Below, piece by piece: positions 1-64,000 of a stretch of DNA of 64,000 nucleotides. The DNA lies in contig ONKA01000015.1 of the NCBI GenBank assembly GCA_900318265.1, positions 1-64,000 of the forward strand, written 5' to 3'. This stretch comes from an uncultured Bacteroidales bacterium. GTDB lineage: Bacteria > Bacteroidota > Bacteroidia > Bacteroidales > F082. Below the pieces are notes generated by a model. That model worked only from the letters and a program-made list of their open reading frames with translations. It was not told the origin of the DNA and searched no databases. Positions within the stretch are counted from its first letter, which is position 1. Each line of letters begins with the position of its first letter. The translations under genes and the position numbers were made by a program.

Positions 1-63
1 CTAAAAGGATTATGCAGAGTAGACAAATTCGTTTCATGGGAATCATAGTTTTTGTTTGTTTTT

Positions 64-2481
64 TCAATTCAATGTTTGTCCTGATACGCTATAGCGTTTC
101 CCGTCTTTGATGATGACGATCTTCCCGTCTTCAATCACTTTCTGAACAAAAGGCTCAGAGTCTTCTTGGTTGCCGTTTTCATCAATGCCGAAGTCTGTCT
201 TCACGATGGTGTCGGACCAAATGATTTCTGATTCTACACCGTTGTGATAAACCTCGCTGATGCCGTAATGGTATTCGCCAGCTTGAGTCTCATTCCAAGT
301 GTAGTCGATATAAGATGTGCTGGTGACTTCATCTGCCAGCATCATGCTATTCCCTTCGCTGTCGGCACGATAGATTCGATAGCCCATGATTTGTTCCAGA
401 CGGCTCTTGATTTCATAAATGCGAATGGAGAAGCCAATGGCAATAAACATGGCATCTTTGCCATCGTATTTCCCAATGTGGGCTCCAATTCCGTAGGTAT
501 AATCCCAACCTGGATCCATCAAAGGACGGTCCAAGATAATGTTGTTGGTGATGTCATAATCGTAAACTCCAGTTTCGCCTGACAGCAATAAGTGTGGAGT
601 CCCGTCTTTTGCGGTGAAGTAGCCTGAGCCATTGATATATTCTGGTGCTGTTGGACTGAACATGATTCTTTGTCCTTGACGGTCATAAAGGATTGCTTCT
701 TTATTACGGTCAATCCAAAATCCGTCATATTCAGGGTCATAGGTCGTTGCCCCGAACCAAGTGCCTAAATCTATGCTGTCGTTGACCGTTTTGTTGTAAA
801 GGTCTATACTATATAAAACACTAAGTCCTGAATGTCCACTATTACTATAAAAGTAAGTCCCATCGTAAGTAATACCTAAAGCTTCCGGGACGCCTTCCAC
901 ATTAAATTTTTCGAGCAATTCTCCATCCATGGTGTATTTTCCGTATGAGAAAGGAGGGTTGTCCCAATATCCATAGGTGACGAAGATGCACTCGCCATCG
1001 GTGGCCACGCCACCACATTCCTCATTAATGTCAATTTCCTTGAGGAGGCTCCACTCTGTATCATCTTTGCTCCACGAAAGTCTTACACTAGGGCTATTCG
1101 GGTTGTTTGCCTCGGGTGAGTAACTTGCCGTGATTTGACTCACAGGGTAACAGGAGAAGTGAGCCTCAATGTCGAGGATGTCTTCTTCCACAGTAAGAGT
1201 TATGGACGGCATGTTGGAAATGATTTTTTCGTTTCTCTTCCAACAATAAAATTGGTAGCCTTCTGCTGGAATTGCTGTCAGGGTGCATGAATCACCGATA
1301 TGGTATTCGCCAGTGCCTTCGATAGTGCCTGCTGTTGATGGATAGGCCGTGGCTTCAACAGTCCAAGGTTCATATTCCGGATTGATGTCGAGGATGGCAA
1401 AGTTGTTTTGGTTAAAGCTGTATCCGATAGGATTCAAATGTCCCAAGGCGAAATAACCATTAGCGCGACCCCAGCCCCAGTTGAAGTGCAGGAGGTCGTT
1501 ATCGTCGTAGGCGTCGCAAACGAAGGCATGGCTGCCTTGGCTGCCTTTACCTCCATAGAATATGGGCTGTTGCAGGTCGAGACAAGCCTTCAACATCGAC
1601 ATCCATTCTTCGTCGTCGAAATCACGGCGTTTCTCGATATGCATACGTCTTGAATAGTTGAAATGGCGTATTAGTGCGTCCGGGACATCACCCGAATTGG
1701 CGCCCGAACCATTGATGCCATAATCCATGTTCACCGCGACACCGCAATGGTATAATAATGTTGCTACGGCTTCGATTTCTGTTTCGCTTGAGCTTTCGGT
1801 CAACGAGTCGGGCATGTGTTCCCAGTCGTAGACAATATTGCCGAAGTCGGCGGATAGTCCAACGCCCAGATTGTAATAGGAATTCGATCCCCAGCCGGTT
1901 TCAGGGTACCTCCAGTAGTGCATGATCTGCCCCATGGCAACAGCCACGCAGCCCACTTCGGCATGGCCGCAAGGGGTGTGCTCCAATGAGGGACAGAGGT
2001 CGTTGTAGAGACAGCCTTGGTGCCACATTTCGGTCAGCAGGGGCTCAACGGATTTAGGATCTCTGCGGTTGTTGAGTCGGCCAATGGTCTTCACCAGTTC
2101 CCATTGCTTTGCTGTGAGTTCACCCGCTTCAATATTGTTTTCGATGCCATATTGTATCCTTGCAACGAAGTCCTGCAAATAGGCTTCCATTTGCTCGGGG
2201 ACACCGTTTGGATCAAATCGGCCTTCATGGGAATAGCCGATGATAGGTGTCTCGCAGTCGTCGGCCGAAACGATGACGAAGCCGTCCTCAGTGTTAAAGA
2301 CATAGAATGCGGCAGTGCTCTTGTCTGTTCGATAAGTGGAGACTAGTTGTGCGTCGCGGGCTCCCATGAATTTGACTGCGACGGATTGCGCCGTTTGCAC
2401 GTCAACAGGATGAGCAGTTAAAGTATGATGCAACCCGAAAACAGCAATGATAAGAGAAAGAGTATTTGTCAGTTTATTCAT
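64..2481 (-). CDS. Secreted C10-family (streptopain-like) cysteine peptidase
   Basis: An 805-residue secreted protease precursor. Residues 1-23 form a signal peptide. An N-terminal propeptide-like part (about 24-145) precedes the C10 catalytic domain. The probable nucleophile is Cys178 in GCVAVAMGQIMHYW, the catalytic His is His318 in GSHAFVCDAY, and the family NWGWG motif is at 334-338. This is the order seen in streptopain/SpeB and interpain. After about residue 375 come beta-rich modules and a long region that may be a propeller or adhesion domain. The last 20 residues (DGKIVIIKDGKRYSVSGQ) resemble a type IX-type C-terminal sorting signal, and porQ lies in the same window. The gene stands alone, with a TATTTTTG promoter element upstream. 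The peptidase family is secure; the secretion route is inferred. Confidence 0.88.
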   Translation of the reverse strand: MNKLTNTLSLIIAVFGLHHTLTAHPVDVQTAQSVAVKFMGARDAQLVSTYRTDKSTAAFYVFNTEDGFVIVSADDCETPIIGYSHEGRFDPNGVPEQMEAYLQDFVARIQYGIENNIEAGELTAKQWELVKTIGRLNNRRDPKSVEPLLTEMWHQGCLYNDLCPSLEHTPCGHAEVGCVAVAMGQIMHYWRYPETGWGSNSYYNLGVGLSADFGNIVYDWEHMPDSLTESSSETEIEAVATLLYHCGVAVNMDYGINGSGANSGDVPDALIRHFNYSRRMHIEKRRDFDDEEWMSMLKACLDLQQPIFYGGKGSQGSHAFVCDAYDDNDLLHFNWGWGRANGYFALGHLNPIGYSFNQNNFAILDINPEYEPWTVEATAYPSTAGTIEGTGEYHIGDSCTLTAIPAEGYQFYCWKRNEKIISNMPSITLTVEEDILDIEAHFSCYPVSQITASYSPEANNPNSPSVRLSWSKDDTEWSLLKEIDINEECGGVATDGECIFVTYGYWDNPPFSYGKYTMDGELLEKFNVEGVPEALGITYDGTYFYSNSGHSGLSVLYSIDLYNKTVNDSIDLGTWFGATTYDPEYDGFWIDRNKEAILYDRQGQRIMFSPTAPEYINGSGYFTAKDGTPHLLLSGETGVYDYDITNNIILDRPLMDPGWDYTYGIGAHIGKYDGKDAMFIAIGFSIRIYEIKSRLEQIMGYRIYRADSEGNSMMLADEVTSTSYIDYTWNETQAGEYHYGISEVYHNGVESEIIWSDTIVKTDFGIDENGNQEDSEPFVQKVIEDGKIVIIKDGKRYSVSGQTLN

Positions 2482-2501
2482 CTTAAAAGGTGTTTTGGAT
2501 G

Positions 2502-2509
2502 CAAAAATA
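2502..2509 (-). promoter_or_regulatory. Bacteroidota -7 element for the C10 peptidase
   Basis: Read on the minus strand this is TATTTTTG, matching TAnnTTTG, 21 bp before the ATG of the peptidase gene. A CTTG lies about 20 bp further upstream as a weak -33 candidate. Confidence 0.6.
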
Positions 2510-2634
2510 GGTGCTTTATTTTAAAAAAGCAAGTATTTATGCAAAAAAGATGAATTGCTTCGTGTATTGATGAAACGAGAAACTGTCCAAAGAACAAACA
2601 ATGGTTCGATTTGGATGGTTTTAGCGTCTCATGA

Positions 2635-3984
2635 TTATTGTCCGCTCAAATCTTGGTAACGACGGCGTGCGGTGAGGTAGGTGATCTGTCGGTCAGTGAT
2701 GGCATTTTTGGCCTGCAGCAATAGCGCATGAGCCTCAAGCACATCGGTGATGGTATTCATGCCAGCGCGGTAGTTGAGCTCGGCGAGGCGGTAGTTTTCC
2801 TTGGCCATGTCCAAGGCCGCCTTGTCGGATTGCAACAAGGCATTGGCTTCCACCATTTGGTTATACGCCTGTTTCAACTGCAAGCTCATCTTCTCTGTCA
2901 GGTCTTGCTGCATCAGCTCCGCTTCTCGGATGATGATGTCGTGCTCTTTCAGCTTGTGCGAGGTCTCCCACCATTGCGTCAACGGAATCGACACTTGGGC
3001 AAGGGCGATGGCGTTGAATTTGTACTTTTTCACTAGATTGCCGTAAACCGCACTGCCGCCGATGCCGATTTGAGGCAAGGCTTCTCCCAAAGTCAGTTTT
3101 CTTCGAAGAGTCTCTGCATCGACTTGGAGTTGAAGCAGTTGGTGTTCTGGTCGAGTGTGGTTTTCCTGAACTGTAGCAACGGTAGCGCTCTTTGTTGAAA
3201 AGCTGGCAGTATCCAAGGTTAGACCTGCTTCGGGATATTCAATGCCGATTTGCTGGCAAAGCAGTTGTGAAGCCAAAACAATGCCATTGCCGAGTTGCAT
3301 CTGTTTGGCTTTCAACTCATTTTGCTTCAAGGCAAGGCGAAGTTTGTCGCTTTTGGTGATTAGCCCTGCTTTTAGGGCGACATCTACGATGTGTTCGAGG
3401 CTATCGGTGAGTGCCAAGGCAGATTCCAAGGTGCGAACCTTGTCCTGCAAGCCCACTACAAGGTAATAGGACGATTCGATGTTTTCGAGCATGTCTCGTT
3501 CAGAGACTTCGGCTTTCAGTCGGGCAGCCTCTATGCCGAGGTTGGCCAACTGGTTGCCGTTCTTGATGCGTCCACCCGCATAAACGGGCACCATGGCCGT
3601 GGCATTCACGCCGTGGCCTTTCCTCATCATGTTGATCTCGGTTGGCAATCCCATATTGAGGCCTTCAGGGTCGTTCAGTGTGGTGATGAGCGTCGATAGG
3701 AACTCACCCAAGTCGTCGTCCTGAATGTTGTTGATGCCATATTGGATTATGGGTTTGGCAGCAAAATAGGCCATGTATGAAATCGACACCTGGGGGAAGT
3801 ATTTGGTGAACACCTGAGCCTTAACTTGTTGCGCCTTTTCGATTTCCAACTGGTCGGTCTGCAATTGTGTGTTGTTGACTTTGGCCAAGGCGAAGCATGA
3901 GTCGAGTGTCAGTACTGGGGTTTGGGATTTTGCGCTAGTAATCAATAGCGCAAAGAATAGGGTGATGATATGGCTTTTCTTCAT
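2635..3984 (-). CDS. TolC-family outer-membrane efflux protein
   Basis: 449 residues with a signal peptide (about 1-20, ending near AKSQ) and the alternating helical heptads of outer-membrane efflux channels. The repeat halves end in the typical pattern of KENYRLAELNYRAGMNTITDVLEA near residues 388-415. TolC proteins form the trimeric outer-membrane duct for RND pumps. The ATG overlaps the stop of the RND pump gene by four bases (ATGA), so the two are translationally coupled and this is the last gene of the fusion protein / pump / channel set. Substrate unknown. Confidence 0.9.
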   Translation of the reverse strand: MKKSHIITLFFALLITSAKSQTPVLTLDSCFALAKVNNTQLQTDQLEIEKAQQVKAQVFTKYFPQVSISYMAYFAAKPIIQYGINNIQDDDLGEFLSTLITTLNDPEGLNMGLPTEINMMRKGHGVNATAMVPVYAGGRIKNGNQLANLGIEAARLKAEVSERDMLENIESSYYLVVGLQDKVRTLESALALTDSLEHIVDVALKAGLITKSDKLRLALKQNELKAKQMQLGNGIVLASQLLCQQIGIEYPEAGLTLDTASFSTKSATVATVQENHTRPEHQLLQLQVDAETLRRKLTLGEALPQIGIGGSAVYGNLVKKYKFNAIALAQVSIPLTQWWETSHKLKEHDIIIREAELMQQDLTEKMSLQLKQAYNQMVEANALLQSDKAALDMAKENYRLAELNYRAGMNTITDVLEAHALLLQAKNAITDRQITYLTARRRYQDLSGQ

Positions 3985-6900
3985 GATTGTGCGTTGTTTT
4001 CATCGTTTTTGTTCTTTTCTTCGTTGCGTTTGTCGCGTTCGTCGAGGCGGTCGAGGAAGCGTTGGTTGGCTTTCTTCAGACGATTTTGGTCGCGTTCGCC
4101 TGCATCGAAGGCCAGGCAGTAGGCTACGGGCAGCACGGTGACGACCAAGGGGAAGGTGAAAATGGTTCCGAAGCAGATCACCACGCCCATAGGCTCCCAG
4201 AGCAAGGTCTTGGCTATGATCATCGGGATGACGCCCAAGGCAGTGGTGGCTGAGGTGAGGAAGATGGGCCTCATGCGGCGCAGACCGGCTTCGTAGGCGG
4301 CATCGTGCACGGCGATGTGCTCTTTAGCCTGTATCTCGCTGGCGTAGTCATACATGATGATGGCATTGCGCACGATGATGCCAATGAGTGAGATGACACC
4401 CAACAAGGCAGTAACCGACAGGTCGAGGCCAAACAACCACAGACCGAACATGGCGCCGAAGATACACAACAGCGAGACGGATATCGAGAGGAAGGAGATG
4501 CCAATGCGTTTGTAGTGTATGATCAAGACGATGAACATCACCACGATGGCGGCTATGATGGACATGAGCAATGAAGGCATGGTCTCCTTGGTAATAGCCA
4601 TGGAACCGCCTTCTTCGATGACGACATCTTCGGGGATGTCGAGCGTGTCGAGGTGTTCTTGGGTTTTCTTGAATTGCTCCAATTGTCCGCATCCGGGCAT
4701 GACATCAGCCATCACGGTGATGCAACGACGGCCGTTGCGGTGGGTCATGTTGTCGTGTTGGAAACGGGGATGGATTTCGGCCACTTGGCGCAAAGGCACC
4801 CATGTGCCAGGAAGTGCGGTGGGCACTAGCATGTCGCCGATTCCCTCATAGTCGATGTCGTGCAAGCCTTCAGTATAGATGGTCGTGGGTAGGTTGTAAC
4901 CACTTTCCCACATCGAGACCATTTTGTTGCCCGAAAGGGCACTCGAGAGGTAGACCGAAAGCACGGCTTGAGTCACGCCAAGGCGGTTGGCTTCGTCTAT
5001 GTTCAAGTCCACTTCCACGATCTCTTCAGTGTCGTCATAGTCGGAATGGACGAAAAACAGCTCGGGATTTTGCTTCAAGCAGGCAACGAGTGAGTCCTTG
5101 ATGGGCTCAAGCTTGTCGTAGCTGTCGCCCATGATGTAGTATTCCACGGGTGCATTCACCACCTGATAGTCCATCTGCTTGAAACGGATTTGCGCCAACG
5201 GGAAGTGGTTTTCGTATTTCTGCGAGTACTCTTTCATCATCTCCTTGGTGGCTTTCTCCGATTCGGTGATGACGATGAATTGTGAATAAGCCGAGGTGGG
5301 CATGGGTTGGGGTGAGTAGGTGATGTGGAACCGTGGCGAGGCCATGCCGAGGAATGTGGTGACGGATTTCACGCGCTTGTCGGCCAATAGGATTTTCGTC
5401 AGAGAGTCGGACACGGCAGCAGTTTCTTCGAGCGAACTGCCGGCGGCGAGATGGACCTCCACGGCAAAGCTGTCGCGCTCGGCTTTGGGCAACATCTGAA
5501 TATTGATGCGAGTGAGGAAAAACACGCCGATGGCCACGGATATGACAGATACGATGATGGTACCCCATTTGTAGCGGAAGCAGAGGTCGAGGAGTTTCTT
5601 GTAGGATTTTTGAAGCGCGTTGAAGAACTTGGCTTGGATTTTCTCAAACTTTGAACGTTTGTTGGGATTCGACGGACTGATGATTCTAGCCGAAAGGTAG
5701 GGAATCACCCAAATGGCATATAGGAAACTGCACGACAAGGTGATGAAGATGGCCCAAGGGAACATGCCTATGAAATCGCCCATGTTGGTGCCTTTCATCA
5801 ACGACAGCATGGGGAAGAACATGAAGGAGATGGAGCAGGTGGCGATGAGCATGGAAGTCATCAGGCTCTTGGTGGAGACGGCGGCGGAATACCAACGGGA
5901 ATGGCCCGAATTGAGCATGTCGGTGTAGCCGTCGATAACCACGACTGAGTCGTCAACGATCATGCCGAGCACGACGATGAGCGCAGCCAAGGTGACGGTG
6001 TTCAACTCGATACCTAAGAGGTACATGATGGCCCATGCCGCCGCGATGCAGACAGGCACCGAGGTCGAAGAGACCAAGGCGGTTCGCAAGGGGAAGAGGA
6101 ACAGCATCACCAGAATGACGATGATGATGGCCTCGATGAGGTCATTCAGGAAGGAATGCACCGACTTGTTGACCACCACGGGTTGGTCGGTGATGCGGTG
6201 CACTTTGATGTCGGGTGGCGCCGTGGCAAGGAAGGTCTCAATCTCTTTGTTGACTTCATCGCCGAAGGCTACCACGTTGTGCCCCGGTCGCATCTCCATG
6301 GAGAAGATGAGGCATTGGTTGCCGTCAACAATGCTGTCGGAGTATTGGATGTATTGCGACGACTCTTGATAACGGCGTTCCAGCCGGGCTACGTCGCGCA
6401 GGCGGATGACCTGTCCCGTGACGGGGTCGGAGAAGACAATCAGTTCCGATAGTTCAAAGATGTCGGAGTAAGGGACATTCACATGGATGACCGCCGAACC
6501 GTCATGGTTGTCGGCCTTGCCGGTGATGGTTCGTAGGCTGTGGGCGGCCAATTCTGCCGTAATCATTGAAGGCGACACTGCGTATTGGGTCATACGGGTG
6601 GGGTCCATATAGATGGCGATTTCTTCCTTTTGCTCGCCCACGATTTTGATGTTGCCCATCGTTTCGATGTTACGAAGGCGTTCCGAGAGACGGTCGGCAA
6701 AGTCGCGTAGCTCGCGAGGCGAGCGTTGGTCGCTCTCAATGGCAAGGAGCAGGGAAGAAGCGTTGCCGAAGTCGTCGATGACCGCTGTGGTCAATACGCC
6801 TTGAGGCAAGTCGGTCTTTTGGAACAGTTCCAGTCCTTGGCGCATGCGAGACCAAGTCATCTTGGCGTCTTTGGTGTCGTTGACCAACGAGACGAAGACC

Positions 6901-7187
6901 AGCAAAACGCCATCTTTGGATTGTGAATAGGTCTTTTTCTTGTTCACGTCACTGAAGGTGAACAGGTATTGCTCGACGGGCTTGGCCACACGTTGTTCGA
7001 TTTCGTCGGCGGTGGCACCGGGATAGATGACGGCCACCACGCCAATGCGGATGGTCACGTCGGGGAACTCGTTTTTCTTGAGTTTGGGCAAGGAGATGAA
7101 GCCAAACACGACGATGATGGCCATGAAGAAGAACACGAGTTTGTAGTTCCTCATCGCCCCTTCAACAATATTTCTTTTTTTAGCCAT
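3981..7187 (-). CDS. RND-family efflux transporter, inner-membrane pump
   Basis: 1068 residues, the usual length of an AcrB/CusA-type resistance-nodulation-division permease. The start at MAKKRNIVEGAMRNYK is chosen because the open frame upstream of it is only read-through of an intergenic palindrome. One transmembrane helix at about 14-33, a large periplasmic loop, five to six helices (about 335-540), a second periplasmic loop, and a final helix bundle (about 865-1030) give the 12-helix RND plan. The sequence GMIVDDSVVVIDGY near residue 410 is the characteristic TM4 segment with acidic residues for proton relay. It lies between the membrane-fusion lipoprotein gene and tolC. The divergent, lysine-rich C-terminus (KRNEEKNKNDENN) is cytosolic. 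It is HAE1-like; substrate unknown. Confidence 0.9.
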   Translation of the reverse strand: MAKKRNIVEGAMRNYKLVFFFMAIIVVFGFISLPKLKKNEFPDVTIRIGVVAVIYPGATADEIEQRVAKPVEQYLFTFSDVNKKKTYSQSKDGVLLVFVSLVNDTKDAKMTWSRMRQGLELFQKTDLPQGVLTTAVIDDFGNASSLLLAIESDQRSPRELRDFADRLSERLRNIETMGNIKIVGEQKEEIAIYMDPTRMTQYAVSPSMITAELAAHSLRTITGKADNHDGSAVIHVNVPYSDIFELSELIVFSDPVTGQVIRLRDVARLERRYQESSQYIQYSDSIVDGNQCLIFSMEMRPGHNVVAFGDEVNKEIETFLATAPPDIKVHRITDQPVVVNKSVHSFLNDLIEAIIIVILVMLFLFPLRTALVSSTSVPVCIAAAWAIMYLLGIELNTVTLAALIVVLGMIVDDSVVVIDGYTDMLNSGHSRWYSAAVSTKSLMTSMLIATCSISFMFFPMLSLMKGTNMGDFIGMFPWAIFITLSCSFLYAIWVIPYLSARIISPSNPNKRSKFEKIQAKFFNALQKSYKKLLDLCFRYKWGTIIVSVISVAIGVFFLTRINIQMLPKAERDSFAVEVHLAAGSSLEETAAVSDSLTKILLADKRVKSVTTFLGMASPRFHITYSPQPMPTSAYSQFIVITESEKATKEMMKEYSQKYENHFPLAQIRFKQMDYQVVNAPVEYYIMGDSYDKLEPIKDSLVACLKQNPELFFVHSDYDDTEEIVEVDLNIDEANRLGVTQAVLSVYLSSALSGNKMVSMWESGYNLPTTIYTEGLHDIDYEGIGDMLVPTALPGTWVPLRQVAEIHPRFQHDNMTHRNGRRCITVMADVMPGCGQLEQFKKTQEHLDTLDIPEDVVIEEGGSMAITKETMPSLLMSIIAAIVVMFIVLIIHYKRIGISFLSISVSLLCIFGAMFGLWLFGLDLSVTALLGVISLIGIIVRNAIIMYDYASEIQAKEHIAVHDAAYEAGLRRMRPIFLTSATTALGVIPMIIAKTLLWEPMGVVICFGTIFTFPLVVTVLPVAYCLAFDAGERDQNRLKKANQRFLDRLDERDKRNEEKNKNDENNAQS

Positions 7188-7201
7188 AGTTTTCGTTTTT
7201 T

Positions 7202-7290
7202 TTGACTCGGAACTTCGGGAAGCTGAGACTTCGGGACGATTTAAGCGTCTCGCAGTCCCGTAGTCCCGCAGTCTCGTAGTCACATGTTCT
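7202..7290. repeat. Intergenic imperfect palindrome, CGGGACT family, copy 1
   Basis: The gap between the fusion-protein and RND genes is filled by units such as CTTCGGGA, GTCTCGCAGTCCCG, and TAGTCCCGCAGTCTCG. The left arm (about 7207-7236) pairs imperfectly with the right arm (about 7243-7283), so a transcript across it would fold into a long hairpin. The same sequence family recurs at 22390-22468, upstream of nadE. Confidence 0.75.
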
Positions 7291-7313
7291 TGATTTTATT
7301 CATTTCCAAATAG

Positions 7314-8333
7314 TTAAAACGAAATTTTGGCTCCGTTGTAGAGTTTCTGGTAACCCACCGTGATGATGGTGTCGCCGCTTTCGAGGCCGCTTTCGACCAC
7401 CACACCGTTTTTCACAAAGCCACCCACCTTGATGTTGCGGCGGTAGGCCTTGCCGTTTTTGACGGTCCACACGTCGGCGCCTTCAGGCATGGTCAGCACA
7501 CAGGAGGAAGGAACCACGATGCCCGATGCCTCCGAAAGCGAGAGTTTGATTTTGGCCACCATGCCAGGAAGGATGTCCTTGTCATCGACGGGCACTTTGG
7601 CTTTGATGGTATAGGTGTGCCCCATGGGATTGGAGACAAACGACTTGTCGATAATCTCGATGGTCTTAGTCAAGTTGTCCATACCGGGGAAGGTGGCTTC
7701 GGCCGTGTCGCCCACCTGGATGATGCCGATTTCTTTTTCGGGAACGGAAAACTCAACGATCATCTTGTTCATGTCGATGATGCGGCAGAATGGGGTAGTG
7801 GGGAGCATGTTTTCACCCGTAGTATGCTTGTCCATGCTGATGAAACCTTCTTGTGGCGCAATCAAAGTACATTCATTCAGGTGCTTGCGGGCGGTGATTT
7901 CAGTTTGTCTGGCTTTTTCGAGGTCGGTTTCCATCTGTACCCATCGCACGTCGGGGATGCCACCTTCGTCGTGCACTTGCTTCAGGCGGTTATAGCCGTC
8001 CTCGGCTTGGTTGAGGGTGGCAAGGGCCGCATCGTGGATGCTTTTGGCTGATGTCGCGTCAACACGGGCGATGACAGTGCCTTTTTTGACATGTTGCCCG
8101 TTTTTGACATAAACACCCGTCAATTTGCCGCCCATGGCAAAAGAAACTGGAAGTTCCATCTCGCTCTTGGTGGTGCCAACATAATTGCGTAAACTGTTGT
8201 CGTCGGTTTGCGAGATGACACTAATTTCGACAGGAAGGATGGGGTCGAAAGTTTGCTTTTGTGCTTTCTTTTTGCCGCATCCTATCAATACTAATGCGGA
8301 TAATGCGATGAGTAGTAAAGTGTTGTATTTCAT
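7314..8333 (-). CDS. RND periplasmic adaptor (membrane fusion) lipoprotein
   Basis: 339 residues. The signal peptide ends in the lipobox VLIGC with Cys19 as the lipidation site. The biotinyl-lipoyl-like half around GKLTGVYVKNGQHVKKGTVIARVD (about 69-93) and its partner CTLIAPQEGFIS (about 150) flank a short helical hairpin. Beta-barrel and membrane-proximal domains follow. The adaptor joins the inner-membrane pump to the TolC channel. It is the first gene of the efflux set, 30 bp downstream of tex on the same strand, so it may share tex transcription. It is separated from the pump gene by a palindromic repeat that could modulate relative expression. Confidence 0.9.
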   Translation of the reverse strand: MKYNTLLLIALSALVLIGCGKKKAQKQTFDPILPVEISVISQTDDNSLRNYVGTTKSEMELPVSFAMGGKLTGVYVKNGQHVKKGTVIARVDATSAKSIHDAALATLNQAEDGYNRLKQVHDEGGIPDVRWVQMETDLEKARQTEITARKHLNECTLIAPQEGFISMDKHTTGENMLPTTPFCRIIDMNKMIVEFSVPEKEIGIIQVGDTAEATFPGMDNLTKTIEIIDKSFVSNPMGHTYTIKAKVPVDDKDILPGMVAKIKLSLSEASGIVVPSSCVLTMPEGADVWTVKNGKAYRRNIKVGGFVKNGVVVESGLESGDTIITVGYQKLYNGAKISF

Positions 8334-8363
8334 ATTCTTATTATATAATGTTTCAAAAAGCGG

Positions 8364-10496
8364 TTACAATTTCATCGTCAAACTGATGCGGTTTCTGTTC
8401 ACATCCACTTCCAAGACCTTCACGCGTACCTTCTGGTTAAGATGTACCACCTCATTTGGGTCTTTGATGTAGTGGTCGGCCATTTGGCTGATGTGAACGA
8501 GGCCGTCTTGGTGCACGCCGATGTCGACAAAGGCGCCGAAAGCGGCGATGTTGGTGATGATGCCGTTGAGGGTCATGCCTGTGCGCAAGTCGTTGATGGT
8601 GCGGATGTTTTTGTCGAACTCGAAGGCTTCGAAGGTCTTTCTAGGGTCGCGACCGGGTTTGTCCAACTCGGTGAGGATGTCGTTGATGGTCTCCAAGCCG
8701 AAATGCTCTTCTACAAACTCCTCCGGCTTGATTCGGGCGATGAGTTCCTTGTTACCGATGAGGTCTTTCACTTTCACGCCCAGTTTCTTGGCCATTTTTT
8801 CCACGATGTGGTAGCTCTCGGGGTGGACGGCACTCTGGTCCAAGGGGTTGTCGCCGTTATGGATGCGCAGGAAGCCGGCACATTGTTCGAAGGCCTTGTC
8901 GCCGAGACGCGGTACGCCATAGAGCTGTTGGCGCGTCTTGAAACCGCCAATTTCGTCGCGGTAGTGGACGATGTTGTAAGCCAAGGTTGGTCCGACGCCA
9001 CTGACATACGACAGCAGTTGTTGGCTGGCGGTGTTGAGCTCCACGCCGACGGCGTTGACGCAACTCTCCACGGTCTGGTCGAGGCTCTCGCCGAGTTTCT
9101 TCTGGTCCACATCGTGCTGATATTGTCCCACGCCGATGCTCTTCGGGTCGATCTTCACCAACTCGGCCAGCGGGTCCATCAGTCGGCGCCCGATGCTGAC
9201 CGCGCCACGCACGGTAATGTCGTAGTCGGGGAACTCGTCGCGAGCGATTTTGGAGGCGGAATAGACCGATGCGCCACTCTCGCTCACCATCACGGCCATC
9301 AGGTCGCGGTCGAATTTGATGCTGCGGATAAAGTCCTCTGTCTCGCGTCCCGCCGTGCCATTGCCGATGGCGATGACCTTGATGCGGTAGGCATCCACAA
9401 GGCTCTTAATCTTGCGCATGGCGCCCACCGTGTCCGACTTGGGTGGGTGAGGGTAGATGGTTTCATTGTGGAGCAAGGCGCCTGTCTCACTTAAAACCAC
9501 CACCTTGCAGCCTGTGCGGAAGCCTGGGTCGATGGCAAGAACGCGCTTCTGGCCCATTGGGGCGGCGAGAAGCAGTTGTTTCAGGTTCTCGGCGAAGACA
9601 CGGATGGCGGTCTCGTCGGCCTTCTCCTTATAATAATTGCGGATCTCGGTCTCGATGGAAGGCTCCAAGAGGCGTTTCCACGAGTCGGCGATGGCCTCAC
9701 GTACGAGTTCCGACGATTCGTTGTCGTTCTTCAGGAAGATGCTCTCCAGTGAGTTCAGCACGAAGTCGTCATCCACCTTGATTTTCAGCTTCACCATGCC
9801 TTCTTCCTCGGCACGGAACAGGGCGAGGAGGCGATGCGAGGGCGCTTCGGAAATTGGCTCGCGGAAGTCGAAATACTGTTGGTAGGTCTTGCCTTCCTCT
9901 TCCTTGCCTTTGATCACGGCAGAGCTGATGTCGCCCTGGATATGGAAGATCTTGCGGATGCGGTTGCGCCCGTTGATGTTCTCCGAGACCCACTCGGCCA
10001 TGATGTCCTTCGCGCCTTGCAGGGCTTCTTCGATGTCGTTGACACCCTTGCCTGCGTTGACATAGCGCGCAGCGAGGCGGTCCACCATATCCACGTTCTG
10101 CGCCATGATTTGTGCGGCTAGCGGCTCCAGGCCTTTCTCGCGTGCGATGGCGGCACGGGTGCGGCGTTTGGGTTTGTAGGGGAGGTAGAGGTCTTCCACC
10201 TCTTGCAAGGTCTTGGCGTTCAGTATCTTTTGTTCCAGTTCGGGCGTAAGTTTCTCCTGCTCGCGGATGGAGGCGATGACGCTCTCCTTACGCTTTTGGA
10301 GTTCGATGAGTTGTTCAAGGCGTTTCTGCACGGCAGCCACATTCTCTTCGTTCATCGTGCCTGTCATTTCCTTGCGGTAGCGGGCGATGAAGGGAATGGT
10401 GGCGCCTTCGTCGAAGAGGCGAATGACATTAGCCACATGATGTGCAGCCAGATAGAGTTCCTGTGCGATTTGCGGGGCGAAGTCTATGTTTTGCAT
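8364..10496 (-). CDS. tex: Tex family S1 RNA-binding transcription accessory protein
   Basis: 710 residues, with the full Tex architecture. There is an N-terminal helical region, a YqgF/RNase H-like fold beginning at about residue 322 (RVLAIDPGFRTGCK), and helix-hairpin-helix segments (about 490-560; YVSGVGPTLAYNIVHYRDE). A C-terminal S1 domain covers about 640-710 (GMTLNGIITNIAAFGAFVDI ... NRISLTMKL). Tex binds nucleic acid and influences transcription and translation; its exact role is unsettled in most bacteria. The ATG at 10496 is preferred over an upstream GTG because a TAATTTTG -7 element at 10517-10524 would place the transcript start just before this ATG. Confidence 0.94.
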   Translation of the reverse strand: MQNIDFAPQIAQELYLAAHHVANVIRLFDEGATIPFIARYRKEMTGTMNEENVAAVQKRLEQLIELQKRKESVIASIREQEKLTPELEQKILNAKTLQEVEDLYLPYKPKRRTRAAIAREKGLEPLAAQIMAQNVDMVDRLAARYVNAGKGVNDIEEALQGAKDIMAEWVSENINGRNRIRKIFHIQGDISSAVIKGKEEEGKTYQQYFDFREPISEAPSHRLLALFRAEEEGMVKLKIKVDDDFVLNSLESIFLKNDNESSELVREAIADSWKRLLEPSIETEIRNYYKEKADETAIRVFAENLKQLLLAAPMGQKRVLAIDPGFRTGCKVVVLSETGALLHNETIYPHPPKSDTVGAMRKIKSLVDAYRIKVIAIGNGTAGRETEDFIRSIKFDRDLMAVMVSESGASVYSASKIARDEFPDYDITVRGAVSIGRRLMDPLAELVKIDPKSIGVGQYQHDVDQKKLGESLDQTVESCVNAVGVELNTASQQLLSYVSGVGPTLAYNIVHYRDEIGGFKTRQQLYGVPRLGDKAFEQCAGFLRIHNGDNPLDQSAVHPESYHIVEKMAKKLGVKVKDLIGNKELIARIKPEEFVEEHFGLETINDILTELDKPGRDPRKTFEAFEFDKNIRTINDLRTGMTLNGIITNIAAFGAFVDIGVHQDGLVHISQMADHYIKDPNEVVHLNQKVRVKVLEVDVNRNRISLTMKL

Positions 10497-10516
10497 AGTT
10501 TCAATAATTAAAGGCA

Positions 10517-10524
10517 CAAAATTA
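10517..10524 (-). promoter_or_regulatory. Bacteroidota -7 element for tex
   Basis: Minus-strand TAATTTTG fits TAnnTTTG and lies 20 bp before the chosen tex start. It overlaps the alternative GTG codon, which argues against that start. Confidence 0.55.
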
Positions 10525-10550
10525 AGGAAAAAAACAATGCGAAATGTGGA

Positions 10551-10640
10551 ACGTAAATGTAGAATGCTGAATGTGGAATGTTGAATGTTGAATGCTGAAT
10601 GGCGTTATCCTCATTCCGCATTCATAATTCCGCATTAACT
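10551..10640. repeat. TGAATGC-type intergenic repeat, copy 1
   Basis: A run of near-identical units (GTAGAATGCTGAATGTGGAATG, TTGAATGTTGAATGCTGAATG) is followed by inverted units (CATTCCGCATTC, AATTCCGCATTA). The arms can pair. Related elements occur at 29944-29999, 33906-33983 and 37138-37215, always between genes. Confidence 0.8.
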
Positions 10641-10677
10641 TCGTTGAATCTTCGATTTCTGCATTCAAAAAAATAAC

Positions 10678-10685
10678 TATCTTTG
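10678..10685 (+). promoter_or_regulatory. Bacteroidota -7 element for the small membrane protein / HAD operon
   Basis: TATCTTTG, followed by GCAGC, 19 bp before the ATG at 10704. It supports that start over an upstream codon in the same frame. Confidence 0.65.
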
Positions 10686-10703
10686 CAGCAAATTGAAACA
10701 ATT

Positions 10704-11009
10704 ATGTCCATATTAGTCTTTCTCTTTGGATTGTTGGCGGGCTGTCTTTTTGCAGTCATCGTCGGTTTGATTGGCTCGCACCGTCGCATCGGTTTTGGTT
10801 GGGCCTTCCTGCTTTCAGTGGTGACTTCGCCCATCATTGGCCTTATTGTGACATTGTGTACACCCAAGTTGGAAACCAAAGACCGCAAGTGGGGCTGTCT
10901 TGGTACGCTGATCGGTATAGCGATGTTGGTGCTTCTCGTTGTGGTGGTGCTCATGTTGTTGCCTGACTTGTACGAACAATTGCAGTCGTGGTTCCAATCC
11001 TTGAAGTGA
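10704..11009 (+). CDS. Small two-segment membrane protein, unknown function
   Basis: 101 residues. The N-terminal half is highly hydrophobic (about 1-22 and 34-55, the latter ending in IVTLCTPKLETKDRKWGC). A third hydrophobic stretch at about 70-88 (LGTLIGIAMLVLLVVVVLML) precedes a short polar tail, so two or three transmembrane helices are expected. The gene ends one base before the start of the HAD hydrolase gene, suggesting co-transcription. I do not recognise a named family. Confidence 0.7.
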   Translation: MSILVFLFGLLAGCLFAVIVGLIGSHRRIGFGWAFLLSVVTSPIIGLIVTLCTPKLETKDRKWGCLGTLIGIAMLVLLVVVVLMLLPDLYEQLQSWFQSLK

Positions 11010-11010
11010 T

Positions 11011-11646
11011 ATGATCAAAAACCTCATCTTCGACTACGGCGGTGTGCTCCTCGACTGGAACCCGCATTACCTTTACGACCCTTATTTCGGCGATGTGGAC
11101 AAGGCCGAATGGTTCCTAACCAACATTTGCACATACGAATGGAATGCCCAGCACGACAATGGCAAACCCATTGCGGAAGGCGTTGCGGAACTCATCACTG
11201 AGCATCCCGAGTGGAAGAAGGAAATCGAGCTGTATTACGGCGAGTTCATGAAGATGATGGGCGGACAGATACCAGGCATGGAGGAGTATGTCAAGGAATT
11301 GAAAGCCAAAGGCTTCCGTGTGTTTGGCTTGTCCAACTGGTCGGAAGAAACCTTCTCTTTAGTGCGGCCGGTTTATCCTGTCCTCGACCTAATGGAGGAC
11401 ATGGTGATTTCGGGCATCGAGCGGGTGATGAAGCCCGATCCGAGGATTTTCCAACTGGCTTTGCAACGCTTCGGCATCAAGGCCGAGGAGACGGTTTTCA
11501 TTGATGATAACCCGAATAATGTTGCCGCCGCGAATGCTTTGGGAATTACGGGGATACTGTTTGAGGGGAAGGAACAGCTAGAAAGGGATTTAACTGTGTT
11601 GAATACTTCGTATTTGCTTCGCAAAGAAATCTGTCAAAAATCATAA
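11011..11646 (+). CDS. HAD-superfamily hydrolase, YihX-like subfamily IA
   Basis: 211 residues. Motif I is FDYGGVLLDWN with the nucleophile Asp8; the residue two positions on is Gly10, as in YihX-type HADs (DxGxV) rather than the DxD of most phosphatases. A helical cap follows. Motif II is the Ser of FGLSNWSEETF near residue 110. Motif III/IV lies at KPDPRIFQLAL and VFIDDNPNNVAAA (about 141-175), where two Asp bind Mg. Likely a small-molecule phosphatase; substrate not predictable. Cytoplasmic, and probably co-transcribed with the preceding membrane protein. Confidence 0.88.
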   Translation: MIKNLIFDYGGVLLDWNPHYLYDPYFGDVDKAEWFLTNICTYEWNAQHDNGKPIAEGVAELITEHPEWKKEIELYYGEFMKMMGGQIPGMEEYVKELKAKGFRVFGLSNWSEETFSLVRPVYPVLDLMEDMVISGIERVMKPDPRIFQLALQRFGIKAEETVFIDDNPNNVAAANALGITGILFEGKEQLERDLTVLNTSYLLRKEICQKS

Positions 11647-11673
11647 TTAAAATCGTTCAAAATCAATATATTA

Positions 11674-12948
11674 ATGAGAAATATTGCTGTGAAATATGTT
11701 ATCCTTTCTTTATTCCTAGTCGCTTTTGCAGGGAACGCCTTTGGGCAGGAAACGGGATGGGAATTTGATCATTTGCAAGGCAAGGTTAAGACATTTGCTG
11801 AATATAATTATGAGTTTGACATTAGTGATTCAATCAACCACGACGAGTTCATGATGCGATTCTATCAATGTGGGTTTGATATCATCAGGATGATTCATTT
11901 TGGTGACAGTATTAAAACAGAAAGAAATCATAAATCTTGTGTATTGAAGGAGTATGATTCTTTGGGGTATTTTATAAAGTGGTCGTTTAGTTCTACTGGA
12001 TATAATAATGAAACATATTATCAAAATGAATATGATAACCATGGCCAATTGTTGAGACAGATAATAATAGATGACGTTGATCCAGTTGATACTATTTCAT
12101 TCCATTATGATTCAGTTGATAGGCTTATTGAGCATAGGTATAAGGATTATCTGTCTCAATGGGGATATGATTCAGAGGGGCGTGTAGTGGAATACAGATA
12201 TACGGATGTTTTAATGGATTCAGTGCTTATCCTTGAAAAATATGATTATGACAAGGATGGTGTCTTGCGGAAGAAAGAGAGTTTTGATAATAGGGAGGAA
12301 GTTAATAGAAGTGAGTATTTCGAATACGACTCAAAAGGGAATGTCGTTTTTGAAAGGACATATGATTTGGGTACTGTTGAGCCGTGTTTCGAAAGGGAAA
12401 CAAGTTACCAATACGATATGAATGACAGCATAATTGAAGAGATTCGGAGGGGGACGAGATGGGTCACTTCCCCGGTTAAAGATACCGTGTGGAAAGAGAT
12501 AGACTCAACAGGACAAGTCGTTGAACGTTTTGGTATTACGGCCAATCATTCCAAAGTAAAGATGGAATCGCACTCTGTAAGAATAATTACTCGTAATGAT
12601 AAAGGGGTCCCTATTAGAGAAGTGTATGAGGAATATGAGAGCAATTCCAGCGAACCTCGTTACATAATAATGAGGAATTATGATGAATTAGGACGAATTG
12701 TTGAAGAAGAACGGAAGGGAGGCTCTTATTCATGGTCATACAAAAAAAACTGGGAGTATTATAAGGAGACTGATTTATGGTCATATTTTGCAAGTTATTT
12801 TGGAGAAGACAAAGACTATGCATTTGACCACGAAAGTCTATTCTTCTATGACGACCATGGCAATTGTATAGCACACATACAATGGATGCCAGAATCGCAA
12901 CTATATGAGTATTATTTTAGTGTGTATAGGTATGAGTATTACGAGTAA
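11674..12948 (+). CDS. Secreted YD-repeat-like protein, AT-rich, unknown function
   Basis: 424 residues with a clear signal peptide (1-24, ending NAFGQ). The mature part is tyrosine- and acidic-rich and carries repeated short units of the type YDSEGRVVEYRY, YDSKGNVVFERTYD, YDELGRIVEEERK and YDDHGNCIAHIQ. These resemble the YD repeats that form beta-helical shells in RHS-like proteins. There is no toxin-like C-terminal domain and no sorting signal; it ends YRYEYYE. The base composition is clearly more AT-rich than the neighbouring HAD and nnr genes, which fits horizontal acquisition. Structurally reminiscent of the lipoprotein at 14646, on the other side of nnr. Confidence 0.7.
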   Translation: MRNIAVKYVILSLFLVAFAGNAFGQETGWEFDHLQGKVKTFAEYNYEFDISDSINHDEFMMRFYQCGFDIIRMIHFGDSIKTERNHKSCVLKEYDSLGYFIKWSFSSTGYNNETYYQNEYDNHGQLLRQIIIDDVDPVDTISFHYDSVDRLIEHRYKDYLSQWGYDSEGRVVEYRYTDVLMDSVLILEKYDYDKDGVLRKKESFDNREEVNRSEYFEYDSKGNVVFERTYDLGTVEPCFERETSYQYDMNDSIIEEIRRGTRWVTSPVKDTVWKEIDSTGQVVERFGITANHSKVKMESHSVRIITRNDKGVPIREVYEEYESNSSEPRYIIMRNYDELGRIVEEERKGGSYSWSYKKNWEYYKETDLWSYFASYFGEDKDYAFDHESLFFYDDHGNCIAHIQWMPESQLYEYYFSVYRYEYYE

Positions 12949-13008
12949 ATAGTAATGCAAATTATTGATTTTGAATGATTTTGTAAACAGATTTTTGAAC
13001 AATTTCTC

Positions 13009-13021
13009 GGCGAAGCCGATA
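13009..13021. other. Small GC hairpin before nnr
   Basis: The sequence TCGGCGAAGCCGA folds into a five-pair stem with a tight GAA loop, 18 bp before the nnr ATG. It may be a transcript end for the upstream gene or a 5'-end structure for nnr; there is no following T-run. Confidence 0.35.
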
Positions 13022-13038
13022 CCATAAAAAATGAAACT

Positions 13039-14547
13039 ATGAAAATCCTCTCAGTCAATCAAATCCGCGAAGCGGACAAATACACGATAGAGAACGAACC
13101 GATCGATTCCGTCGATTTGATGGAACGTGCCGCTACAAGAGTCTTCGAGTGGCTCTATCGTCGCACGCCGCGCGATAAGACCATCAAGATCTTCTGCGGC
13201 ATGGGCAACAACGGTGGCGACGGCCTCGTGGTGGCTCGACTGCTCAATGAGCAAGAGATTGTCCCTCGGGTGTTTATGGTGCGCTACTCGGATAAAATGA
13301 GCCATGACTGCGAGGTGAACTACTACCGCCTCGTGAACGAGACCAAGGTGCCGATGTTCGACATCCTCACCGAGGACGACTTCCCGAAAGTCTATGCCAA
13401 CGATGTGGTGGTCGACGCCATCTTCGGCTCGGGCCTCAACCGTCCGCCGCAGGGCATGACCGCCGACTTGATTGCCTACCTCAACCAGAGCAAGGCCATC
13501 CGCGTGGCCATCGACATCCCCTCGGGCCTCTTCGCCGACGAGCCCAGCGCTATGGGCTTCATCTTCAAGGCCGACTATACGCTGACTTTCCAGAATCCCA
13601 AGTTGGCTTTCTTGCTGCCCGAAAACGACCCGTATGTGGGCCGCTTCGAGGTCTTGGACATTGACTTGCACCCGCGCTATTTGGAAGAGGTGGAGACCAA
13701 CAACCTGCTGACGGTCAAGGCGATGGTGAAACCGATACTGCACAACCGCACGAAATACTCCCACAAAGGCACTTACGGCCACGCTTTGCTGATTGCTGGC
13801 TCTGAAGGCAAGACGGGTGCGGCTTTGCTGGGCGCGAAAGCCTGTCTGCGCACAGGTGTCGGCCTGTTGAGCGTACACCTGCCCAAGGTGGCCCAATTGC
13901 CTTTGCAGACCGCCATTCCCGAAGCTATGATTGACGGTGATGACTCCGAAACCTGCTTCTCGATGTTCGGCCATCTGGATGCTTATACAGCTGTGGGCGT
14001 TGGTCCGGGTTTGGGCAAGGCTGATGACACCGTCCGCGCCTTGAAACGCCTGATCCAAGAGGTGCAAGTGCCGCTTGTCATGGATGCCGATGCCTTGAAC
14101 ATCCTGTCCGACAACCCGACTTGGTTACCGTTCCTGCCCGCCAAAACGATACTGACACCGCATCCGAAGGAGTTTGAACGCTTGGTAGGGAAGACCTCAA
14201 CCTCGTTTGAGCGTCTTGAGAAGCAAAGGGAACTGGCCACCAAATATAGCCTCGTCGTCATCGTGAAAGGCGCGCATACCACCGTCGCGATGCCCAACGG
14301 TACAATCTTCTTCAACACCACGGGCAATCCCGGCATGGCCACGGCAGGCAGCGGCGATGTGCTGACGGGCATTATCCTCTCGCTCTTGGCGCAACGCTAT
14401 TCGCCCGAGGAAGCAGCCGTGTTGGGTGTGTATCTCCATGGCCTTGCTGGCGACCTCGCCGCCGACGAGGTAGGGCAGGAGGCTTTGATAGCTTCGGACA
14501 TTACGGAGCATTTGGGAAAGGCGTTTGTGGTGTTGCGAGCAAAATAA
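13039..14547 (+). CDS. nnr: Bifunctional NAD(P)H-hydrate epimerase / ADP-dependent dehydratase
   Basis: 502 residues, a fusion of NnrE and NnrD that repairs hydrated NADH and NADPH. The epimerase half (about 1-215) has the YjeF_N signature FCGMGNNGGDGLVVARLL near residues 52-70. The dehydratase half (about 220-502) shows the ribokinase-like fold with HKGTYGHALLIAGSEGKTGAA and the catalytic-loop motif NPGMATAGSGDVLTGI near residue 430. Length and order match the common bacterial fusion. Cytoplasmic housekeeping enzyme. It is flanked by two AT-rich secreted-protein genes but has the normal genomic composition itself. Confidence 0.95.
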   Translation: MKILSVNQIREADKYTIENEPIDSVDLMERAATRVFEWLYRRTPRDKTIKIFCGMGNNGGDGLVVARLLNEQEIVPRVFMVRYSDKMSHDCEVNYYRLVNETKVPMFDILTEDDFPKVYANDVVVDAIFGSGLNRPPQGMTADLIAYLNQSKAIRVAIDIPSGLFADEPSAMGFIFKADYTLTFQNPKLAFLLPENDPYVGRFEVLDIDLHPRYLEEVETNNLLTVKAMVKPILHNRTKYSHKGTYGHALLIAGSEGKTGAALLGAKACLRTGVGLLSVHLPKVAQLPLQTAIPEAMIDGDDSETCFSMFGHLDAYTAVGVGPGLGKADDTVRALKRLIQEVQVPLVMDADALNILSDNPTWLPFLPAKTILTPHPKEFERLVGKTSTSFERLEKQRELATKYSLVVIVKGAHTTVAMPNGTIFFNTTGNPGMATAGSGDVLTGIILSLLAQRYSPEEAAVLGVYLHGLAGDLAADEVGQEALIASDITEHLGKAFVVLRAK

Positions 14548-14645
14548 TTTTGTTTGTAAGACAAAACAATATTTAAATAATTGTATTTTTGCATTTTAAT
14601 TGTCTTATTTTAGAGTGTCTTATGAATCATTAAAGTTTTGTGTTT

Positions 14646-15515
14646 ATGAAAAATAGTATTGTATTATTTGTTTGTTTATGCATGTTGTTTGCTGGATGCA
14701 AAAAAGATGATGTTGACAATTCTGATTCATCCAATGAGGATCTGTCTTTTTTGATAGAAACTTATTCTCGTACGGAAGGAAATAATCATGTTTATGAGGA
14801 TGTTAAAACTTATGATGGACATAAGATTATTGATCATAGGTATTATAGGGATGGGCAATTATGGACAGAAGACAAAAATTATTCTTATGATGGCTTAACT
14901 CGGAGTTGGGACGGCTATTCATATAGTTATAGTTTTGAAAGTGGAATTAATTATGAAGAGTATTCTTTACGTCATTATAGTTATGAATACTTAGATAATA
15001 CCTTTTTGCGAACGAAGCATGGCATTGAGGAGTATTGGCATTATCACAATCATGAATATCAGAATTACAGATACAATGAGTTTTTTTATGAACGTGATGG
15101 AGTAAAACTTGTTAATTATAAGTGTTTTACGAATGGTATTCTTACACAAGAGGTTGATGATTATAGTTATGACGGGTTGAACTGCTCTTTTTCTAGAAAA
15201 AAATATTCTGATACTGGGGATTTGGTCAGCGTGCAAAAATACGAGTATCAATATCTTGATGAAACGTATTTGCGGCATAAGGTCATAAGATATACGACGG
15301 AATATGTTGATGGTTCTCCAACGGAGGTTTATTTCAAAAGCGTTCAATATGATGGAAAGAAGCCAATCGGTTATAAAGTTTTTAAAAATGGCACATTGAG
15401 AGAAGAAGGTAGAGACTATATTTATGATGGATTGAAGTGTTATTATAAAGTGGATTATTATAGAGATGGAACACTAGACTACACTTCTTCTTGTGAGGTG
15501 CATTATTTGGAATGA
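14646..15515 (+). CDS. Lipoprotein with three internal tyrosine-rich repeats, unknown function
   Basis: 289 residues from the ATG at 14646 (a GTG two codons earlier is less likely). The signal peptide ends in the lipobox LFAGC, so it is a predicted lipoprotein. The mature protein contains three related units: YDGHKIIDHRYYRDGQ...YSYDGL, RDGVKLVNYKCFTNGI...YSYDGL, and YDGKKPIGYKVFKNGT...YIYDGL. Each is separated by a KYEYQYLDETYLRHK-like segment. The pattern resembles MORN/YwqK or YD-type beta repeats. Very AT-rich compared with nnr and the MATE gene on either side. No enzymatic motif seen. Confidence 0.7.
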   Translation: MKNSIVLFVCLCMLFAGCKKDDVDNSDSSNEDLSFLIETYSRTEGNNHVYEDVKTYDGHKIIDHRYYRDGQLWTEDKNYSYDGLTRSWDGYSYSYSFESGINYEEYSLRHYSYEYLDNTFLRTKHGIEEYWHYHNHEYQNYRYNEFFYERDGVKLVNYKCFTNGILTQEVDDYSYDGLNCSFSRKKYSDTGDLVSVQKYEYQYLDETYLRHKVIRYTTEYVDGSPTEVYFKSVQYDGKKPIGYKVFKNGTLREEGRDYIYDGLKCYYKVDYYRDGTLDYTSSCEVHYLE

Positions 15516-15528
15516 TGTAGCTGTTATA

Positions 15529-16857
15529 ATGATTAAAACCACCGTTTCGAACCGCGAGATCTGGCGCATCGCTTATCCCATCATGTTGGGTAACTTGGCA
15601 CAGACCATCATCACCTTCACCGACACCGCTTTCTTGGGTCACCTCGGCACCATCGAGCTGAGTGCCTCCATGATGGCGGGCTTGTATTACTTCGTCTTCA
15701 CCACTTTGGCGATGGGCTTTGCCATCGGCATACAGATTTTCATCGCGCGGCGTTACGGAGAGGGTAACTTCAGCAAAATCGGCGTTGTGTTTCAGCATGG
15801 TGCTTTGTTTGTGTTGGGTTTGGGCATCTTGCTGTTCAGCATCTTGTTCTTCTTCAGCCATAGGCTGTTGCATGTCATCATAGAGTCGGAAAATATCTAT
15901 GCGGCGGCGAGCGAGTACCTGAGATTCAGGCAGTTCGGCATCATGTTCGTGGTGTTTAACTTCCTGTTCCGCTCCTTCTATGTCGGCATCAGCAGCACAC
16001 AGGTTATTACCTTCTCGACCATCATCATGGCGGTGGTCAACATTTTCTTCGACTGGGCTTTGATTTTCGGTCATGTTGGCCTGCCCGAGATGGGTATTGG
16101 AGGTGCGGCTTTGGCCTCGTTGTTGGCCGAAATCACGGCGTTTTTCTTCTTCTGGATTTACACCTACATCAAGATACCGCATGAAGAATACGGCATGTTC
16201 CGTTGGCACAAGTGGCAGCCCGCCTTGATGGGCGACATCCTCAAGGTGGCCTTCCCGAGCATGATACAGCGACTGTTCTCCTTCGGTGCCTGGTTCATCT
16301 TCTTCGTCATGATTGAAAAGATGGGGGAGATGGCTATCGGAGTCTCGTCGGTGGTTCGTAGCACCTATATGATCCTCATCATTCCTGGTATCGCTTTCTC
16401 ATCAACGGCCAACACCCTGACGAGCCGCATCATCGGCGAGGGCAAGAGCAACGAGGTGATGTCGAGCGTATGGAAAGTGGTGAAAAACAGTTTCTTGTGC
16501 TCGTTGGTTTTGGTCGTCATTGTTGCAATCATCCCGCATCTCGTCCTTCAGATTTACACAGACGACATCGCCTTGGCGCAGGCGGCCATCCCTTCGGTGT
16601 ATGTGATCTGTGCCGCCACTTTGTTGGGCGCTTTCTCCATGACTTTCTTCGAGGCTGTCTCAGGCACGGGCAATACCACGGCGGCCATGGCCTTGGAGTT
16701 TGGCATCCTCATCATCTACATCATCTATGTCTTCCTGATGTCGAAGACCTCCACCATCGCTGGCGTGTGGACCGCCGAGTGGGTTTATAACATCCTCATA
16801 GGTCTGATTTCGCTGGTGTATATTTGGAAGGCGGATTGGGTGAGGAAGAGGATTTAG
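15529..16857 (+). CDS. MATE-family multidrug/cation exporter
   Basis: 442 residues with about twelve hydrophobic helices in two homologous halves, the MATE plan. The N-terminal half begins NREIWRIAYPIMLGNLAQTIITFTDTAFLGHLG and the second half restarts near residue 235 (LKVAFPSMIQRLFSFGAWFI). It exports organic cations or drugs by H+ or Na+ antiport. The ATG at 15529 avoids the overlap with the preceding gene that an upstream ATG would create. It is convergent with the EEP gene, with only 13 bp between the stop codons. Confidence 0.92.
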   Translation: MIKTTVSNREIWRIAYPIMLGNLAQTIITFTDTAFLGHLGTIELSASMMAGLYYFVFTTLAMGFAIGIQIFIARRYGEGNFSKIGVVFQHGALFVLGLGILLFSILFFFSHRLLHVIIESENIYAAASEYLRFRQFGIMFVVFNFLFRSFYVGISSTQVITFSTIIMAVVNIFFDWALIFGHVGLPEMGIGGAALASLLAEITAFFFFWIYTYIKIPHEEYGMFRWHKWQPALMGDILKVAFPSMIQRLFSFGAWFIFFVMIEKMGEMAIGVSSVVRSTYMILIIPGIAFSSTANTLTSRIIGEGKSNEVMSSVWKVVKNSFLCSLVLVVIVAIIPHLVLQIYTDDIALAQAAIPSVYVICAATLLGAFSMTFFEAVSGTGNTTAAMALEFGILIIYIIYVFLMSKTSTIAGVWTAEWVYNILIGLISLVYIWKADWVRKRI

Positions 16858-16870
16858 AGCAAACAACAAC

Positions 16871-17605
16871 TCATCTCAACTGCACTCGAACCGCCAATGG
16901 CCGATGGTCGGATGCCTCGGGCTCGTCGATGACATGCGAGTCGATGGCTTCAGCACGGCCGTTGAACACGCCGACGTAGTCAATGCACTCTGTCGGCTCG
17001 TCGGCAGGGTAGGTGGCCTCTTCGCCAGAAAAGATAGTGAAATACTGCGTCATCACCTTGAGCAACTCCGAGTCAGGGGTGTCGTTCCAATCACCGGCAA
17101 GAAGGAACGGCTTCTGCCATCGTTGGGCCTCCTCAACGATGAGCGGGACCGATGCCAAGCGTTGCGCCTCGTCGAGGTCGAGATGGGTGCAGGCAATTAC
17201 ATAATCTTCCAACTCTACTACCAAAAGCACTCGGGACTCTTCACCGGGCAAGGGAATGCGTTTGGTACTCACTGGCATCTCGCGAGTGAGGATGCCCACA
17301 CCATATTGGCCGCCATCATACTCGATGGCAGCGCCAAACACTTGATGATAACCTGTACGGCTAGCCAACTCGTCTAGTTGGTCACGATGTTCGCTTCGTC
17401 CCGTCATGCTGTCCAGCTCTTGAAGGGCTACCACATCAGGCTGTTGTTGGACAATCACAGCGGATGTTCGGTTGTAGTCCACAACCAGGTCCATGCCCGC
17501 GCAATGGCGCACGTTGTAGCTCATGATTTGCAGCTGCTGGTTTTGCCCAGTTGAGGTCAATACCATACCCAACAGCAATACTATAAAAACGACTTTCTTT
17601 CTCAT
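16871..17605 (-). CDS. Secreted endonuclease/exonuclease/phosphatase-family protein
   Basis: 244 residues. Signal peptide 1-21 (MRKKVVFIVLLLGMVLTSTGQ), then a compact EEP fold. Motifs in order are IMSYNVRHC (metal-site Asn), VVALQELDS (catalytic Glu), ACTHLDLD, LLAGDWNDTPDS (Asp/Asn pair), and the C-terminal ASDHRPLAV (Asp-His). The family includes DNases, sphingomyelinases and phosphatases; the substrate cannot be told apart here. The start is set by a TATCTTTG element at 17629-17636, which lies inside the longer possible frame. Periplasmic or exported. Confidence 0.88.
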   Translation of the reverse strand: MRKKVVFIVLLLGMVLTSTGQNQQLQIMSYNVRHCAGMDLVVDYNRTSAVIVQQQPDVVALQELDSMTGRSEHRDQLDELASRTGYHQVFGAAIEYDGGQYGVGILTREMPVSTKRIPLPGEESRVLLVVELEDYVIACTHLDLDEAQRLASVPLIVEEAQRWQKPFLLAGDWNDTPDSELLKVMTQYFTIFSGEEATYPADEPTECIDYVGVFNGRAEAIDSHVIDEPEASDHRPLAVRVQLR

Positions 17606-17628
17606 ATTTGGATGGCGTTTTTCTGCGT

Positions 17629-17636
17629 CAAAGATA
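17629..17636 (-). promoter_or_regulatory. Bacteroidota -7 element for the EEP gene
   Basis: Minus-strand TATCTTTG located 23 bp before the ATG at 17605; it fixes the start downstream of the earlier in-frame ATG. Confidence 0.6.
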
Positions 17637-17721
17637 TAAAAAATCCTAAAAATGAAGAAAAACTGCATTTTTAACAAAGATTTAGACTCTTTTGTTGTTT
17701 ATTGTAAACCAATAACATACC

Positions 17722-17763
17722 CGACAACAAACGACAACAAACGACTACTGTCGACTACAAACG
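17722..17763. repeat. Four tandem 10-bp units, CGAC(A/T)AC-type
   Basis: CGACAACAAA, CGACAACAAA, CGACTACTGT and CGACTACAAA follow each other with an exact 10-bp period (one helical turn), ending 63 bp before the BECR-like gene. It looks like a stacked protein-binding site or iteron. TTGACA (17783-17788) and TTACTTTG (a near match to the -7 element) follow downstream. Confidence 0.6.
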
Positions 17764-17825
17764 TTTAATCAACGGCTTACTCTTGACAGACTCCGTTACT
17801 TTGCAGCATCAAAATCGAAAGTGCT

Positions 17826-18284
17826 ATGACGGACAAGAAACCATTCGACAAAGAACAATCAATCAAGATTCCATTTTCGGAATTGGTGGAACTGATTAAT
17901 CAAAAATGTGACTACAAGTTTGCCATCATTGACAACGAGGTGGATGAAGAATTAATGCTTTTGGCCAAAAAGGAAGGAATAGACTTGACGGGCTACAAGC
18001 ATGTGATAGAAACGAGCGGGACTAGTCACTCGCAAAACAGACACGGTGAGAATAGTAAAGATAGGGAGCTATTGACAGTGGAAGATTATTTCCTTATCCC
18101 GTATATTATCAAAAACCGAGATGCGGTGATTATTTCTCCATCTTTGACAAGAATACACAAAAACAGAGTATTCATTTACGAAAAGAAGATTGGTAATCAA
18201 TATGTCTATGTGGAAGAAATCAGAAGAGGAAGAAACAAGAGTTTGGCTTTTCAATCCCTTAGAAAGAGAAAAGCCCCCGAATAG
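17826..18284 (+). CDS. Small protein resembling phage-type BECR-fold nucleases (PBECR)
   Basis: 152 residues, basic at the C-terminus (SLRKRKAPE). The N-terminal 60 residues look like a helical domain. The C-terminal part has a His-rich turn (KHVIETSGTSHSQNRHGE, about 59-76), then LTVEDYFLIPYIIKNRDAV, a beta strand pair FIYEKKIGNQYVYVEEIRRG, and a conserved-looking basic end. This order matches my recollection of the phage Barnase-EndoU-ColicinE5/D-RelE-like families found at the end of head-morphogenesis proteins or alone in Bacteroidota. If correct it is a ribonuclease-like domain; no immunity gene is visible. The tandem 10-bp repeats upstream and GC-rich element downstream suggest a small mobile or selfish unit. 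Function is inference. Confidence 0.5.
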   Translation: MTDKKPFDKEQSIKIPFSELVELINQKCDYKFAIIDNEVDEELMLLAKKEGIDLTGYKHVIETSGTSHSQNRHGENSKDRELLTVEDYFLIPYIIKNRDAVIISPSLTRIHKNRVFIYEKKIGNQYVYVEEIRRGRNKSLAFQSLRKRKAPE

Positions 18285-18295
18285 GAGGCTTTAAA
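18268..18295 (+). terminator. Hairpin overlapping the end of the BECR-like gene
   Basis: AAAGCCCCCGAATAGGAGGCTTT forms a stem of about eight pairs (AAAGCC/GGCTTT plus CC/GG) across the stop codon. There is no long T-run, so it could terminate weakly or be part of the structured element that follows. Confidence 0.45.
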
Positions 18296-18380
18296 GCGTT
18301 ATCGCGGAGGGTGTCATGCCGAAGCCAGTCCCTTACGTCTTGATAGTCCGCTGTTTTTCTATCCGTTTCCGCGACCAACT
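18296..18380. other. GC-rich structured element, unexplained
   Basis: Between the BECR-like gene and the recA promoter lies a GC-rich block bounded by inverted TCGCGGA (18302-18308) and TCCGCGA (18368-18374). It encloses GGTGTCATGCCGAAGCC and CTTACGTCTTGATAGTCC. The surrounding DNA is AT-rich. It matches no riboswitch or small RNA I recognise. The minus strand is open for about 35 codons here, but no start codon with a promoter is evident. The rest of the gap up to 18566 is AT-rich leader containing the recA promoter. Confidence 0.4.
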
Positions 18381-18464
18381 ATCTGCAAAAATACAACTTT
18401 TTCATAATACGCAAGTCTATTTGAGAAAAATAACCAAAAATAACGTCATCATGTCAAAAATTAC

Positions 18465-18472
18465 TATCTTTG
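18465..18472 (+). promoter_or_regulatory. Bacteroidota -7 element for recA
   Basis: TATCTTTG followed by TCCC, about 95 bp before the ATG at 18567 and in an AT-rich leader. No SOS-type palindrome was recognised. Confidence 0.6.
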
Positions 18473-18566
18473 TCCCTTATTAATGAACGCGCAAAGCGAA
18501 TTTGAATCTTTGAATTTTAAATCTTTAAATCATCTTAAATACTAACTAATTAAAACCCCCACAATC

Positions 18567-18602
18567 ATGACTACAGAAAAAACACAAGAAGAAGCTGCAT
18601 AA
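18567..18602 (+). pseudogene. Detached 5' end of recA (11 codons then stop)
   Basis: ATG ACT ACA GAA AAA ACA CAA GAA GAA GCT GCA TAA encodes [11 protein letters not shown], a typical acidic/polar start of Bacteroidota RecA. It terminates immediately before the sequence AACATTGAGAAGAGC that encodes the conserved NIEKSFGKG of RecA in another frame. The normal intervening codons (the helix equivalent to KLKALQLTLD) appear to be missing, and the junction is out of frame. Confidence 0.6.
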
Positions 18603-18633
18603 CATTGAGAAGAGCTTTGGCAAGGGAAGCATC

Positions 18634-19551
18634 ATGCGTCTGGGCGCCGAGGCCGAGAAGATGGAGAGCATCTCCACCGGCTCCATCGGCCTGGACTACG
18701 CCCTCGGCGTGGGCGGTCTGCCGAAAGGCCGTATCATCGAGATCTATGGTCCCGAGAGCTCCGGTAAGACCACGCTGGCACTCCATGTCGTGGCAGAGGC
18801 CCAAAAGAAGGGTGGTATTGCCGCTTTCATCGACGCTGAGCATGCCTTCGACCGTTTCTATGCCGCTAAACTCGGCGTGGACGTGGAGAACCTCCTCATC
18901 TCACAACCCGACTATGGCGAGCAAGCCCTCGAAATCGCAGAGAACCTCATCCGCTCAGGCGCCATCGACGTCATCGTCGTCGACTCCGTGGCTGCCCTTA
19001 CGCCCAAGAGCGAGATTGAAGGCGAGATGGGCGACAGCAAGATGGGTCTCCAAGCCCGTTTGATGAGCCAAGCCATGCGTAAACTCACCGCTACCATCAA
19101 TAAGACGGGCTGCGTCTGCATCTTCATCAACCAGCTGCGCGAGAAGATCGGCGTGATGTTCGGCAATCCTGAAACGACCACGGGCGGCAATGCCCTGAAG
19201 TTCTATAGCTCTGTGCGTATAGACATCCGCAAGATCAGCCAGATCAAGGACGGTGAGAACGTCATGGGTAGCCGCGTGAAGGTGAAGGTCGTCAAGAACA
19301 AGGTGGCCCCGCCGTTCCGCAAGGCTGAATTCGACATCCTCTATGGTGAAGGCATCTCGCGTTCTGGTGAAATCGTTGACCTCGGTGTGGAGATGGGCAT
19401 CATCAAGAAGAGCGGCTCGTGGTTCAGCTACGGCGACTCCAAGCTCGCCCAAGGCCGCGACTCGGTCAAGAAACTCATCGAAGACAACCCGGAACTCGCC
19501 GACGAACTCGCAGCCAAGATCTTCGAGGCGTTGGAGAAGAGTGAAGAGTAA
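18634..19551 (+). CDS. recA: Recombinase A, N-terminally disrupted
   Basis: 305 residues from the first in-frame ATG. It covers the ATPase core with Walker A GPESSGKT (40-47), the Walker B-like [18 protein letters not shown]-binding loops around [15 protein letters not shown] and [13 protein letters not shown], and a normal acidic C-terminus (EALEKSEE). RecA catalyses homologous strand exchange and triggers the SOS response. Recognisable RecA coding extends upstream, in the same frame, to about 18604 ([11 protein letters not shown]), then runs into TGA at 18568 with no start. As written, the protein would lack the N-terminal helix and strand that dock neighbouring monomers in the filament. 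This is either a real deletion/frameshift or a sequencing/assembly error. Confidence 0.85.
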
Positions 19552-19555
19552 TTTG

Positions 19556-19665
19556 GCTTCTGGCCTTTGGCCTCTGGCTTCTGGCAGCTTAATTGAGAGG
19601 GAAGTTATACCTTCTATTGAAGCTGCCAGCAGCCAAGAGCCAGTAGCCAGTAGCAAAACAAAAAC
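19556..19665. repeat. Long intergenic palindrome, GGCTTCTGGC family
   Basis: The left arm (about 19556-19590; TTGGCTTCTGGCCTTTGGCC followed by TCTGGCTTCTGGCAGCTT) is mirrored by the right arm (about 19619-19657; AAGCTGCCAGCAGCCAAGAG then CCAGTAGCCAGTAGC). A roughly 28-base AT-rich spacer lies between. It fills the gap between recA and the TPR lipoprotein gene, and may end recA transcription. Confidence 0.75.
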
Positions 19666-19669
19666 AACA

Positions 19670-20707
19670 ATGAAAAACAAATCCATCCTATTCCTTGGCC
19701 TGTTGCTCGCCCTCTTTGCCTGCGACAACACACCGAAACCTGAACCAGACAACACAGTCAAGGAACCCACGACTACCTTCACTGTGAATGAGGCCATCCA
19801 GCTGATTTCCGATTCCATTGTCATGGACAGCATGAATGCGAACCTCTATATACACCGTGCCAAGGCCTATTTTGCCAGTGAGCAAATCGGACAGGCCATG
19901 GTCGACATCAACAAGTCGCTGCAACTCGACCCCAATAATGTGGAGACCTACCTCTTGCTCGCCGATGTGTACTATGCCTTGGGTGACCAGGACAATATCG
20001 CCTCGACGCTGAACAAGGCGGTGGAAATCAACTCATTGGATGCGCGTCCGTTGGTGAAGTTGGCCGAACTTAACCTCTTGCAACAGAATTACAACCTCGC
20101 TTTTGCCTACGTTGACAAGGCTTTAGGCCTTGCCTCGTACAACCCCAAGGCATATTTCGTGAAAGGCATGTGCTATATGGTATCGAAGCAAGACACAGTC
20201 AACGCACTGAGGAACTTCCAACTGGCCTCGGAACAGGACGCGAACTTCTACGACCCCGTCGAGCAAATCAGCCGTATCTATGCCGTACAGCAGCCGCCAT
20301 ACGCAATGGATTATCTGCGCAAGGCACAACAGCAGTTCCCGGATATTCCGACACCACGCTATGAGTTGGCAATGTATCTCCAAAGTCATGGCGAGCCAGA
20401 GGAAGCCTTGGCGCATTACGATACGATTTTGATGAAATATCCTTATAATTACATCGTACTGTTCAACAAAGGCTACGTCAATTACGTCTACCTCATGGAT
20501 AACGAGGCTGCACTGGAATATTTCAATCGTGCCTTGACCATCAATCCTGCCTACATTGACGCCAAATACAACAAAGGCCGTGTGTTGGAACAGATGGGCG
20601 ACTATGCACAAGCCACTGAGATTTACAAGGACGTGCTTAAGACCCAACCTGACTATAAGTTGGCCATCGACGCCCTCAAACGCGTACAAAACCAAGAAAC
20701 TGAATAA
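19670..20707 (+). CDS. TPR-repeat lipoprotein
   Basis: 345 residues. The signal peptide ends in the lipobox LALFAC (Cys18). From about residue 50 onward there are seven to eight tetratricopeptide units, e.g. ANLYIHRAKAYFASEQIGQA, VETYLLLADVYYALGDQDN, YIVLFNKGYVNYVYLMDNEA and YIDAKYNKGRVLEQMGDYAQA. TPR lipoproteins usually scaffold envelope complexes; the partner here is unknown. The ATG at 19670 was chosen because the signal peptide begins there; the open frame further upstream is antisense-like noise within recA. Probably cotranscribed with the downstream uridine kinase gene, 12 bp away. Confidence 0.85.
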   Translation: MKNKSILFLGLLLALFACDNTPKPEPDNTVKEPTTTFTVNEAIQLISDSIVMDSMNANLYIHRAKAYFASEQIGQAMVDINKSLQLDPNNVETYLLLADVYYALGDQDNIASTLNKAVEINSLDARPLVKLAELNLLQQNYNLAFAYVDKALGLASYNPKAYFVKGMCYMVSKQDTVNALRNFQLASEQDANFYDPVEQISRIYAVQQPPYAMDYLRKAQQQFPDIPTPRYELAMYLQSHGEPEEALAHYDTILMKYPYNYIVLFNKGYVNYVYLMDNEAALEYFNRALTINPAYIDAKYNKGRVLEQMGDYAQATEIYKDVLKTQPDYKLAIDALKRVQNQETE

Positions 20708-20719
20708 AACCACCGAATC

Positions 20720-22387
20720 ATGCTCCAAGTTTATTGCATCAACAACAAGACGACGAAAGAGTTCAAGGAAGGCACGACTTTGCTTGAGATGCTGTCAGAG
20801 TTCGAGTTCGACAGGCCTTATCCCATCGTTTCAGCTAAGGTCAACAATGTGTCGCAAGGACTGAAGTTTCGCGTCTACAACAGTCGCGACGTTGAATTCC
20901 TTGACCTCACGCACCACACAGCGCGTTTGGTATACTTCAGATCCTTGGGCTTCCTGCTCTACAAGGCGGCTCAAGACCTTTTTCCAGGTAGCAAGCTGAA
21001 CATGGAGCACCCTATTTCCAAAGGTTTCTATTGCCGTATCAAGAAAAGCGATGGGGAAATACTTAATGGCAATGACATCGCTGCATTGAGACTGCGGATG
21101 AGGAACATAGTGTCCGACGACATACAGTTCCACCGCCACGAGGCGCGCATCGAGGACGCCATCGACATGTTTGGCAAGATGGGACAGCAGGATAAGGTGA
21201 AACTGTTTGAAACCAGTGGGAAAGCCTATACCGATTACTACACCTTGGAAGACACGGCGGACTATTATTATGGTCGCCTGGTGCCTTCTACGGGTTATCT
21301 CAACATCTGGGATATCGAAGCCTATCGCGATGGCATCTTGGTGCGCATCCCTGACAGGGACTATCCTGACCGTCTTGCCGAGATGCAGGACCAGCCCAAG
21401 ACCTTCGAGGTGTTTTCGGAGAGTCTGAAATGGAACGATATCATGGGGCTGAGCACGGTCGGCGACGTCAACCATGCCTGTCAAAACGGGATGGCACGCG
21501 AACTGGTGCAAGTGGCGGAGGCCTTGCAAGAGAAGAAAATCGTGCAGATTGCGGAGGAGATTGATCGTCGCTATCACAGCGAGAATCCTGTACGGCTGGT
21601 GCTCATCACTGGACCGAGCAGCAGCGGCAAGACCACCTTCTGCAGCCGTGTGAGCATCCAGCTGAAGGCCTGCGGACTGAAGCCCATCTCGTTCTCGACG
21701 GACGACTATTTCGTCAATCGTGTGGACACACCTAAGCTTCCCGATGGCACTTACGACTTCGATAACTTTGATACTGTCGACCACGCTGCTCTTGAGCGTG
21801 ACCTACTGGCCTTGCTGAGAGGAGAGGAGATAGAAGTGCCTGAGTACAACTTTGTGACGGGTATTCGTGAATACAACGGCAAGAAGTTGCAACTGAAGCC
21901 AGGCTGCGTCTTGTTACTCGAAGGCATTCACGCCCTCAATCCCATGCTCACGGATCAGATTCCCGAGTCAACCAAGTTCCGTATCTTCATCTCCACCTTG
22001 ACCAGCACGGCCTTGGACGATCACAACACCATCCCGACAGACGACAATCGCCTGTTGCGCCGTATCGTGCGCGACTACAACAAGGGTGCTTTCTCGGCTC
22101 GTCAGACCATCAGCCAATGGGCCAGCGTGCGTGCTGCCGAGGAGAAATGGATCTATCCTTTCCAAGAGAATGCTGATGTGATGTTTAATTCGGCCTATCT
22201 GCTTGAGTTCGCCGTCATGCGCAACCATGCCGAGAGCATTTTGGCCACCGTGCCGAACAACTGTCCCGAATACACCGAGGCGCATCGTCTGTTGCGTTTC
22301 CTGCATTATTTCACGCCTGTCTCCGACAAGGAGATTCCGGCCACATCCATGCTGCGCCAGTTCATCGGCGGCAGCAGCTTTATGTAA
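20720..22387 (+). CDS. Uridine kinase-like nucleoside kinase with TGS/threonyl-tRNA-synthetase-like N-terminus
   Basis: 555 residues. It starts with a TGS-like domain (about 1-65), then a ThrRS second-additional-domain-like region (about 65-240; THHTARLVYFRSLGF, then DYYYGRLVPSTGYLNIWDIE). A phosphoribulokinase/uridine kinase domain follows, with P-loop GPSSSGKT at 298-305 and the uridine kinase motif STDDYFVNRVDTPKLPDGTYD at about 328-348. This three-part architecture is the standard 'nucleoside kinase' of Bacteroidota and some Firmicutes, phosphorylating uridine/cytidine in pyrimidine salvage. The role of the synthetase-like N-terminus is unknown. Confidence 0.88.
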   Translation: MLQVYCINNKTTKEFKEGTTLLEMLSEFEFDRPYPIVSAKVNNVSQGLKFRVYNSRDVEFLDLTHHTARLVYFRSLGFLLYKAAQDLFPGSKLNMEHPISKGFYCRIKKSDGEILNGNDIAALRLRMRNIVSDDIQFHRHEARIEDAIDMFGKMGQQDKVKLFETSGKAYTDYYTLEDTADYYYGRLVPSTGYLNIWDIEAYRDGILVRIPDRDYPDRLAEMQDQPKTFEVFSESLKWNDIMGLSTVGDVNHACQNGMARELVQVAEALQEKKIVQIAEEIDRRYHSENPVRLVLITGPSSSGKTTFCSRVSIQLKACGLKPISFSTDDYFVNRVDTPKLPDGTYDFDNFDTVDHAALERDLLALLRGEEIEVPEYNFVTGIREYNGKKLQLKPGCVLLLEGIHALNPMLTDQIPESTKFRIFISTLTSTALDDHNTIPTDDNRLLRRIVRDYNKGAFSARQTISQWASVRAAEEKWIYPFQENADVMFNSAYLLEFAVMRNHAESILATVPNNCPEYTEAHRLLRFLHYFTPVSDKEIPATSMLRQFIGGSSFM

Positions 22388-22389
22388 GA

Positions 22390-22468
22390 AGACGTGAGAC
22401 TACGTGACTTCGGGACTTCGAGACGTAATCAAGTCCCGCAGTCCCGTGTCCCGCAGTCTCGGAGTCAA
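22390..22468. repeat. Intergenic imperfect palindrome, CGGGACT family, copy 2
   Basis: GTGAGACTACGTGACTTCGG and GGACTTCGAGAC on the left pair with AGTCCCGCAGTCCCG and TCCCGCAGTCTCGGAGTC on the right. Same family as the element at 7202-7290, between uridine kinase and nadE. Confidence 0.75.
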
Positions 22469-22487
22469 AAACAAAATATTAAACAAT

Positions 22488-23237
22488 ATGAATACTTTCG
22501 ATCCCAAAAAAGTAAAAGACCAAGTCGTGCAATGGATTCGCGACTGGTTTGAAGTGAACGGAAAAGACTGTAACGCCGTCATCGGCATCTCTGGCGGCAA
22601 GGACAGCAGCGTCGTCGCCGGCCTTTGTGCCGAAGCCCTTGGCGTGGACCGCGTCATCGGCGTGACAATGCCCAATGGCGTGCAACCCGACATCGACGAC
22701 AGCATGAAGCTCATCAACCACCTGGGCATCCGCTATTGCTGCGTCAACATCGGCGACACCTATAACACTTTGATTGCTGCCGTAAAGGAGCAACTTGGTA
22801 CTTTGGATGCCGAGGTTAGCCGTCAGACCACGATTAACTTGCCGCCGCGTCTGCGTATGAGCACTTTGTATGCCGTCTCGCAGTCGATGAACGGCCGTGT
22901 GGCCAACACCTGCAACCTCTCCGAGGACTGGGTGGGCTATTCAACGCGCTATGGCGACGCCGCTGGTGACTTTGCTCCTTTGGGCGGTCTTACCGTGCAG
23001 GAAGTCAAGGCAATAGGGAAAGAGTTGGGGCTACCCATCGAGTTGGTGGAGAAGACGCCTTCTGATGGCCTTACCAACAAGAGCGATGAGGACAACCTTG
23101 GATTCACCTACGCCGTGTTGGACAACTACATCCGCACTGGCGTCTGCAACGATCCCAAGACCAAGGCCCTTATCGATCACAAGCACATCACCAACCTCTT
23201 CAAACTGCAGCCGATACCGCATTTCGAGATGAAGTGA
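22488..23237 (+). CDS. nadE: NH3-dependent NAD+ synthetase
   Basis: 249 residues. Adenylates nicotinate adenine dinucleotide and amidates it to NAD+. The PP-loop SGGKDSS lies at 35-41, and the C-terminal family motif EKTPSDGLTNKSDEDNLGFTY at about 185-206. It lacks an N-terminal glutaminase domain, so ammonia is the expected nitrogen donor. The start MNTFDPKKVKDQVV is chosen because the longer frame runs through the palindromic repeat upstream. Confidence 0.94.
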   Translation: MNTFDPKKVKDQVVQWIRDWFEVNGKDCNAVIGISGGKDSSVVAGLCAEALGVDRVIGVTMPNGVQPDIDDSMKLINHLGIRYCCVNIGDTYNTLIAAVKEQLGTLDAEVSRQTTINLPPRLRMSTLYAVSQSMNGRVANTCNLSEDWVGYSTRYGDAAGDFAPLGGLTVQEVKAIGKELGLPIELVEKTPSDGLTNKSDEDNLGFTYAVLDNYIRTGVCNDPKTKALIDHKHITNLFKLQPIPHFEMK

Positions 23238-23244
23238 AAAACAT

Positions 23245-23276
23245 AATTGTCAATTATCAATTATCAATTATCAATT
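23245..23276. repeat. 7-bp tandem repeat TCAATTA
   Basis: About four copies of TCAATTA in a row between nadE and the thioesterase gene. Read in frame it would encode an NYQLSI-type repeat, which creates an artificial N-terminal extension on the thioesterase. The true start is taken at 23280. Confidence 0.75.
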
Positions 23277-23279
23277 GGA

Positions 23280-27694
<4,415 letters not shown>

Positions 27695-27696
27695 AA

Positions 27697-27723
27697 AAAA
27701 GGCGCTCAACCGAGCGCCTTTTG
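27697..27723. terminator. Bidirectional intrinsic terminator
   Basis: AAAAGGCGCTC-AACC-GAGCGCCTTTT is a perfect stem with A- and T-tracts on both sides, between the convergent beta-galactosidase and arginine deiminase genes. Confidence 0.9.
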
Positions 27724-27725
27724 TT

Positions 27726-28976
27726 TTACCATTCCACAGCCATTCGCTGCACTGGCATGGTCATGCATCGGGCGCCGCCGCCGCCGCGCGAAAGCTCGTT
27801 GCCTTCGAAGGCGACGATGCATTTCTTCACGTTGTTGAGGTTGACCCTATTGTTGGCCACATCGGAAGCGGTTACGATGTTGAAGCCAGCGTTGTTCAAA
27901 GCTTCCAAAGTGTGCTGGTTACGACCGTAGCCGATGAACTTGCCAGGCTCGAGGCAGAAGAAGTTGCAGCCGCTGTGCCATTGCTCGCGTGCAGCCCAGT
28001 CGTTGTTGCGGTTGCCGCAATACACCGGCTCCAAGTCGATGCCGACTTCTTTCAGTCCGGCAAGCAGGTCGGAGACCTCTTTGCCGATGGCTTTTTGTCC
28101 GTCGATAGTGATATGGAAGGTCTTGTATTTACTGTTCATGATGACGGGCTCGTAGATCATGCATCTGTCGACATCGAGCATGGTGAACACCATGTCGAGA
28201 TGGATGAATGACTCGGGCTCCAAAGGCAGCTCCTGGAAGATGAGGTGTTTCACGCCCTCTTTGGTCTTCAGGTGCTCGACCAGTGCCTCCACACCATGCA
28301 TGTTGGTGCGAGAGCCTAAGCCACAAATCACCACGTCGTCACGAATGATTTGCACGTCGCCGCCTTCCACCGTACCTTCGCCGTGGATGTCGTAGCTCAA
28401 CACAGGGTTGACGACTTTGGTCTCAAACAAAGGATGGAGGTTATAGATGCTATTTAGGATCAAGCATTCACGGGCGCGCACCGTGGTGGCCATGTTGCTG
28501 ATCATGATGTTGTCGAACATGGTGAATGACGCATCGCGCATGAAGAAGAGGTTGGGAATCGGCAGCAGGGCGTACGGGTCCTTGTTGATGTAGGTGACGT
28601 CTTCCAGACGGACACCCTCGATGAGCTGGCGGGAGAGCTCTTCGGCCGACAGCGACTTCAGGTAAGGTGCAAGGAAGCCTTTGTCCTCGGTCTTGCACAC
28701 ACGGTCGACCATGGCGTTTTTCACGTTCTCCATCTGCAGGATGTCGGTGAGCAAATCGCCAATCTCGTGCACTTCAGCCGCCTTTTGCAGCACCTTCTTG
28801 AAATAGTTGTATTCTTTTTGCGCTACTTGCATGTTCAAGATGTCGCTGAACAGGAAGGTGTGCGCGTTTTCCGGGGTTACTTTTTCCAGCTCCGGACCTG
28901 GAGTATGTACTAAAACGTGTTGGAGTTTTCCGATTTCAGAGTTGACACTGACTTTGATTCCTTCTTGTGAATCCAT
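27726..28976 (-). CDS. arcA: Arginine deiminase (amidinotransferase-fold)
   Basis: 416 residues, normal for arginine deiminase, which converts arginine to citrulline and ammonia. Signature segments: FMRDASFTMFDN (about 152-163), IHLDMVFTMLD with the catalytic His/Asp pair, EWHSGCNFFCLEPGKFIGY, and the nucleophile Cys404 in GGGGARCMTMP near the C-terminus. The start MDSQEGIKVSV matches the family length; an upstream ATG would add 14 residues. A promoter with TTTG, 19 bp and TAATTTTG lies upstream. The other arc pathway genes (otc, carbamate kinase) are not in this window. Confidence 0.93.
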   Translation of the reverse strand: MDSQEGIKVSVNSEIGKLQHVLVHTPGPELEKVTPENAHTFLFSDILNMQVAQKEYNYFKKVLQKAAEVHEIGDLLTDILQMENVKNAMVDRVCKTEDKGFLAPYLKSLSAEELSRQLIEGVRLEDVTYINKDPYALLPIPNLFFMRDASFTMFDNIMISNMATTVRARECLILNSIYNLHPLFETKVVNPVLSYDIHGEGTVEGGDVQIIRDDVVICGLGSRTNMHGVEALVEHLKTKEGVKHLIFQELPLEPESFIHLDMVFTMLDVDRCMIYEPVIMNSKYKTFHITIDGQKAIGKEVSDLLAGLKEVGIDLEPVYCGNRNNDWAAREQWHSGCNFFCLEPGKFIGYGRNQHTLEALNNAGFNIVTASDVANNRVNLNNVKKCIVAFEGNELSRGGGGARCMTMPVQRMAVEW

Positions 28977-29034
28977 AAAATGTGTTTTGGTGAAACAATA
29001 AGAGCTGGCCTTGGCCACGCTCCAAAGATGGGTG

Positions 29035-29042
29035 CAAAATTA
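29035..29042 (-). promoter_or_regulatory. Promoter of arginine deiminase gene
   Basis: Minus-strand TAATTTTG with TTTG at 29062-29065, spacing 19 bp, which is the full Bacteroidota consensus layout. Confidence 0.7.
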
Positions 29043-29118
29043 GGAAAAAACTCGGAAAGGCCAAAGAAAAAAGTGGAAAATCGGGTCGGAATTCTGTCTT
29101 ACGGCCTACAATTCGCTG

Positions 29119-29901
29119 TCAATCATTGGATAGAGCGACGTCCTCGTCCATGTTGTAGGCCCTGAAACGCAGCTTCTCAGGCTGCTGTATGTTGAGGTAA
29201 AGCTCTTCGCAGTCGTTGGTGCCCCAATTTCCGGCTAAGGTGGCCTCTTTCGTTAAGACCTTGAGCTCGTCGATGAAGTCTTTGCGGGGGATACTGTAGG
29301 CACCAAGACTCATCAGATGCTCCGTTTCCTGCTGGCAATCGATGAGTTTGAAGCCATGCGACTGCAGGAACTGATGCAGGTGATAGAAGGCCACTTTGGA
29401 GGCGTCGGTGACGGTGTGGAACATCGACTCGCCGAAAAACACCTTGCCGATGGAAACGCCGTATAGCCCTCCGACCAACTCGCCGTCTTGGTAGGTCTCG
29501 AAGGAATGGGCGATGCCCAAATCGTGCAGCTCGCAGTAGGCCTCCACCATTTCGTCCTGAATCCACGTGCCGTCCTGGTCTTTACGTGGTGTCTCTGCGC
29601 AATGCAGCATCACCTCGCGGAAGTTGGTGTCGATGCGAACGTCAAACTTTCCTGATTTTATCGTACGTCTCAGCGACTTGCTCACGCGCATTTCGCCTGG
29701 ACGGATGATGAGCCTCGGGTCGAGTGACCACCAGAGCAGGGGTTCGTCTTCGCTGTACCATGGGAAGATGCCGTTGGCGTAGGCTACCACGAGACGTTGG
29801 GGCGAAAGGTCGCCACCAAAAGCCAACAATCCGTCTTTATTGGCCCTGTCGGCAGGCGGAAAGAAGCAGTCGTCGTCGTTGAGTTGGTACAAAATGTTCA
29901 T
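29119..29901 (-). CDS. aat: Leucyl/phenylalanyl-tRNA--protein transferase
   Basis: 260 residues. Transfers Leu or Phe from tRNA to the N-terminus of proteins bearing Lys or Arg, marking them for ClpS/ClpAP turnover. Family signatures: GLLAFGGDLSPQRLVVAYANGIFPWY (starting about residue 22), PLLWWSLDPRLIIRP, and AHSFETYQDGELVGGLYGVS with GKVFFGESMFH. The start at 29901 follows from the -7 element at 29920-29927, which overlaps the earlier in-frame ATG. The C-terminus beyond about residue 225 is an ordinary short tail. Confidence 0.94.
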   Translation of the reverse strand: MNILYQLNDDDCFFPPADRANKDGLLAFGGDLSPQRLVVAYANGIFPWYSEDEPLLWWSLDPRLIIRPGEMRVSKSLRRTIKSGKFDVRIDTNFREVMLHCAETPRKDQDGTWIQDEMVEAYCELHDLGIAHSFETYQDGELVGGLYGVSIGKVFFGESMFHTVTDASKVAFYHLHQFLQSHGFKLIDCQQETEHLMSLGAYSIPRKDFIDELKVLTKEATLAGNWGTNDCEELYLNIQQPEKLRFRAYNMDEDVALSND

Positions 29902-29919
29902 ATCGGTGAAATCGAAGTG

Positions 29920-29927
29920 CAAAAATA
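29920..29927 (-). promoter_or_regulatory. Bacteroidota -7 element for aat
   Basis: Minus-strand TATTTTTG, 18 bp before the chosen ATG; rules out the ATG at 29922. Confidence 0.65.
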
Positions 29928-29943
29928 ATGTTTTTTTGAATGC

Positions 29944-29999
29944 GGAATTAGGAATGCTGAATGATAGAAAAGGTATTCAGCATTCCACATTCAGCATTC
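29944..29999. repeat. TGAATGC-type intergenic repeat, copy 2
   Basis: GGAATGCTGAAT (29951-29962) and ATTCAGCATTCC (29975-29986) are perfect 12-base inverted arms with a 12-base loop, flanked by further related units. It sits between the divergent aat and truA promoters. Confidence 0.85.
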
Positions 30000-30016
30000 C
30001 GAATTAGTTTTTTCTC

Positions 30017-30024
30017 TATTTTTG
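30017..30024 (+). promoter_or_regulatory. Bacteroidota -7 element for truA
   Basis: TATTTTTG followed by TGCC, 18 bp before the ATG at 30043. Confidence 0.65.
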
Positions 30025-30042
30025 TGCCTTCAAACAAGACTA

Positions 30043-30780
30043 ATGCCTCGATATTTTATCCATCTGGCCTACAACGGCAGCCGTTACCATGGCTACCAGA
30101 TCCAGCCGCACTCCGATAGCGTGCAGGCCACGGTGGAGCAATGCCTGAGCCTCAAATTGGGGCAGACGGTCTCCATCACGGGCTGCGGACGTACCGACAC
30201 GGGTGTCCACGCCAAGAACTACTACGCCCATTTCGATGTCGAGAAGGCGATTGCTGCCCCGGAAACCTTGGCGCATCAGATGAATGCATTTCTGCCTGAA
30301 GACATTGTCATCTATCGCATTTGGCAGGTGGCGTCCGAGATGCACGCCCGTTTTGATGCCCTGTCACGCACATACCATTATTACATCACTCGCACGAAGA
30401 ACCCCTTCCACATCAACGATGCCTATTTCCTTTATGGCGACTTGGATATCGCAAAGATGCAGGAGGCCGCTAATATCCTCTTTGAATATGAGGACTTTAC
30501 GAGTTTCTCGAAGGTGCATACCCAAGTGAAGACCAACAACTGCAAGATCATGGAAGCCCGTTGGTTTGAGCAGGACGGCTTGCTGGTGTTCCGCATCAAG
30601 GCGGACAGGTTCCTCCGCAATATGGTGCGGGCCATCGTCGGAACTTTGTTGGAGATAGGGAAGGGGCGTATGACCTTGGAGGAGTTCCGCGCCGTCATCG
30701 AGCGCAAGGACCGATGCGAAGCCGGCACTTCTGTACCAGCGCATGCATTGTTCTTGGAAGAAGTAGAGTATAAATTCTAA
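30043..30780 (+). CDS. truA: tRNA pseudouridine(38-40) synthase TruA
   Basis: 245 residues. Isomerises uridines 38-40 in tRNA anticodon arms. The catalytic Asp is Asp52 in the GRTDTGVHA motif. FIHLAYNGSRYHGYQIQP at the N-terminus and FLRNMVRAIVGTLLEIGKGR near residues 194-213 are family signatures. The start at MPRYFIHL is set by the promoter just upstream. The transporter gene begins 4 bp after the stop, so they share an operon. Confidence 0.95.
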   Translation: MPRYFIHLAYNGSRYHGYQIQPHSDSVQATVEQCLSLKLGQTVSITGCGRTDTGVHAKNYYAHFDVEKAIAAPETLAHQMNAFLPEDIVIYRIWQVASEMHARFDALSRTYHYYITRTKNPFHINDAYFLYGDLDIAKMQEAANILFEYEDFTSFSKVHTQVKTNNCKIMEARWFEQDGLLVFRIKADRFLRNMVRAIVGTLLEIGKGRMTLEEFRAVIERKDRCEAGTSVPAHALFLEEVEYKF

Positions 30781-30784
30781 AGTT

Positions 30785-32134
30785 ATGTTTCAAAGAATCA
30801 TCCGTTTTTGCGTTAAACTAGTCCAAAAATACCTCCCCGAGCCTTTCATCTTTGCCGTAGTGTTGACCTTGTTGGCTTTCATCATCGCCATGCCCGTATG
30901 TAAGCAAACTCCCCTTGAAGTGGTCGAGCATTGGGGCAACGGCGTATGGTCACTATTGGCATTCGCCATGCAGATGGCCTTGGTGCTGGTGACGGGTTCG
31001 GCTTTGGCGGCGGCACCTGCCATCAAGAAAGGCATCAGCGCCTTGGCGGGTCTGCCTAAGACACCTGCGGGTGCCATCGCCTTGGTGACGGGCATCTCGG
31101 CCCTGGCATGCTGGCTCAACTGGGGCTTCGGCCTCATCGTGGGCGTCATCTTCGCCAAGGAGATCGCCAAGAAGCTGAAAGGCGTGGACTATCGTCTGCT
31201 CATCGCCTCGGCTTACAGCGGCTTCGTGGTATGGCACGCCGGTCTTTCGGGTTCTATCCCGCTTACCATGGCATCGATGGAGTCTAATCTCGAGAAGGTT
31301 ACCAATGGCACACTCACCCAACCCATACCTGTCAGTGAGACCATCCTGACCTATCAGAACCTTATCATGGTGGCGGTGGTCATTGTGGCCATTGTGGTGG
31401 TCAACGCGCTGATGCACCCCAAGGGTGAGCATGTGGTGACCATTGAGCCTTCGTTGTTGTTTGAGGAAGAGCCTAAGCCTGCGCCGAAGGCCACGACACC
31501 CGCCGAAAAGCTGGAAAACAGCCGTGTGCTCTCATGGATCATCGCTTTATTGGGCTTGACCTATCTGGTCATTAAACTGTTCATCAAGTGCGGCAGCTTC
31601 GACCTGGGTGCGGTCATCATGCTATTCCTGTTTTTGGGCGTCATTTTGCACGGCACACCTTTGGCCTACGTCAAGGCCTTCGGTAAGTCGGTGGGCGGTG
31701 CGGCAGGCATCTTGTTGCAGTTCCCGTTCTATGCCGGCATTATGGGCATCATCACGGGTGTGGGCGCGTCAGGCATCTGCTTGGGTGAAGTCGTCAGCAA
31801 TGCCTGTGTCTCCATCTCCACGCCGAAAACATATCCACTGTTCACTTTCTTCTGTGCGGCCATCTTGAACATGTTCGTGCCCTCGGGTGGCGGTCACTGG
31901 GCCATCCAAGCGCCCATCATGTTCACGGCTGGTGCTGCCTTGGGCGTGGCTCCTGGCCTGACGGGTATGGCCATATCATGGGGCGACGCTTGGACCAACC
32001 TCATCCAGCCTTTCTGGGCTTTGCCAGCATTGGCCATTGCCAAGCTCAACGCCAAGGACATCATGGGCTTCTGCATCATCGACTTGTTCGTCACTGGACT
32101 AATTATCTGCGGAGGACTCTTGCTTTGGGCTTAA
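30785..32134 (+). CDS. AtoE/TIGR00366-type short-chain fatty acid transporter
   Basis: 449 residues, about twelve hydrophobic helices. The N-terminal VKLVQKYLPEPFIFAVVLTLLAF, the HWGNGVWSLLAFAMQM segment, WLNWGFGLIVGVIFAKEIA and SGFVVWHAGLSGSIPL are typical of the AtoE family. So is the late FVPSGGGHWAIQAPIM signature. Expected to move acetoacetate/butyrate-size acids across the inner membrane; direction is unknown, which in a gut fermenter is of interest. Downstream of truA with only 4 bp spacing, though functionally unrelated. Confidence 0.85.
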   Translation: MFQRIIRFCVKLVQKYLPEPFIFAVVLTLLAFIIAMPVCKQTPLEVVEHWGNGVWSLLAFAMQMALVLVTGSALAAAPAIKKGISALAGLPKTPAGAIALVTGISALACWLNWGFGLIVGVIFAKEIAKKLKGVDYRLLIASAYSGFVVWHAGLSGSIPLTMASMESNLEKVTNGTLTQPIPVSETILTYQNLIMVAVVIVAIVVVNALMHPKGEHVVTIEPSLLFEEEPKPAPKATTPAEKLENSRVLSWIIALLGLTYLVIKLFIKCGSFDLGAVIMLFLFLGVILHGTPLAYVKAFGKSVGGAAGILLQFPFYAGIMGIITGVGASGICLGEVVSNACVSISTPKTYPLFTFFCAAILNMFVPSGGGHWAIQAPIMFTAGAALGVAPGLTGMAISWGDAWTNLIQPFWALPALAIAKLNAKDIMGFCIIDLFVTGLIICGGLLLWA

Positions 32135-32199
32135 CGTAAATCGAGCCGACTTGAAATGATTTTTTCTCCATGAAATTTGGTGTATTTCAATTCTTTTTG

Positions 32200-32207
32200 T
32201 ATTTTTG
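32200..32207 (+). promoter_or_regulatory. Promoter of the aldo/keto reductase
   Basis: TATTTTTG with TTTG at 32176-32179 (20 bp spacing), followed by the ATG at 32226. Confidence 0.7.
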
Positions 32208-32225
32208 TGCCAAAATCAGGTAGTT

Positions 32226-33257
32226 ATGAAGATCATTACATTAGGCAAGACCAACTTGAAGGTGAACAAGAATGGTTTTGGGGCCCTTCCCATTCAACGC
32301 ATCACCGAGAAGGAAGCCGTGTATCTGTTGCACAAGGCATACGACAACGGTATTAACTTTTACGACACGGCGCGCTTCTATACCGACAGTGAGGAGAAGA
32401 TAGGTGCCGCCTTTGCCGACAGAAGGAAAAAGGTCATTATCGCCTCCAAGACGGGTGCCACCACTATTGAGGACTTTTGGAAAGATCTTCACACCACCTT
32501 GAAAAACCTCAAAACCGATTACCTCGATTTGTACCAATTCCATAATCCCGCCTATTGTCCGCGCCCGGGCGACAAGGAGGGCTTGTATGATGCCATGAAA
32601 GTGGCCAAGCGTCAAGGCAAGGTGCGCTTCATCGGCATCAGCAACCACCGCCAGAATGTGGCTTTGGAAGCCATCGAGCGCGATTGCTACGACACGCTGC
32701 AATATCCGTTCTCCTATCTCTCTTCGGAGGACGATCAGAAGATTGTGGAGGCATGCTTCAAGCACAATATGGGCTTCATCTGCATGAAAGCCTTGGCCGG
32801 CGGTCTCATCAACGACTCAGCCTTGGCATACGCCTTCCTCAACCAATTTGACCATGCTTTGCCTATCTGGGGCATACAGCGCGAAAGTGAGTTGGACGAA
32901 TTCCTTTCGTATCAAGACCACGAGCCTGAACTGTCTTCTGCATCGTGGCGCAAGATTGAGAAGGAACGCGCTGAGATCTCAGGTGAGTTCTGCCGTGGCT
33001 GCGGTTATTGCATGCCTTGCCCGGCGGGCATCGAGATCAATAACTGCGCCCGTATGAGCCTCTTCTTGAAGCGTGCACCATATAGCGTCTACCTCACCGA
33101 GGAATGGGCCGAAAAGATGAAGATGATTGAGAAGTGCAAGCATTGCAACGCCTGTCACGAGAAATGCCCTTATGGCCTCGATACGCCGACGCTCTTGGAA
33201 AAGAACTATGAGGTATTCAAGGAGTATTGGGCGAAGAAACAGGCTGGGGAATTGTGA
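32226..33257 (+). CDS. Aldo/keto reductase with C-terminal 2[4Fe-4S] ferredoxin-like domain
   Basis: 343 residues. The AKR barrel (about 1-255) carries the tetrad Asp47 (NFYDTAR), Tyr52, Lys75 (IIASKTG) and His106 (LYQFHNP). The tail adds two cluster-binding motifs, CRGCGYCMPCP (about 257-267) and CKHCNACHEKCP (about 304-315). This fusion is common in anaerobes, where it may couple NAD(P)H, an Fe-S centre and an aldehyde/ketone or flavin partner; the substrate is unknown. Cytoplasmic, oxygen-sensitive. Followed by a strong terminator. Confidence 0.9.
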   Translation: MKIITLGKTNLKVNKNGFGALPIQRITEKEAVYLLHKAYDNGINFYDTARFYTDSEEKIGAAFADRRKKVIIASKTGATTIEDFWKDLHTTLKNLKTDYLDLYQFHNPAYCPRPGDKEGLYDAMKVAKRQGKVRFIGISNHRQNVALEAIERDCYDTLQYPFSYLSSEDDQKIVEACFKHNMGFICMKALAGGLINDSALAYAFLNQFDHALPIWGIQRESELDEFLSYQDHEPELSSASWRKIEKERAEISGEFCRGCGYCMPCPAGIEINNCARMSLFLKRAPYSVYLTEEWAEKMKMIEKCKHCNACHEKCPYGLDTPTLLEKNYEVFKEYWAKKQAGEL

Positions 33258-33297
33258 TCTTTCTCACGCAGAATGCGCAGAATACGCAGAAATGAAA

Positions 33298-33330
33298 AAC
33301 TCCGCTGTTCGATGAGCAGCGGAGTTCTTC
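33298..33330 (+). terminator. Intrinsic terminator after the aldo/keto reductase
   Basis: AACTCCGCTG and CAGCGGAGTT form a ten-pair stem with a nine-base loop, followed by CTTCGTTTT. Three CGCAGAAT-type units precede it. Confidence 0.8.
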
Positions 33331-33339
33331 GTTTTGCGG

Positions 33340-33366
33340 GTAGAGACGGTGTGACACCGTCTCTAC
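33340..33366. repeat. Perfect palindrome GTAGAGACGGTGT/ACACCGTCTCTAC
   Basis: Two 13-base perfect arms separated by a single G, immediately before the ferritin gene end. It can form a cruciform and lies between two convergent genes, so it may also aid termination of ferritin mRNA. Confidence 0.85.
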
Positions 33367-33376
33367 AATTGTTGCA

Positions 33377-33889
33377 TTATTTCAGCGGGCTGGGCGTGTG
33401 ATATTCACGGGCGCCGAGTTCCTTGTCGAGCATGATCATGCCACCGATGTGGTCGCCGATCATCTTGGCTTGACGCACGAGGTCGCGGGCGTTCTCTTCC
33501 TCTTCCACCTGCTCGTCGATGAACCAGGCGAGGAAGTTGGCGGCAGCGCGGTCTTTGTCTTCGTCAGCGATGTCGCAGAGGTTGTTGATCATGGCGGTCA
33601 CTTTCTTCTCGTGGGCGAGGGTGTCCTCAAAGGTGGCCAGGACGCTCTTCCAGCTGGTCTGCACCTTGGCGATGGGGGCCAGGACGACTTTCTCGTCTTG
33701 TGCGTGCAGGTAGTTGATCATAATGGCGGCATGGGCCTGTTCCTCAAGGAACTGGACCTTGTACCAATGGGCGATGCCATGGAAACCTTTGGCGTAGATG
33801 TCTTGCGACATGCTCAGATAGAGATAGGCCGACCACATTTCAGCATTGATCTGGTCGTTAATGGCCTTTGCTAATTTTTTGCTAATCAT
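33377..33889 (-). CDS. ftnA: Bacterial non-heme ferritin
   Basis: 170 residues, a four-helix-bundle ferritin with ferroxidase residues in INAEMWSAYLYLSMSQ, FLEEQAHA (Glu-x-x-His pair) and WFIDEQVEEEENA. Stores iron as a 24-mer in the cytoplasm. The start MISKKLAKAIND excludes a longer frame that runs through the upstream palindromic repeat. Next to a reverse-type rubrerythrin on the same strand: an iron/peroxide handling pair. Confidence 0.94.
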   Translation of the reverse strand: MISKKLAKAINDQINAEMWSAYLYLSMSQDIYAKGFHGIAHWYKVQFLEEQAHAAIMINYLHAQDEKVVLAPIAKVQTSWKSVLATFEDTLAHEKKVTAMINNLCDIADEDKDRAAANFLAWFIDEQVEEEENARDLVRQAKMIGDHIGGMIMLDKELGAREYHTPSPLK

Positions 33890-33905
33890 AGTGTTATTTT
33901 TTTTA

Positions 33906-33983
33906 ATGCGGAATGAGGAATTAGGAATGCTGAATGTACCTACCGGAGGCCATTCCGCATTCTGCATTCCGCATTCCTAATTC
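33906..33983. repeat. TGAATGC-type intergenic repeat, copy 3
   Basis: AATGCGGAATGAGGAATTAGG and GGAATGCTGAATG on one side are mirrored by GGCCATTCCGCATTCTGC and ATTCCGCATTCCTAATTC on the other, between ferritin and rubrerythrin. Confidence 0.8.
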
Positions 33984-33987
33984 ATAT

Positions 33988-34533
33988 TTATTCAAAGTAG
34001 CGTTTGTACAGTCCTTCAAAGCCTTTGCCGTGGCGGGCTTCGTCTTTGGCCATCTCGTGGACGGTGTCGTGGATGGCGTCGAGGTTGCGCTCCTTGGCCA
34101 CGCGGGCGATGCGCATCTTCTCTTCGCAGGCTCCACATTCGGCGATCATGCGCTTGTAGAGGTTGGTCTTGGTGTCCCACACCACGTCACCCAGAAGTTC
34201 GGCGAACTTGGCGCAGTGCTCGGCCTCTTCGAAGGCATAGCGTTTGAAAGCCTCGGCAATTTCGGGATAGCCTTCGCGGTCGGCTTGACGGCTCATGGCC
34301 AGATACATGCCGACTTCTGTGGCCTCTCCCATGAAGTGTGCGTTGAGGTCCTTGATCATGTCGTCGCCCGTGCCTTTGGCGATACCAACGACGTGTTCGG
34401 TGACGAAATTCAGGGCAGCGCTTTCGTCGACGACTTTCCATTCAACGATTTGCTTGCATTGAGGGCAGCGCTCAGGGGCTTCCTCACCTTCGTGTACATA
34501 CCCACAGATGGGGCAGATGAATTTTTTCTTCAT
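33988..34533 (-). CDS. Reverse-type rubrerythrin (rubredoxin domain first)
   Basis: 181 residues. Here the Cys4 rubredoxin site is N-terminal (Cys7, Cys10, Cys23, Cys26) and the diiron ferritin-like domain follows ([44 protein letters not shown]). The order is the reverse of classical rubrerythrin. Such proteins act as NAD(P)H-linked peroxide reductases in anaerobes. The promoter TATCTTTG lies upstream. Confidence 0.93.
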
Positions 34534-34586
34534 AGATGTTCTGTATTTAATGATAATGAGTTAGTTGTTCTTGACGGATAGAAACG

Positions 34587-34594
34587 CAAAGATA
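34587..34594 (-). promoter_or_regulatory. Bacteroidota -7 element for rubrerythrin
   Basis: Minus-strand TATCTTTG 53 bp before the ATG, leaving an untranslated leader of about 45 bases. Confidence 0.6.
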
Positions 34595-34654
34595 GGGTTT
34601 TTATTACACATGGCGTGACTTATTGAAAAAAATCTATTGAAAGTGCTTTATGCC

Positions 34655-34972
34655 TTATGATTCAATGAAATAGTCGCACGCGACCCGGTCTTTCCTGACC
34701 TTTTTACAGTATTGGCTTATCTGTTGGTGCAACGGATGGTTCTTGTAACGTTCCATTGCCTCAAAGGAATGGAATGTTGCCGTCAGCACAGCGTCGTAGG
34801 CCGCCGCCGAGTCCTTGCAGTTGATGCCCACCTCAGCGCTGAGCAGCTCGGGAATCTGTCCTACCAAGGTTTCCAAGTGGTCCTTCATCCATTGCGCGTT
34901 TTCTTGGCGAGTGCGTCCTTCGGCCTCGTCGAGGAATTTCCACATTACGATGTGTTTCAAAACTTTTGTCAT
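34655..34972 (-). CDS. Dabb-domain (stress-responsive A/B barrel) protein
   Basis: 105 residues. VLKHIVMWKFLDEAEG at the start and VLTATFHSFEAMERYKNHPLHQQ toward the end are the Dabb alpha-beta barrel signature (dimeric ferredoxin-like fold). The biochemical role of these proteins is mostly unknown. The start at 34972 avoids reading through the promoter at 34993-35000. Divergent from nusB. Confidence 0.85.
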   Translation of the reverse strand: MTKVLKHIVMWKFLDEAEGRTRQENAQWMKDHLETLVGQIPELLSAEVGINCKDSAAAYDAVLTATFHSFEAMERYKNHPLHQQISQYCKKVRKDRVACDYFIES

Positions 34973-34992
34973 GGCGATTGTTGTTGATGCCG

Positions 34993-35000
34993 CAAAAATA
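34993..35000 (-). promoter_or_regulatory. Bacteroidota -7 element for the Dabb gene
   Basis: Minus-strand TATTTTTG, 21 bp upstream of the ATG at 34972. Confidence 0.55.
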
Positions 35001-35035
35001 CTCCATTTTTGTTGTATTTGCACAGGATTTTGTTT

Positions 35036-35043
35036 TATCTTTG
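35036..35043 (+). promoter_or_regulatory. Bacteroidota -7 element for nusB
   Basis: TATCTTTG followed by CAAATT, 31 bp before the ATG at 35074. Confidence 0.65.
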
Positions 35044-35073
35044 CAAATTATTTTCCCATATAGACCAATCGAT

Positions 35074-36027
35074 ATGTTGAATAGAAGATTTCTGAGAGTC
35101 AAGGCGTTACAATCAATTTACGCCTATCATCAATCCGAAAGCTCCAACTTGCCCCAAGCCGAGAAACTATTGCTCGCAGGGGTTGACGATTTATACAAGC
35201 TCTTTGTTTATCAGCTTTCTTTCTGGGTCGAAATCAGGCAGTTCGCCGAACGTCGTATCGAGGAAAACAAGCAAAAGCATTTCCCGACTGAGGAGGACCT
35301 GAATCCCAACATGAAGTTTGTCGACAACAGGATCCTCAAGGCTTTGGACGAGAACCAGCATTTGAACAAACTCGTTGATCAATACAAAATTGACTGGACC
35401 GACTCTCGTGAGGACTTCATCCGCCAGATGTTCGTGAAACTGACGGAGACGCCTGAATACCAAGAGTATATGAACAACGGAAAGGACGGTTTTAGCGATG
35501 ACAAGCATTTCTTGGTCACGGTGATTGACACATACATGCCTGAGAATGGCTTGCTATACGACTATTATTCCGACCGTGACTTGTCGTACAACAGCGACTA
35601 TCAGTTGGCCATCTATCTGCTTTGGAAATATATCAGCGAGTTGCCAGCCGATTTCAATGCCAATAGCATGCTGCCACCGGTGTTCAAGGACGAGGCTGAA
35701 GACAAGGCGTTTGTGGTTAAACTGTTCGAAAAGACCATTCTTCATGCCGACGAGTACATGGAAATGGTGAAGGCCAACATCTCCAATTGGGACTACGATC
35801 GCTTGGCCTTGATGGACAAGATATTGATCTTCATGGCCATGACTGAGTTTATCGAGTTCCATTCCATTCCCGTGAAGGTCACCATCAATGAATACATTGA
35901 AATATCCAAGTTCTATAGCACGCCTGAGAGCCGCCGTTTCGTCAACGGCATGCTTGATCGCCTTTCGACAGAACTGAAAGAGAAGGGCAGGCTGGTGAAG
36001 ACGGGCTTGGGATTGGTGGACAAATAA
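35074..36027 (+). CDS. nusB: Transcription antitermination factor NusB (long Bacteroidota form)
   Basis: 317 residues, about twice the length of E. coli NusB. It opens MLNRRFLRVKALQSIYAYHQS and ends with the canonical NusB core (DRLALMDKILIFMAMTEFIEF, then VTINEYIEISKFYSTPESRRFVNGMLD). Together with NusE it binds boxA RNA to promote rRNA antitermination. The extra region (about 60-190) is typical of the phylum and not conserved elsewhere. A longer frame upstream is excluded by the promoter. Confidence 0.9.
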   Translation: MLNRRFLRVKALQSIYAYHQSESSNLPQAEKLLLAGVDDLYKLFVYQLSFWVEIRQFAERRIEENKQKHFPTEEDLNPNMKFVDNRILKALDENQHLNKLVDQYKIDWTDSREDFIRQMFVKLTETPEYQEYMNNGKDGFSDDKHFLVTVIDTYMPENGLLYDYYSDRDLSYNSDYQLAIYLLWKYISELPADFNANSMLPPVFKDEAEDKAFVVKLFEKTILHADEYMEMVKANISNWDYDRLALMDKILIFMAMTEFIEFHSIPVKVTINEYIEISKFYSTPESRRFVNGMLDRLSTELKEKGRLVKTGLGLVDK

Positions 36028-36084
36028 TTGCACATCAGCGCAATAATAATGAAATTGGTGCCGTTATCCTACAAATATGAATCT

Positions 36085-37134
36085 ATGAAACGAACTATCT
36101 ACGTTATATGCTCTTTGGTGCTGTCAGTCCTCGCATTGCAAGCCAATGCACAAGTGAGCAATGGCTTGTATCGTGCTTTGACAGATGCCAACTCGGCCCG
36201 TGTGGTGGCTTTGGGTGGACTGCCGTTGCCCGTGCATGACGGCGATCTACAGACGGCTGTGTTCAATCCTTCGGCCATCTCGCCCGAGATGAACAACCAA
36301 CTGACTTTGTCGTATGTTGGTGATTTCAATGTAGGCACCAATTTCGCAACGGCGCAGTACAGCCACACCTTCGAGAACCTGGGCAGCTTCGCAACCTCGG
36401 TGCAATATTACAACTATGGTGCAATGCAGTATGCTTCCGAAAGCGGCTATACCGATGGTAGCACATTCAACGTTTCCGACTATGCCGTCACTCTCGGCTG
36501 GGGCCGTGAGCTGACCGACAAATGGAGCATCGGCGCCAACCTGAAATATGCCGGCGTGCAATATGAAGCAGGTCGCGCAGGCGCTTTGGGCGTGGATGTG
36601 GCCGGCACCTATTGGTCGTACTCCAACTGGGCCTTCACACTTGCCGCACGCAACATCGGAAGACAACTCTTCTCGCAGGAGCTGAATGTGGAGGACAAAT
36701 GGTTGCCTTTCTCCATGGATTTCATGGCTTCCAAGAAACTTGATCACCTGCCGCTGACCATCGTCATGGGCTACAAGGACATACAGCATTGGAACAAACT
36801 CTATGACGACCCGCTTGACTTGGCTGGTTATTATGATCCCATAACAGGTGAATACCAAGAGCCTTCAAAGGCTGCCAAGTTTTTCACCAACTTGGGTTGC
36901 CATCTGTTGATTGGCGGTGAGTTGGCCATTGGCAAGAATCTATTCCTGAGAGCGTCCTATAACTATGAGACGCATCGCGAGATGGGTGTGCCCGAGGCAC
37001 GTAGCTTGGTGGGCTTCTCTGCTGGCTTTGGCGTGAGAATCAAGGCCTTCCAAATCGACTATGCCCGTTCTAGGAACAATATCGTGGGCTCGCCCAACTT
37101 CCTGACTTTACGTGTTGACCTGAGTAAACTATGA
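36085..37134 (+). CDS. porQ: Type IX secretion system protein PorQ
   Basis: 349 residues with a signal peptide (1-22, ending QANAQ). A beta-barrel-like outer-membrane protein of the PorV/PorQ type: SARVVALGGLPLPVHDGDLQTAVFNPSAI near the start is the family signature. PorQ participates in attachment of T9SS cargo at the cell surface. In this window the C10 peptidase carries a candidate C-terminal sorting tail, consistent with a T9SS in the host. The start at MKRTIYVICS is chosen for the signal peptide. Confidence 0.85.
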   Translation: MKRTIYVICSLVLSVLALQANAQVSNGLYRALTDANSARVVALGGLPLPVHDGDLQTAVFNPSAISPEMNNQLTLSYVGDFNVGTNFATAQYSHTFENLGSFATSVQYYNYGAMQYASESGYTDGSTFNVSDYAVTLGWGRELTDKWSIGANLKYAGVQYEAGRAGALGVDVAGTYWSYSNWAFTLAARNIGRQLFSQELNVEDKWLPFSMDFMASKKLDHLPLTIVMGYKDIQHWNKLYDDPLDLAGYYDPITGEYQEPSKAAKFFTNLGCHLLIGGELAIGKNLFLRASYNYETHREMGVPEARSLVGFSAGFGVRIKAFQIDYARSRNNIVGSPNFLTLRVDLSKL

Positions 37135-37137
37135 AAA

Positions 37138-37215
37138 TGCTGAATGCTGAATGTGGAATGCTGAATGTAGAATAATCCCATCATTCAGCATTCATCATTC
37201 AGCATTCATAATTCA
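37138..37215. repeat. TGAATGC-type intergenic repeat, copy 4
   Basis: GCTGAATGCTGAATGTGG and AATGCTGAATGTAGAAT on the left oppose CATTCAGCATTCATCATTC and AGCATTCATAATTC on the right, filling the gap before recF. Confidence 0.85.
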
Positions 37216-37220
37216 ACAAT

Positions 37221-38339
37221 ATGTATCTTCACGAACTCAAACTGACGAATTTCAAGAACTGCGAATCGGCTGATCTGCTGTTTTCGGAGAACGTCAATTG
37301 TTTCGTGGGACTCAACGGGGCAGGTAAGACCAACATCCTCGATTCCATCTATTACCTCTCCTTTTGCAAGAGCTTCTTTGGTGCCACCGATAAGCAGAAC
37401 ATCCGCCACGAACAGGATTTCTTCGCTATCCATGGTGTGTATTCGCATGATGGCAAGGATGACGAGCTGGTGTCGTGTGTGCAGAAGCGCGACCAGAAGA
37501 AGTCGTTCCGCTTCAACAAGAAGGAATATGACCGTCTCAGCGATCATATCGGGAAGTTTCCTTTGGTGATGATCTCGCCTTACGACCGCGACCTCATCAA
37601 TGAGGGCAGTGATCTCCGTCGTAAGTTCATCGACGGTGTCATCTCACAGTTCGATCCCTTGTATCTCAACGCTTTGCTGAAATACAACCGCGCCTTGCTG
37701 CAACGTAATATGCAGCTGAAACAATTTGCAGAAAGCCGTCATTTCGACCGTGAGTTGCTCCGACTATGGGAGGACCAGTTGGCACAACATGCCGATGACA
37801 TCCATGCCAAGCGCCATCGGTTTTTGGAGGAGTTCCTACCCATCTTCCAGCATTACTATGAGATTGTCTCGGGCGGTACTGAGAAGGTGAATGTGATTTA
37901 CCAGTCGCGGCTGGATGAAAAGCCCTTGAATGAGCTCCTGGAAGAAAGCCTGCAACAAGACCGTTATTCGGGCTACACCAACGTAGGCATCCACAAGGAT
38001 GACTTGGAGTTTACTCTTGACGGCCATCCGTTGAAGCGCTTCGGCTCACAGGGACAGCAGAAGTCGTTTGTGGTATCGGTTCGCTTGGCACAGTTCGAGT
38101 TCAACTACCAGAAGATTGGCTACAAGCCCATTCTTTTGTTGGATGACATCTTCGACAAGCTCGACGACCAGCGCGTGATGAAACTTGTACGCCTCGTTGG
38201 TGACGAGCATTTTGGTCAGGTATTTATCACTGATACACAGCAGGGTAGGGTAGAGAAGCTGTTTGAAAACACCAACATCGACCACAAGATTTTCGAGGTG
38301 GAGAAAGGCTGCGTCAAAGAGATAGGAGGGGAGTTATGA
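37221..38339 (+). CDS. recF: DNA replication and repair protein RecF
   Basis: 372 residues, SMC-like ABC ATPase. Walker A GLNGAGKT (30-37), the signature region RRKFIDGVISQFDP and Walker B/D-loop ILLLDDIFDKLDDQR near residues 305-319. Loads RecA onto gapped DNA through RecO/R. Its stop overlaps the ATG of the DUF721 gene (ATGA), giving a translationally coupled pair. Confidence 0.94.
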   Translation: MYLHELKLTNFKNCESADLLFSENVNCFVGLNGAGKTNILDSIYYLSFCKSFFGATDKQNIRHEQDFFAIHGVYSHDGKDDELVSCVQKRDQKKSFRFNKKEYDRLSDHIGKFPLVMISPYDRDLINEGSDLRRKFIDGVISQFDPLYLNALLKYNRALLQRNMQLKQFAESRHFDRELLRLWEDQLAQHADDIHAKRHRFLEEFLPIFQHYYEIVSGGTEKVNVIYQSRLDEKPLNELLEESLQQDRYSGYTNVGIHKDDLEFTLDGHPLKRFGSQGQQKSFVVSVRLAQFEFNYQKIGYKPILLLDDIFDKLDDQRVMKLVRLVGDEHFGQVFITDTQQGRVEKLFENTNIDHKIFEVEKGCVKEIGGEL

Positions 38340-38626
38340 TTTACTACGACGTGAAGCCTTTGGGCGATCTTATCAAGGCGTTCTACGAACAGCATCGTGG
38401 CTCTGAGTATCTTGACGAAGTCAAGGTCGTCGAATCATGGCCAAAGGTGGTCGGGCCGTTCATTGCCTCGCATACCATCGACCTTTCCATCAAGGAGGGA
38501 AGACTGTTCGTCCGCGTCGACAGCGATGCCTTGCGCAGCGAACTGAGTTATTCCAAGTCCTTGCTGATGAAGAACTTGAACGAGATAGTTGGGAAGGAGA
38601 TCGTCAAAGAGATTGTTCTCAACTGA
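38336..38626 (+). CDS. DUF721/DciA-like protein
   Basis: 96 residues. The core WPKVVGPFIASHTIDLSIKEGRLFVRVDSDALRSELSYSK is typical of DUF721, whose members include the helicase loader DciA. Coupling to recF by a 4-base overlap fits a replication/repair role. A short example with no N-terminal extension. Function in Bacteroidota is inferred. Confidence 0.85.
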   Translation: MIYYDVKPLGDLIKAFYEQHRGSEYLDEVKVVESWPKVVGPFIASHTIDLSIKEGRLFVRVDSDALRSELSYSKSLLMKNLNEIVGKEIVKEIVLN

Positions 38627-38628
38627 GT

Positions 38629-41568
38629 TTACCTCTTGCAAATCAGCTTAAAATCGCAATACTTGCATTTTTTGTCATCTTCGGCCTGAACAAAAGGTGT
38701 TTTCGTGTCTAGCATCTCTTCGATAACGGCTTTCAGCATGGCGTCCATGTCGGCGATGAATGAGCTATCCTCTAGGAAGCTGTTGTCAACATCTGCGTCG
38801 TCTTTCTTGGCTGTGGCTTGCGAAAGACTGAATTCGATGTTGTGAGGATACTTTAATCCATGTATTGCTCCTTCAATGGCATTGGGATTCATTGACGGAT
38901 TCTCTTTAAGGTAAAGGTATTTGTAGAGAAGCAGTTGCAAAGCCTTTGCGGGAATTTGTCGCATATAGTCCAAGTTGCTCTCGCTGTGATGGCGCACAGG
39001 CTTTTTCAGGTCGGCGCTGTCTACCATGCCGGTCTTATAGTCGATGATGCGAGTTTGTCCACCGAATTGATCGATGCGGTCGGCTCTGCCGCCGATGATG
39101 AAATCGCCTTGGTCGGTATGGAGTTTGGTTTTTAGCTTGCCTTCGGTCTTGAGGATGACCAAGTCGCCGTTTATCAATTGCTTGGAGGTATAGTCGAGGT
39201 AGTTCTTCAGCTGTTGGTCGACTTTGACGTGGTTCAGGTAGTTGAAGCCCACATCGGGGAAGCCGTTGGGCGTGTTTTTGGCTTTGGATAGGGCCAATTT
39301 CTGTTCCCATTGTGGCTTGATGACCTCGTCAAAGCGTTTCTTGTCGATGATTTGTGGCTTGCCGTCTTGCGGGAGATAGTCATCGAACAAGAACTGCAGG
39401 GTGTCGTGGATGATGTTGCCAATGACGTCGGTGCCGGTCTCTTCCTCAATACTATTGTCCTTGATGTTGACGATATGCTTGAGATAGTACTGAAGCGGAC
39501 AGTTGAGGTAGGTCGACAGCGAAGTGGGAGAGAGACCTTTTTCCTCGTCTTCGAGTAGATGGCGAAGTTTCTTTAAAGCATCTTCGGTTTTCTGGGCGCT
39601 AAGGACTTTCGTCTCAATGGAAGACTTGGCCGTAGTGCTGAATGATGCTTCCTCAACTGTGATATTGGGGTTTTTGGCCAGTTCGTGTTTGATTTGCAGG
39701 ATGAAGCGGCTGGCCTCGCCACCGAAGGTCTCGTCTAGGTTATTAAAGTACAGGTAGATTGTCTTTCCGTTTTGCAACAGCCGATAGAAGTGGTAGGCCA
39801 CCACGGCTTGGCTTTCGGTGTAACTCGGCAGTCCGCAGGCACGGCGGATGAACTGGGGGATGAAGCTGCCTCGCGACTTGTCGGGTGGCAAGGTGCCTTC
39901 GTTGACGCTGAGTAGGTGCAGCCGCTCAAAGTCAAGGTTGCGTGTCTCAAGTAAGCCCATGATTTGCAGACCGTCGGTCTCGCTGCTGTTCAGCTTCAGA
40001 CTCGCTGCCGACGACAGCACCCGATACAATGCCTCAAGGCTGTGCGCATCTTTGACGTATTGGGTGTTTTGCGCAATAATATTTTGGAGTCGGCTGATGA
40101 TTTTCCCAATCTCGCTCACTTGGTTGAGGAGGAAATGGTTCTGGTATTGTTCTGTCTTTGATTGGAGCAAGTGCGCAACGAAAGCCAACAGTTGACTGGC
40201 AATGTTCAGCATTGCCGTTGGCGACAACTCGGAATCTCTGGTAAGTATCACCTTCAGAAACGCCTGGATGTTAGGCATTTGCTGTAGTGCTTCAATGTCA
40301 TTGCCCTCAAAAATGAACTTGCCTTCCTTTACGGTCTTGTATTTCCATTGACTGAAGGCGTCGAGCTCGTGTCTGGGGAAGATGATTTTGACGATTTCGA
40401 GGTCCATGAGTTGCAGGATGGGCCAGATGTAAAAGCCTTCAACTTGGCGTTTGGTACCGTTTTCAGTGATGTATCTGTTGATTTTGTCGCGGCGTGACAG
40501 GGCAAAACAAGCCTTAATGAGTTGGTTGACAGGCGTCTGATTAAGTGGATATCCCATGGAGACTTTGAAGCCCGGGCATGAGTTGGGGATGCTGTTCAAT
40601 ACGGGAATCAGCAGGTTCTCGTCGGCAAGGATGACGGCTTGCTTCTCGTCCTGAGTCTCTTGGGCTTTGTCTTGCTTTTCATCATGGATTTCTTGCAGTT
40701 TGGCTTGAAGAGCCTTGGCCTGCATGGCGTTGCCACAGGCACTGATGATGTGGATGGTCTTTTCCTCGGTCTGTAGGCGGTTGGCAATACCGTCTTTCAG
40801 CCATTCGGGATGGCGCTTTTGATATTTGCGGGCAAATGCACCAGCTTCGTTGACGGGGTCGTCAACATAATAATGGTCGTAATCGAAGAGGATCTCTGCT
40901 TTCCCGTTTTTTATCAAGGTGTCGATGATGTGCTCTTCTGTTGTGGTCAAAGCATTGAAGCCGGCGAAAATGATTTGTCTGTCACCGATTCTGGCAAGCA
41001 ATTCATTCTCAGATAGTTCCGATAGTTGTCGGGTAATCATGCCATAGTAGCCTTTGTGTTGATGGGTGAGACGTTCACGGAGTTGGAGGTAATACCCATG
41101 AAGCGATTTGTAGAATCCGAGGTATTGGATTTCCTTTTCTGTGTGATTCGAGCCGTTAACGTCCCAGAGCTTCAGTGCAGTTTCGTCGGCCACATACTGG
41201 AACACCTTTTCTGCGTCAATGCCGTACTGGTCAATCTCGTCAAAGTCTTTGGCCATTTGTGCCGCCTGACCGCCAAATGCGTTCAAGTCGCTGGTTTGTT
41301 CTATATGCCGTTCAGCATCAATGTCGATGAGTTCAAACAGCAGGTCGATTGTGTCAGCGAGGGCAGTGCCGCTCCACTGGATGACGGCTTCTTCGATGGA
41401 AATCATTTGCGGCAGCCAAAGGGTCTGCGCGCAGCTTGCTTTGAAAGCGTTGCGCAAATAGAAAGCCGCCCTTTTGTTGGGGAATACTACTGTAAGTTCC
41501 TGTTTCGTGAGGTCGTAGTGGCTTTGGATATGGTTTGCCAGCTTGGCTATGAAGGTGCCTTCGTTCAT
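38629..41568 (-). CDS. AddB-like helicase-nuclease subunit with C-terminal PD-(D/E)XK domain
   Basis: 979 residues. An inactivated UvrD-like half (TVVFPNKRAAFYLRNAF near the start; no intact Walker A) is followed by a RecB-type nuclease domain. This includes LSTYLNCPLQYYLKHIV, IGGRADRIDQFGGQTRIIDYKTG (catalytic Asp, then Asp-x-Lys). It ends with the cysteine trio Cys968-x2-Cys971-x5-Cys977. With the Cys in LNCP this forms the AddB-type iron-sulfur staple. Expected to act in double-strand break processing with an AddA partner not in this window. The stop lies one base before the MurU-like gene's stop-side neighbour, in a tight three-gene cluster. Confidence 0.85.
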   Translation of the reverse strand: MNEGTFIAKLANHIQSHYDLTKQELTVVFPNKRAAFYLRNAFKASCAQTLWLPQMISIEEAVIQWSGTALADTIDLLFELIDIDAERHIEQTSDLNAFGGQAAQMAKDFDEIDQYGIDAEKVFQYVADETALKLWDVNGSNHTEKEIQYLGFYKSLHGYYLQLRERLTHQHKGYYGMITRQLSELSENELLARIGDRQIIFAGFNALTTTEEHIIDTLIKNGKAEILFDYDHYYVDDPVNEAGAFARKYQKRHPEWLKDGIANRLQTEEKTIHIISACGNAMQAKALQAKLQEIHDEKQDKAQETQDEKQAVILADENLLIPVLNSIPNSCPGFKVSMGYPLNQTPVNQLIKACFALSRRDKINRYITENGTKRQVEGFYIWPILQLMDLEIVKIIFPRHELDAFSQWKYKTVKEGKFIFEGNDIEALQQMPNIQAFLKVILTRDSELSPTAMLNIASQLLAFVAHLLQSKTEQYQNHFLLNQVSEIGKIISRLQNIIAQNTQYVKDAHSLEALYRVLSSAASLKLNSSETDGLQIMGLLETRNLDFERLHLLSVNEGTLPPDKSRGSFIPQFIRRACGLPSYTESQAVVAYHFYRLLQNGKTIYLYFNNLDETFGGEASRFILQIKHELAKNPNITVEEASFSTTAKSSIETKVLSAQKTEDALKKLRHLLEDEEKGLSPTSLSTYLNCPLQYYLKHIVNIKDNSIEEETGTDVIGNIIHDTLQFLFDDYLPQDGKPQIIDKKRFDEVIKPQWEQKLALSKAKNTPNGFPDVGFNYLNHVKVDQQLKNYLDYTSKQLINGDLVILKTEGKLKTKLHTDQGDFIIGGRADRIDQFGGQTRIIDYKTGMVDSADLKKPVRHHSESNLDYMRQIPAKALQLLLYKYLYLKENPSMNPNAIEGAIHGLKYPHNIEFSLSQATAKKDDADVDNSFLEDSSFIADMDAMLKAVIEEMLDTKTPFVQAEDDKKCKYCDFKLICKR

Positions 41569-41569
41569 T

Positions 41570-42343
41570 TCAAAGTGTTTTTATATAGTTTTCGGCAGCT
41601 AGCAGTTGTTCGGGTTTGCCCAAATCGAACCAATAATCGGGCTGGATAGGTTTGGAAATGATGCGGTTGGTTTTAGCCAAATTGAGGTATAAATCAATGA
41701 CACTCTGAGGTTTGTCTTCAAATTCAGCAAACAAATCACTGCGAAAGAAATGCAGCCCGCTGAAGGCCATTTCTTTGTAGTAGGGTTGAGGTCCCTGAGC
41801 CCTGAGCCTGTCGAAGGGTCGAAGGGCCGACTCGTTATAGACCCATTTAAACTTCTCTTCCGACTTGTTGGTCCACCCAACAAGCCGGTTCTCATCGTCA
41901 AACAACAACTTCCTATTTGTCTCTCTGTCTTGCGTCAGCAACCAAGCATCATTTTCAGAATCAAGAAATTGCCTGCATATCTCACCAAGATTCACATTGC
42001 TGATGATGTCCACATTATGCACCAAAACCGCTTTTGAGTCCTTAAATAGGGGAGTGGCCTTGACGATGCCGCCGCCTGTGTCCATCAGCAGGGATCTCTC
42101 ATCGGAGATTTCGATGTCGGCGTCAAACTGATGTAGCTTAACAAAGTCAATAATCTGTTCGCTAAAATGATGCACATTGATGACGATGTGATAGAAACCG
42201 TTGGCAATCAGGTTCTCAATGCAATGCTGCAGCAAAGGCTTACCGTTAAGCTCTACCAAAGCCTTGGGCTTGTCTTGCGTCAGGGCTTTGAGACGGGTGC
42301 CAAGGCCGGCGGCCAAAATCATTGCGGTGGTGTCGTGCTTCAT
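41570..42343 (-). CDS. MurU-like sugar-phosphate nucleotidyltransferase
   Basis: 257 residues. N-terminal AMILAAGLGTRLKALTQDKPKALVEL is the nucleotidyltransferase signature (GxGTRL...PK). In Pseudomonas, MurU turns MurNAc-1-phosphate into UDP-MurNAc in peptidoglycan recycling, working after the kinase AmgK. Here the gene follows an AmgK-like kinase with an ATGA overlap, supporting the same pathway. An in-frame short repeat (41788-41830, encoding ALRPFDRLRAQGPQ) is inserted at about residues 171-185, in a surface segment between the GWTNKS and YKEMAFSGLHFF strands. Confidence 0.75.
   Translation of the reverse strand: MKHDTTAMILAAGLGTRLKALTQDKPKALVELNGKPLLQHCIENLIANGFYHIVINVHHFSEQIIDFVKLHQFDADIEISDERSLLMDTGGGIVKATPLFKDSKAVLVHNVDIISNVNLGEICRQFLDSENDAWLLTQDRETNRKLLFDDENRLVGWTNKSEEKFKWVYNESALRPFDRLRAQGPQPYYKEMAFSGLHFFRSDLFAEFEDKPQSVIDLYLNLAKTNRIISKPIQPDYWFDLGKPEQLLAAENYIKTL
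41788..41830. repeat. In-frame CTGAGCC/GTCGAAGG repeat inside the MurU-like gene
   Basis: GGTCCCTGAGCCCTGAGCC followed by TGTCGAAGGGTCGAAGG. It keeps the reading frame and encodes FDRLRAQG. The same sequence type is present twice in the adjacent kinase gene. Confidence 0.85.
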
Positions 42344-43911
42344 GCGTTATGCTCCTCCGTGATTTTGCGTTCGATGTGGTTCAGTTTCAGATGGATGTCG
42401 GGATAGGTCGCCTTAAGCCATTCGTATATGGTCTGGGCAAAGAAGACGGAGCGATGCTGGCCACCCGTGCAGCCGAACGAGACCATCAGGTTGCTGAAAT
42501 GCCGCTCACGGTAGTTGTCGACACTTTGTCCGACAATGCCTTTCACATGGTCAAGGAAGACATGGACGGGCGGCTTGGCCATGAGGTAGTCGATGACCTC
42601 CCAGTCGCGGCCTGTCTTGGTCTTGAACTCGGGTTCGCGGCCTGGATTGGGCAGAGCACGACAGTCGAACACGAAGCCGCCGCCGTTGCCGCTGAAGTCG
42701 TTGGGGTAGCCTTTTTTGAACGAGAAACTGTTGACGGTTACTGTGAGTTTAGAGTTTAGAGTTGAGAGTTTAGAGTCAGTTGGGAGTGGATAGTTGAGAG
42801 TTGAGAGTTGGGAGATGACGCTTTGGATTTCGGGGTGTTGGTTTAATGGGTGGGTTTCATTCCAGGCTTTCAGTTCTTTTAATGCGTAAGGGATGCTCTC
42901 GATGAAGTGCGACTTCTTCTGGATGAGGCCTCTGAAACCGTAGGCACCCAACACCTGCATCAATCGGAGATAGACAAAATAAGGCTGGTAGGTGTCGAAT
43001 TTGACGGCTTCCGGACTCATGTATTGTGACAATTCGGTCTTGTAATACTCGACCAATTCATCTCGGATGGCTTGCGGTATTTGCGCCTTCACCTGGTAGA
43101 GCAGCGAGACCACATCGTAGTTTAGCGGGCCTTTGCGACCGCCTTGGAAGTCGATGAAATACATATCTCCGTCTTTCACCATGATGTTGCGCGATTGGAA
43201 ATCGCGGTACATGAAGAAGTCGCAGGGCGCTTGGCAGACGAAGTCGGCGAAGGCTTCGAAGTCCTTGCCCAAGCGCGTCTCGTTGAAGTCGATTTCCTCG
43301 TGCGGCTTGACGAAATAGTACTTGAAATAATTGAGGTCGTCGATGATAGCCTGTCGGTCGAAGCGCTCGGTCGGGTAGGCCTTGCTGTAGTCCAAGCCTT
43401 GGTGTCCCAGCACTTGCAGCTTCACTAAGTGGCCTAATGCTTTTTTGTATAGTTCGATGACGTTTTCGCTATATGAAGCTAAGGTCCCTGAGCCCTCGGT
43501 TCCTGAGCCCTGAGCCCGTCGAAGGGTCGAAGGAGTCGAAGGGCCGTTGTCTAAAGGTCCCTGAGCCTGTCGAAGGGCCGACACATTGCTGGCTATTAAA
43601 GCTTTCTGCACATGCGCAAACAGATTGTCATCCCCAAAATCGCTTTGCAGATAACAGGTCTTTTCTTCGTTTACGGCAAAGACCTCCGGCACATTCAGCC
43701 CCAAGTCATGGAAATGCTTGCTGAAAGCGAGGAAAGCCTCGTTTTCTTCGACATTATTGCTGAAGGTGCCAATCAGGCTCTTGTTGTCTGTGATGATGCG
43801 GAAATACTTCCTAGCCGAGCCTGACTCAGCGATGGGCAGAATATCCTTGGGCGTTTCCCCGATGGAACGTGTCAGTTCTGCTAATATGTTTTGAATATCA
43901 GGAGTTTGCAT
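42340..43911 (-). CDS. AmgK-like phosphotransferase fused to RapZ C-terminal domain
   Basis: 523 residues. Residues about 20-340 form an aminoglycoside-phosphotransferase-type kinase with FFMYRDFQSRNIMVKDGDMYFIDFQGG (HxD-type loop as YRDFQSRN, then DFQGG). Residues about 385-523 match the C-terminal domain of RapZ (FVFDCRALPNPG; VSFGCTGGQHRSVFFAQ), the part that binds glucosamine-6-phosphate in E. coli; RapZ's own N-terminal P-loop domain is absent. Two segments are repeat-derived: about 110-145 (LRQAQGP ... LRRAQGSG) and the linker about 355-388 (QLSTLNYPL ... KLSTLNSKLTVT). The gene precedes the MurU-like gene with a 4-base overlap. A sugar kinase with amino-sugar sensing for cell-wall recycling is inferred. 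Confidence 0.8.
   Translation of the reverse strand: MQTPDIQNILAELTRSIGETPKDILPIAESGSARKYFRIITDNKSLIGTFSNNVEENEAFLAFSKHFHDLGLNVPEVFAVNEEKTCYLQSDFGDDNLFAHVQKALIASNVSALRQAQGPLDNGPSTPSTLRRAQGSGTEGSGTLASYSENVIELYKKALGHLVKLQVLGHQGLDYSKAYPTERFDRQAIIDDLNYFKYYFVKPHEEIDFNETRLGKDFEAFADFVCQAPCDFFMYRDFQSRNIMVKDGDMYFIDFQGGRKGPLNYDVVSLLYQVKAQIPQAIRDELVEYYKTELSQYMSPEAVKFDTYQPYFVYLRLMQVLGAYGFRGLIQKKSHFIESIPYALKELKAWNETHPLNQHPEIQSVISQLSTLNYPLPTDSKLSTLNSKLTVTVNSFSFKKGYPNDFSGNGGGFVFDCRALPNPGREPEFKTKTGRDWEVIDYLMAKPPVHVFLDHVKGIVGQSVDNYRERHFSNLMVSFGCTGGQHRSVFFAQTIYEWLKATYPDIHLKLNHIERKITEEHNA
42744..42813. repeat. In-frame tandem GAGAGTTTAGAGTT repeat in the kinase-RapZ linker
   Basis: Reiterated GAGTTTAGAGTT / GAGAGTTGAGAGTT units encode STLN-type repeats between the kinase and RapZ domains. 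No stop codon is introduced on the coding strand. Confidence 0.8.
43482..43582. repeat. In-frame CTGAGCC/GTCGAAGG repeat cluster inside the kinase domain
   Basis: Two to three copies of the element seen at 41788-41830 (CCCTGAGCCCTGAGCCCGTC, GAAGGGTCGAAGGAGTCGAA, GGTCCCTGAGCCTGTCGAAG). They keep frame and encode LRQAQGP, STLRRAQGSG and similar. Confidence 0.85.
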
Positions 43912-43981
43912 GAAATTCCATTGTTTTCTGTTGTTGCAAAGTTACAAAGAAAAAATGATTTGGTAATCCGCTAGAAATGTT

Positions 43982-43989
43982 TATCTTTG
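43982..43989 (+). promoter_or_regulatory. Promoter of the type I restriction locus
   Basis: TATCTTTG with TTTG at 43959-43962, spacing 19 bp; 27 bp before the hsdM ATG. The best-matching promoter in the window. Confidence 0.75.
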
Positions 43990-44016
43990 CAAATCTATAT
44001 ATAAATAGGTGCTGAT

Positions 44017-45537
44017 ATGGCAAATAAGAAAGAAACCGTCGAAGAGCCTTTGGAAAAACAGCTTTGGAAGGCTGCCGACAAATTACGTAAGAATATTGAT
44101 GCGGCTGAATATAAGCACGTTGTGTTGGGCCTCATCTTTTTGAGATATATTTCGGTCTCGTTTGAACAGTTGTATGACGAATTGGTAAAGCAACAGGCAG
44201 ATGGCGCCGACCCCGAGGACCGAGAGGAATATGCCGCTGAGAATGTGTTTTATGTTCCGGCTAATGCCCGATGGAGTTACCTGGTTTCAAAGGCAAAGAA
44301 TCCACAGATAGGCAAGTATATCGACGATGCTATGGATGTCATCGAGCGCGAGAACAAGTCGTTGAAAGGCGTGCTGCCCAAGGTGTTTGCCCGTCCTTAT
44401 CTCGACCCAACTTCGTTGGGCGAATTGATTGACTTGATTGGTAACTCCACTTTGCAGAACACCAGCACCAAGAGTGCCGACTTGCTCGGTCACGTCTTCG
44501 AGTATTTCCTTGGTGAGTTTGCCTTGGCCGAAGGCAAGAAGGGCGGACAATTCTACACGCCGCGCAGTGTCGTGGAACTGTTGGTCAATATGCTGGAGCC
44601 GTACAAAGGCCGTGTGCTTGACCCTTGCTGTGGTTCTGGTGGCATGTTCGTGCAGAGCGAGAAGTTCGTGAAGGAGCATCAAGGCAGGATTGAGAACATC
44701 TCAGTTTACGGGCAGGAGAGCAATCAGACCACTTGGCGTTTGTGTAAGATGAACCTTGCTATCCGTGGCATTGACGCTTCGCAGGTAAAGTGGAACACCG
44801 AAGGCTCATTCCTCAACGATGCCCACCGCGACGTGAAAGCCGACTTCGTGATGGCCAACCCTCCGTTCAACGACAGCGACTGGAGCGGAGACCAGCTGCG
44901 CAACGATGCACGCTGGCAGTACGGAGTGCCGCCTGCAGGAAACGCCAACTTCGCGTGGATTCAGCACTTTATCTATCACCTTGCCCCAAGCGGACAAGCA
45001 GGCTTTGTGCTGGCCAAAGGCTCGTTGACTTCCAAGACGGGCGGCGAGGGCGAAATCCGCAAGGCTTTAGTCGACAAAGGCTTGATTGCCTGCATTGTGA
45101 ACCTCCCTGCCAAGTTGTTCCTAAATACGCAGATTCCCGCTTGCTTGTGGTTCGTGACCCGTAACAGAACTAAGCGCCCCGGTGAAATCCTATTTATCGA
45201 TGCTCGCACCAAAGGCCATCTCATCAACCGTCGCACACGCGAACTCTCGGAAGACGATATTCAAGAGATTGCCAAAACTTATCATCTGTGGCGTGATGAA
45301 TCGGCGGAATATCAGGATATTCCCGGTTTCTGCGCCTCGGTGCCCGTGAGTCGTGTGGCCGAACTGGACTATGTGCTCACGCCTGGTCGCTATGTCGGTT
45401 TGCCTGAAGAGGAGGACGACTTCAACTTCGCCGAGCGTTTTACCGCCTTGAAAGCTGAGTTTAAGGAGCAACTGAAGGAAGAGGAACGGCTGAACAAGGT
45501 GATTTTGGAGAATTTGGGGAAGATAAAAATTGAATAA
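44017..45537 (+). CDS. hsdM: Type I restriction-modification DNA methyltransferase HsdM
   Basis: 506 residues. N-terminal HsdM helical domain (EKQLWKAADKLRKNIDAAEYKHVVLGLIFLRYIS), then an N6-adenine methyltransferase domain with DPCCGSGG (202-209, SAM-binding motif I) and NPPF (281-284, motif IV). Forms an M2S methylase, or R2M2S2 with HsdR. First gene of the locus, with its own consensus promoter. The next gene begins 3 bp after the stop. Confidence 0.95.
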   Translation: MANKKETVEEPLEKQLWKAADKLRKNIDAAEYKHVVLGLIFLRYISVSFEQLYDELVKQQADGADPEDREEYAAENVFYVPANARWSYLVSKAKNPQIGKYIDDAMDVIERENKSLKGVLPKVFARPYLDPTSLGELIDLIGNSTLQNTSTKSADLLGHVFEYFLGEFALAEGKKGGQFYTPRSVVELLVNMLEPYKGRVLDPCCGSGGMFVQSEKFVKEHQGRIENISVYGQESNQTTWRLCKMNLAIRGIDASQVKWNTEGSFLNDAHRDVKADFVMANPPFNDSDWSGDQLRNDARWQYGVPPAGNANFAWIQHFIYHLAPSGQAGFVLAKGSLTSKTGGEGEIRKALVDKGLIACIVNLPAKLFLNTQIPACLWFVTRNRTKRPGEILFIDARTKGHLINRRTRELSEDDIQEIAKTYHLWRDESAEYQDIPGFCASVPVSRVAELDYVLTPGRYVGLPEEEDDFNFAERFTALKAEFKEQLKEEERLNKVILENLGKIKIE

Positions 45538-45540
45538 GGT

Positions 45541-45831
45541 ATGAGCGAGTGGAAAGAATACACAACATTGATTATTGCGGCTGTGACACTTGTCGTGGCA
45601 ATAGCTGCTTTCATAGTGGCAAGGCGAACGCTCCATGTCACCAAGCGAGCGCATGAGTACGCAAAAGAAAGAGACAAAAAGAGTCTTCAGGACCTGATTG
45701 ATAATAAAGAGGCGCAACTGAAATCCATGCAGGGAATCATGAGGTATATGGCGAATGATGTTACGATGACACAAGAAGCCATGCTGAAAGCCGAAATAGA
45801 ACAATTGAAACAACAATTGAAGAGATTATGA
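45541..45831 (+). CDS. Small membrane-anchored coiled-coil protein between hsdM and hsdS
   Basis: 96 residues. Starts MSEWKEY, nearly identical to the HsdS start MTEWKEY (the DNA GAGTGGAAAGAATA is shared). One transmembrane helix follows (about 9-27, LIIAAVTLVVAIAAFIVA), then a charged amphipathic stretch to the end that predicts as coiled coil (LKAEIEQLKQQLKRL). The stop overlaps the hsdS ATG (ATGA), so it is coupled to hsdS. I know of no HsdM/HsdS partner of this form; possibly it captured the 5' end of an hsdS gene. Function unknown. Confidence 0.7.
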   Translation: MSEWKEYTTLIIAAVTLVVAIAAFIVARRTLHVTKRAHEYAKERDKKSLQDLIDNKEAQLKSMQGIMRYMANDVTMTQEAMLKAEIEQLKQQLKRL

Positions 45832-46991
45832 CCGAGTGGAAAGAATATAAGTTTTCTGATTTTGTTGAAATAAATCCTTCTGTGAAGATTCCAAAAGGGA
45901 TTCCTGTCTCTTTTGTGGAAATGAAAGATTTAGACAGTTCGGTCAGATATTGTGAGAGTTCGCAAAAGAAAGAGTTGGCAGGTGGAAGTCGATTCATAGA
46001 TGGTGATACTTTGTTTGCTAGAATTACGCCTTGTATGGAAAATGGGAAAATATGCCAAGTACGGAATTTGGAAAACGGTATTGGATTTGGCTCGACAGAA
46101 TTCCATGTTTTAAGAGGAAAAGAAGGTGTTTCTGACAGCGATTTTGTGTACTATTTGTCAAGATGGGATGAGGTTAGGGATCACGCAGAGCATAATATGG
46201 AAGGCAGTTCAGGAAGGCAGAGAGTGCCCAAACAAGCATTTGATAATTTGTATCTTTGTCTTCCCCCATTAAACACCCAGCGCCGCATCGCCGCCATCCT
46301 CTCTTCCCTCGACGACAAGATAGACCTTCAGCACCGCGAGAACGCCACCTTAGAGCAGATGGCCGAAACGCTCTTTAGGCAATGGTTTGTTGAGGATGCG
46401 AAGGAGGAGTGGAAGGAAGGAAAGTTGGGGGATTTAATTGATGTAAAATCAGGCTTTGCATTTAAAAGTTCCTCATTTGTAGACTTTGGTTTGTATAGAC
46501 TTATTACAATTAAAGCTGTCCAAGATGGTTTTTTGACCCTTGAAAATGCTGACTATATATCAGAAATTCCTGATAATATTAAGGATTATTGTCTCTTAAA
46601 AGAGGGAGATATACTTTTATCACTAACAGGAAATGTTGGAAGGTGTTGCCTTGTTGATAGAGAAAGATTACTGCTAAATCAGCGTGTAGCTTTGTTATGT
46701 GCTAAGGATAACAAAAATTGGGCTTTTGTGTACACGCTATTTAGAATGCAAAGTATGAAAAGTAAACTTGAGGAAATGGCAAAAGGAACGGCTCAACCAA
46801 ATTTGAGTCCGATTGAATTATCAAATATGCAGTTTGAAATTCCTCCTACAAAGCTATTAGAAGGCTTTTCAGAGGCAGCAACTCCTTTATTGAGAAAAAT
46901 ACTTTCAAATAACAAGCAAATCCAAACACTCATCCAGACAAGGGACGGGTTGCTGCCGAGACTGATGGATGGGGAGGTGAAAATACTGTAA
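45828..46991 (+). CDS. hsdS: Type I restriction-modification specificity subunit HsdS
   Basis: 387 residues with two target-recognition domains: TRD1 about 1-140, TRD2 about 190-330. Each is followed by a conserved spacer helix: LPPLNTQRRIAAILSSLDDKIDLQHREN (about 145-172) and IPPTKLLEGFSEAATPLLRKI near 340-365, ending DGLLPRLMDGEVKIL. HsdS fixes the DNA sequence recognised. The second half (from about 46,430) is notably AT-rich, as expected for exchangeable TRDs. Stop 9 bp before the next gene. Confidence 0.94.
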   Translation: MTEWKEYKFSDFVEINPSVKIPKGIPVSFVEMKDLDSSVRYCESSQKKELAGGSRFIDGDTLFARITPCMENGKICQVRNLENGIGFGSTEFHVLRGKEGVSDSDFVYYLSRWDEVRDHAEHNMEGSSGRQRVPKQAFDNLYLCLPPLNTQRRIAAILSSLDDKIDLQHRENATLEQMAETLFRQWFVEDAKEEWKEGKLGDLIDVKSGFAFKSSSFVDFGLYRLITIKAVQDGFLTLENADYISEIPDNIKDYCLLKEGDILLSLTGNVGRCCLVDRERLLLNQRVALLCAKDNKNWAFVYTLFRMQSMKSKLEEMAKGTAQPNLSPIELSNMQFEIPPTKLLEGFSEAATPLLRKILSNNKQIQTLIQTRDGLLPRLMDGEVKIL

Positions 46992-47000
46992 ATAAGAAAA

Positions 47001-47693
47001 ATGGAAGACGCGTACACATTAGAAGACTATAGACAATTGGCTGACAATATTCACTTCTTTCGTATAAAGATTAATCAAGAGAATGTTTCAATAACGTTGA
47101 GAGAGGTTTTGAACTGCTTGAGCGAATTGAGCTGGATCAGTAAATTTGATAAGCCTTATATGCAGAATTCATTCAATAAACGAGCAACAGATACTATTGA
47201 TTATATTACAACGAACATTATTAATGGAACTGAAAGTGAAGTTACGACTGATTCCGGAGAATATGTTGTTTCTGTTTTGTCAAAGAAAACAATTGTTGAC
47301 AAATTGGACTACCTAGATGTACCATTAGCAGAATTGATTAAAGAAAAGGTGGTTGGTAATCCTGGTTTTGATTTTTATAGTGAAAACAAAAATAACATTT
47401 TGCTATTTGGAGAAGCCAAGTATGTAGCAAAAGCAAATGCGTTCAATAAAGCATTAGAACAGATAGAAAAATTTTCTATTTCAGGCAAGGATCTTAATGA
47501 TATTGCTTCTATAGTCCATTTCTTTTCAGAAGAAGCCCTTGAAAACGCTAACAATGGGGACAAAGGATATATTGCGGCGTTTTCTTCAACTGAAATTGAA
47601 ACTGAAAAATTAGTGAAGCATATTCAGGATAATGAGCATTATAAGAATTTATCATCTCATAAAGAGTTGATTTGCGTAGCAGTAACGATATGA
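47001..47693 (+). CDS. Candidate HamA-like PD-(D/E)XK nuclease (Hachiman-type pair)
   Basis: 230 residues, AT-rich. A PD-(D/E)XK-type motif is visible: Asp124 in NPGFDFYS, then Glu138-x-Lys140 in ILLFGEAKYVAKANAF, with a helix (NKALEQIEKFS) after it. That is the pattern of the DUF1837/HamA nuclease, whose partner HamB is an SF2 helicase; here the next gene is an SF2 helicase joined by an ATGA overlap. N-terminal residues 1-110 are helical without a known motif. Slightly short for HamA. Alternative: another REase-helicase defence pair. Assigned from motif plus context only. Confidence 0.55.
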   Translation: MEDAYTLEDYRQLADNIHFFRIKINQENVSITLREVLNCLSELSWISKFDKPYMQNSFNKRATDTIDYITTNIINGTESEVTTDSGEYVVSVLSKKTIVDKLDYLDVPLAELIKEKVVGNPGFDFYSENKNNILLFGEAKYVAKANAFNKALEQIEKFSISGKDLNDIASIVHFFSEEALENANNGDKGYIAAFSSTEIETEKLVKHIQDNEHYKNLSSHKELICVAVTI

Positions 47694-49984
47694 AAGAGGT
47701 AATAAAGAATATTATCAATGGGAATCAAATATCTGAAATATTTGACCATGTCATAAACAACCTTTATATGAGGGGACCTGTTGACGGGACAGATATGGAG
47801 ATTCTCTCATATTTGGCATTGTATCGTCCTGATGAATTTGAGACATACAAAGACAGAGTATTAAATTATATGGGTGTGTTTTATAAAAAAGGTGTAAAAC
47901 GTAACTCATTGAAAGAAGTGATATTTGGACAATATAGAAAGTACATCTGGGACACTTATGATAAGTATTACACTCCTGTACAAGCTGATATTGTTAAAAA
48001 CATATCAAATGCCAATTGTTTCAGTTTTTCTGCTCCAACAAGTACTGGGAAATCTTTTGTGTTTAGGAATCTGATTGAGAAAGGTGTCAATGATACGGTT
48101 GTTGTTGTGCCATCAAGAGCTTTAATCAATGAATACTATTTGAGGCTTTGTGAGTTAATGCCGGATAAAAGCATCAACATTCTGACTTTTATTGATAAGA
48201 TTAATACAGCAAGAGCCAGGAGAAACATATTTGTAGTTACTCCTGAACGCTGTAGGGATTTGTTCAAGCAGAAGGAGGACTTTAATGTTGATTTGTTTTT
48301 GTTTGATGAAGCACAATTGAGTGATGAAGAATCAACTAGAGGTCTGTTTTATGATAGTATTGTTAGAAGGTGTTACAAAGCATATCCAGAAGCGAAGTTT
48401 GTATTTGCCCATCCGTTTATTAATAATCCAGAAGCCCAGTTAGTAAAGAATCATTTAGTTGATAAAGTAGCAGCGGCAAGGTTATATGAGCACAAGAATG
48501 TTGGACAAATGTATTTGTGCGTGGATGATAACAATGTTTTTTACCATTTTGGAATAGATAAAACCATAATGGGAACACGGAAAATGCAGTGCTCATTTGA
48601 CCCAGTTGAGAGATGTATAAAAGATGGTGGTTCGGTGTTGTTTTACGTTTCGAAATCAAAGATTTACAACAAAGGTTTCTTGAACGAATATGGGCGATAC
48701 ATTGATTTGTGTGAAGAGATAGACGAAGATATAATCAATTATTACATTAATGAACTGAAATCATTTACGGGAGGAGATACTATCGCTAATAAAGATCATT
48801 ATTCACAAATGATTTCCTTGTTGAAAAGGGGAATAGTTACGCATCACGGTTCCTTGCCGCTTCAGTCAAGAAGTATCATGGAGCAATATACTCGAGATGG
48901 TTTTTGCAAACTATGTTTCGCTACTTCTACACTTGAACAAGGCATCAATATGCCATTTGATATTGTTGTATTAGATAGGTTTGAGGCGAGTAAACCCTTG
49001 GAAATGAAAAATCTAATTGGGCGAGCAGGACGTTCGTCTGAAGATGTTAAATTTGACTATGGTTATGTGATCGTATCTGAATCAAACATGAGTAAGTTTA
49101 GGGAAATCCTCAAAACTCCAAACGTTCTAGATGATGTTTCTGTATTGGATAAGCACGAAGAAGAGCGTTCTGATTATTCCGATTTTAAGGATGCAATTTT
49201 AAATGATGCTTTTTCAGACCAATATAATCTTACAAATAATGATTTAGAAAAATTCTCTGTAGAAGAATCTGATGATATTATTAAGCGAATTATGGATGCT
49301 TTCTATGAAAATGGAAGACTAATTACTTTTGAAGAAATTAATAATGATAGAAGCGAGATTTATTACACTTTCGATAGATTATACAGACTCTATTTAGGAA
49401 GGGATTTGTCTGATGGAGAAGGAAATGTGCTTCACACGGCTGTTAAGATTATGCTATGGCGGATATATGGCAATACTTTCAAAAAAATATGCTGGTATAG
49501 GTATTCTTATGTGAGCCGTTCATCGGATAGAAAAGAATTGGAAAGATTTGGGAGAAAGACAGATGAATTGGAAGCAAAGTTCATTACAGGATATGATGAT
49601 CTTCCAAATAAAGGATTAAGAGCGTATAGCATTTTCGAAAAAGGAACAAAGGCAAAAGATGTCGATTATGATAGAATTGTTTATGATACGTACGACTATA
49701 TTGACAAATTAATTGGTTTTAAACTAAGTGATATATTTTATGCTGCGTTTTACTTGTATTACAAAAAAACAAATGATGAAAGAGCACTGAGTTTGGCAAA
49801 ATACGTGAAATATGGAACCGATAATGAGCGATATATTTGGATGATAAGGTATGGAATGACTTTTGAAGATATTGAGGCGTTGGATGAGCATATAGAGAGT
49901 ATCAATGAAAGAGAAATTGTGTTTAAGCAAAGCATCAATGGAGTCCCTAATGATAAGAAGCAATCAATTATTAGATATTTGTGA
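47690..49984 (+). CDS. Candidate HamB-like SF2 helicase (Hachiman-type pair)
   Basis: 764 residues from the ATG overlapping the upstream stop (a TTG six codons earlier is unlikely). SF2 motifs: Q-like PVQADIV (about 96), Walker A APTSTGKS (115-122), motif II DEAQ (206-209; DEAH/DEAD variant), and THHGSLPLQSR plus TSTLEQGINMP (about 384-422). Motif VI IGRAGR follows at 443-448. The Ski2-like arrangement with a long C-terminal helical region (about 520-764) has no other recognised domain. Strongly AT-rich. In Hachiman, HamB senses or unwinds damaged DNA and licenses the HamA nuclease; I infer the same here. Confidence 0.65.
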   Translation: MKEVIKNIINGNQISEIFDHVINNLYMRGPVDGTDMEILSYLALYRPDEFETYKDRVLNYMGVFYKKGVKRNSLKEVIFGQYRKYIWDTYDKYYTPVQADIVKNISNANCFSFSAPTSTGKSFVFRNLIEKGVNDTVVVVPSRALINEYYLRLCELMPDKSINILTFIDKINTARARRNIFVVTPERCRDLFKQKEDFNVDLFLFDEAQLSDEESTRGLFYDSIVRRCYKAYPEAKFVFAHPFINNPEAQLVKNHLVDKVAAARLYEHKNVGQMYLCVDDNNVFYHFGIDKTIMGTRKMQCSFDPVERCIKDGGSVLFYVSKSKIYNKGFLNEYGRYIDLCEEIDEDIINYYINELKSFTGGDTIANKDHYSQMISLLKRGIVTHHGSLPLQSRSIMEQYTRDGFCKLCFATSTLEQGINMPFDIVVLDRFEASKPLEMKNLIGRAGRSSEDVKFDYGYVIVSESNMSKFREILKTPNVLDDVSVLDKHEEERSDYSDFKDAILNDAFSDQYNLTNNDLEKFSVEESDDIIKRIMDAFYENGRLITFEEINNDRSEIYYTFDRLYRLYLGRDLSDGEGNVLHTAVKIMLWRIYGNTFKKICWYRYSYVSRSSDRKELERFGRKTDELEAKFITGYDDLPNKGLRAYSIFEKGTKAKDVDYDRIVYDTYDYIDKLIGFKLSDIFYAAFYLYYKKTNDERALSLAKYVKYGTDNERYIWMIRYGMTFEDIEALDEHIESINEREIVFKQSINGVPNDKKQSIIRYL

Positions 49985-50050
49985 TTATGCCCCAACTCCA
50001 CGAATCCAACACGGAACAGATGCTTCTTTACAATTGAATATGCTAAACAA

Positions 50051-50064
50051 TGGATTTGATTCCA
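50051..50064. promoter_or_regulatory. Palindromic operator-like site 1
   Basis: TGGATTTGATTCCA, a near-perfect palindrome repeated 40 bp downstream; located in the 161-bp gap before the AAA ATPase gene. Confidence 0.5.
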
Positions 50065-50086
50065 AAAAATTAAAAAATTATAGAAG

Positions 50087-50109
50087 TTTTTGGATTTAAT
50101 TCCAAAAAT
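50087..50109. promoter_or_regulatory. Palindromic operator-like site 2 (extended)
   Basis: TGGATTTAATTCCA at 50091-50104, extended by a T-tract on the left and an A-tract on the right to form a 22-23-base palindrome, ending 4 bp before the -7 element. Ideal position for autoregulation. Confidence 0.55.
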
Positions 50110-50113
50110 TCTA

Positions 50114-50121
50114 TATCTTTG
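50114..50121 (+). promoter_or_regulatory. Bacteroidota -7 element for the AAA ATPase / hsdR transcript
   Basis: TATCTTTG followed by CGGC, 24 bp before the ATG at 50146. Gives the last two genes of the island independent transcription. Confidence 0.65.
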
Positions 50122-50145
50122 CGGCAGACAAATAAGATTTGATAG

Positions 50146-51348
50146 ATGAGACTTATTCAACGAGAATTGTACATGGCGAGGCTAAGGGCGCTGCGCGATA
50201 AGGCCATCATAAAGGTGATTACCGGGGTGCGGCGTTGTGGCAAAAGTACGCTGATGCAACTTTTCCAAGAGGAGCTGCTGCAATCAGGCGTAAGCGAAAA
50301 GCAAATCATCAGTATCAATTTCGAGGATTACGATTTCGTGGAACTTCGGAATGCAAAAGCCTTGTATCAGTATGTGGTCGCCCGTCTCGTTGAAGGCGCG
50401 CCCAATTACGTTTTCCTTGATGAGATCCAGCATGTGGACAACTATGCCGATGTGGTGGACGCGCTCTTTGTGAAAGAGAATGTCGATTTGTATATCACGG
50501 GATCAAATGCCTATCTGCTCTCAAGTGAGATCGCCACGCTGCTCTCTGGCAGGTATGTGGAACTACAGCTTCTGCCGCTTTCTTTCAAAGAATATGTCAA
50601 TGCAACGGGCAACACCAATGACCTGGAAAGAAAATACGCTGACTATATCACGTTCTCGTCTTTCCCTTACGCTATGGCGTTTGATAGAGAGGTGCAGATG
50701 ACCAACGATTACCTGAGAGGCATTTACAGCACCATCGTGCTTAAGGATGTGATGCACCGCCATAGCATCGGCGACGCGATGATGCTCGAAAATGTGATGG
50801 CGTTCATGGCCGACAATATTGGAAATACCTTGTCCGTCAAGAAAATTGCTGACACTTTGACTTCATCGGGGAGGAAGGTGGATGTGAAAACCATCGAGAA
50901 ATATCTGTCGGCACTCTGCCAGAGCTTCATCCTTTATCCTGCTAAAAGATACAACATTAAAGGCCGACAGTTGCTAAAGACAATGGAGAAGTACTATTTG
51001 GTGGATGTGGCGCTGCGTAACACGCTGTTGGGAAGCGCGAATGCAGATTTCGGACGCATATTGGAGAATGTGGTGTATCTGGAATTATTGCGACGTTACC
51101 CTAACGTGTATATCGGAAAGACGGATGCGTTTGAGATCGATTTCGTGGCCGTAAACATGCAGGAGGTGGCCTATTATCAGGTGGCGGCAACGGTTCGTGA
51201 CGAGGCGACGCTTGAGCGGGAATTACATCCACTCAAAATGGTGAAGGATAATTACCCGAAGACCGTTCTGAGTTTGGATGTGGCTCCAGTTGCCTATCAT
51301 AATGGCATCAAGATACAAAATGTGTTAGACTGGTTATTAGAACAATAA
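50146..51348 (+). CDS. AAA ATPase with DUF4143-type C-terminal domain
   Basis: 400 residues. Walker A GVRRCGKS (27-34), Walker B FLDEIQ (90-94), TGSNAYLLSSEIATLLSGRY (sensor region), then the C-terminal half (about 200-400) with a winged-helix-like segment and IGKTDAFEIDFVAVN, a PD-(D/E)XK-like or DUF4143 motif. These ATPases are abundant and variable in Bacteroidota and other gut bacteria; their function is unclear. Here it lies directly before hsdR (4 bp gap) and carries its own promoter with two palindromes, as if it had been inserted as a self-regulated cassette. GC content returns to normal here, unlike the preceding pair. Confidence 0.8.
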   Translation: MRLIQRELYMARLRALRDKAIIKVITGVRRCGKSTLMQLFQEELLQSGVSEKQIISINFEDYDFVELRNAKALYQYVVARLVEGAPNYVFLDEIQHVDNYADVVDALFVKENVDLYITGSNAYLLSSEIATLLSGRYVELQLLPLSFKEYVNATGNTNDLERKYADYITFSSFPYAMAFDREVQMTNDYLRGIYSTIVLKDVMHRHSIGDAMMLENVMAFMADNIGNTLSVKKIADTLTSSGRKVDVKTIEKYLSALCQSFILYPAKRYNIKGRQLLKTMEKYYLVDVALRNTLLGSANADFGRILENVVYLELLRRYPNVYIGKTDAFEIDFVAVNMQEVAYYQVAATVRDEATLERELHPLKMVKDNYPKTVLSLDVAPVAYHNGIKIQNVLDWLLEQ

Positions 51349-51352
51349 GGCT

Positions 51353-54300
51353 ATGGCAATCCTCCACGAATCCGACATAGAACAGATGCTCATAGACCAA
51401 CTGAAAGCCAAAGGCTATCAGTACCTCTATGGCCCAGACATCGCGCCAGATGGCGAAACTCCCATGCGTGCCAGCTTCGAGGAGGTGGTGCTGCGCGACA
51501 AGTTGGAAAAGGCGGTGAAACGGCTCAACCCATCATTGCCCTATTCGGTGCAGGACGAGGCGGTGAAAACCGTGCTGCGTATCAGCTCGCCCGATGTGCT
51601 GGCCAACAACGAGGAATTTCATCGCTTGCTGACTGAAGGCGTTCCTGTGTCGGTGTTCAAAGACGGCATGGAGCGTGGCGAAAGGGTGTGGCTCATTGAT
51701 TTCAACGACCCGTGGAACAACGAATATACTGTGGTCAACCAGTTCACCATCATCGAGAACGGCCACAATCGCCGCCCCGATGTGCTGCTCTTTGTGAACG
51801 GTCTGCCCTTGGTCATCTTTGAACTGAAAAATGCCGCCGACGAGAATGCCACCTTGCATAGTGCCTATCGGCAGATTGAAACCTACAAGCAACAGATTCC
51901 GTCGCTGTTCACCTACAATGCGTTGGTGGTTATTTCCGATGGCTTGGAGGCACGGGCAGGCTCGCTTTCGGCAGGCTTCAGCCGATTTACGGCATGGAAG
52001 AGCGAGGATGGCGAGAATATCGCATCGAATCTCGTAAGCGAGTTGGAAGTGTTGGTCAACGGTATGTTGCAGAAGGACACTCTGCTTGATTTGGTGCAGT
52101 CGTTCACGGTGTTTGAGAAACAGAAACAAGAAGACCTAAAGACGGGTCTCACCACCATCAAAACGGTGAAGAAGATTGCCGCCTATCACCAATACTATGC
52201 CGTCAACAAGGCGGTGGAATCGACTTTACGAGCCACGGGCATCAATGCTAATAGTATGTTCGCAGAATCGCCTGCCAATTATGGCTTCAAGACGGTGAAG
52301 GAGCAACAGCCTGGCGACCATCGTGCTGGTGTGGTGTGGCACACGCAGGGTAGTGGCAAGTCATTGACCATGGTGTTCTATACGGGCAAAATCGTGCAGC
52401 GGCTCAACAACCCGACCATCGTTGTCATCACCGACCGCAACGACTTGGACGACCAACTCTTTGACACCTTCACGGGCGCGAAACAACTACTTCGGCAGAC
52501 ACCCGTCCAGGCCGAAAGTCGCGAGCACTTGAAGAAACTGTTGTCGGTGCAGTCAGGCGGTGTTATCTTCACAACCATTCAGAAGTTCCAACCCGAGTCG
52601 GGCAATGTTTACGACACACTTACCGACCGCAGCAATGTCATCGTGATGGCTGACGAGGCACATCGCACGCAATACGGCTTCAAGGCCAAGACGGTGGACG
52701 TGCGCAACGAGGCAGATGAAGTGATTGGCTCGGAAATCAAATACGGTTTTGCCAAGTATTTACGTGATGCGCTGCCTAATGCCACCTATCTTGGTTTCAC
52801 AGGAACACCCATCGAGAAAGAGGACAAGAACACGCCAGCGGTGTTCGGCAATTACATTGACGTTTACGACATTGCACAGGCGGTGGAGGATGGTGCCACG
52901 GTGCGCATCTACTATGAAAGCCGTCTCGCCAAAGTGGAACTCAGCGATGAAGGCCGCCAGTTGGTGGAAGACCTCGACAAGGAGTTGGAAACTGAGGATA
53001 TGAACGATGTCCAAAAGGCCAAGGCGAAGTGGACACAGCTGGAAGCACTGATTGGCAGTCCCAACCGTTTGAAAAACATTGCCAAGGATATTGTCACGCA
53101 TTTCGAGGAGCGACAGAAAGTGTTTGAAGGCAAGGCGATGGTGGTGGCAATGAGCCGCAGAATTGCCGCGGAGTTGTACGATGAAATCATCAAATTGCGT
53201 CCCGAGTGGCATTCCGACGACCTAGCCAAAGGTGCCGTGAAGGTTGTAATGACTTCTTCGGCATCCGATGGCGCAAAGATAGCCAAACACCATACGACCA
53301 AGGAGCAGCGCCGTGCGTTGGCCGAGCGTATGAAGGATCCCGACGATGAGCTGAAGCTCGTCATCGTTCGCGATATGTGGCTTACAGGCTTCGATGTGCC
53401 TTGTCTGCACACGCTATACATCGACAAACCCATGCAAGGCCACAATTTGATGCAGGCCATCGCCCGCGTGAATCGTGTCTATAAAGACAAGCCAGGCGGT
53501 CTGGTGGTCGATTACTTGGGCATCGCGGCGGACTTGAAAAAGGCCTTGTCGTTCTATTCCGACTCGGGTGGCAAAGGCGACCCCACACAGCAGCAAGAAC
53601 AAGCAGTGGCCTTGATGCAGGAGAAACTGGAAGTGGTGGAGCAGATGTTCTATGGCTTCGATTATAAGCAATATTTCACTGCCGATACTGCTGGAAAACT
53701 TTCGTGGATTCTGAAAGCCGAAGATTTCATTCTGGGATTGGACGATGGCAAGAAGCGTTTCGTGAACGAGGTCACCGCTTTGGGCAAAGCCTTTGCCTTG
53801 GCCATCCCACAGGATGCCGCCATGGATGTGAAGGACGAAGTGGCGTTTTTCCAGGCTGTGAAAGCTCGTCTCTGCAAGTTCGACCAAACTGGTTTAGGCA
53901 AGACGGATGAGGAAATCGAAACCACCATTAGGCAAGTCATCGACCAGGCCTTGGTGTCCGAAAAAGTGATCGATCTTTTTGATGCGGCAGGTATCAAGAA
54001 GCCTGACATTTCCATTCTTTCGGAAGAGTTCCTGTTGGAATTGAAAGACATGGAGCACAAGAATATCGCTTTGGAAGTCCTGAGAAAGTTGTTGGAAGGT
54101 GAGATCAAGGTGCGTTCCAAGTTCAATGTGGTGGAAGGCCGCACTTTGATGGAGATGCTGGATGGTTCCATCACACGTTATCACAACAAAATCATCACCG
54201 CCGCCGAAGTCATTGATGAACTGATCAAACTCAGCAAAACCATTGTGGAGAAAGACAAAGAGGCTGAAGACATGGGCCTGACCACATACGAATATGCGTT

Positions 54301-54565
54301 CTATTCTGCTGTGGCAGACAATGAAAGTGCGAAAGAGCTGATGGGGAAGGACAAGCTTCGTGAGTTGGCGGTAGTATTGACCGAAACCATCCGCAAGAAT
54401 TCGTCCATTGACTGGACCATCAAGGAGAATGTTCGGGCAAAGATGAAAGTGGCAGTGAAACGGCTATTGCGCAAATATGGTTATCCACCCGATATGCAGC
54501 AATTGGCTACGGAGACAGTTTTGAAACAAGCTGAAATGATCGCGGAAGAAATTGCGAATCAATAA
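51353..54565 (+). CDS. hsdR: Type I restriction enzyme endonuclease subunit HsdR
   Basis: 1070 residues. N-terminal nuclease domain with RPDVLLFVNGLPLVIFELKN (Asp143, Glu157-x-Lys159). Helicase domain begins near 325 with VVWHTQGSGKSLTMVFYTG (Walker A 333-337), DEAH in VIVMADEAHRTQYG, and LVIVRDMWLTGFDVPCLHTLY and MQAIARVNRVYKDKPGG further on. Translocates DNA and cuts away from the site when the target is unmethylated. Separated from hsdM/hsdS by three genes, so its expression may depend on the AAA gene promoter. Confidence 0.95.
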   Translation: MAILHESDIEQMLIDQLKAKGYQYLYGPDIAPDGETPMRASFEEVVLRDKLEKAVKRLNPSLPYSVQDEAVKTVLRISSPDVLANNEEFHRLLTEGVPVSVFKDGMERGERVWLIDFNDPWNNEYTVVNQFTIIENGHNRRPDVLLFVNGLPLVIFELKNAADENATLHSAYRQIETYKQQIPSLFTYNALVVISDGLEARAGSLSAGFSRFTAWKSEDGENIASNLVSELEVLVNGMLQKDTLLDLVQSFTVFEKQKQEDLKTGLTTIKTVKKIAAYHQYYAVNKAVESTLRATGINANSMFAESPANYGFKTVKEQQPGDHRAGVVWHTQGSGKSLTMVFYTGKIVQRLNNPTIVVITDRNDLDDQLFDTFTGAKQLLRQTPVQAESREHLKKLLSVQSGGVIFTTIQKFQPESGNVYDTLTDRSNVIVMADEAHRTQYGFKAKTVDVRNEADEVIGSEIKYGFAKYLRDALPNATYLGFTGTPIEKEDKNTPAVFGNYIDVYDIAQAVEDGATVRIYYESRLAKVELSDEGRQLVEDLDKELETEDMNDVQKAKAKWTQLEALIGSPNRLKNIAKDIVTHFEERQKVFEGKAMVVAMSRRIAAELYDEIIKLRPEWHSDDLAKGAVKVVMTSSASDGAKIAKHHTTKEQRRALAERMKDPDDELKLVIVRDMWLTGFDVPCLHTLYIDKPMQGHNLMQAIARVNRVYKDKPGGLVVDYLGIAADLKKALSFYSDSGGKGDPTQQQEQAVALMQEKLEVVEQMFYGFDYKQYFTADTAGKLSWILKAEDFILGLDDGKKRFVNEVTALGKAFALAIPQDAAMDVKDEVAFFQAVKARLCKFDQTGLGKTDEEIETTIRQVIDQALVSEKVIDLFDAAGIKKPDISILSEEFLLELKDMEHKNIALEVLRKLLEGEIKVRSKFNVVEGRTLMEMLDGSITRYHNKIITAAEVIDELIKLSKTIVEKDKEAEDMGLTTYEYAFYSAVADNESAKELMGKDKLRELAVVLTETIRKNSSIDWTIKENVRAKMKVAVKRLLRKYGYPPDMQQLATETVLKQAEMIAEEIANQ

Positions 54566-54580
54566 AAAGGGGAGGGGTGC

Positions 54581-54871
54581 CTATTTCTTTCCCCGCGTCT
54601 CAATCCACACCCAAAGCCGCCACATCAGCCAGCCCCAAGCGAAGAAGAGAACGTAGAAAATCCATTTCGGGATGGAGGTTTGGTAGGCGCCTTCCTTGTC
54701 GATTTCGTTGTATTGCTCGGTGGGGATGTCGGCATAATAATAGGCACCTGCGCCGAAGTCGTAGCCTTCGACGAGACCAAGCTGGTTGGCCATGATCCAA
54801 CCGGCCAAAAACAAAGTGATTACCACCACAATGATGGTAATCACTTTGAATATTTTGTGGTTTTTGTTCAT
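54581..54871 (-). CDS. Small two-helix membrane protein paired with the YeiH-family exporter
   Basis: 96 residues. Transmembrane segments at about 10-30 (VITIIVVVITLFLAGWIMA) and about 68-88 (WIFYVLFFAWGWLMWRLWVWI), separated by an acidic, tyrosine-rich loop. The ATG overlaps the stop of the upstream YeiH gene (TGATG), so it is coupled to it. No family recognised; possibly an accessory subunit of the exporter. Confidence 0.65.
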   Translation of the reverse strand: MNKNHKIFKVITIIVVVITLFLAGWIMANQLGLVEGYDFGAGAYYYADIPTEQYNEIDKEGAYQTSIPKWIFYVLFFAWGWLMWRLWVWIETRGKK

Positions 54872-56232
54872 CACTTGAACATGTCGAGGGAAGGAATGTC
54901 AAAGATCTTTCCTGACAGCAGGAACCACACTGCAAACAGCGTAAGGGCGATGTTGAAGACTTGGCCGATGATGTAGAGCCAGAGTACCTTGCCGCCTTGC
55001 ATACGCTTGAAGAGGCTCTTGAAGTTGGTGTCCAAGCCGATGCTGGTGAAAGCCAGCACGAAGGCCCAGTTCTTGTATTGGTCGAGCACGCCGTTGATGG
55101 CCTTCACGGCAGAGGCACCGTTGAAATCAATGCCCTTGGTGAGGGGTTGGATGATGAAGGAGGCAACGAGTGAGGCCACGAAGAAACCGATGATGAACTT
55201 CGGGAAACGGTTCCAAATCTCTCCGGCACCGACCTTTTGGTTCGGGTCTTTGTCGACCTTGGTGGCAAAGAAGATGGCCACGAAGAAGGCGATGAAGCCG
55301 ATGAGGATGTTCTGGATGGACTTCACGAGCACGGCAGCTTGCTCGGCTTCTTCGCCGAGGGCGTTACCGGCCAGCACCACAGCACCCGTTGAGTCGACGG
55401 TGCCGCCGATGAGAGCACCTCCCATGAGTTGGCTCATACCGCAAGCGCGGATGATCATAGGCTCGAATACCATCATGAGGATGGTGAAGATAATGGAGAT
55501 GCTGATGGCTAATGAAAGGTCTTCCTTCTTGGCTTTGGAGGCAGCACCCGTGGCGATGGCGGCACTGGTACCGCACACCGAGGTGGCCGAAGCCAAGGTG
55601 ATGACCAGAGGCTTGTTGTCGATCTTCAGCACCTTGGTGCCCAACCACCACATGAAGATGATGACGATAGGCGTCACGATCCATGCGATGCCGAGACCGT
55701 AAAGACCGAATTTGGCGATGTTGGAGAACAGCACCGAGAAGCCCATGATGACCAAACCCGTCTTGATGTAGAATTCCGTACGGATGGCAGGTTTCAGCCA
55801 TTCAGGCGTGCCGACGGTGTTGGAAATCAACAGGCCGATGAGTAAGGCCCAGAAGGCCCATTCGAGGTAACGGTTCAGGGTGAACTCGGCGCTCACCAGA
55901 CGCACCACGATGCAGATGAGGAATAGTACAATGAAGGCAGGGATGAACTTGCCGATCTTCTCGCCTTGTAATTTGATGCCGATGGCAAACAGGATGCCAA
56001 GCACCAAGAAGGTGCGGAGCAACTTGATCCAGAAGGCGCCGTTGAATTGGTCAATAAGAGATTTCTTTTCGTCTACGTTTTCCCACCAATGCCAGGTGCT
56101 GAACTTGGCGGCGGAGAAGTCGAAGCTCTGGGTAAGGATGGAGATGCAGCCGATGGCGATGACGATGAAGCCAATCCATACGGCTAGCCAGTCTTCCTTT
56201 TTCCAGAGGTTAGATACTTTGTTTTCTGACAT
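54871..56232 (-). CDS. YeiH/PSE family putative inner-membrane sulfate exporter
   Basis: 453 residues, about ten to eleven helices. NTVGTPEWLKPAIRTEFYIKTGLVIMG and SATSVCGTSAAIATGAASKAKKEDLSLAIS are the conserved UPF0324/YeiH signatures. The family is annotated as putative sulfate exporters; substrate unproven. Preceded by an OprO/P-like porin gene in the same orientation and followed by a small membrane protein, suggesting an anion-handling operon. Confidence 0.85.
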   Translation of the reverse strand: MSENKVSNLWKKEDWLAVWIGFIVIAIGCISILTQSFDFSAAKFSTWHWWENVDEKKSLIDQFNGAFWIKLLRTFLVLGILFAIGIKLQGEKIGKFIPAFIVLFLICIVVRLVSAEFTLNRYLEWAFWALLIGLLISNTVGTPEWLKPAIRTEFYIKTGLVIMGFSVLFSNIAKFGLYGLGIAWIVTPIVIIFMWWLGTKVLKIDNKPLVITLASATSVCGTSAAIATGAASKAKKEDLSLAISISIIFTILMMVFEPMIIRACGMSQLMGGALIGGTVDSTGAVVLAGNALGEEAEQAAVLVKSIQNILIGFIAFFVAIFFATKVDKDPNQKVGAGEIWNRFPKFIIGFFVASLVASFIIQPLTKGIDFNGASAVKAINGVLDQYKNWAFVLAFTSIGLDTNFKSLFKRMQGGKVLWLYIIGQVFNIALTLFAVWFLLSGKIFDIPSLDMFK

Positions 56233-56252
56233 AATGATTCAAGCTTTATTGG

Positions 56253-57494
56253 TTAAAACTTATAACTCAAGATACCGACCACACGGTGTGAGTTGCTTCC
56301 GCTTTCCTTTTGGATAAGGGAGTAGTCGAGTTTGAAGTTGAGTGACTTGATAGGCCAGTAGTTGATGCCAACGGTGTACCAATTGGTGTTTTCCAACAAA
56401 GCGCTGTTTACCTGGTCGAAATGCTCATAACGCAATACGGGCATAAGTCTTTGGCTCTTGTCCTTGCCAATGGCGAAGTTATAGCCGGCTACAGCGTAAT
56501 AGCCTTTGCTGTTGAGGATTTGGTCTAAGATGAGCGCGTCGCCATGCTCGTCTAAGCCTCCGATTTTGCAACCTGTTTGGCCACTGATGTATTCACCACG
56601 GAGGACGAGTTTATCATCGTTGTATTGAATGCCAGCTGCCCAACGGTTGCGAACGCCATTGGGGAAAACTGTTTTTCCTCTAGCGACACCATTTGCCGCA
56701 ATTTCGTCTTCGACGGTCGTGTTTCTATACATACCATAATAGTATGATCCGCTCAGCGTCAAAGCCTTGAGGCCAGGATGTACTTCAAGGCGACCGACGA
56801 TGTCCTTGCGGTTGTTGTTGTCGAGTTGGTTGGCGCCGTTGCCGTTGAACACGCCGACGGCGTAGTCAACGATGCTGTATTGGTAACCATTGGCATTCTC
56901 AACAGGGAAGAGGCTACCGGTAGCCATCAGACCGAGGTCACGACCGAGGGCACCGACGCCGCAAACGTCTTTGTAACCGACCAATTGTTGTACGCTCTCA
57001 CCGTAGTCGAAGATTTCAAGGTTGACGGGGTTGATGGGGCTTTCAAGTGTGAACGGAGTCTTGAACTGACCGAGTTGGATGGCAAACTCCCTGCAGGGTT
57101 TGTACTTGATGAAAGCGTCTACCAACATGGGACTGCGGGTGAAGTCGCCTTGGATCTTGTAGCTCACAGTTTTCGAAAGGTTACCATCGACCGAAAGACG
57201 AACACGACGCATTCTCAAGGTGTTGTCGAGAAGGTCTCCTTTGTCGCTCAGGTTGGCTTGATACATTCCTTGCACGAAGCCGGAGATTTTGGGCATTTCC
57301 AAACCGCCTTTCTGCTTTTCATGCTTTTCCGGTCTGTCCGGCCTTTCCTGTTTTTCCGGCTTTTCTTTTTCTACTTTCTCAACCTTTGCTTTTTTAGAGT
57401 CTTGAGCAGGTTTAGTAGGTCTAACTTGTGCGTTCATGCACAACGGAATGGCTAATAGCAGCATTCCGACAATGATGCGAAATTTGCGTTTCAT
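56253..57494 (-). CDS. OprO/OprP-like anion-selective porin
   Basis: 413 residues. Signal peptide 1-22 (ending MNAQ), a charged KxEK-rich linker (about 30-63; KVEKVEKEKPEKQERPDRPE), then an outer-membrane beta-barrel of the phosphate-selective porin O/P type (KISGFVQGMYQANLS; VSYKIQGDFTRSPMLVDAFIKYK; C-terminal ending ILSYKF with the terminal Phe). Probably lets phosphate, sulfate or other anions through. The lysine/glutamate-rich linker may contact peptidoglycan. 20 bp upstream of the YeiH gene. Confidence 0.85.
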   Translation of the reverse strand: MKRKFRIIVGMLLLAIPLCMNAQVRPTKPAQDSKKAKVEKVEKEKPEKQERPDRPEKHEKQKGGLEMPKISGFVQGMYQANLSDKGDLLDNTLRMRRVRLSVDGNLSKTVSYKIQGDFTRSPMLVDAFIKYKPCREFAIQLGQFKTPFTLESPINPVNLEIFDYGESVQQLVGYKDVCGVGALGRDLGLMATGSLFPVENANGYQYSIVDYAVGVFNGNGANQLDNNNRKDIVGRLEVHPGLKALTLSGSYYYGMYRNTTVEDEIAANGVARGKTVFPNGVRNRWAAGIQYNDDKLVLRGEYISGQTGCKIGGLDEHGDALILDQILNSKGYYAVAGYNFAIGKDKSQRLMPVLRYEHFDQVNSALLENTNWYTVGINYWPIKSLNFKLDYSLIQKESGSNSHRVVGILSYKF

Positions 57495-57534
57495 AATAGT
57501 TAAATTTAAACGTTTTCAATTTTATTTTGCGCGG

Positions 57535-57542
57535 CAAAAATA
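57535..57542 (-). promoter_or_regulatory. Bacteroidota -7 element for the porin / YeiH operon
   Basis: Minus-strand TATTTTTG, 40 bp before the porin ATG, in an AT-rich gap. Confidence 0.6.
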
Positions 57543-57616
57543 GTAAAAATACTTATAGTAAATATACTTACTATTATTTTTCGCAAAAAAGTGGAACTGC
57601 CCAGTTGCTTACAAGT

Positions 57617-58141
57617 TTAGTTTTTGCCTATCAACTCGGCGTGGCGTGTCATTTCCTCGAAGGTGATCTTGAACCACTCGGTGTAATGCCCTGGATACAA
57701 GGCGATGTCTTTTGAGAGGTCGTCTATGGTCATGTATTTCCATGAGGCGACTTCTTCGGTGTTGATACAAGGGATGTCATCGCTCTGACCGATGAAAACA
57801 TGGTCGAACTCGTGCTCGGTGAGGCCTTGTCCGACAGGTGCCTTATAAATAAAGGTGTAGACTTCATGCATCTCGCATCGCATGCCCATCTCCTCCCAAA
57901 GTCGCCGTGTGGTGGCTTCTTCCAGTGTCTCGCCGTCACGTGGATGGCTGCAGCAGGTGTTGGTCCACAAGCCAGGGGAGTGGTACTTCGACAAGGCACG
58001 TTGTTGCATGAGAAGTTCGCCTTTCGAATTGAACAAAAAGATAGAGAAAGCACGATGCAAATGCGGCTCAATATGGGCTGCTTGCTTCTCCATTAAACCT
58101 ATTTGGCGATCGTTATTGTCTACTAAGATTACAAATTCCAT
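57617..58141 (-). CDS. idi: Isopentenyl-diphosphate delta-isomerase, type I
   Basis: 174 residues, Nudix-like fold. Interconverts isopentenyl and dimethylallyl diphosphate. LHRAFSIFLFNSKGELLMQQRA, then LWTNTCCSHPRDGE with the catalytic Cys64, the Nudix-like EEATTRRLWEEMGM, and the TEHEFDHVF motif with the active-site Glu pair (Glu109/Glu111). Type I (not FMN-dependent). Cytoplasmic. Confidence 0.93.
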   Translation of the reverse strand: MEFVILVDNNDRQIGLMEKQAAHIEPHLHRAFSIFLFNSKGELLMQQRALSKYHSPGLWTNTCCSHPRDGETLEEATTRRLWEEMGMRCEMHEVYTFIYKAPVGQGLTEHEFDHVFIGQSDDIPCINTEEVASWKYMTIDDLSKDIALYPGHYTEWFKITFEEMTRHAELIGKN

Positions 58142-58205
58142 TTATTCTCTATTTAACTACAGTTTTTACAGATTTGTACAGAACTGAAACGTCGAAATTT
58201 TGCAG

Positions 58206-58622
58206 CTAAAGCTGCGGATTAGTACAGATGGGTTTGGGGGTTATGTTAGGAAAACGTTTGAAATAAAGACTTTCTTCTCCAAAATTCAAAAGCATTCCCA
58301 ATTTTATGCCAGTAGCATGGATGTAATTGATGATTTGAGCTTCGTGTTCGGGGAGAATAGTTGAAACAGCCTTCAATTCAACTATGATTTTGTCATAACA
58401 AAACAGGTCTGCCACATAATACTGATTCAATAATACATCTTTATATTGTATTTGTATTTTTTTCTGTGGGACGAAAGGAATGCTACGCTTTGCCAATTCG
58501 ATTTCCATAGCCTCTTGATATACAGATTCTAGAAATCCCATGCCAAGAGTCCTATGCACATCCATGGCAGCCCCAATAATGTTATAGGTTTCTTTTTTAT
58601 ATATAAACTGATTTGTATCCAT
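58206..58622 (-). CDS. GxxExxY-family protein
   Basis: 138 residues from ATG 58622. The defining GMGFLESVYQEAM motif (G-x-x-E-x-x-Y) is at about 27-39, followed by a restriction-like sheet (VADLFCYDKIIVELKAV; Asp...Glu-x-Lys). Function unknown, with a nuclease-like fold. Widely scattered in Bacteroidota and often in several copies. AT-rich, no obvious promoter. Confidence 0.85.
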   Translation of the reverse strand: MDTNQFIYKKETYNIIGAAMDVHRTLGMGFLESVYQEAMEIELAKRSIPFVPQKKIQIQYKDVLLNQYYVADLFCYDKIIVELKAVSTILPEHEAQIINYIHATGIKLGMLLNFGEESLYFKRFPNITPKPICTNPQL

Positions 58623-58719
58623 TTGTTTCTCCAACCATCTGTACCAATTTGGACGCTTGCGTCCCCATAATTATCTGTCGAAAATCAGTTTAATCTGTGT
58701 AATCTGTAGTTCTTAAAAA

Positions 58720-59790
58720 CTATACATTGAATCGAATGTTCAAAATATCACCGTCTTGAACGACATATGTCTTGCCCTCCACGCGGAACTTACCGGCTTC
58801 CTTCACTGCGGCCTCCGAGCCGTATTTCAGGAAGTCCTCGGTGCTCATCACTTCGGCGCGGATGAAGCCACGTTGAAGGTCGCTGTGGATGGCTCCAGCG
58901 GCGATGGGGGCGGTGTCGCCCACATGGATGGTCCAAGCCCTAGTCTCGTCGGGACCCGTGGTGAAGAAGGAATGCAGGTTCAAAGTGTGGTAGGCGGTAC
59001 GTACCAACTTATTCACGCCTGGCTCGGTCAAGCCGGCATCTTCCATAAACAAAGCTCTGTCATCAGCGTCGAGTTCGGCAATTTCAGCCTCCAACTTACC
59101 AGCGATTATCAGCATCTCCTGACCTTCTTTCAAAGCGGCCTTTACGGCATCGGAGTATTTGTTGCCTGTGGTGGCTGAAGCGTCGTCCACGTTGCATACG
59201 TAGATGATAGGTTTGGCGGTCAAGAGTTGGATGTCCTGAACGAACTTCTTGTCTTCCTCGGCTACCTTAGCATCACGAGCATTGCCGAAGTTCTCTAGCG
59301 TTTCCTTGTAGACGCTGAGCACGTCGAAGGCCTTCTTGTTGTCCTTCTCGCCGTTTTTCAAGAGTTTTTGAACGCGTTCCAGCTTACGGGTGACCAGATC
59401 CAAGTCACGCACCTGAAGCTCTAGATCAACGAGTTCCATATCGCGCACAGGGTCGATGCTGCCCTCGCTGTGGGGGATGTTGGGGTCGTCGAAGCAGCGC
59501 AGCACGTGGATGAGGGCATCCATGGTCTGCACCTCGGCAAGGAGCTTGTTGCCCACGCCTTGTCCGCCTTTGCTCAAGCCGGGCAGGTCGACGATTTCGA
59601 CCGTGGCAGGTACGATGCGCTTCGAGTGGGAGATGTTGTCAATGAGTTTGAGACGTTCGTCCACCACCTCACACATGCCGATATTGGATTTCGAGGCAAA
59701 ACCGATTTCTGCCTTGGTGTTTGATATACAGTTGAATATGGTGGTCTTTCCAGTGCTTGAAAGGCCGATGATTCCGCAATTGAGTGCCAT
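58720..59790 (-). CDS. ychF: YchF-type GTPase/ATPase (divergent G1 variant)
   Basis: 356 residues, an Obg-superfamily P-loop protein with a C-terminal TGS domain (about 270-356; RVEGKTYVVQDGDILNIRFNV). The G1 motif is GLSSTGKT (9-16) rather than the usual GLPNVGKS, and the effector region is KAEIGFASKSNIGMCEVVDERL. The G3 DLPGLSKGGQGVGNK is normal. Typical YchF binds ATP. It may be a paralogous subtype. Promoter TATCTTTG upstream at 59814-59821. Confidence 0.88.
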   Translation of the reverse strand: MALNCGIIGLSSTGKTTIFNCISNTKAEIGFASKSNIGMCEVVDERLKLIDNISHSKRIVPATVEIVDLPGLSKGGQGVGNKLLAEVQTMDALIHVLRCFDDPNIPHSEGSIDPVRDMELVDLELQVRDLDLVTRKLERVQKLLKNGEKDNKKAFDVLSVYKETLENFGNARDAKVAEEDKKFVQDIQLLTAKPIIYVCNVDDASATTGNKYSDAVKAALKEGQEMLIIAGKLEAEIAELDADDRALFMEDAGLTEPGVNKLVRTAYHTLNLHSFFTTGPDETRAWTIHVGDTAPIAAGAIHSDLQRGFIRAEVMSTEDFLKYGSEAAVKEAGKFRVEGKTYVVQDGDILNIRFNV

Positions 59791-59813
59791 AATGATAAGG
59801 TTTAAATTTGCTG

Positions 59814-59821
59814 CAAAGATA
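59814..59821 (-). promoter_or_regulatory. Bacteroidota -7 element for ychF
   Basis: Minus-strand TATCTTTG, 24 bp before the ATG, within the short gap after the PrsW gene. Confidence 0.65.
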
Positions 59822-59826
59822 TGAAT

Positions 59827-60600
59827 TTATTGCTTGTCGCCCGCGTTCCAGTCGATTTGGTCGTATTCGTTTTCGGTCGCTACTTCTTGAGCCTGCATAA
59901 GCGAGTTGTTTTGGTGCTTCTTGATGAGTCGGATGCCCAGACGCCAAAGCATGACGTCGCCAGCAATGAAGAATGTGTAGATGAAGGAGCTTAACGCACC
60001 TCCCATTCGGTCGCTGAACATGAGCAGCCAGTCAAACAAACCGTGGGCAGCCATGGCGATGAGCAAGCCGATGATGATGTAACGTCCTTTCTTGTCGCTG
60101 TTGAACTTAGCCAAAGAGAGGAAATAGCCCAAGATGACACCGAAGAGAAAATGGGCGGGAACGGAGATCAAAGCGCGTACGATACCCGTGCCAATGCCGC
60201 CAGGCATGACGTACATGATGTTTTCGACGGTGGCAAAGCCTAAGCTGATGAAGGAAGCATATACTATGCCGTCGAAATATTCGTCAAAGTTCTTGTCGTT
60301 CCAAATGAATATCATGAAAACTAAGAACTTGCAAAGTTCTTCGGGAATGCCTGCGGTGATGAACGAGTCGTAAAAAACGGTCTGATTGAGATAGGGGATG
60401 AGTCCTATGGTGTAGTCGATGATCCTGACGGTGACGATGGTAAACACGACGGACAGCATGCCACCGAAAAAGGCTTTGAATAACGACTTGAAAGGTTCTT
60501 TTTGGTATTTGTCCTGACGATAAATGAAAATGATCAGCAGGGCAGCTGGAAGTACGGAGAGGAACAGGAGTACGTGGTAAAGCAGTAGATTTATGACCAT
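59827..60600 (-). CDS. PrsW-family intramembrane metalloprotease
   Basis: 257 residues with about seven transmembrane helices. The metal-site motifs are [12 protein letters not shown] (Glu-Glu pair, about 85-96), [10 protein letters not shown] (about 124-133), [10 protein letters not shown] and [10 protein letters not shown]. PrsW cleaves an anti-sigma factor in Bacillus; the substrate here is unknown. The start at [12 protein letters not shown] is set by a TATTTTTG element just upstream. Confidence 0.85.
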
Positions 60601-60618
60601 AATAGTTTTACTTTTCTG

Positions 60619-60626
60619 CAAAAATA
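60619..60626 (-). promoter_or_regulatory. Bacteroidota -7 element for the PrsW-family gene
   Basis: Minus-strand TATTTTTG, 19 bp before ATG 60600; divergent from the guaA promoter 24 bp away. Confidence 0.6.
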
Positions 60627-60649
60627 CGGTTTTATCCGTGAAAAAGTCC

Positions 60650-60657
60650 TATTTTTG
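60650..60657 (+). promoter_or_regulatory. Bacteroidota -7 element for guaA
   Basis: TATTTTTG followed by CAC, 16 bp before ATG 60674, arguing against the upstream in-frame start. Confidence 0.65.
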
Positions 60658-60673
60658 CACAAAATTTTTGTGT

Positions 60674-62248
60674 ATGCAAGAAATGATTCTCATTCTTGAC
60701 TTTGGCTCGCAGGTGACCCAATTGATTGGCCGCCGACTGCGCGAGTTGAATGTCTATTGCGAAATCCATCCCTTTAATAAAATCCCAGCCATCGGCCCTA
60801 ATGTCAAAGGCGTGATCCTTAGTGGTAGCCCGTTCTCGGTGCGTGATGAGAAGGCACCCATTGCCGACTTGTCGGGTATCAAAGGCAAGCTTCCGCTGTT
60901 GGGTATCTGCTATGGTGCACAGTTTATTGCCCAGCATTTTGGAGGTGAGGTCAATGGCAGCATCGCCCGCGAATATGGCCGTGCCATGCTGACGGTGGTC
61001 GACGAGGCATCGCCGCTGTTTAAAGGTGTTAGCAAGACTTCACAAGTGTGGATGAGCCATGGCGACACCATCACCAAGCTTCCTTCGGGCGCTCGCATCA
61101 TCGCTTCGACTGACGATGTGGAGAATGCTGCCTATAAGATTGAAGGCGAGGAGACTTACGCAGTGCAGTTCCACCCCGAGGTGTTCCACACCAAGGAAGG
61201 CCCGCAGATGTTGGCCAACTTCGCCCTTGGCGTTTGTGGCTGTAAAGGCGACTGGACGCCGGATTCCTTTATCGACAATACGGTGGCAAGTCTGAAACAG
61301 CAATTGGGCGACGACAAGGTCATCCTTGGCCTTTCGGGTGGTGTCGACAGCACCGTAGCCGCCGTGTTGCTCAACAAGGCAATTGGCAAGAACCTGACTT
61401 GTATCTTTGTGGATAACGGCTTGCTGCGCAAGAATGAGTTTGAAGATGTGCTCGACTCTTATAAGGAGATGGGACTCAATGTCATTGGTGTTCACTCCGG
61501 TCCGCTGTTCTTGCAAAAGCTGGCTGGTGTGACCGATCCAGAAGCCAAGCGCAAGGCTATCGGCTCCACGTTTATCGACGTGTTTGATGCTGAAGCTCAA
61601 AAGATTGAAGGCGCCCGCTGGCTGGCCCAAGGCACCATCTATCCCGATGTTATCGAGAGCGTAAGTGTCAACGGACCGAGCTGTAAGATCAAGTCGCATC
61701 ATAATGTTGGTGGTCTACCCGAAAAGATGAACTTGAAGATTGTGGAGCCTTTGCGCTCATTGTTCAAGGACGAGGTACGCCGTGTGGGCCGCGCCTTGGG
61801 TATCAAGCGCGAACTCATCGGCCGCCATCCTTTCCCTGGACCGAGTCTGGGCATCCGTATCTTGGGCGAAGTCACCGAAGAGAAGCTTCGCATCTTGCGC
61901 GAGGCCGACGACATCTTCATCAAGGGGCTGCGCAGTTGGCCATGCGAACTGCCGAGCGCATCCTATCCAAATGAGATGGCCGACAACCTGTATGATAGTA
62001 TCTGGCAGGCGGGTACCATCCTCCTTCCCGTGAAATCGGTTGGTGTGATGGGTGATGAACGCAGCTACGAATACACCATTGCCCTGCGTGCGGTGATCTC
62101 GACCGACGGCATGACCGCCGACTGGGTGCATCTGCCGTATGAATTCATGGCCAAGGTGTCGAATGATATTATTAATAAGGTGAAAGGCGTCAACCGTGTG
62201 TGCTACGACATCTCGTCGAAGCCGCCGGCGACTATCGAATGGGAATAA
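60674..62248 (+). CDS. guaA: GMP synthase (glutamine-hydrolysing)
   Basis: 524 residues. N-terminal class I amidotransferase with Cys79 ([10 protein letters not shown]) and the His167/Glu169 pair (QFHPEVFH). Then the PP-loop ATP pyrophosphatase SGGVDS (221-226) and the C-terminal dimerisation domain ending KPPATIEWE. Converts XMP to GMP. No purine riboswitch is seen in the 16-base leader. Confidence 0.95.
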
Positions 62249-62256
62249 CACTGTAA

Positions 62257-64000
62257 ATGAGTAAGACAATGAAGAATAAACTGTTTTTCTTCCTCTTTTT
62301 CCTCTTAGGAATGTTGCTTTCGGGCAATGTGATGGCCCAAGAGGTTATTGAGCGTTCGACTGAGAAAACCAAGATCGGCGGCAAGGAGTACTATATGCAC
62401 CGTGTGAAACAGGGGCAGACACTCTATGGCCTGTCGAAGGCATACAACGTGACTGTTGAAGAAATAGAATTGTTGAATCCAGAGGTGAAGGACGGCTTGA
62501 AGGTTGGGCACATATTAGGTATTCCCGTCCGTCCCGTTCTAGAGCCGAAGGTGGAAGAGCCTCAGCCTGTGACGGTCAAACCAGAACCCGAGCCGGAACC
62601 TGAGCCGGAACCCGTCACTGTTAAGCCTGTGAAACCCGAGCCCAAGCAAGAGCCTGTTGTGGTGGAACCAGAACCCGATCCAGAACCGGTGAAGGTTAAG
62701 CCCGTGAAACCCGAACCCAAAGAGGAGCCTGTTGTGGTGGAACCTGTCAAACCCGAGCCAGAACCAGTTGTGGAACAAGAACCTGAGCCGGAACCCGAGC
62801 CCAAAACAGTTGTGGTGAAGCCCGTTAAGCCAGAACCAGAACCTGTTGTGGAACAGCCAAAAGAAGTAGAGACTCCTGCCGTTGTGACGCCACAATCCCA
62901 TCAGAATCCTTTCTTCGACGGTAAGGCTCGTATCGTGCAGCGCGGTGAGAGTCTTTACGATGTTGCCAAGGAATATGGCATCGACGTGGCAGATCTGAAG
63001 CAAGCCAATCCACGAATGACGTTTGAGGATCCCAAAGAGGGGACCCGCATCGTCATTCCACAAATTGCCAACGAAAACGACTATATCGTGCATTCTTGCG
63101 AATACAATGAGCGCGTTTCTTCGTTGCTGAAACGTTGGAAAGTGGACGAAAATGCTTTCAGAGCCATGAATGTTTCCGTGGGTTCCCATGTGTTTGAAAA
63201 CCAGGTGGTGCTGATCCCCATCCAACCTATAACTGATTTCTATTGGATTTCCAAGGACAATGTGCAGGAAGAGGTCGTAGAAGTGGTGGAAGAACCAGAA
63301 GAGCCTCAAGAGGTCCAAGAGCCTCGGGAGTTGGTTTTCGATTTTGATACGGGTGACATCCCTGATTGCGTCGCTTCTCCAGAAAATGCCACCAAACGTT
63401 ATCATGTGGCCCTGATGGTGCCCTTGTATTTGAATAATATCGGTGGCGTTGATCTGTCGAAAGACAAGGCTTCTAAGACCAAGAAATCACGTCCCATGTC
63501 GTTCCTTCAGTTCTATGAGGGTTTCATGATTGCCGCCGAGGCCATGGAAAAACAGGGGATGAAGCTTGATTTGACCGTCATCGACGTGACCGACAATACC
63601 GCTACTGCTGAAAATGCCGTGGCCAAGATACAGAACAAAGACCTTGATTTGATCATCGGACCTTTCTTTGGCAACTCTTTCGAAATCGTCGAGGAATATG
63701 CCAAGGCCAACGACATCGCCGTGGTCAATCCTATGACAACACGTAAATCGGTGATCGAAGACAACCCGAATGTCATCAAGGCGAAAGCGGGCGATGTGGG
63801 TATGATCTTGTCCATCTCCAACTTGGTGAAAAACCATTATCCCAATGCCAACGTATTCATCGTCAGCCGTGAGAAAGAGTCAGATTCGGCTTTTTTGGAT
63901 CAGTTGGAACACCATCTGAACATGGCCATCAATGAAGAAGTCACTGTTTCTGGTGATGAGTTCCTCCAATATGCCCGCAACGAGAGTGAGCGTTTGGAAA
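62257..64000 (+). CDS. LysM-domain protein with receptor-like periplasmic-binding domain, partial
   Basis: 581 codons are visible; the gene runs off the end. Signal peptide (about 1-27, ending VMAQ; an alternative start at the second ATG, codon 5). LysM 1 about 46-90 (MHRVKQGQTLYGLSKAYNV), a Pro/Glu/Val/Lys-rich linker about 92-212, LysM 2 about 225-268, and a possible third LysM at 275-322. From about 372 comes a type I periplasmic-binding fold (HVALMVPLYLNN; DLIIGPFFGNSFEIVEEYA). This combination is known in Bacteroidota as a peptidoglycan-anchored amino-acid-binding-like protein. Starts 8 bp after guaA. Confidence 0.85.
   Translation, partial: MSKTMKNKLFFFLFFLLGMLLSGNVMAQEVIERSTEKTKIGGKEYYMHRVKQGQTLYGLSKAYNVTVEEIELLNPEVKDGLKVGHILGIPVRPVLEPKVEEPQPVTVKPEPEPEPEPEPVTVKPVKPEPKQEPVVVEPEPDPEPVKVKPVKPEPKEEPVVVEPVKPEPEPVVEQEPEPEPEPKTVVVKPVKPEPEPVVEQPKEVETPAVVTPQSHQNPFFDGKARIVQRGESLYDVAKEYGIDVADLKQANPRMTFEDPKEGTRIVIPQIANENDYIVHSCEYNERVSSLLKRWKVDENAFRAMNVSVGSHVFENQVVLIPIQPITDFYWISKDNVQEEVVEVVEEPEEPQEVQEPRELVFDFDTGDIPDCVASPENATKRYHVALMVPLYLNNIGGVDLSKDKASKTKKSRPMSFLQFYEGFMIAAEAMEKQGMKLDLTVIDVTDNTATAENAVAKIQNKDLDLIIGPFFGNSFEIVEEYAKANDIAVVNPMTTRKSVIEDNPNVIKAKAGDVGMILSISNLVKNHYPNANVFIVSREKESDSAFLDQLEHHLNMAINEEVTVSGDEFLQYARNESERLE
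62557..62860. repeat. Coding low-complexity PEVK-like repeat region
   Basis: Reiterated codons for EPEPEP, VKPVKPEP and EPVVVEP, with three or four near-identical stretches of about 70 bases (GTTAAGCCCGTGAAACCCGA recurs). An extended, charged spacer between two LysM domains. Confidence 0.8.

Follow-up and report, generated by a model that had tools for sequence, protein, structure and literature searches.

Does the nuclease-helicase pair that lies inside a type I restriction-modification (R-M) operon of this bacterium belong to the Hachiman family, as an earlier note on the DNA had proposed, and how did it come to sit there? The whole stretch analysed (the window) has 64,000 nt, and the pair occupies 47001-49984 of its forward strand. 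Seven co-directional genes run from hsdM to hsdR (44017-54565, all on the forward strand) in the order hsdM, a gene for a 96-aa small protein, hsdS, hamA′, hamB′, an AAA_14/DUF4143 ATPase gene and hsdR. The methyltransferase subunit HsdM (506 aa, 44017-45537) was recognized by Pfam N6_Mtase (9.8e-112) and HsdM_N (6.7e-28) and by PADLOC MTase_I (2.4e-193), the specificity subunit HsdS (387 aa, 45828-46991) by Pfam Methylase_S (2e-27) and PADLOC Specificity_I (2.9e-81), and the restriction subunit HsdR (1070 aa, 51353-54565), which bounds the slot on the right, by Pfam HSDR_N (7.6e-54) and T1RH-like_C (1.4e-130) and PADLOC REase_I. The 400-aa ATPase (50146-51348; Pfam AAA_14 2.6e-34, DUF4143 1e-21; PADLOC PDC-S01 7.1e-157) is the other cargo of this slot. 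The 96-aa open reading frame (45541-45831), in which one membrane span and a coiled coil were discerned by eye, has blastp relatives of 43-67% identity just 5′ of hsdS in L068, L071, L072, L073 and L074. Its start, MSEWKEY, resembles that of the adjacent HsdS, MTEWKEY. The hsdS stop and the hamA′ start are 9 nt apart, and hamA′ (47001-47693, 230 aa) and hamB′ (47690-49984, 764 aa) share an ATGA stop/start overlap (47690-47693). The G+C content of the pair is 33.6% vs 48.7% for the window, and 0.5% of windows of the same length, taken in 100-nt steps, are equally low. The nesting within a restriction locus, the overlap and the AT-rich composition described in the earlier note were all confirmed.

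The predicted effector nuclease HamA′ had been assigned a PD-(D/E)XK-type motif, and its residues were located where they had been placed: Asp124, the predicted metal-binding catalytic residue, is encoded by GAT at 47370-47372, and Glu138-Ala139-Lys140, the ExK of a D-GExK motif, by 47412-47420. In an alignment (A6) of the window's HamA′ with seven relatives of identity down to 30%, D124, G137, E138, A139 and K140 were invariant in all eight sequences, and Glu87 (47259-47261), part of a conserved GE, aligns to the GE of canonical HamA. The relative on the viral contig L022 was cut to 228 aa (5986-6669) in all alignments. Its frame (L022:5443-6669) stays open for about 180 codons 5′ of the HamA′-like part, giving 391 aa from a TTG, and this relative may therefore carry an extra N-terminal domain.

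Family models did not reach HamA′. None of the six HamA′ tested gave a HamA match with the Pfam HamA (PF08878/DUF1837) or PADLOC HamA models, which we put down to how far the models reach and not to a property of the system. Searches of the window's HamA′ in NCBIfam and the PDB sequences returned nothing usable, an eight-row HamA′ profile found no HamA among the PDB sequences, PHROGs gave weak matches to unknown families only (0.0052 and 0.014), and tblastn with the HamA′ of the window and of L022 against plasmids and phages gave no match. Among single HamA′ members there were weak matches to PDDEXK_14 (0.015) and to a type I methyltransferase model (0.013). PF08878 found nothing in the window's own genome, and 14 control genomes were likewise without a match. 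A canonical HamA HMM was weak against single HamA′ sequences (E 0.18 for the window; L044 not listed), and an HMM of the eight HamA′ sequences scored an ObgE GTPase (1.6e-5) ahead of canonical HamA (0.0037). HamA′ did match canonical HamA in profile-profile comparison by hhalign, which was carried out with controls; an earlier run with a canonical alignment of 11 rows that included a truncated one had given a probability of 20 and a score of 31.0, and alignment to E. coli AbpA alone failed. The AlphaFold2 model of HamA′ (pLDDT 84.6) is one domain whose top three PDB matches were Hachiman chains, with the next match 3.5 Z lower, and its residues 1-230 superpose on residues 1-238 of a solved HamA chain. 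HamA was the top fold in two programs, with modest Foldseek TM-scores (0.55 and 0.48). As judged from this model, HamA′ is predicted to have the HamA fold, and would be expected to act as a nuclease.

HamB′ was read as 764 aa from an ATG, the mechanical open reading frame (770 aa) starting at a TTG 18 nt upstream. In the numbering of the 764-aa protein, the SF2 helicase motifs listed in the earlier note were all present: Walker A APTSTGKS (residues 115-122, 48032-48055), the DEAQ box (206-209, 48305-48316) and the motif VI GRAGR (444-448, 49019-49033). The best match of HamB′ to PADLOC HamB reached 2.6e-60 and 202.8 bits. An archaeal Hel308 taken as a control (L089), with 936 bits in NCBIfam, also matched PADLOC HamB (171 bits, 6.2e-51), and the HamB match alone therefore does not show Hachiman. 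As the best Hel308-type NCBIfam model gave only 53.5 bits to HamB′, its sequence nevertheless leans clearly to HamB over Hel308. By hhalign, HamB′ aligned with canonical HamBs over 626 columns (E 6.1e-53), the canonical profile consisting of 10 sequences with can_L083 left out and the Hel308 comparison of one sequence, and the column counts of the two are not comparable. In a tree of 27 sequences, the eight HamB′ formed a single clade with 100/100 support on a long stem (2.44 changes per column); the best tree grouped this clade with most HamBs and AbpB, apart from Hel308 and three long HamBs (100/99). AU tests of the rooting rejected neither a placement of HamB′ outside all HamBs (p 0.052) nor one outside the core set (p 0.28). 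The sequence L092, labelled prot_ in the tree by guess from its MBL neighbour, matched no protease or other family. Counting against Hachiman, the best PHROGs profile for HamB′ was phrog_6819 (2.8e-66), named Holliday junction branch migration helicase. The solved chain nearest in sequence, 9wh1_B (5.1e-26), carries the name DNA polymerase theta (helicase domain only) in the PDB, and the chain it is paired with, 9wh1_A, is entered as anti-bacteriophage protein A/HamA C-terminal domain protein; 9wh1_B may be a misnamed HamB.

The AlphaFold2 model of HamB′ was poor (pLDDT 58.8) and was used for the N-terminal question only. In this low-confidence model, residues 1-90 (47690-47959) form five helices, a candidate for the HamA-binding NAH domain. 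Among the 50 PDB rows listed for this weak model, the three HamB entries alone aligned from HamB′ residues 2-10 and the other 47 started at residue 86 at least, the pattern that an NAH-like N-terminus would give. By sequence alone, the N-terminus scored 13.3 against up to 16.5 in 60 shuffles, which is not significant, and the Z values of the HamB rows (17.3, 17.0 and 16.5) were tied with those of Brr2 and Pol theta (17.8 and 17.5).

The Hachiman-like reading of the earlier note thus held up, with the helicase nearest to HamB by HMM with the Hel308 control and the nuclease matching solved HamA by fold. Its suggested HMM search against Pfam DUF1837 and PADLOC succeeded for HamB′ with PADLOC HamB, whereas HamA′ matched neither set of HamA models; the sensitive and structural searches led the nuclease to canonical HamA by profile-profile comparison and to solved HamA by predicted fold. 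The idea of a new subtype also fits, as HamA′ is invisible to both sets of HamA models and HamB′ forms its own 100/100 clade.

The nuclease-then-helicase order was kept in all of the full-length loci with a visible downstream gene (7/7), and the dN/dS of HamAB among three genomes was 0.07-0.16. In view of these ratios and of the five residues invariant in eight HamA′, the pair is more than chance. HamA′ is rarer than canonical HamA in the draws made: strong matches were confined to its own genome and one other among 393 genomes of the order, and to its own and two others among 345 genomes of the phylum, while canonical HamA exceeded the Pfam cut-off in 12 of 296 genomes. Three of the seven other HamA′ in A6 lie on viral contigs (L021-L023), and no hsd gene was recognized by eye in the stretches read around HamA′ in L021-L023, L017, L043 and L044. 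Seven weak order-level matches (L006-L012, E 0.001-0.01), not listed by the eight-sequence HMM at E<=0.1, were dropped, as was a match in G716 (L042/L045; 3.1e-5 in the HamA′ search), which is ObgE. Two phage records, L093 and L094 (an Anaerosphaera phage and a human gut phage scaffold), contain HamA-HamB pairs that are not so named (HamA HMM 9e-31 and 4e-36).

The surroundings of the pair were compared within the genus, where 35 of 60 genomes gave an hsdR match at 1e-50. Eleven operons entered the comparison, namely those of the window, L001 and L002/L003 and eight whose hsdR matches the window's at 78-98% identity along most of the gene; G764 and G757, with partial hsdR matches of 95-98%, were left out. 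HamAB′ occupied the hsdS-hsdR slot in three of the 11 (window, L001 and a third MAG, split into hsdS-hamA′ on L003 and hamA′-hamB′-hsdR on L002). Elsewhere the slot held a CBASS SMODS cyclase with SLATT_4 (L069), SIR2-HerA (L072), an AbiJ-like Abi_C protein (L071), PDC-M34B (L073), AbiU/AIPR (L075) or an Avs4-like STAND gene, which is intact at L074:4461-9509 (G777; 1682 aa, PADLOC 2.1e-160) and broken into two frames at L070:4383-8524 (G745), both some 99% identical to L074. In L068, whose hsdR is 98% identical to that of the window, it contained a gene for an 803-aa protein (9165-11576) of no clear family, whose PADLOC match, to the Aga REase-TIR model, is weak (3.4e-4); this gene is a candidate for an unknown defence function. 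Closely related operons thus carry eight different cargoes, mostly named defence systems; among the operons, L070 ends before hsdS, hsdS is partial in L075 and in two pieces in L072, and L002/L003 has the contig break. Another genome of the phylum has canonical HamAB at this position in a related operon (L046, G451, 1611-11040), with identities to the window of 60% for HsdR, 68% for HsdM, 46% for HsdS but only 24% for HamB; this is a second Hachiman branch at the hsdS-hsdR slot. A canonical HamAB pair also lies downstream of an HsdM-like gene in L088.

Synonymous divergence was estimated by the Nei-Gojobori method with Jukes-Cantor correction in our own script (as was dN), high values being rough. 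Compared among the window, L001 and L002/L003, dS was 0.27, 0.31 and 0.085 for HamB and 0.80, 0.63 and 0.53 for HamA (160 codons where L002 was involved); in the flanks of the same genomes it was 1.1-1.5 for hsdM and 1.8, 2.3 and saturated for hsdR. Identity per 100 columns climbs from 33-51 to 72-80 at the last 80-90 nt of hsdS (window/L001 and window/L003) and drops to 31-55% past the hamB′ stop. The left edge of the shared cassette is accordingly the conserved 3′ tail of hsdS (46900-46991), similar in related operons. Because the dS of HamAB is low relative to the flanks and identity changes at the hsdS tail and the hamB′ stop, a cassette of about 3 kb seems, from these sequence comparisons, to have moved between the operons of different species more recently than the operons diverged, and the shared hsdS tail is a plausible site of recombination. 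Recombination seems to act on the right part of the slot independently, since the AAA_14/DUF4143 gene is 97% identical in G785 (L069), where it follows CBASS genes and not HamAB.

We consider it probable that the pair is a divergent, compact branch of Hachiman, carried as a cassette of about 3 kb between the hsdS and hsdR genes of a type I R-M operon. The gene structure, the motifs, the predicted HamA fold, the nearness to HamB, the operon site and the low divergence of the cassette compared with its flanks all bear on this reading. In E. coli Hachiman, according to an excerpt of PMC12278908, HamB keeps HamA in check on intact DNA, DNA ends together with ATP hydrolysis switch it on, and the DNA of both phage and host is broken down; the anatomy of HamAB′ appears compatible with this mechanism. 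By analogy, HamA′ and HamB′ would form a complex in which HamB′ keeps HamA′ inactive while scanning intact DNA. HamB′ would load where DNA ends are exposed, or at other lesions that typically accompany phage replication, its ATP-driven movement would activate HamA′, and the active nuclease would degrade phage and host DNA so that infection is aborted. Such phage defence would presumably run independently of the R-M enzyme.

The operon site raises another explanation, in which HamAB′ serves the type I enzyme as an accessory guard, fired by HsdR-made ends or by phage inhibition of R-M, and would thus form a second line coupled to restriction, as with PrrC and EcoPrrI. The pair does lie in the hsdS-hsdR interval of the window and L001, with the third MAG split over L003/L002, canonical HamAB takes the same slot in G451 (L046), DNA ends are the proposed trigger of HamB (PMC12278908, excerpt), and PrrC offers a precedent (PMC12707154, excerpt). 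We nevertheless regard this guard role as unlikely: the other HamA′ loci showed no hsd gene by eye in the stretches read, and TgvAB, which lies in a type I operon, did not need HsdR activity to function, although protection was greater with the whole cluster (PMC11411939, excerpt). The slot also takes in unrelated systems, which speaks for a common site and common expression more than for a biochemical link. Somewhat less doubtful, yet still speculative, is a dedicated socket for exchangeable defence genes, into which cassettes, one of them with a HamA family absent so far from the public models, would enter by hsdS-tail recombination to be co-expressed with R-M, and where HsdR-made ends or failed restriction would fire HamAB′ as a conditional second line. 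If that were true, restriction and abortive infection would be wired in series within one operon.

HamAB′ might also be a DNA-processing helicase-nuclease of mobile elements, serving recombination or replication and brought into the island without an immune role, for which phrog_6819 as the best PHROGs profile of HamB′ and the viral contigs of three of the seven other HamA′ could speak. This is improbable in our judgement, since HamA′ follows HamA in predicted fold and motif, canonical HamAB also occurs on the phage records L093 and L094, and most of the other occupants of the slot are named defence systems. Hardly any credence is due to the idea, already disfavoured, that an ordinary Ski2-like helicase and an unrelated PD-(D/E)XK nuclease became paired by chance: the similarity of HamA′ to HamA in sequence is under family thresholds and one HamA′ relative weakly matches PDDEXK_14, but the gene order is kept in 7/7 loci and two programs rank HamA first by fold.

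The divergent Hachiman branch preferred here has several implications. Hachiman is probably undercounted, because the HamA′ branch escapes the Pfam and PADLOC HamA models, and the small size of this branch helps to define a minimal HamAB. The slot is a natural experiment, with closely related operons, eight interchangeable cargoes and cassette edges readable from sequence, through which coupling of R-M to an abortive system vs a mere shared address becomes directly testable. Defence genes at such places are already known from the excerpts of three papers: DarTG2 lies between hsdS and hsdR in EPEC, at a site described by the authors as a potential hotspot of recombination (PMC12255303), TgvAB within the type I R-M cluster of VPI-2 in Vibrio cholerae (PMC11411939), and PrrC, with EcoPrrI, inside a type I R-M operon (PMC12707154). 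In the literature searched, which was without bioRxiv and most subscription journals, we found no report that describes this HamA branch or places Hachiman within an R-M operon.

Compared with Hachiman HamAB of E. coli ECOR31 (PDB 8vx9/8vxa/8vxy; PF08878/DUF1837 plus HamB), the pair has the same nuclease-then-helicase order, a D-GExK nuclease with a predicted HamA fold and a Ski2-like helicase, probably with N-terminal helices; the D-GEXK motif of canonical HamA is described in the excerpt of PMC12799240. It differs in that HamA′ has 230 aa and escapes the Pfam and PADLOC HamA models, and HamB′ has 764 aa vs 1174 aa and forms a separate, long-stemmed HamB clade. AbpAB of E. coli K-12 is likewise a nuclease-helicase pair, with a HamA-like C-terminal domain in AbpA and a Ski2-like AbpB. 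However, AbpA has 538 aa, an N-terminal (Cap4-like) nuclease and an inactive HamA site (PMC12278908, excerpt), whereas HamA′ is unfused with an intact motif, and AbpB groups in the tree with can_L077 and not with HamB′. Fusion variants of Hachiman are already known (PMC12799240, excerpt), among them HamMAB, which as excerpted there consists of an MBL nuclease, a protease-HamA and HamB and shares a HamB sensor with a HamA-type partner. In HamMAB a trypsin-like protease is fused to HamA and the MBL nuclease gene lies upstream; HamA′ is a single short domain with hsdS upstream, has no protease match in Pfam and, unlike HamMAB, keeps the catalytic motif intact. With DarTG2, TgvAB and PrrC, as far as the excerpts go, HamAB′ shares a place inside a type I R-M operon, DarTG2 being at the same slot; it is set apart from them by a cargo that is Hachiman-like and by the eight cargoes found across closely related operons.
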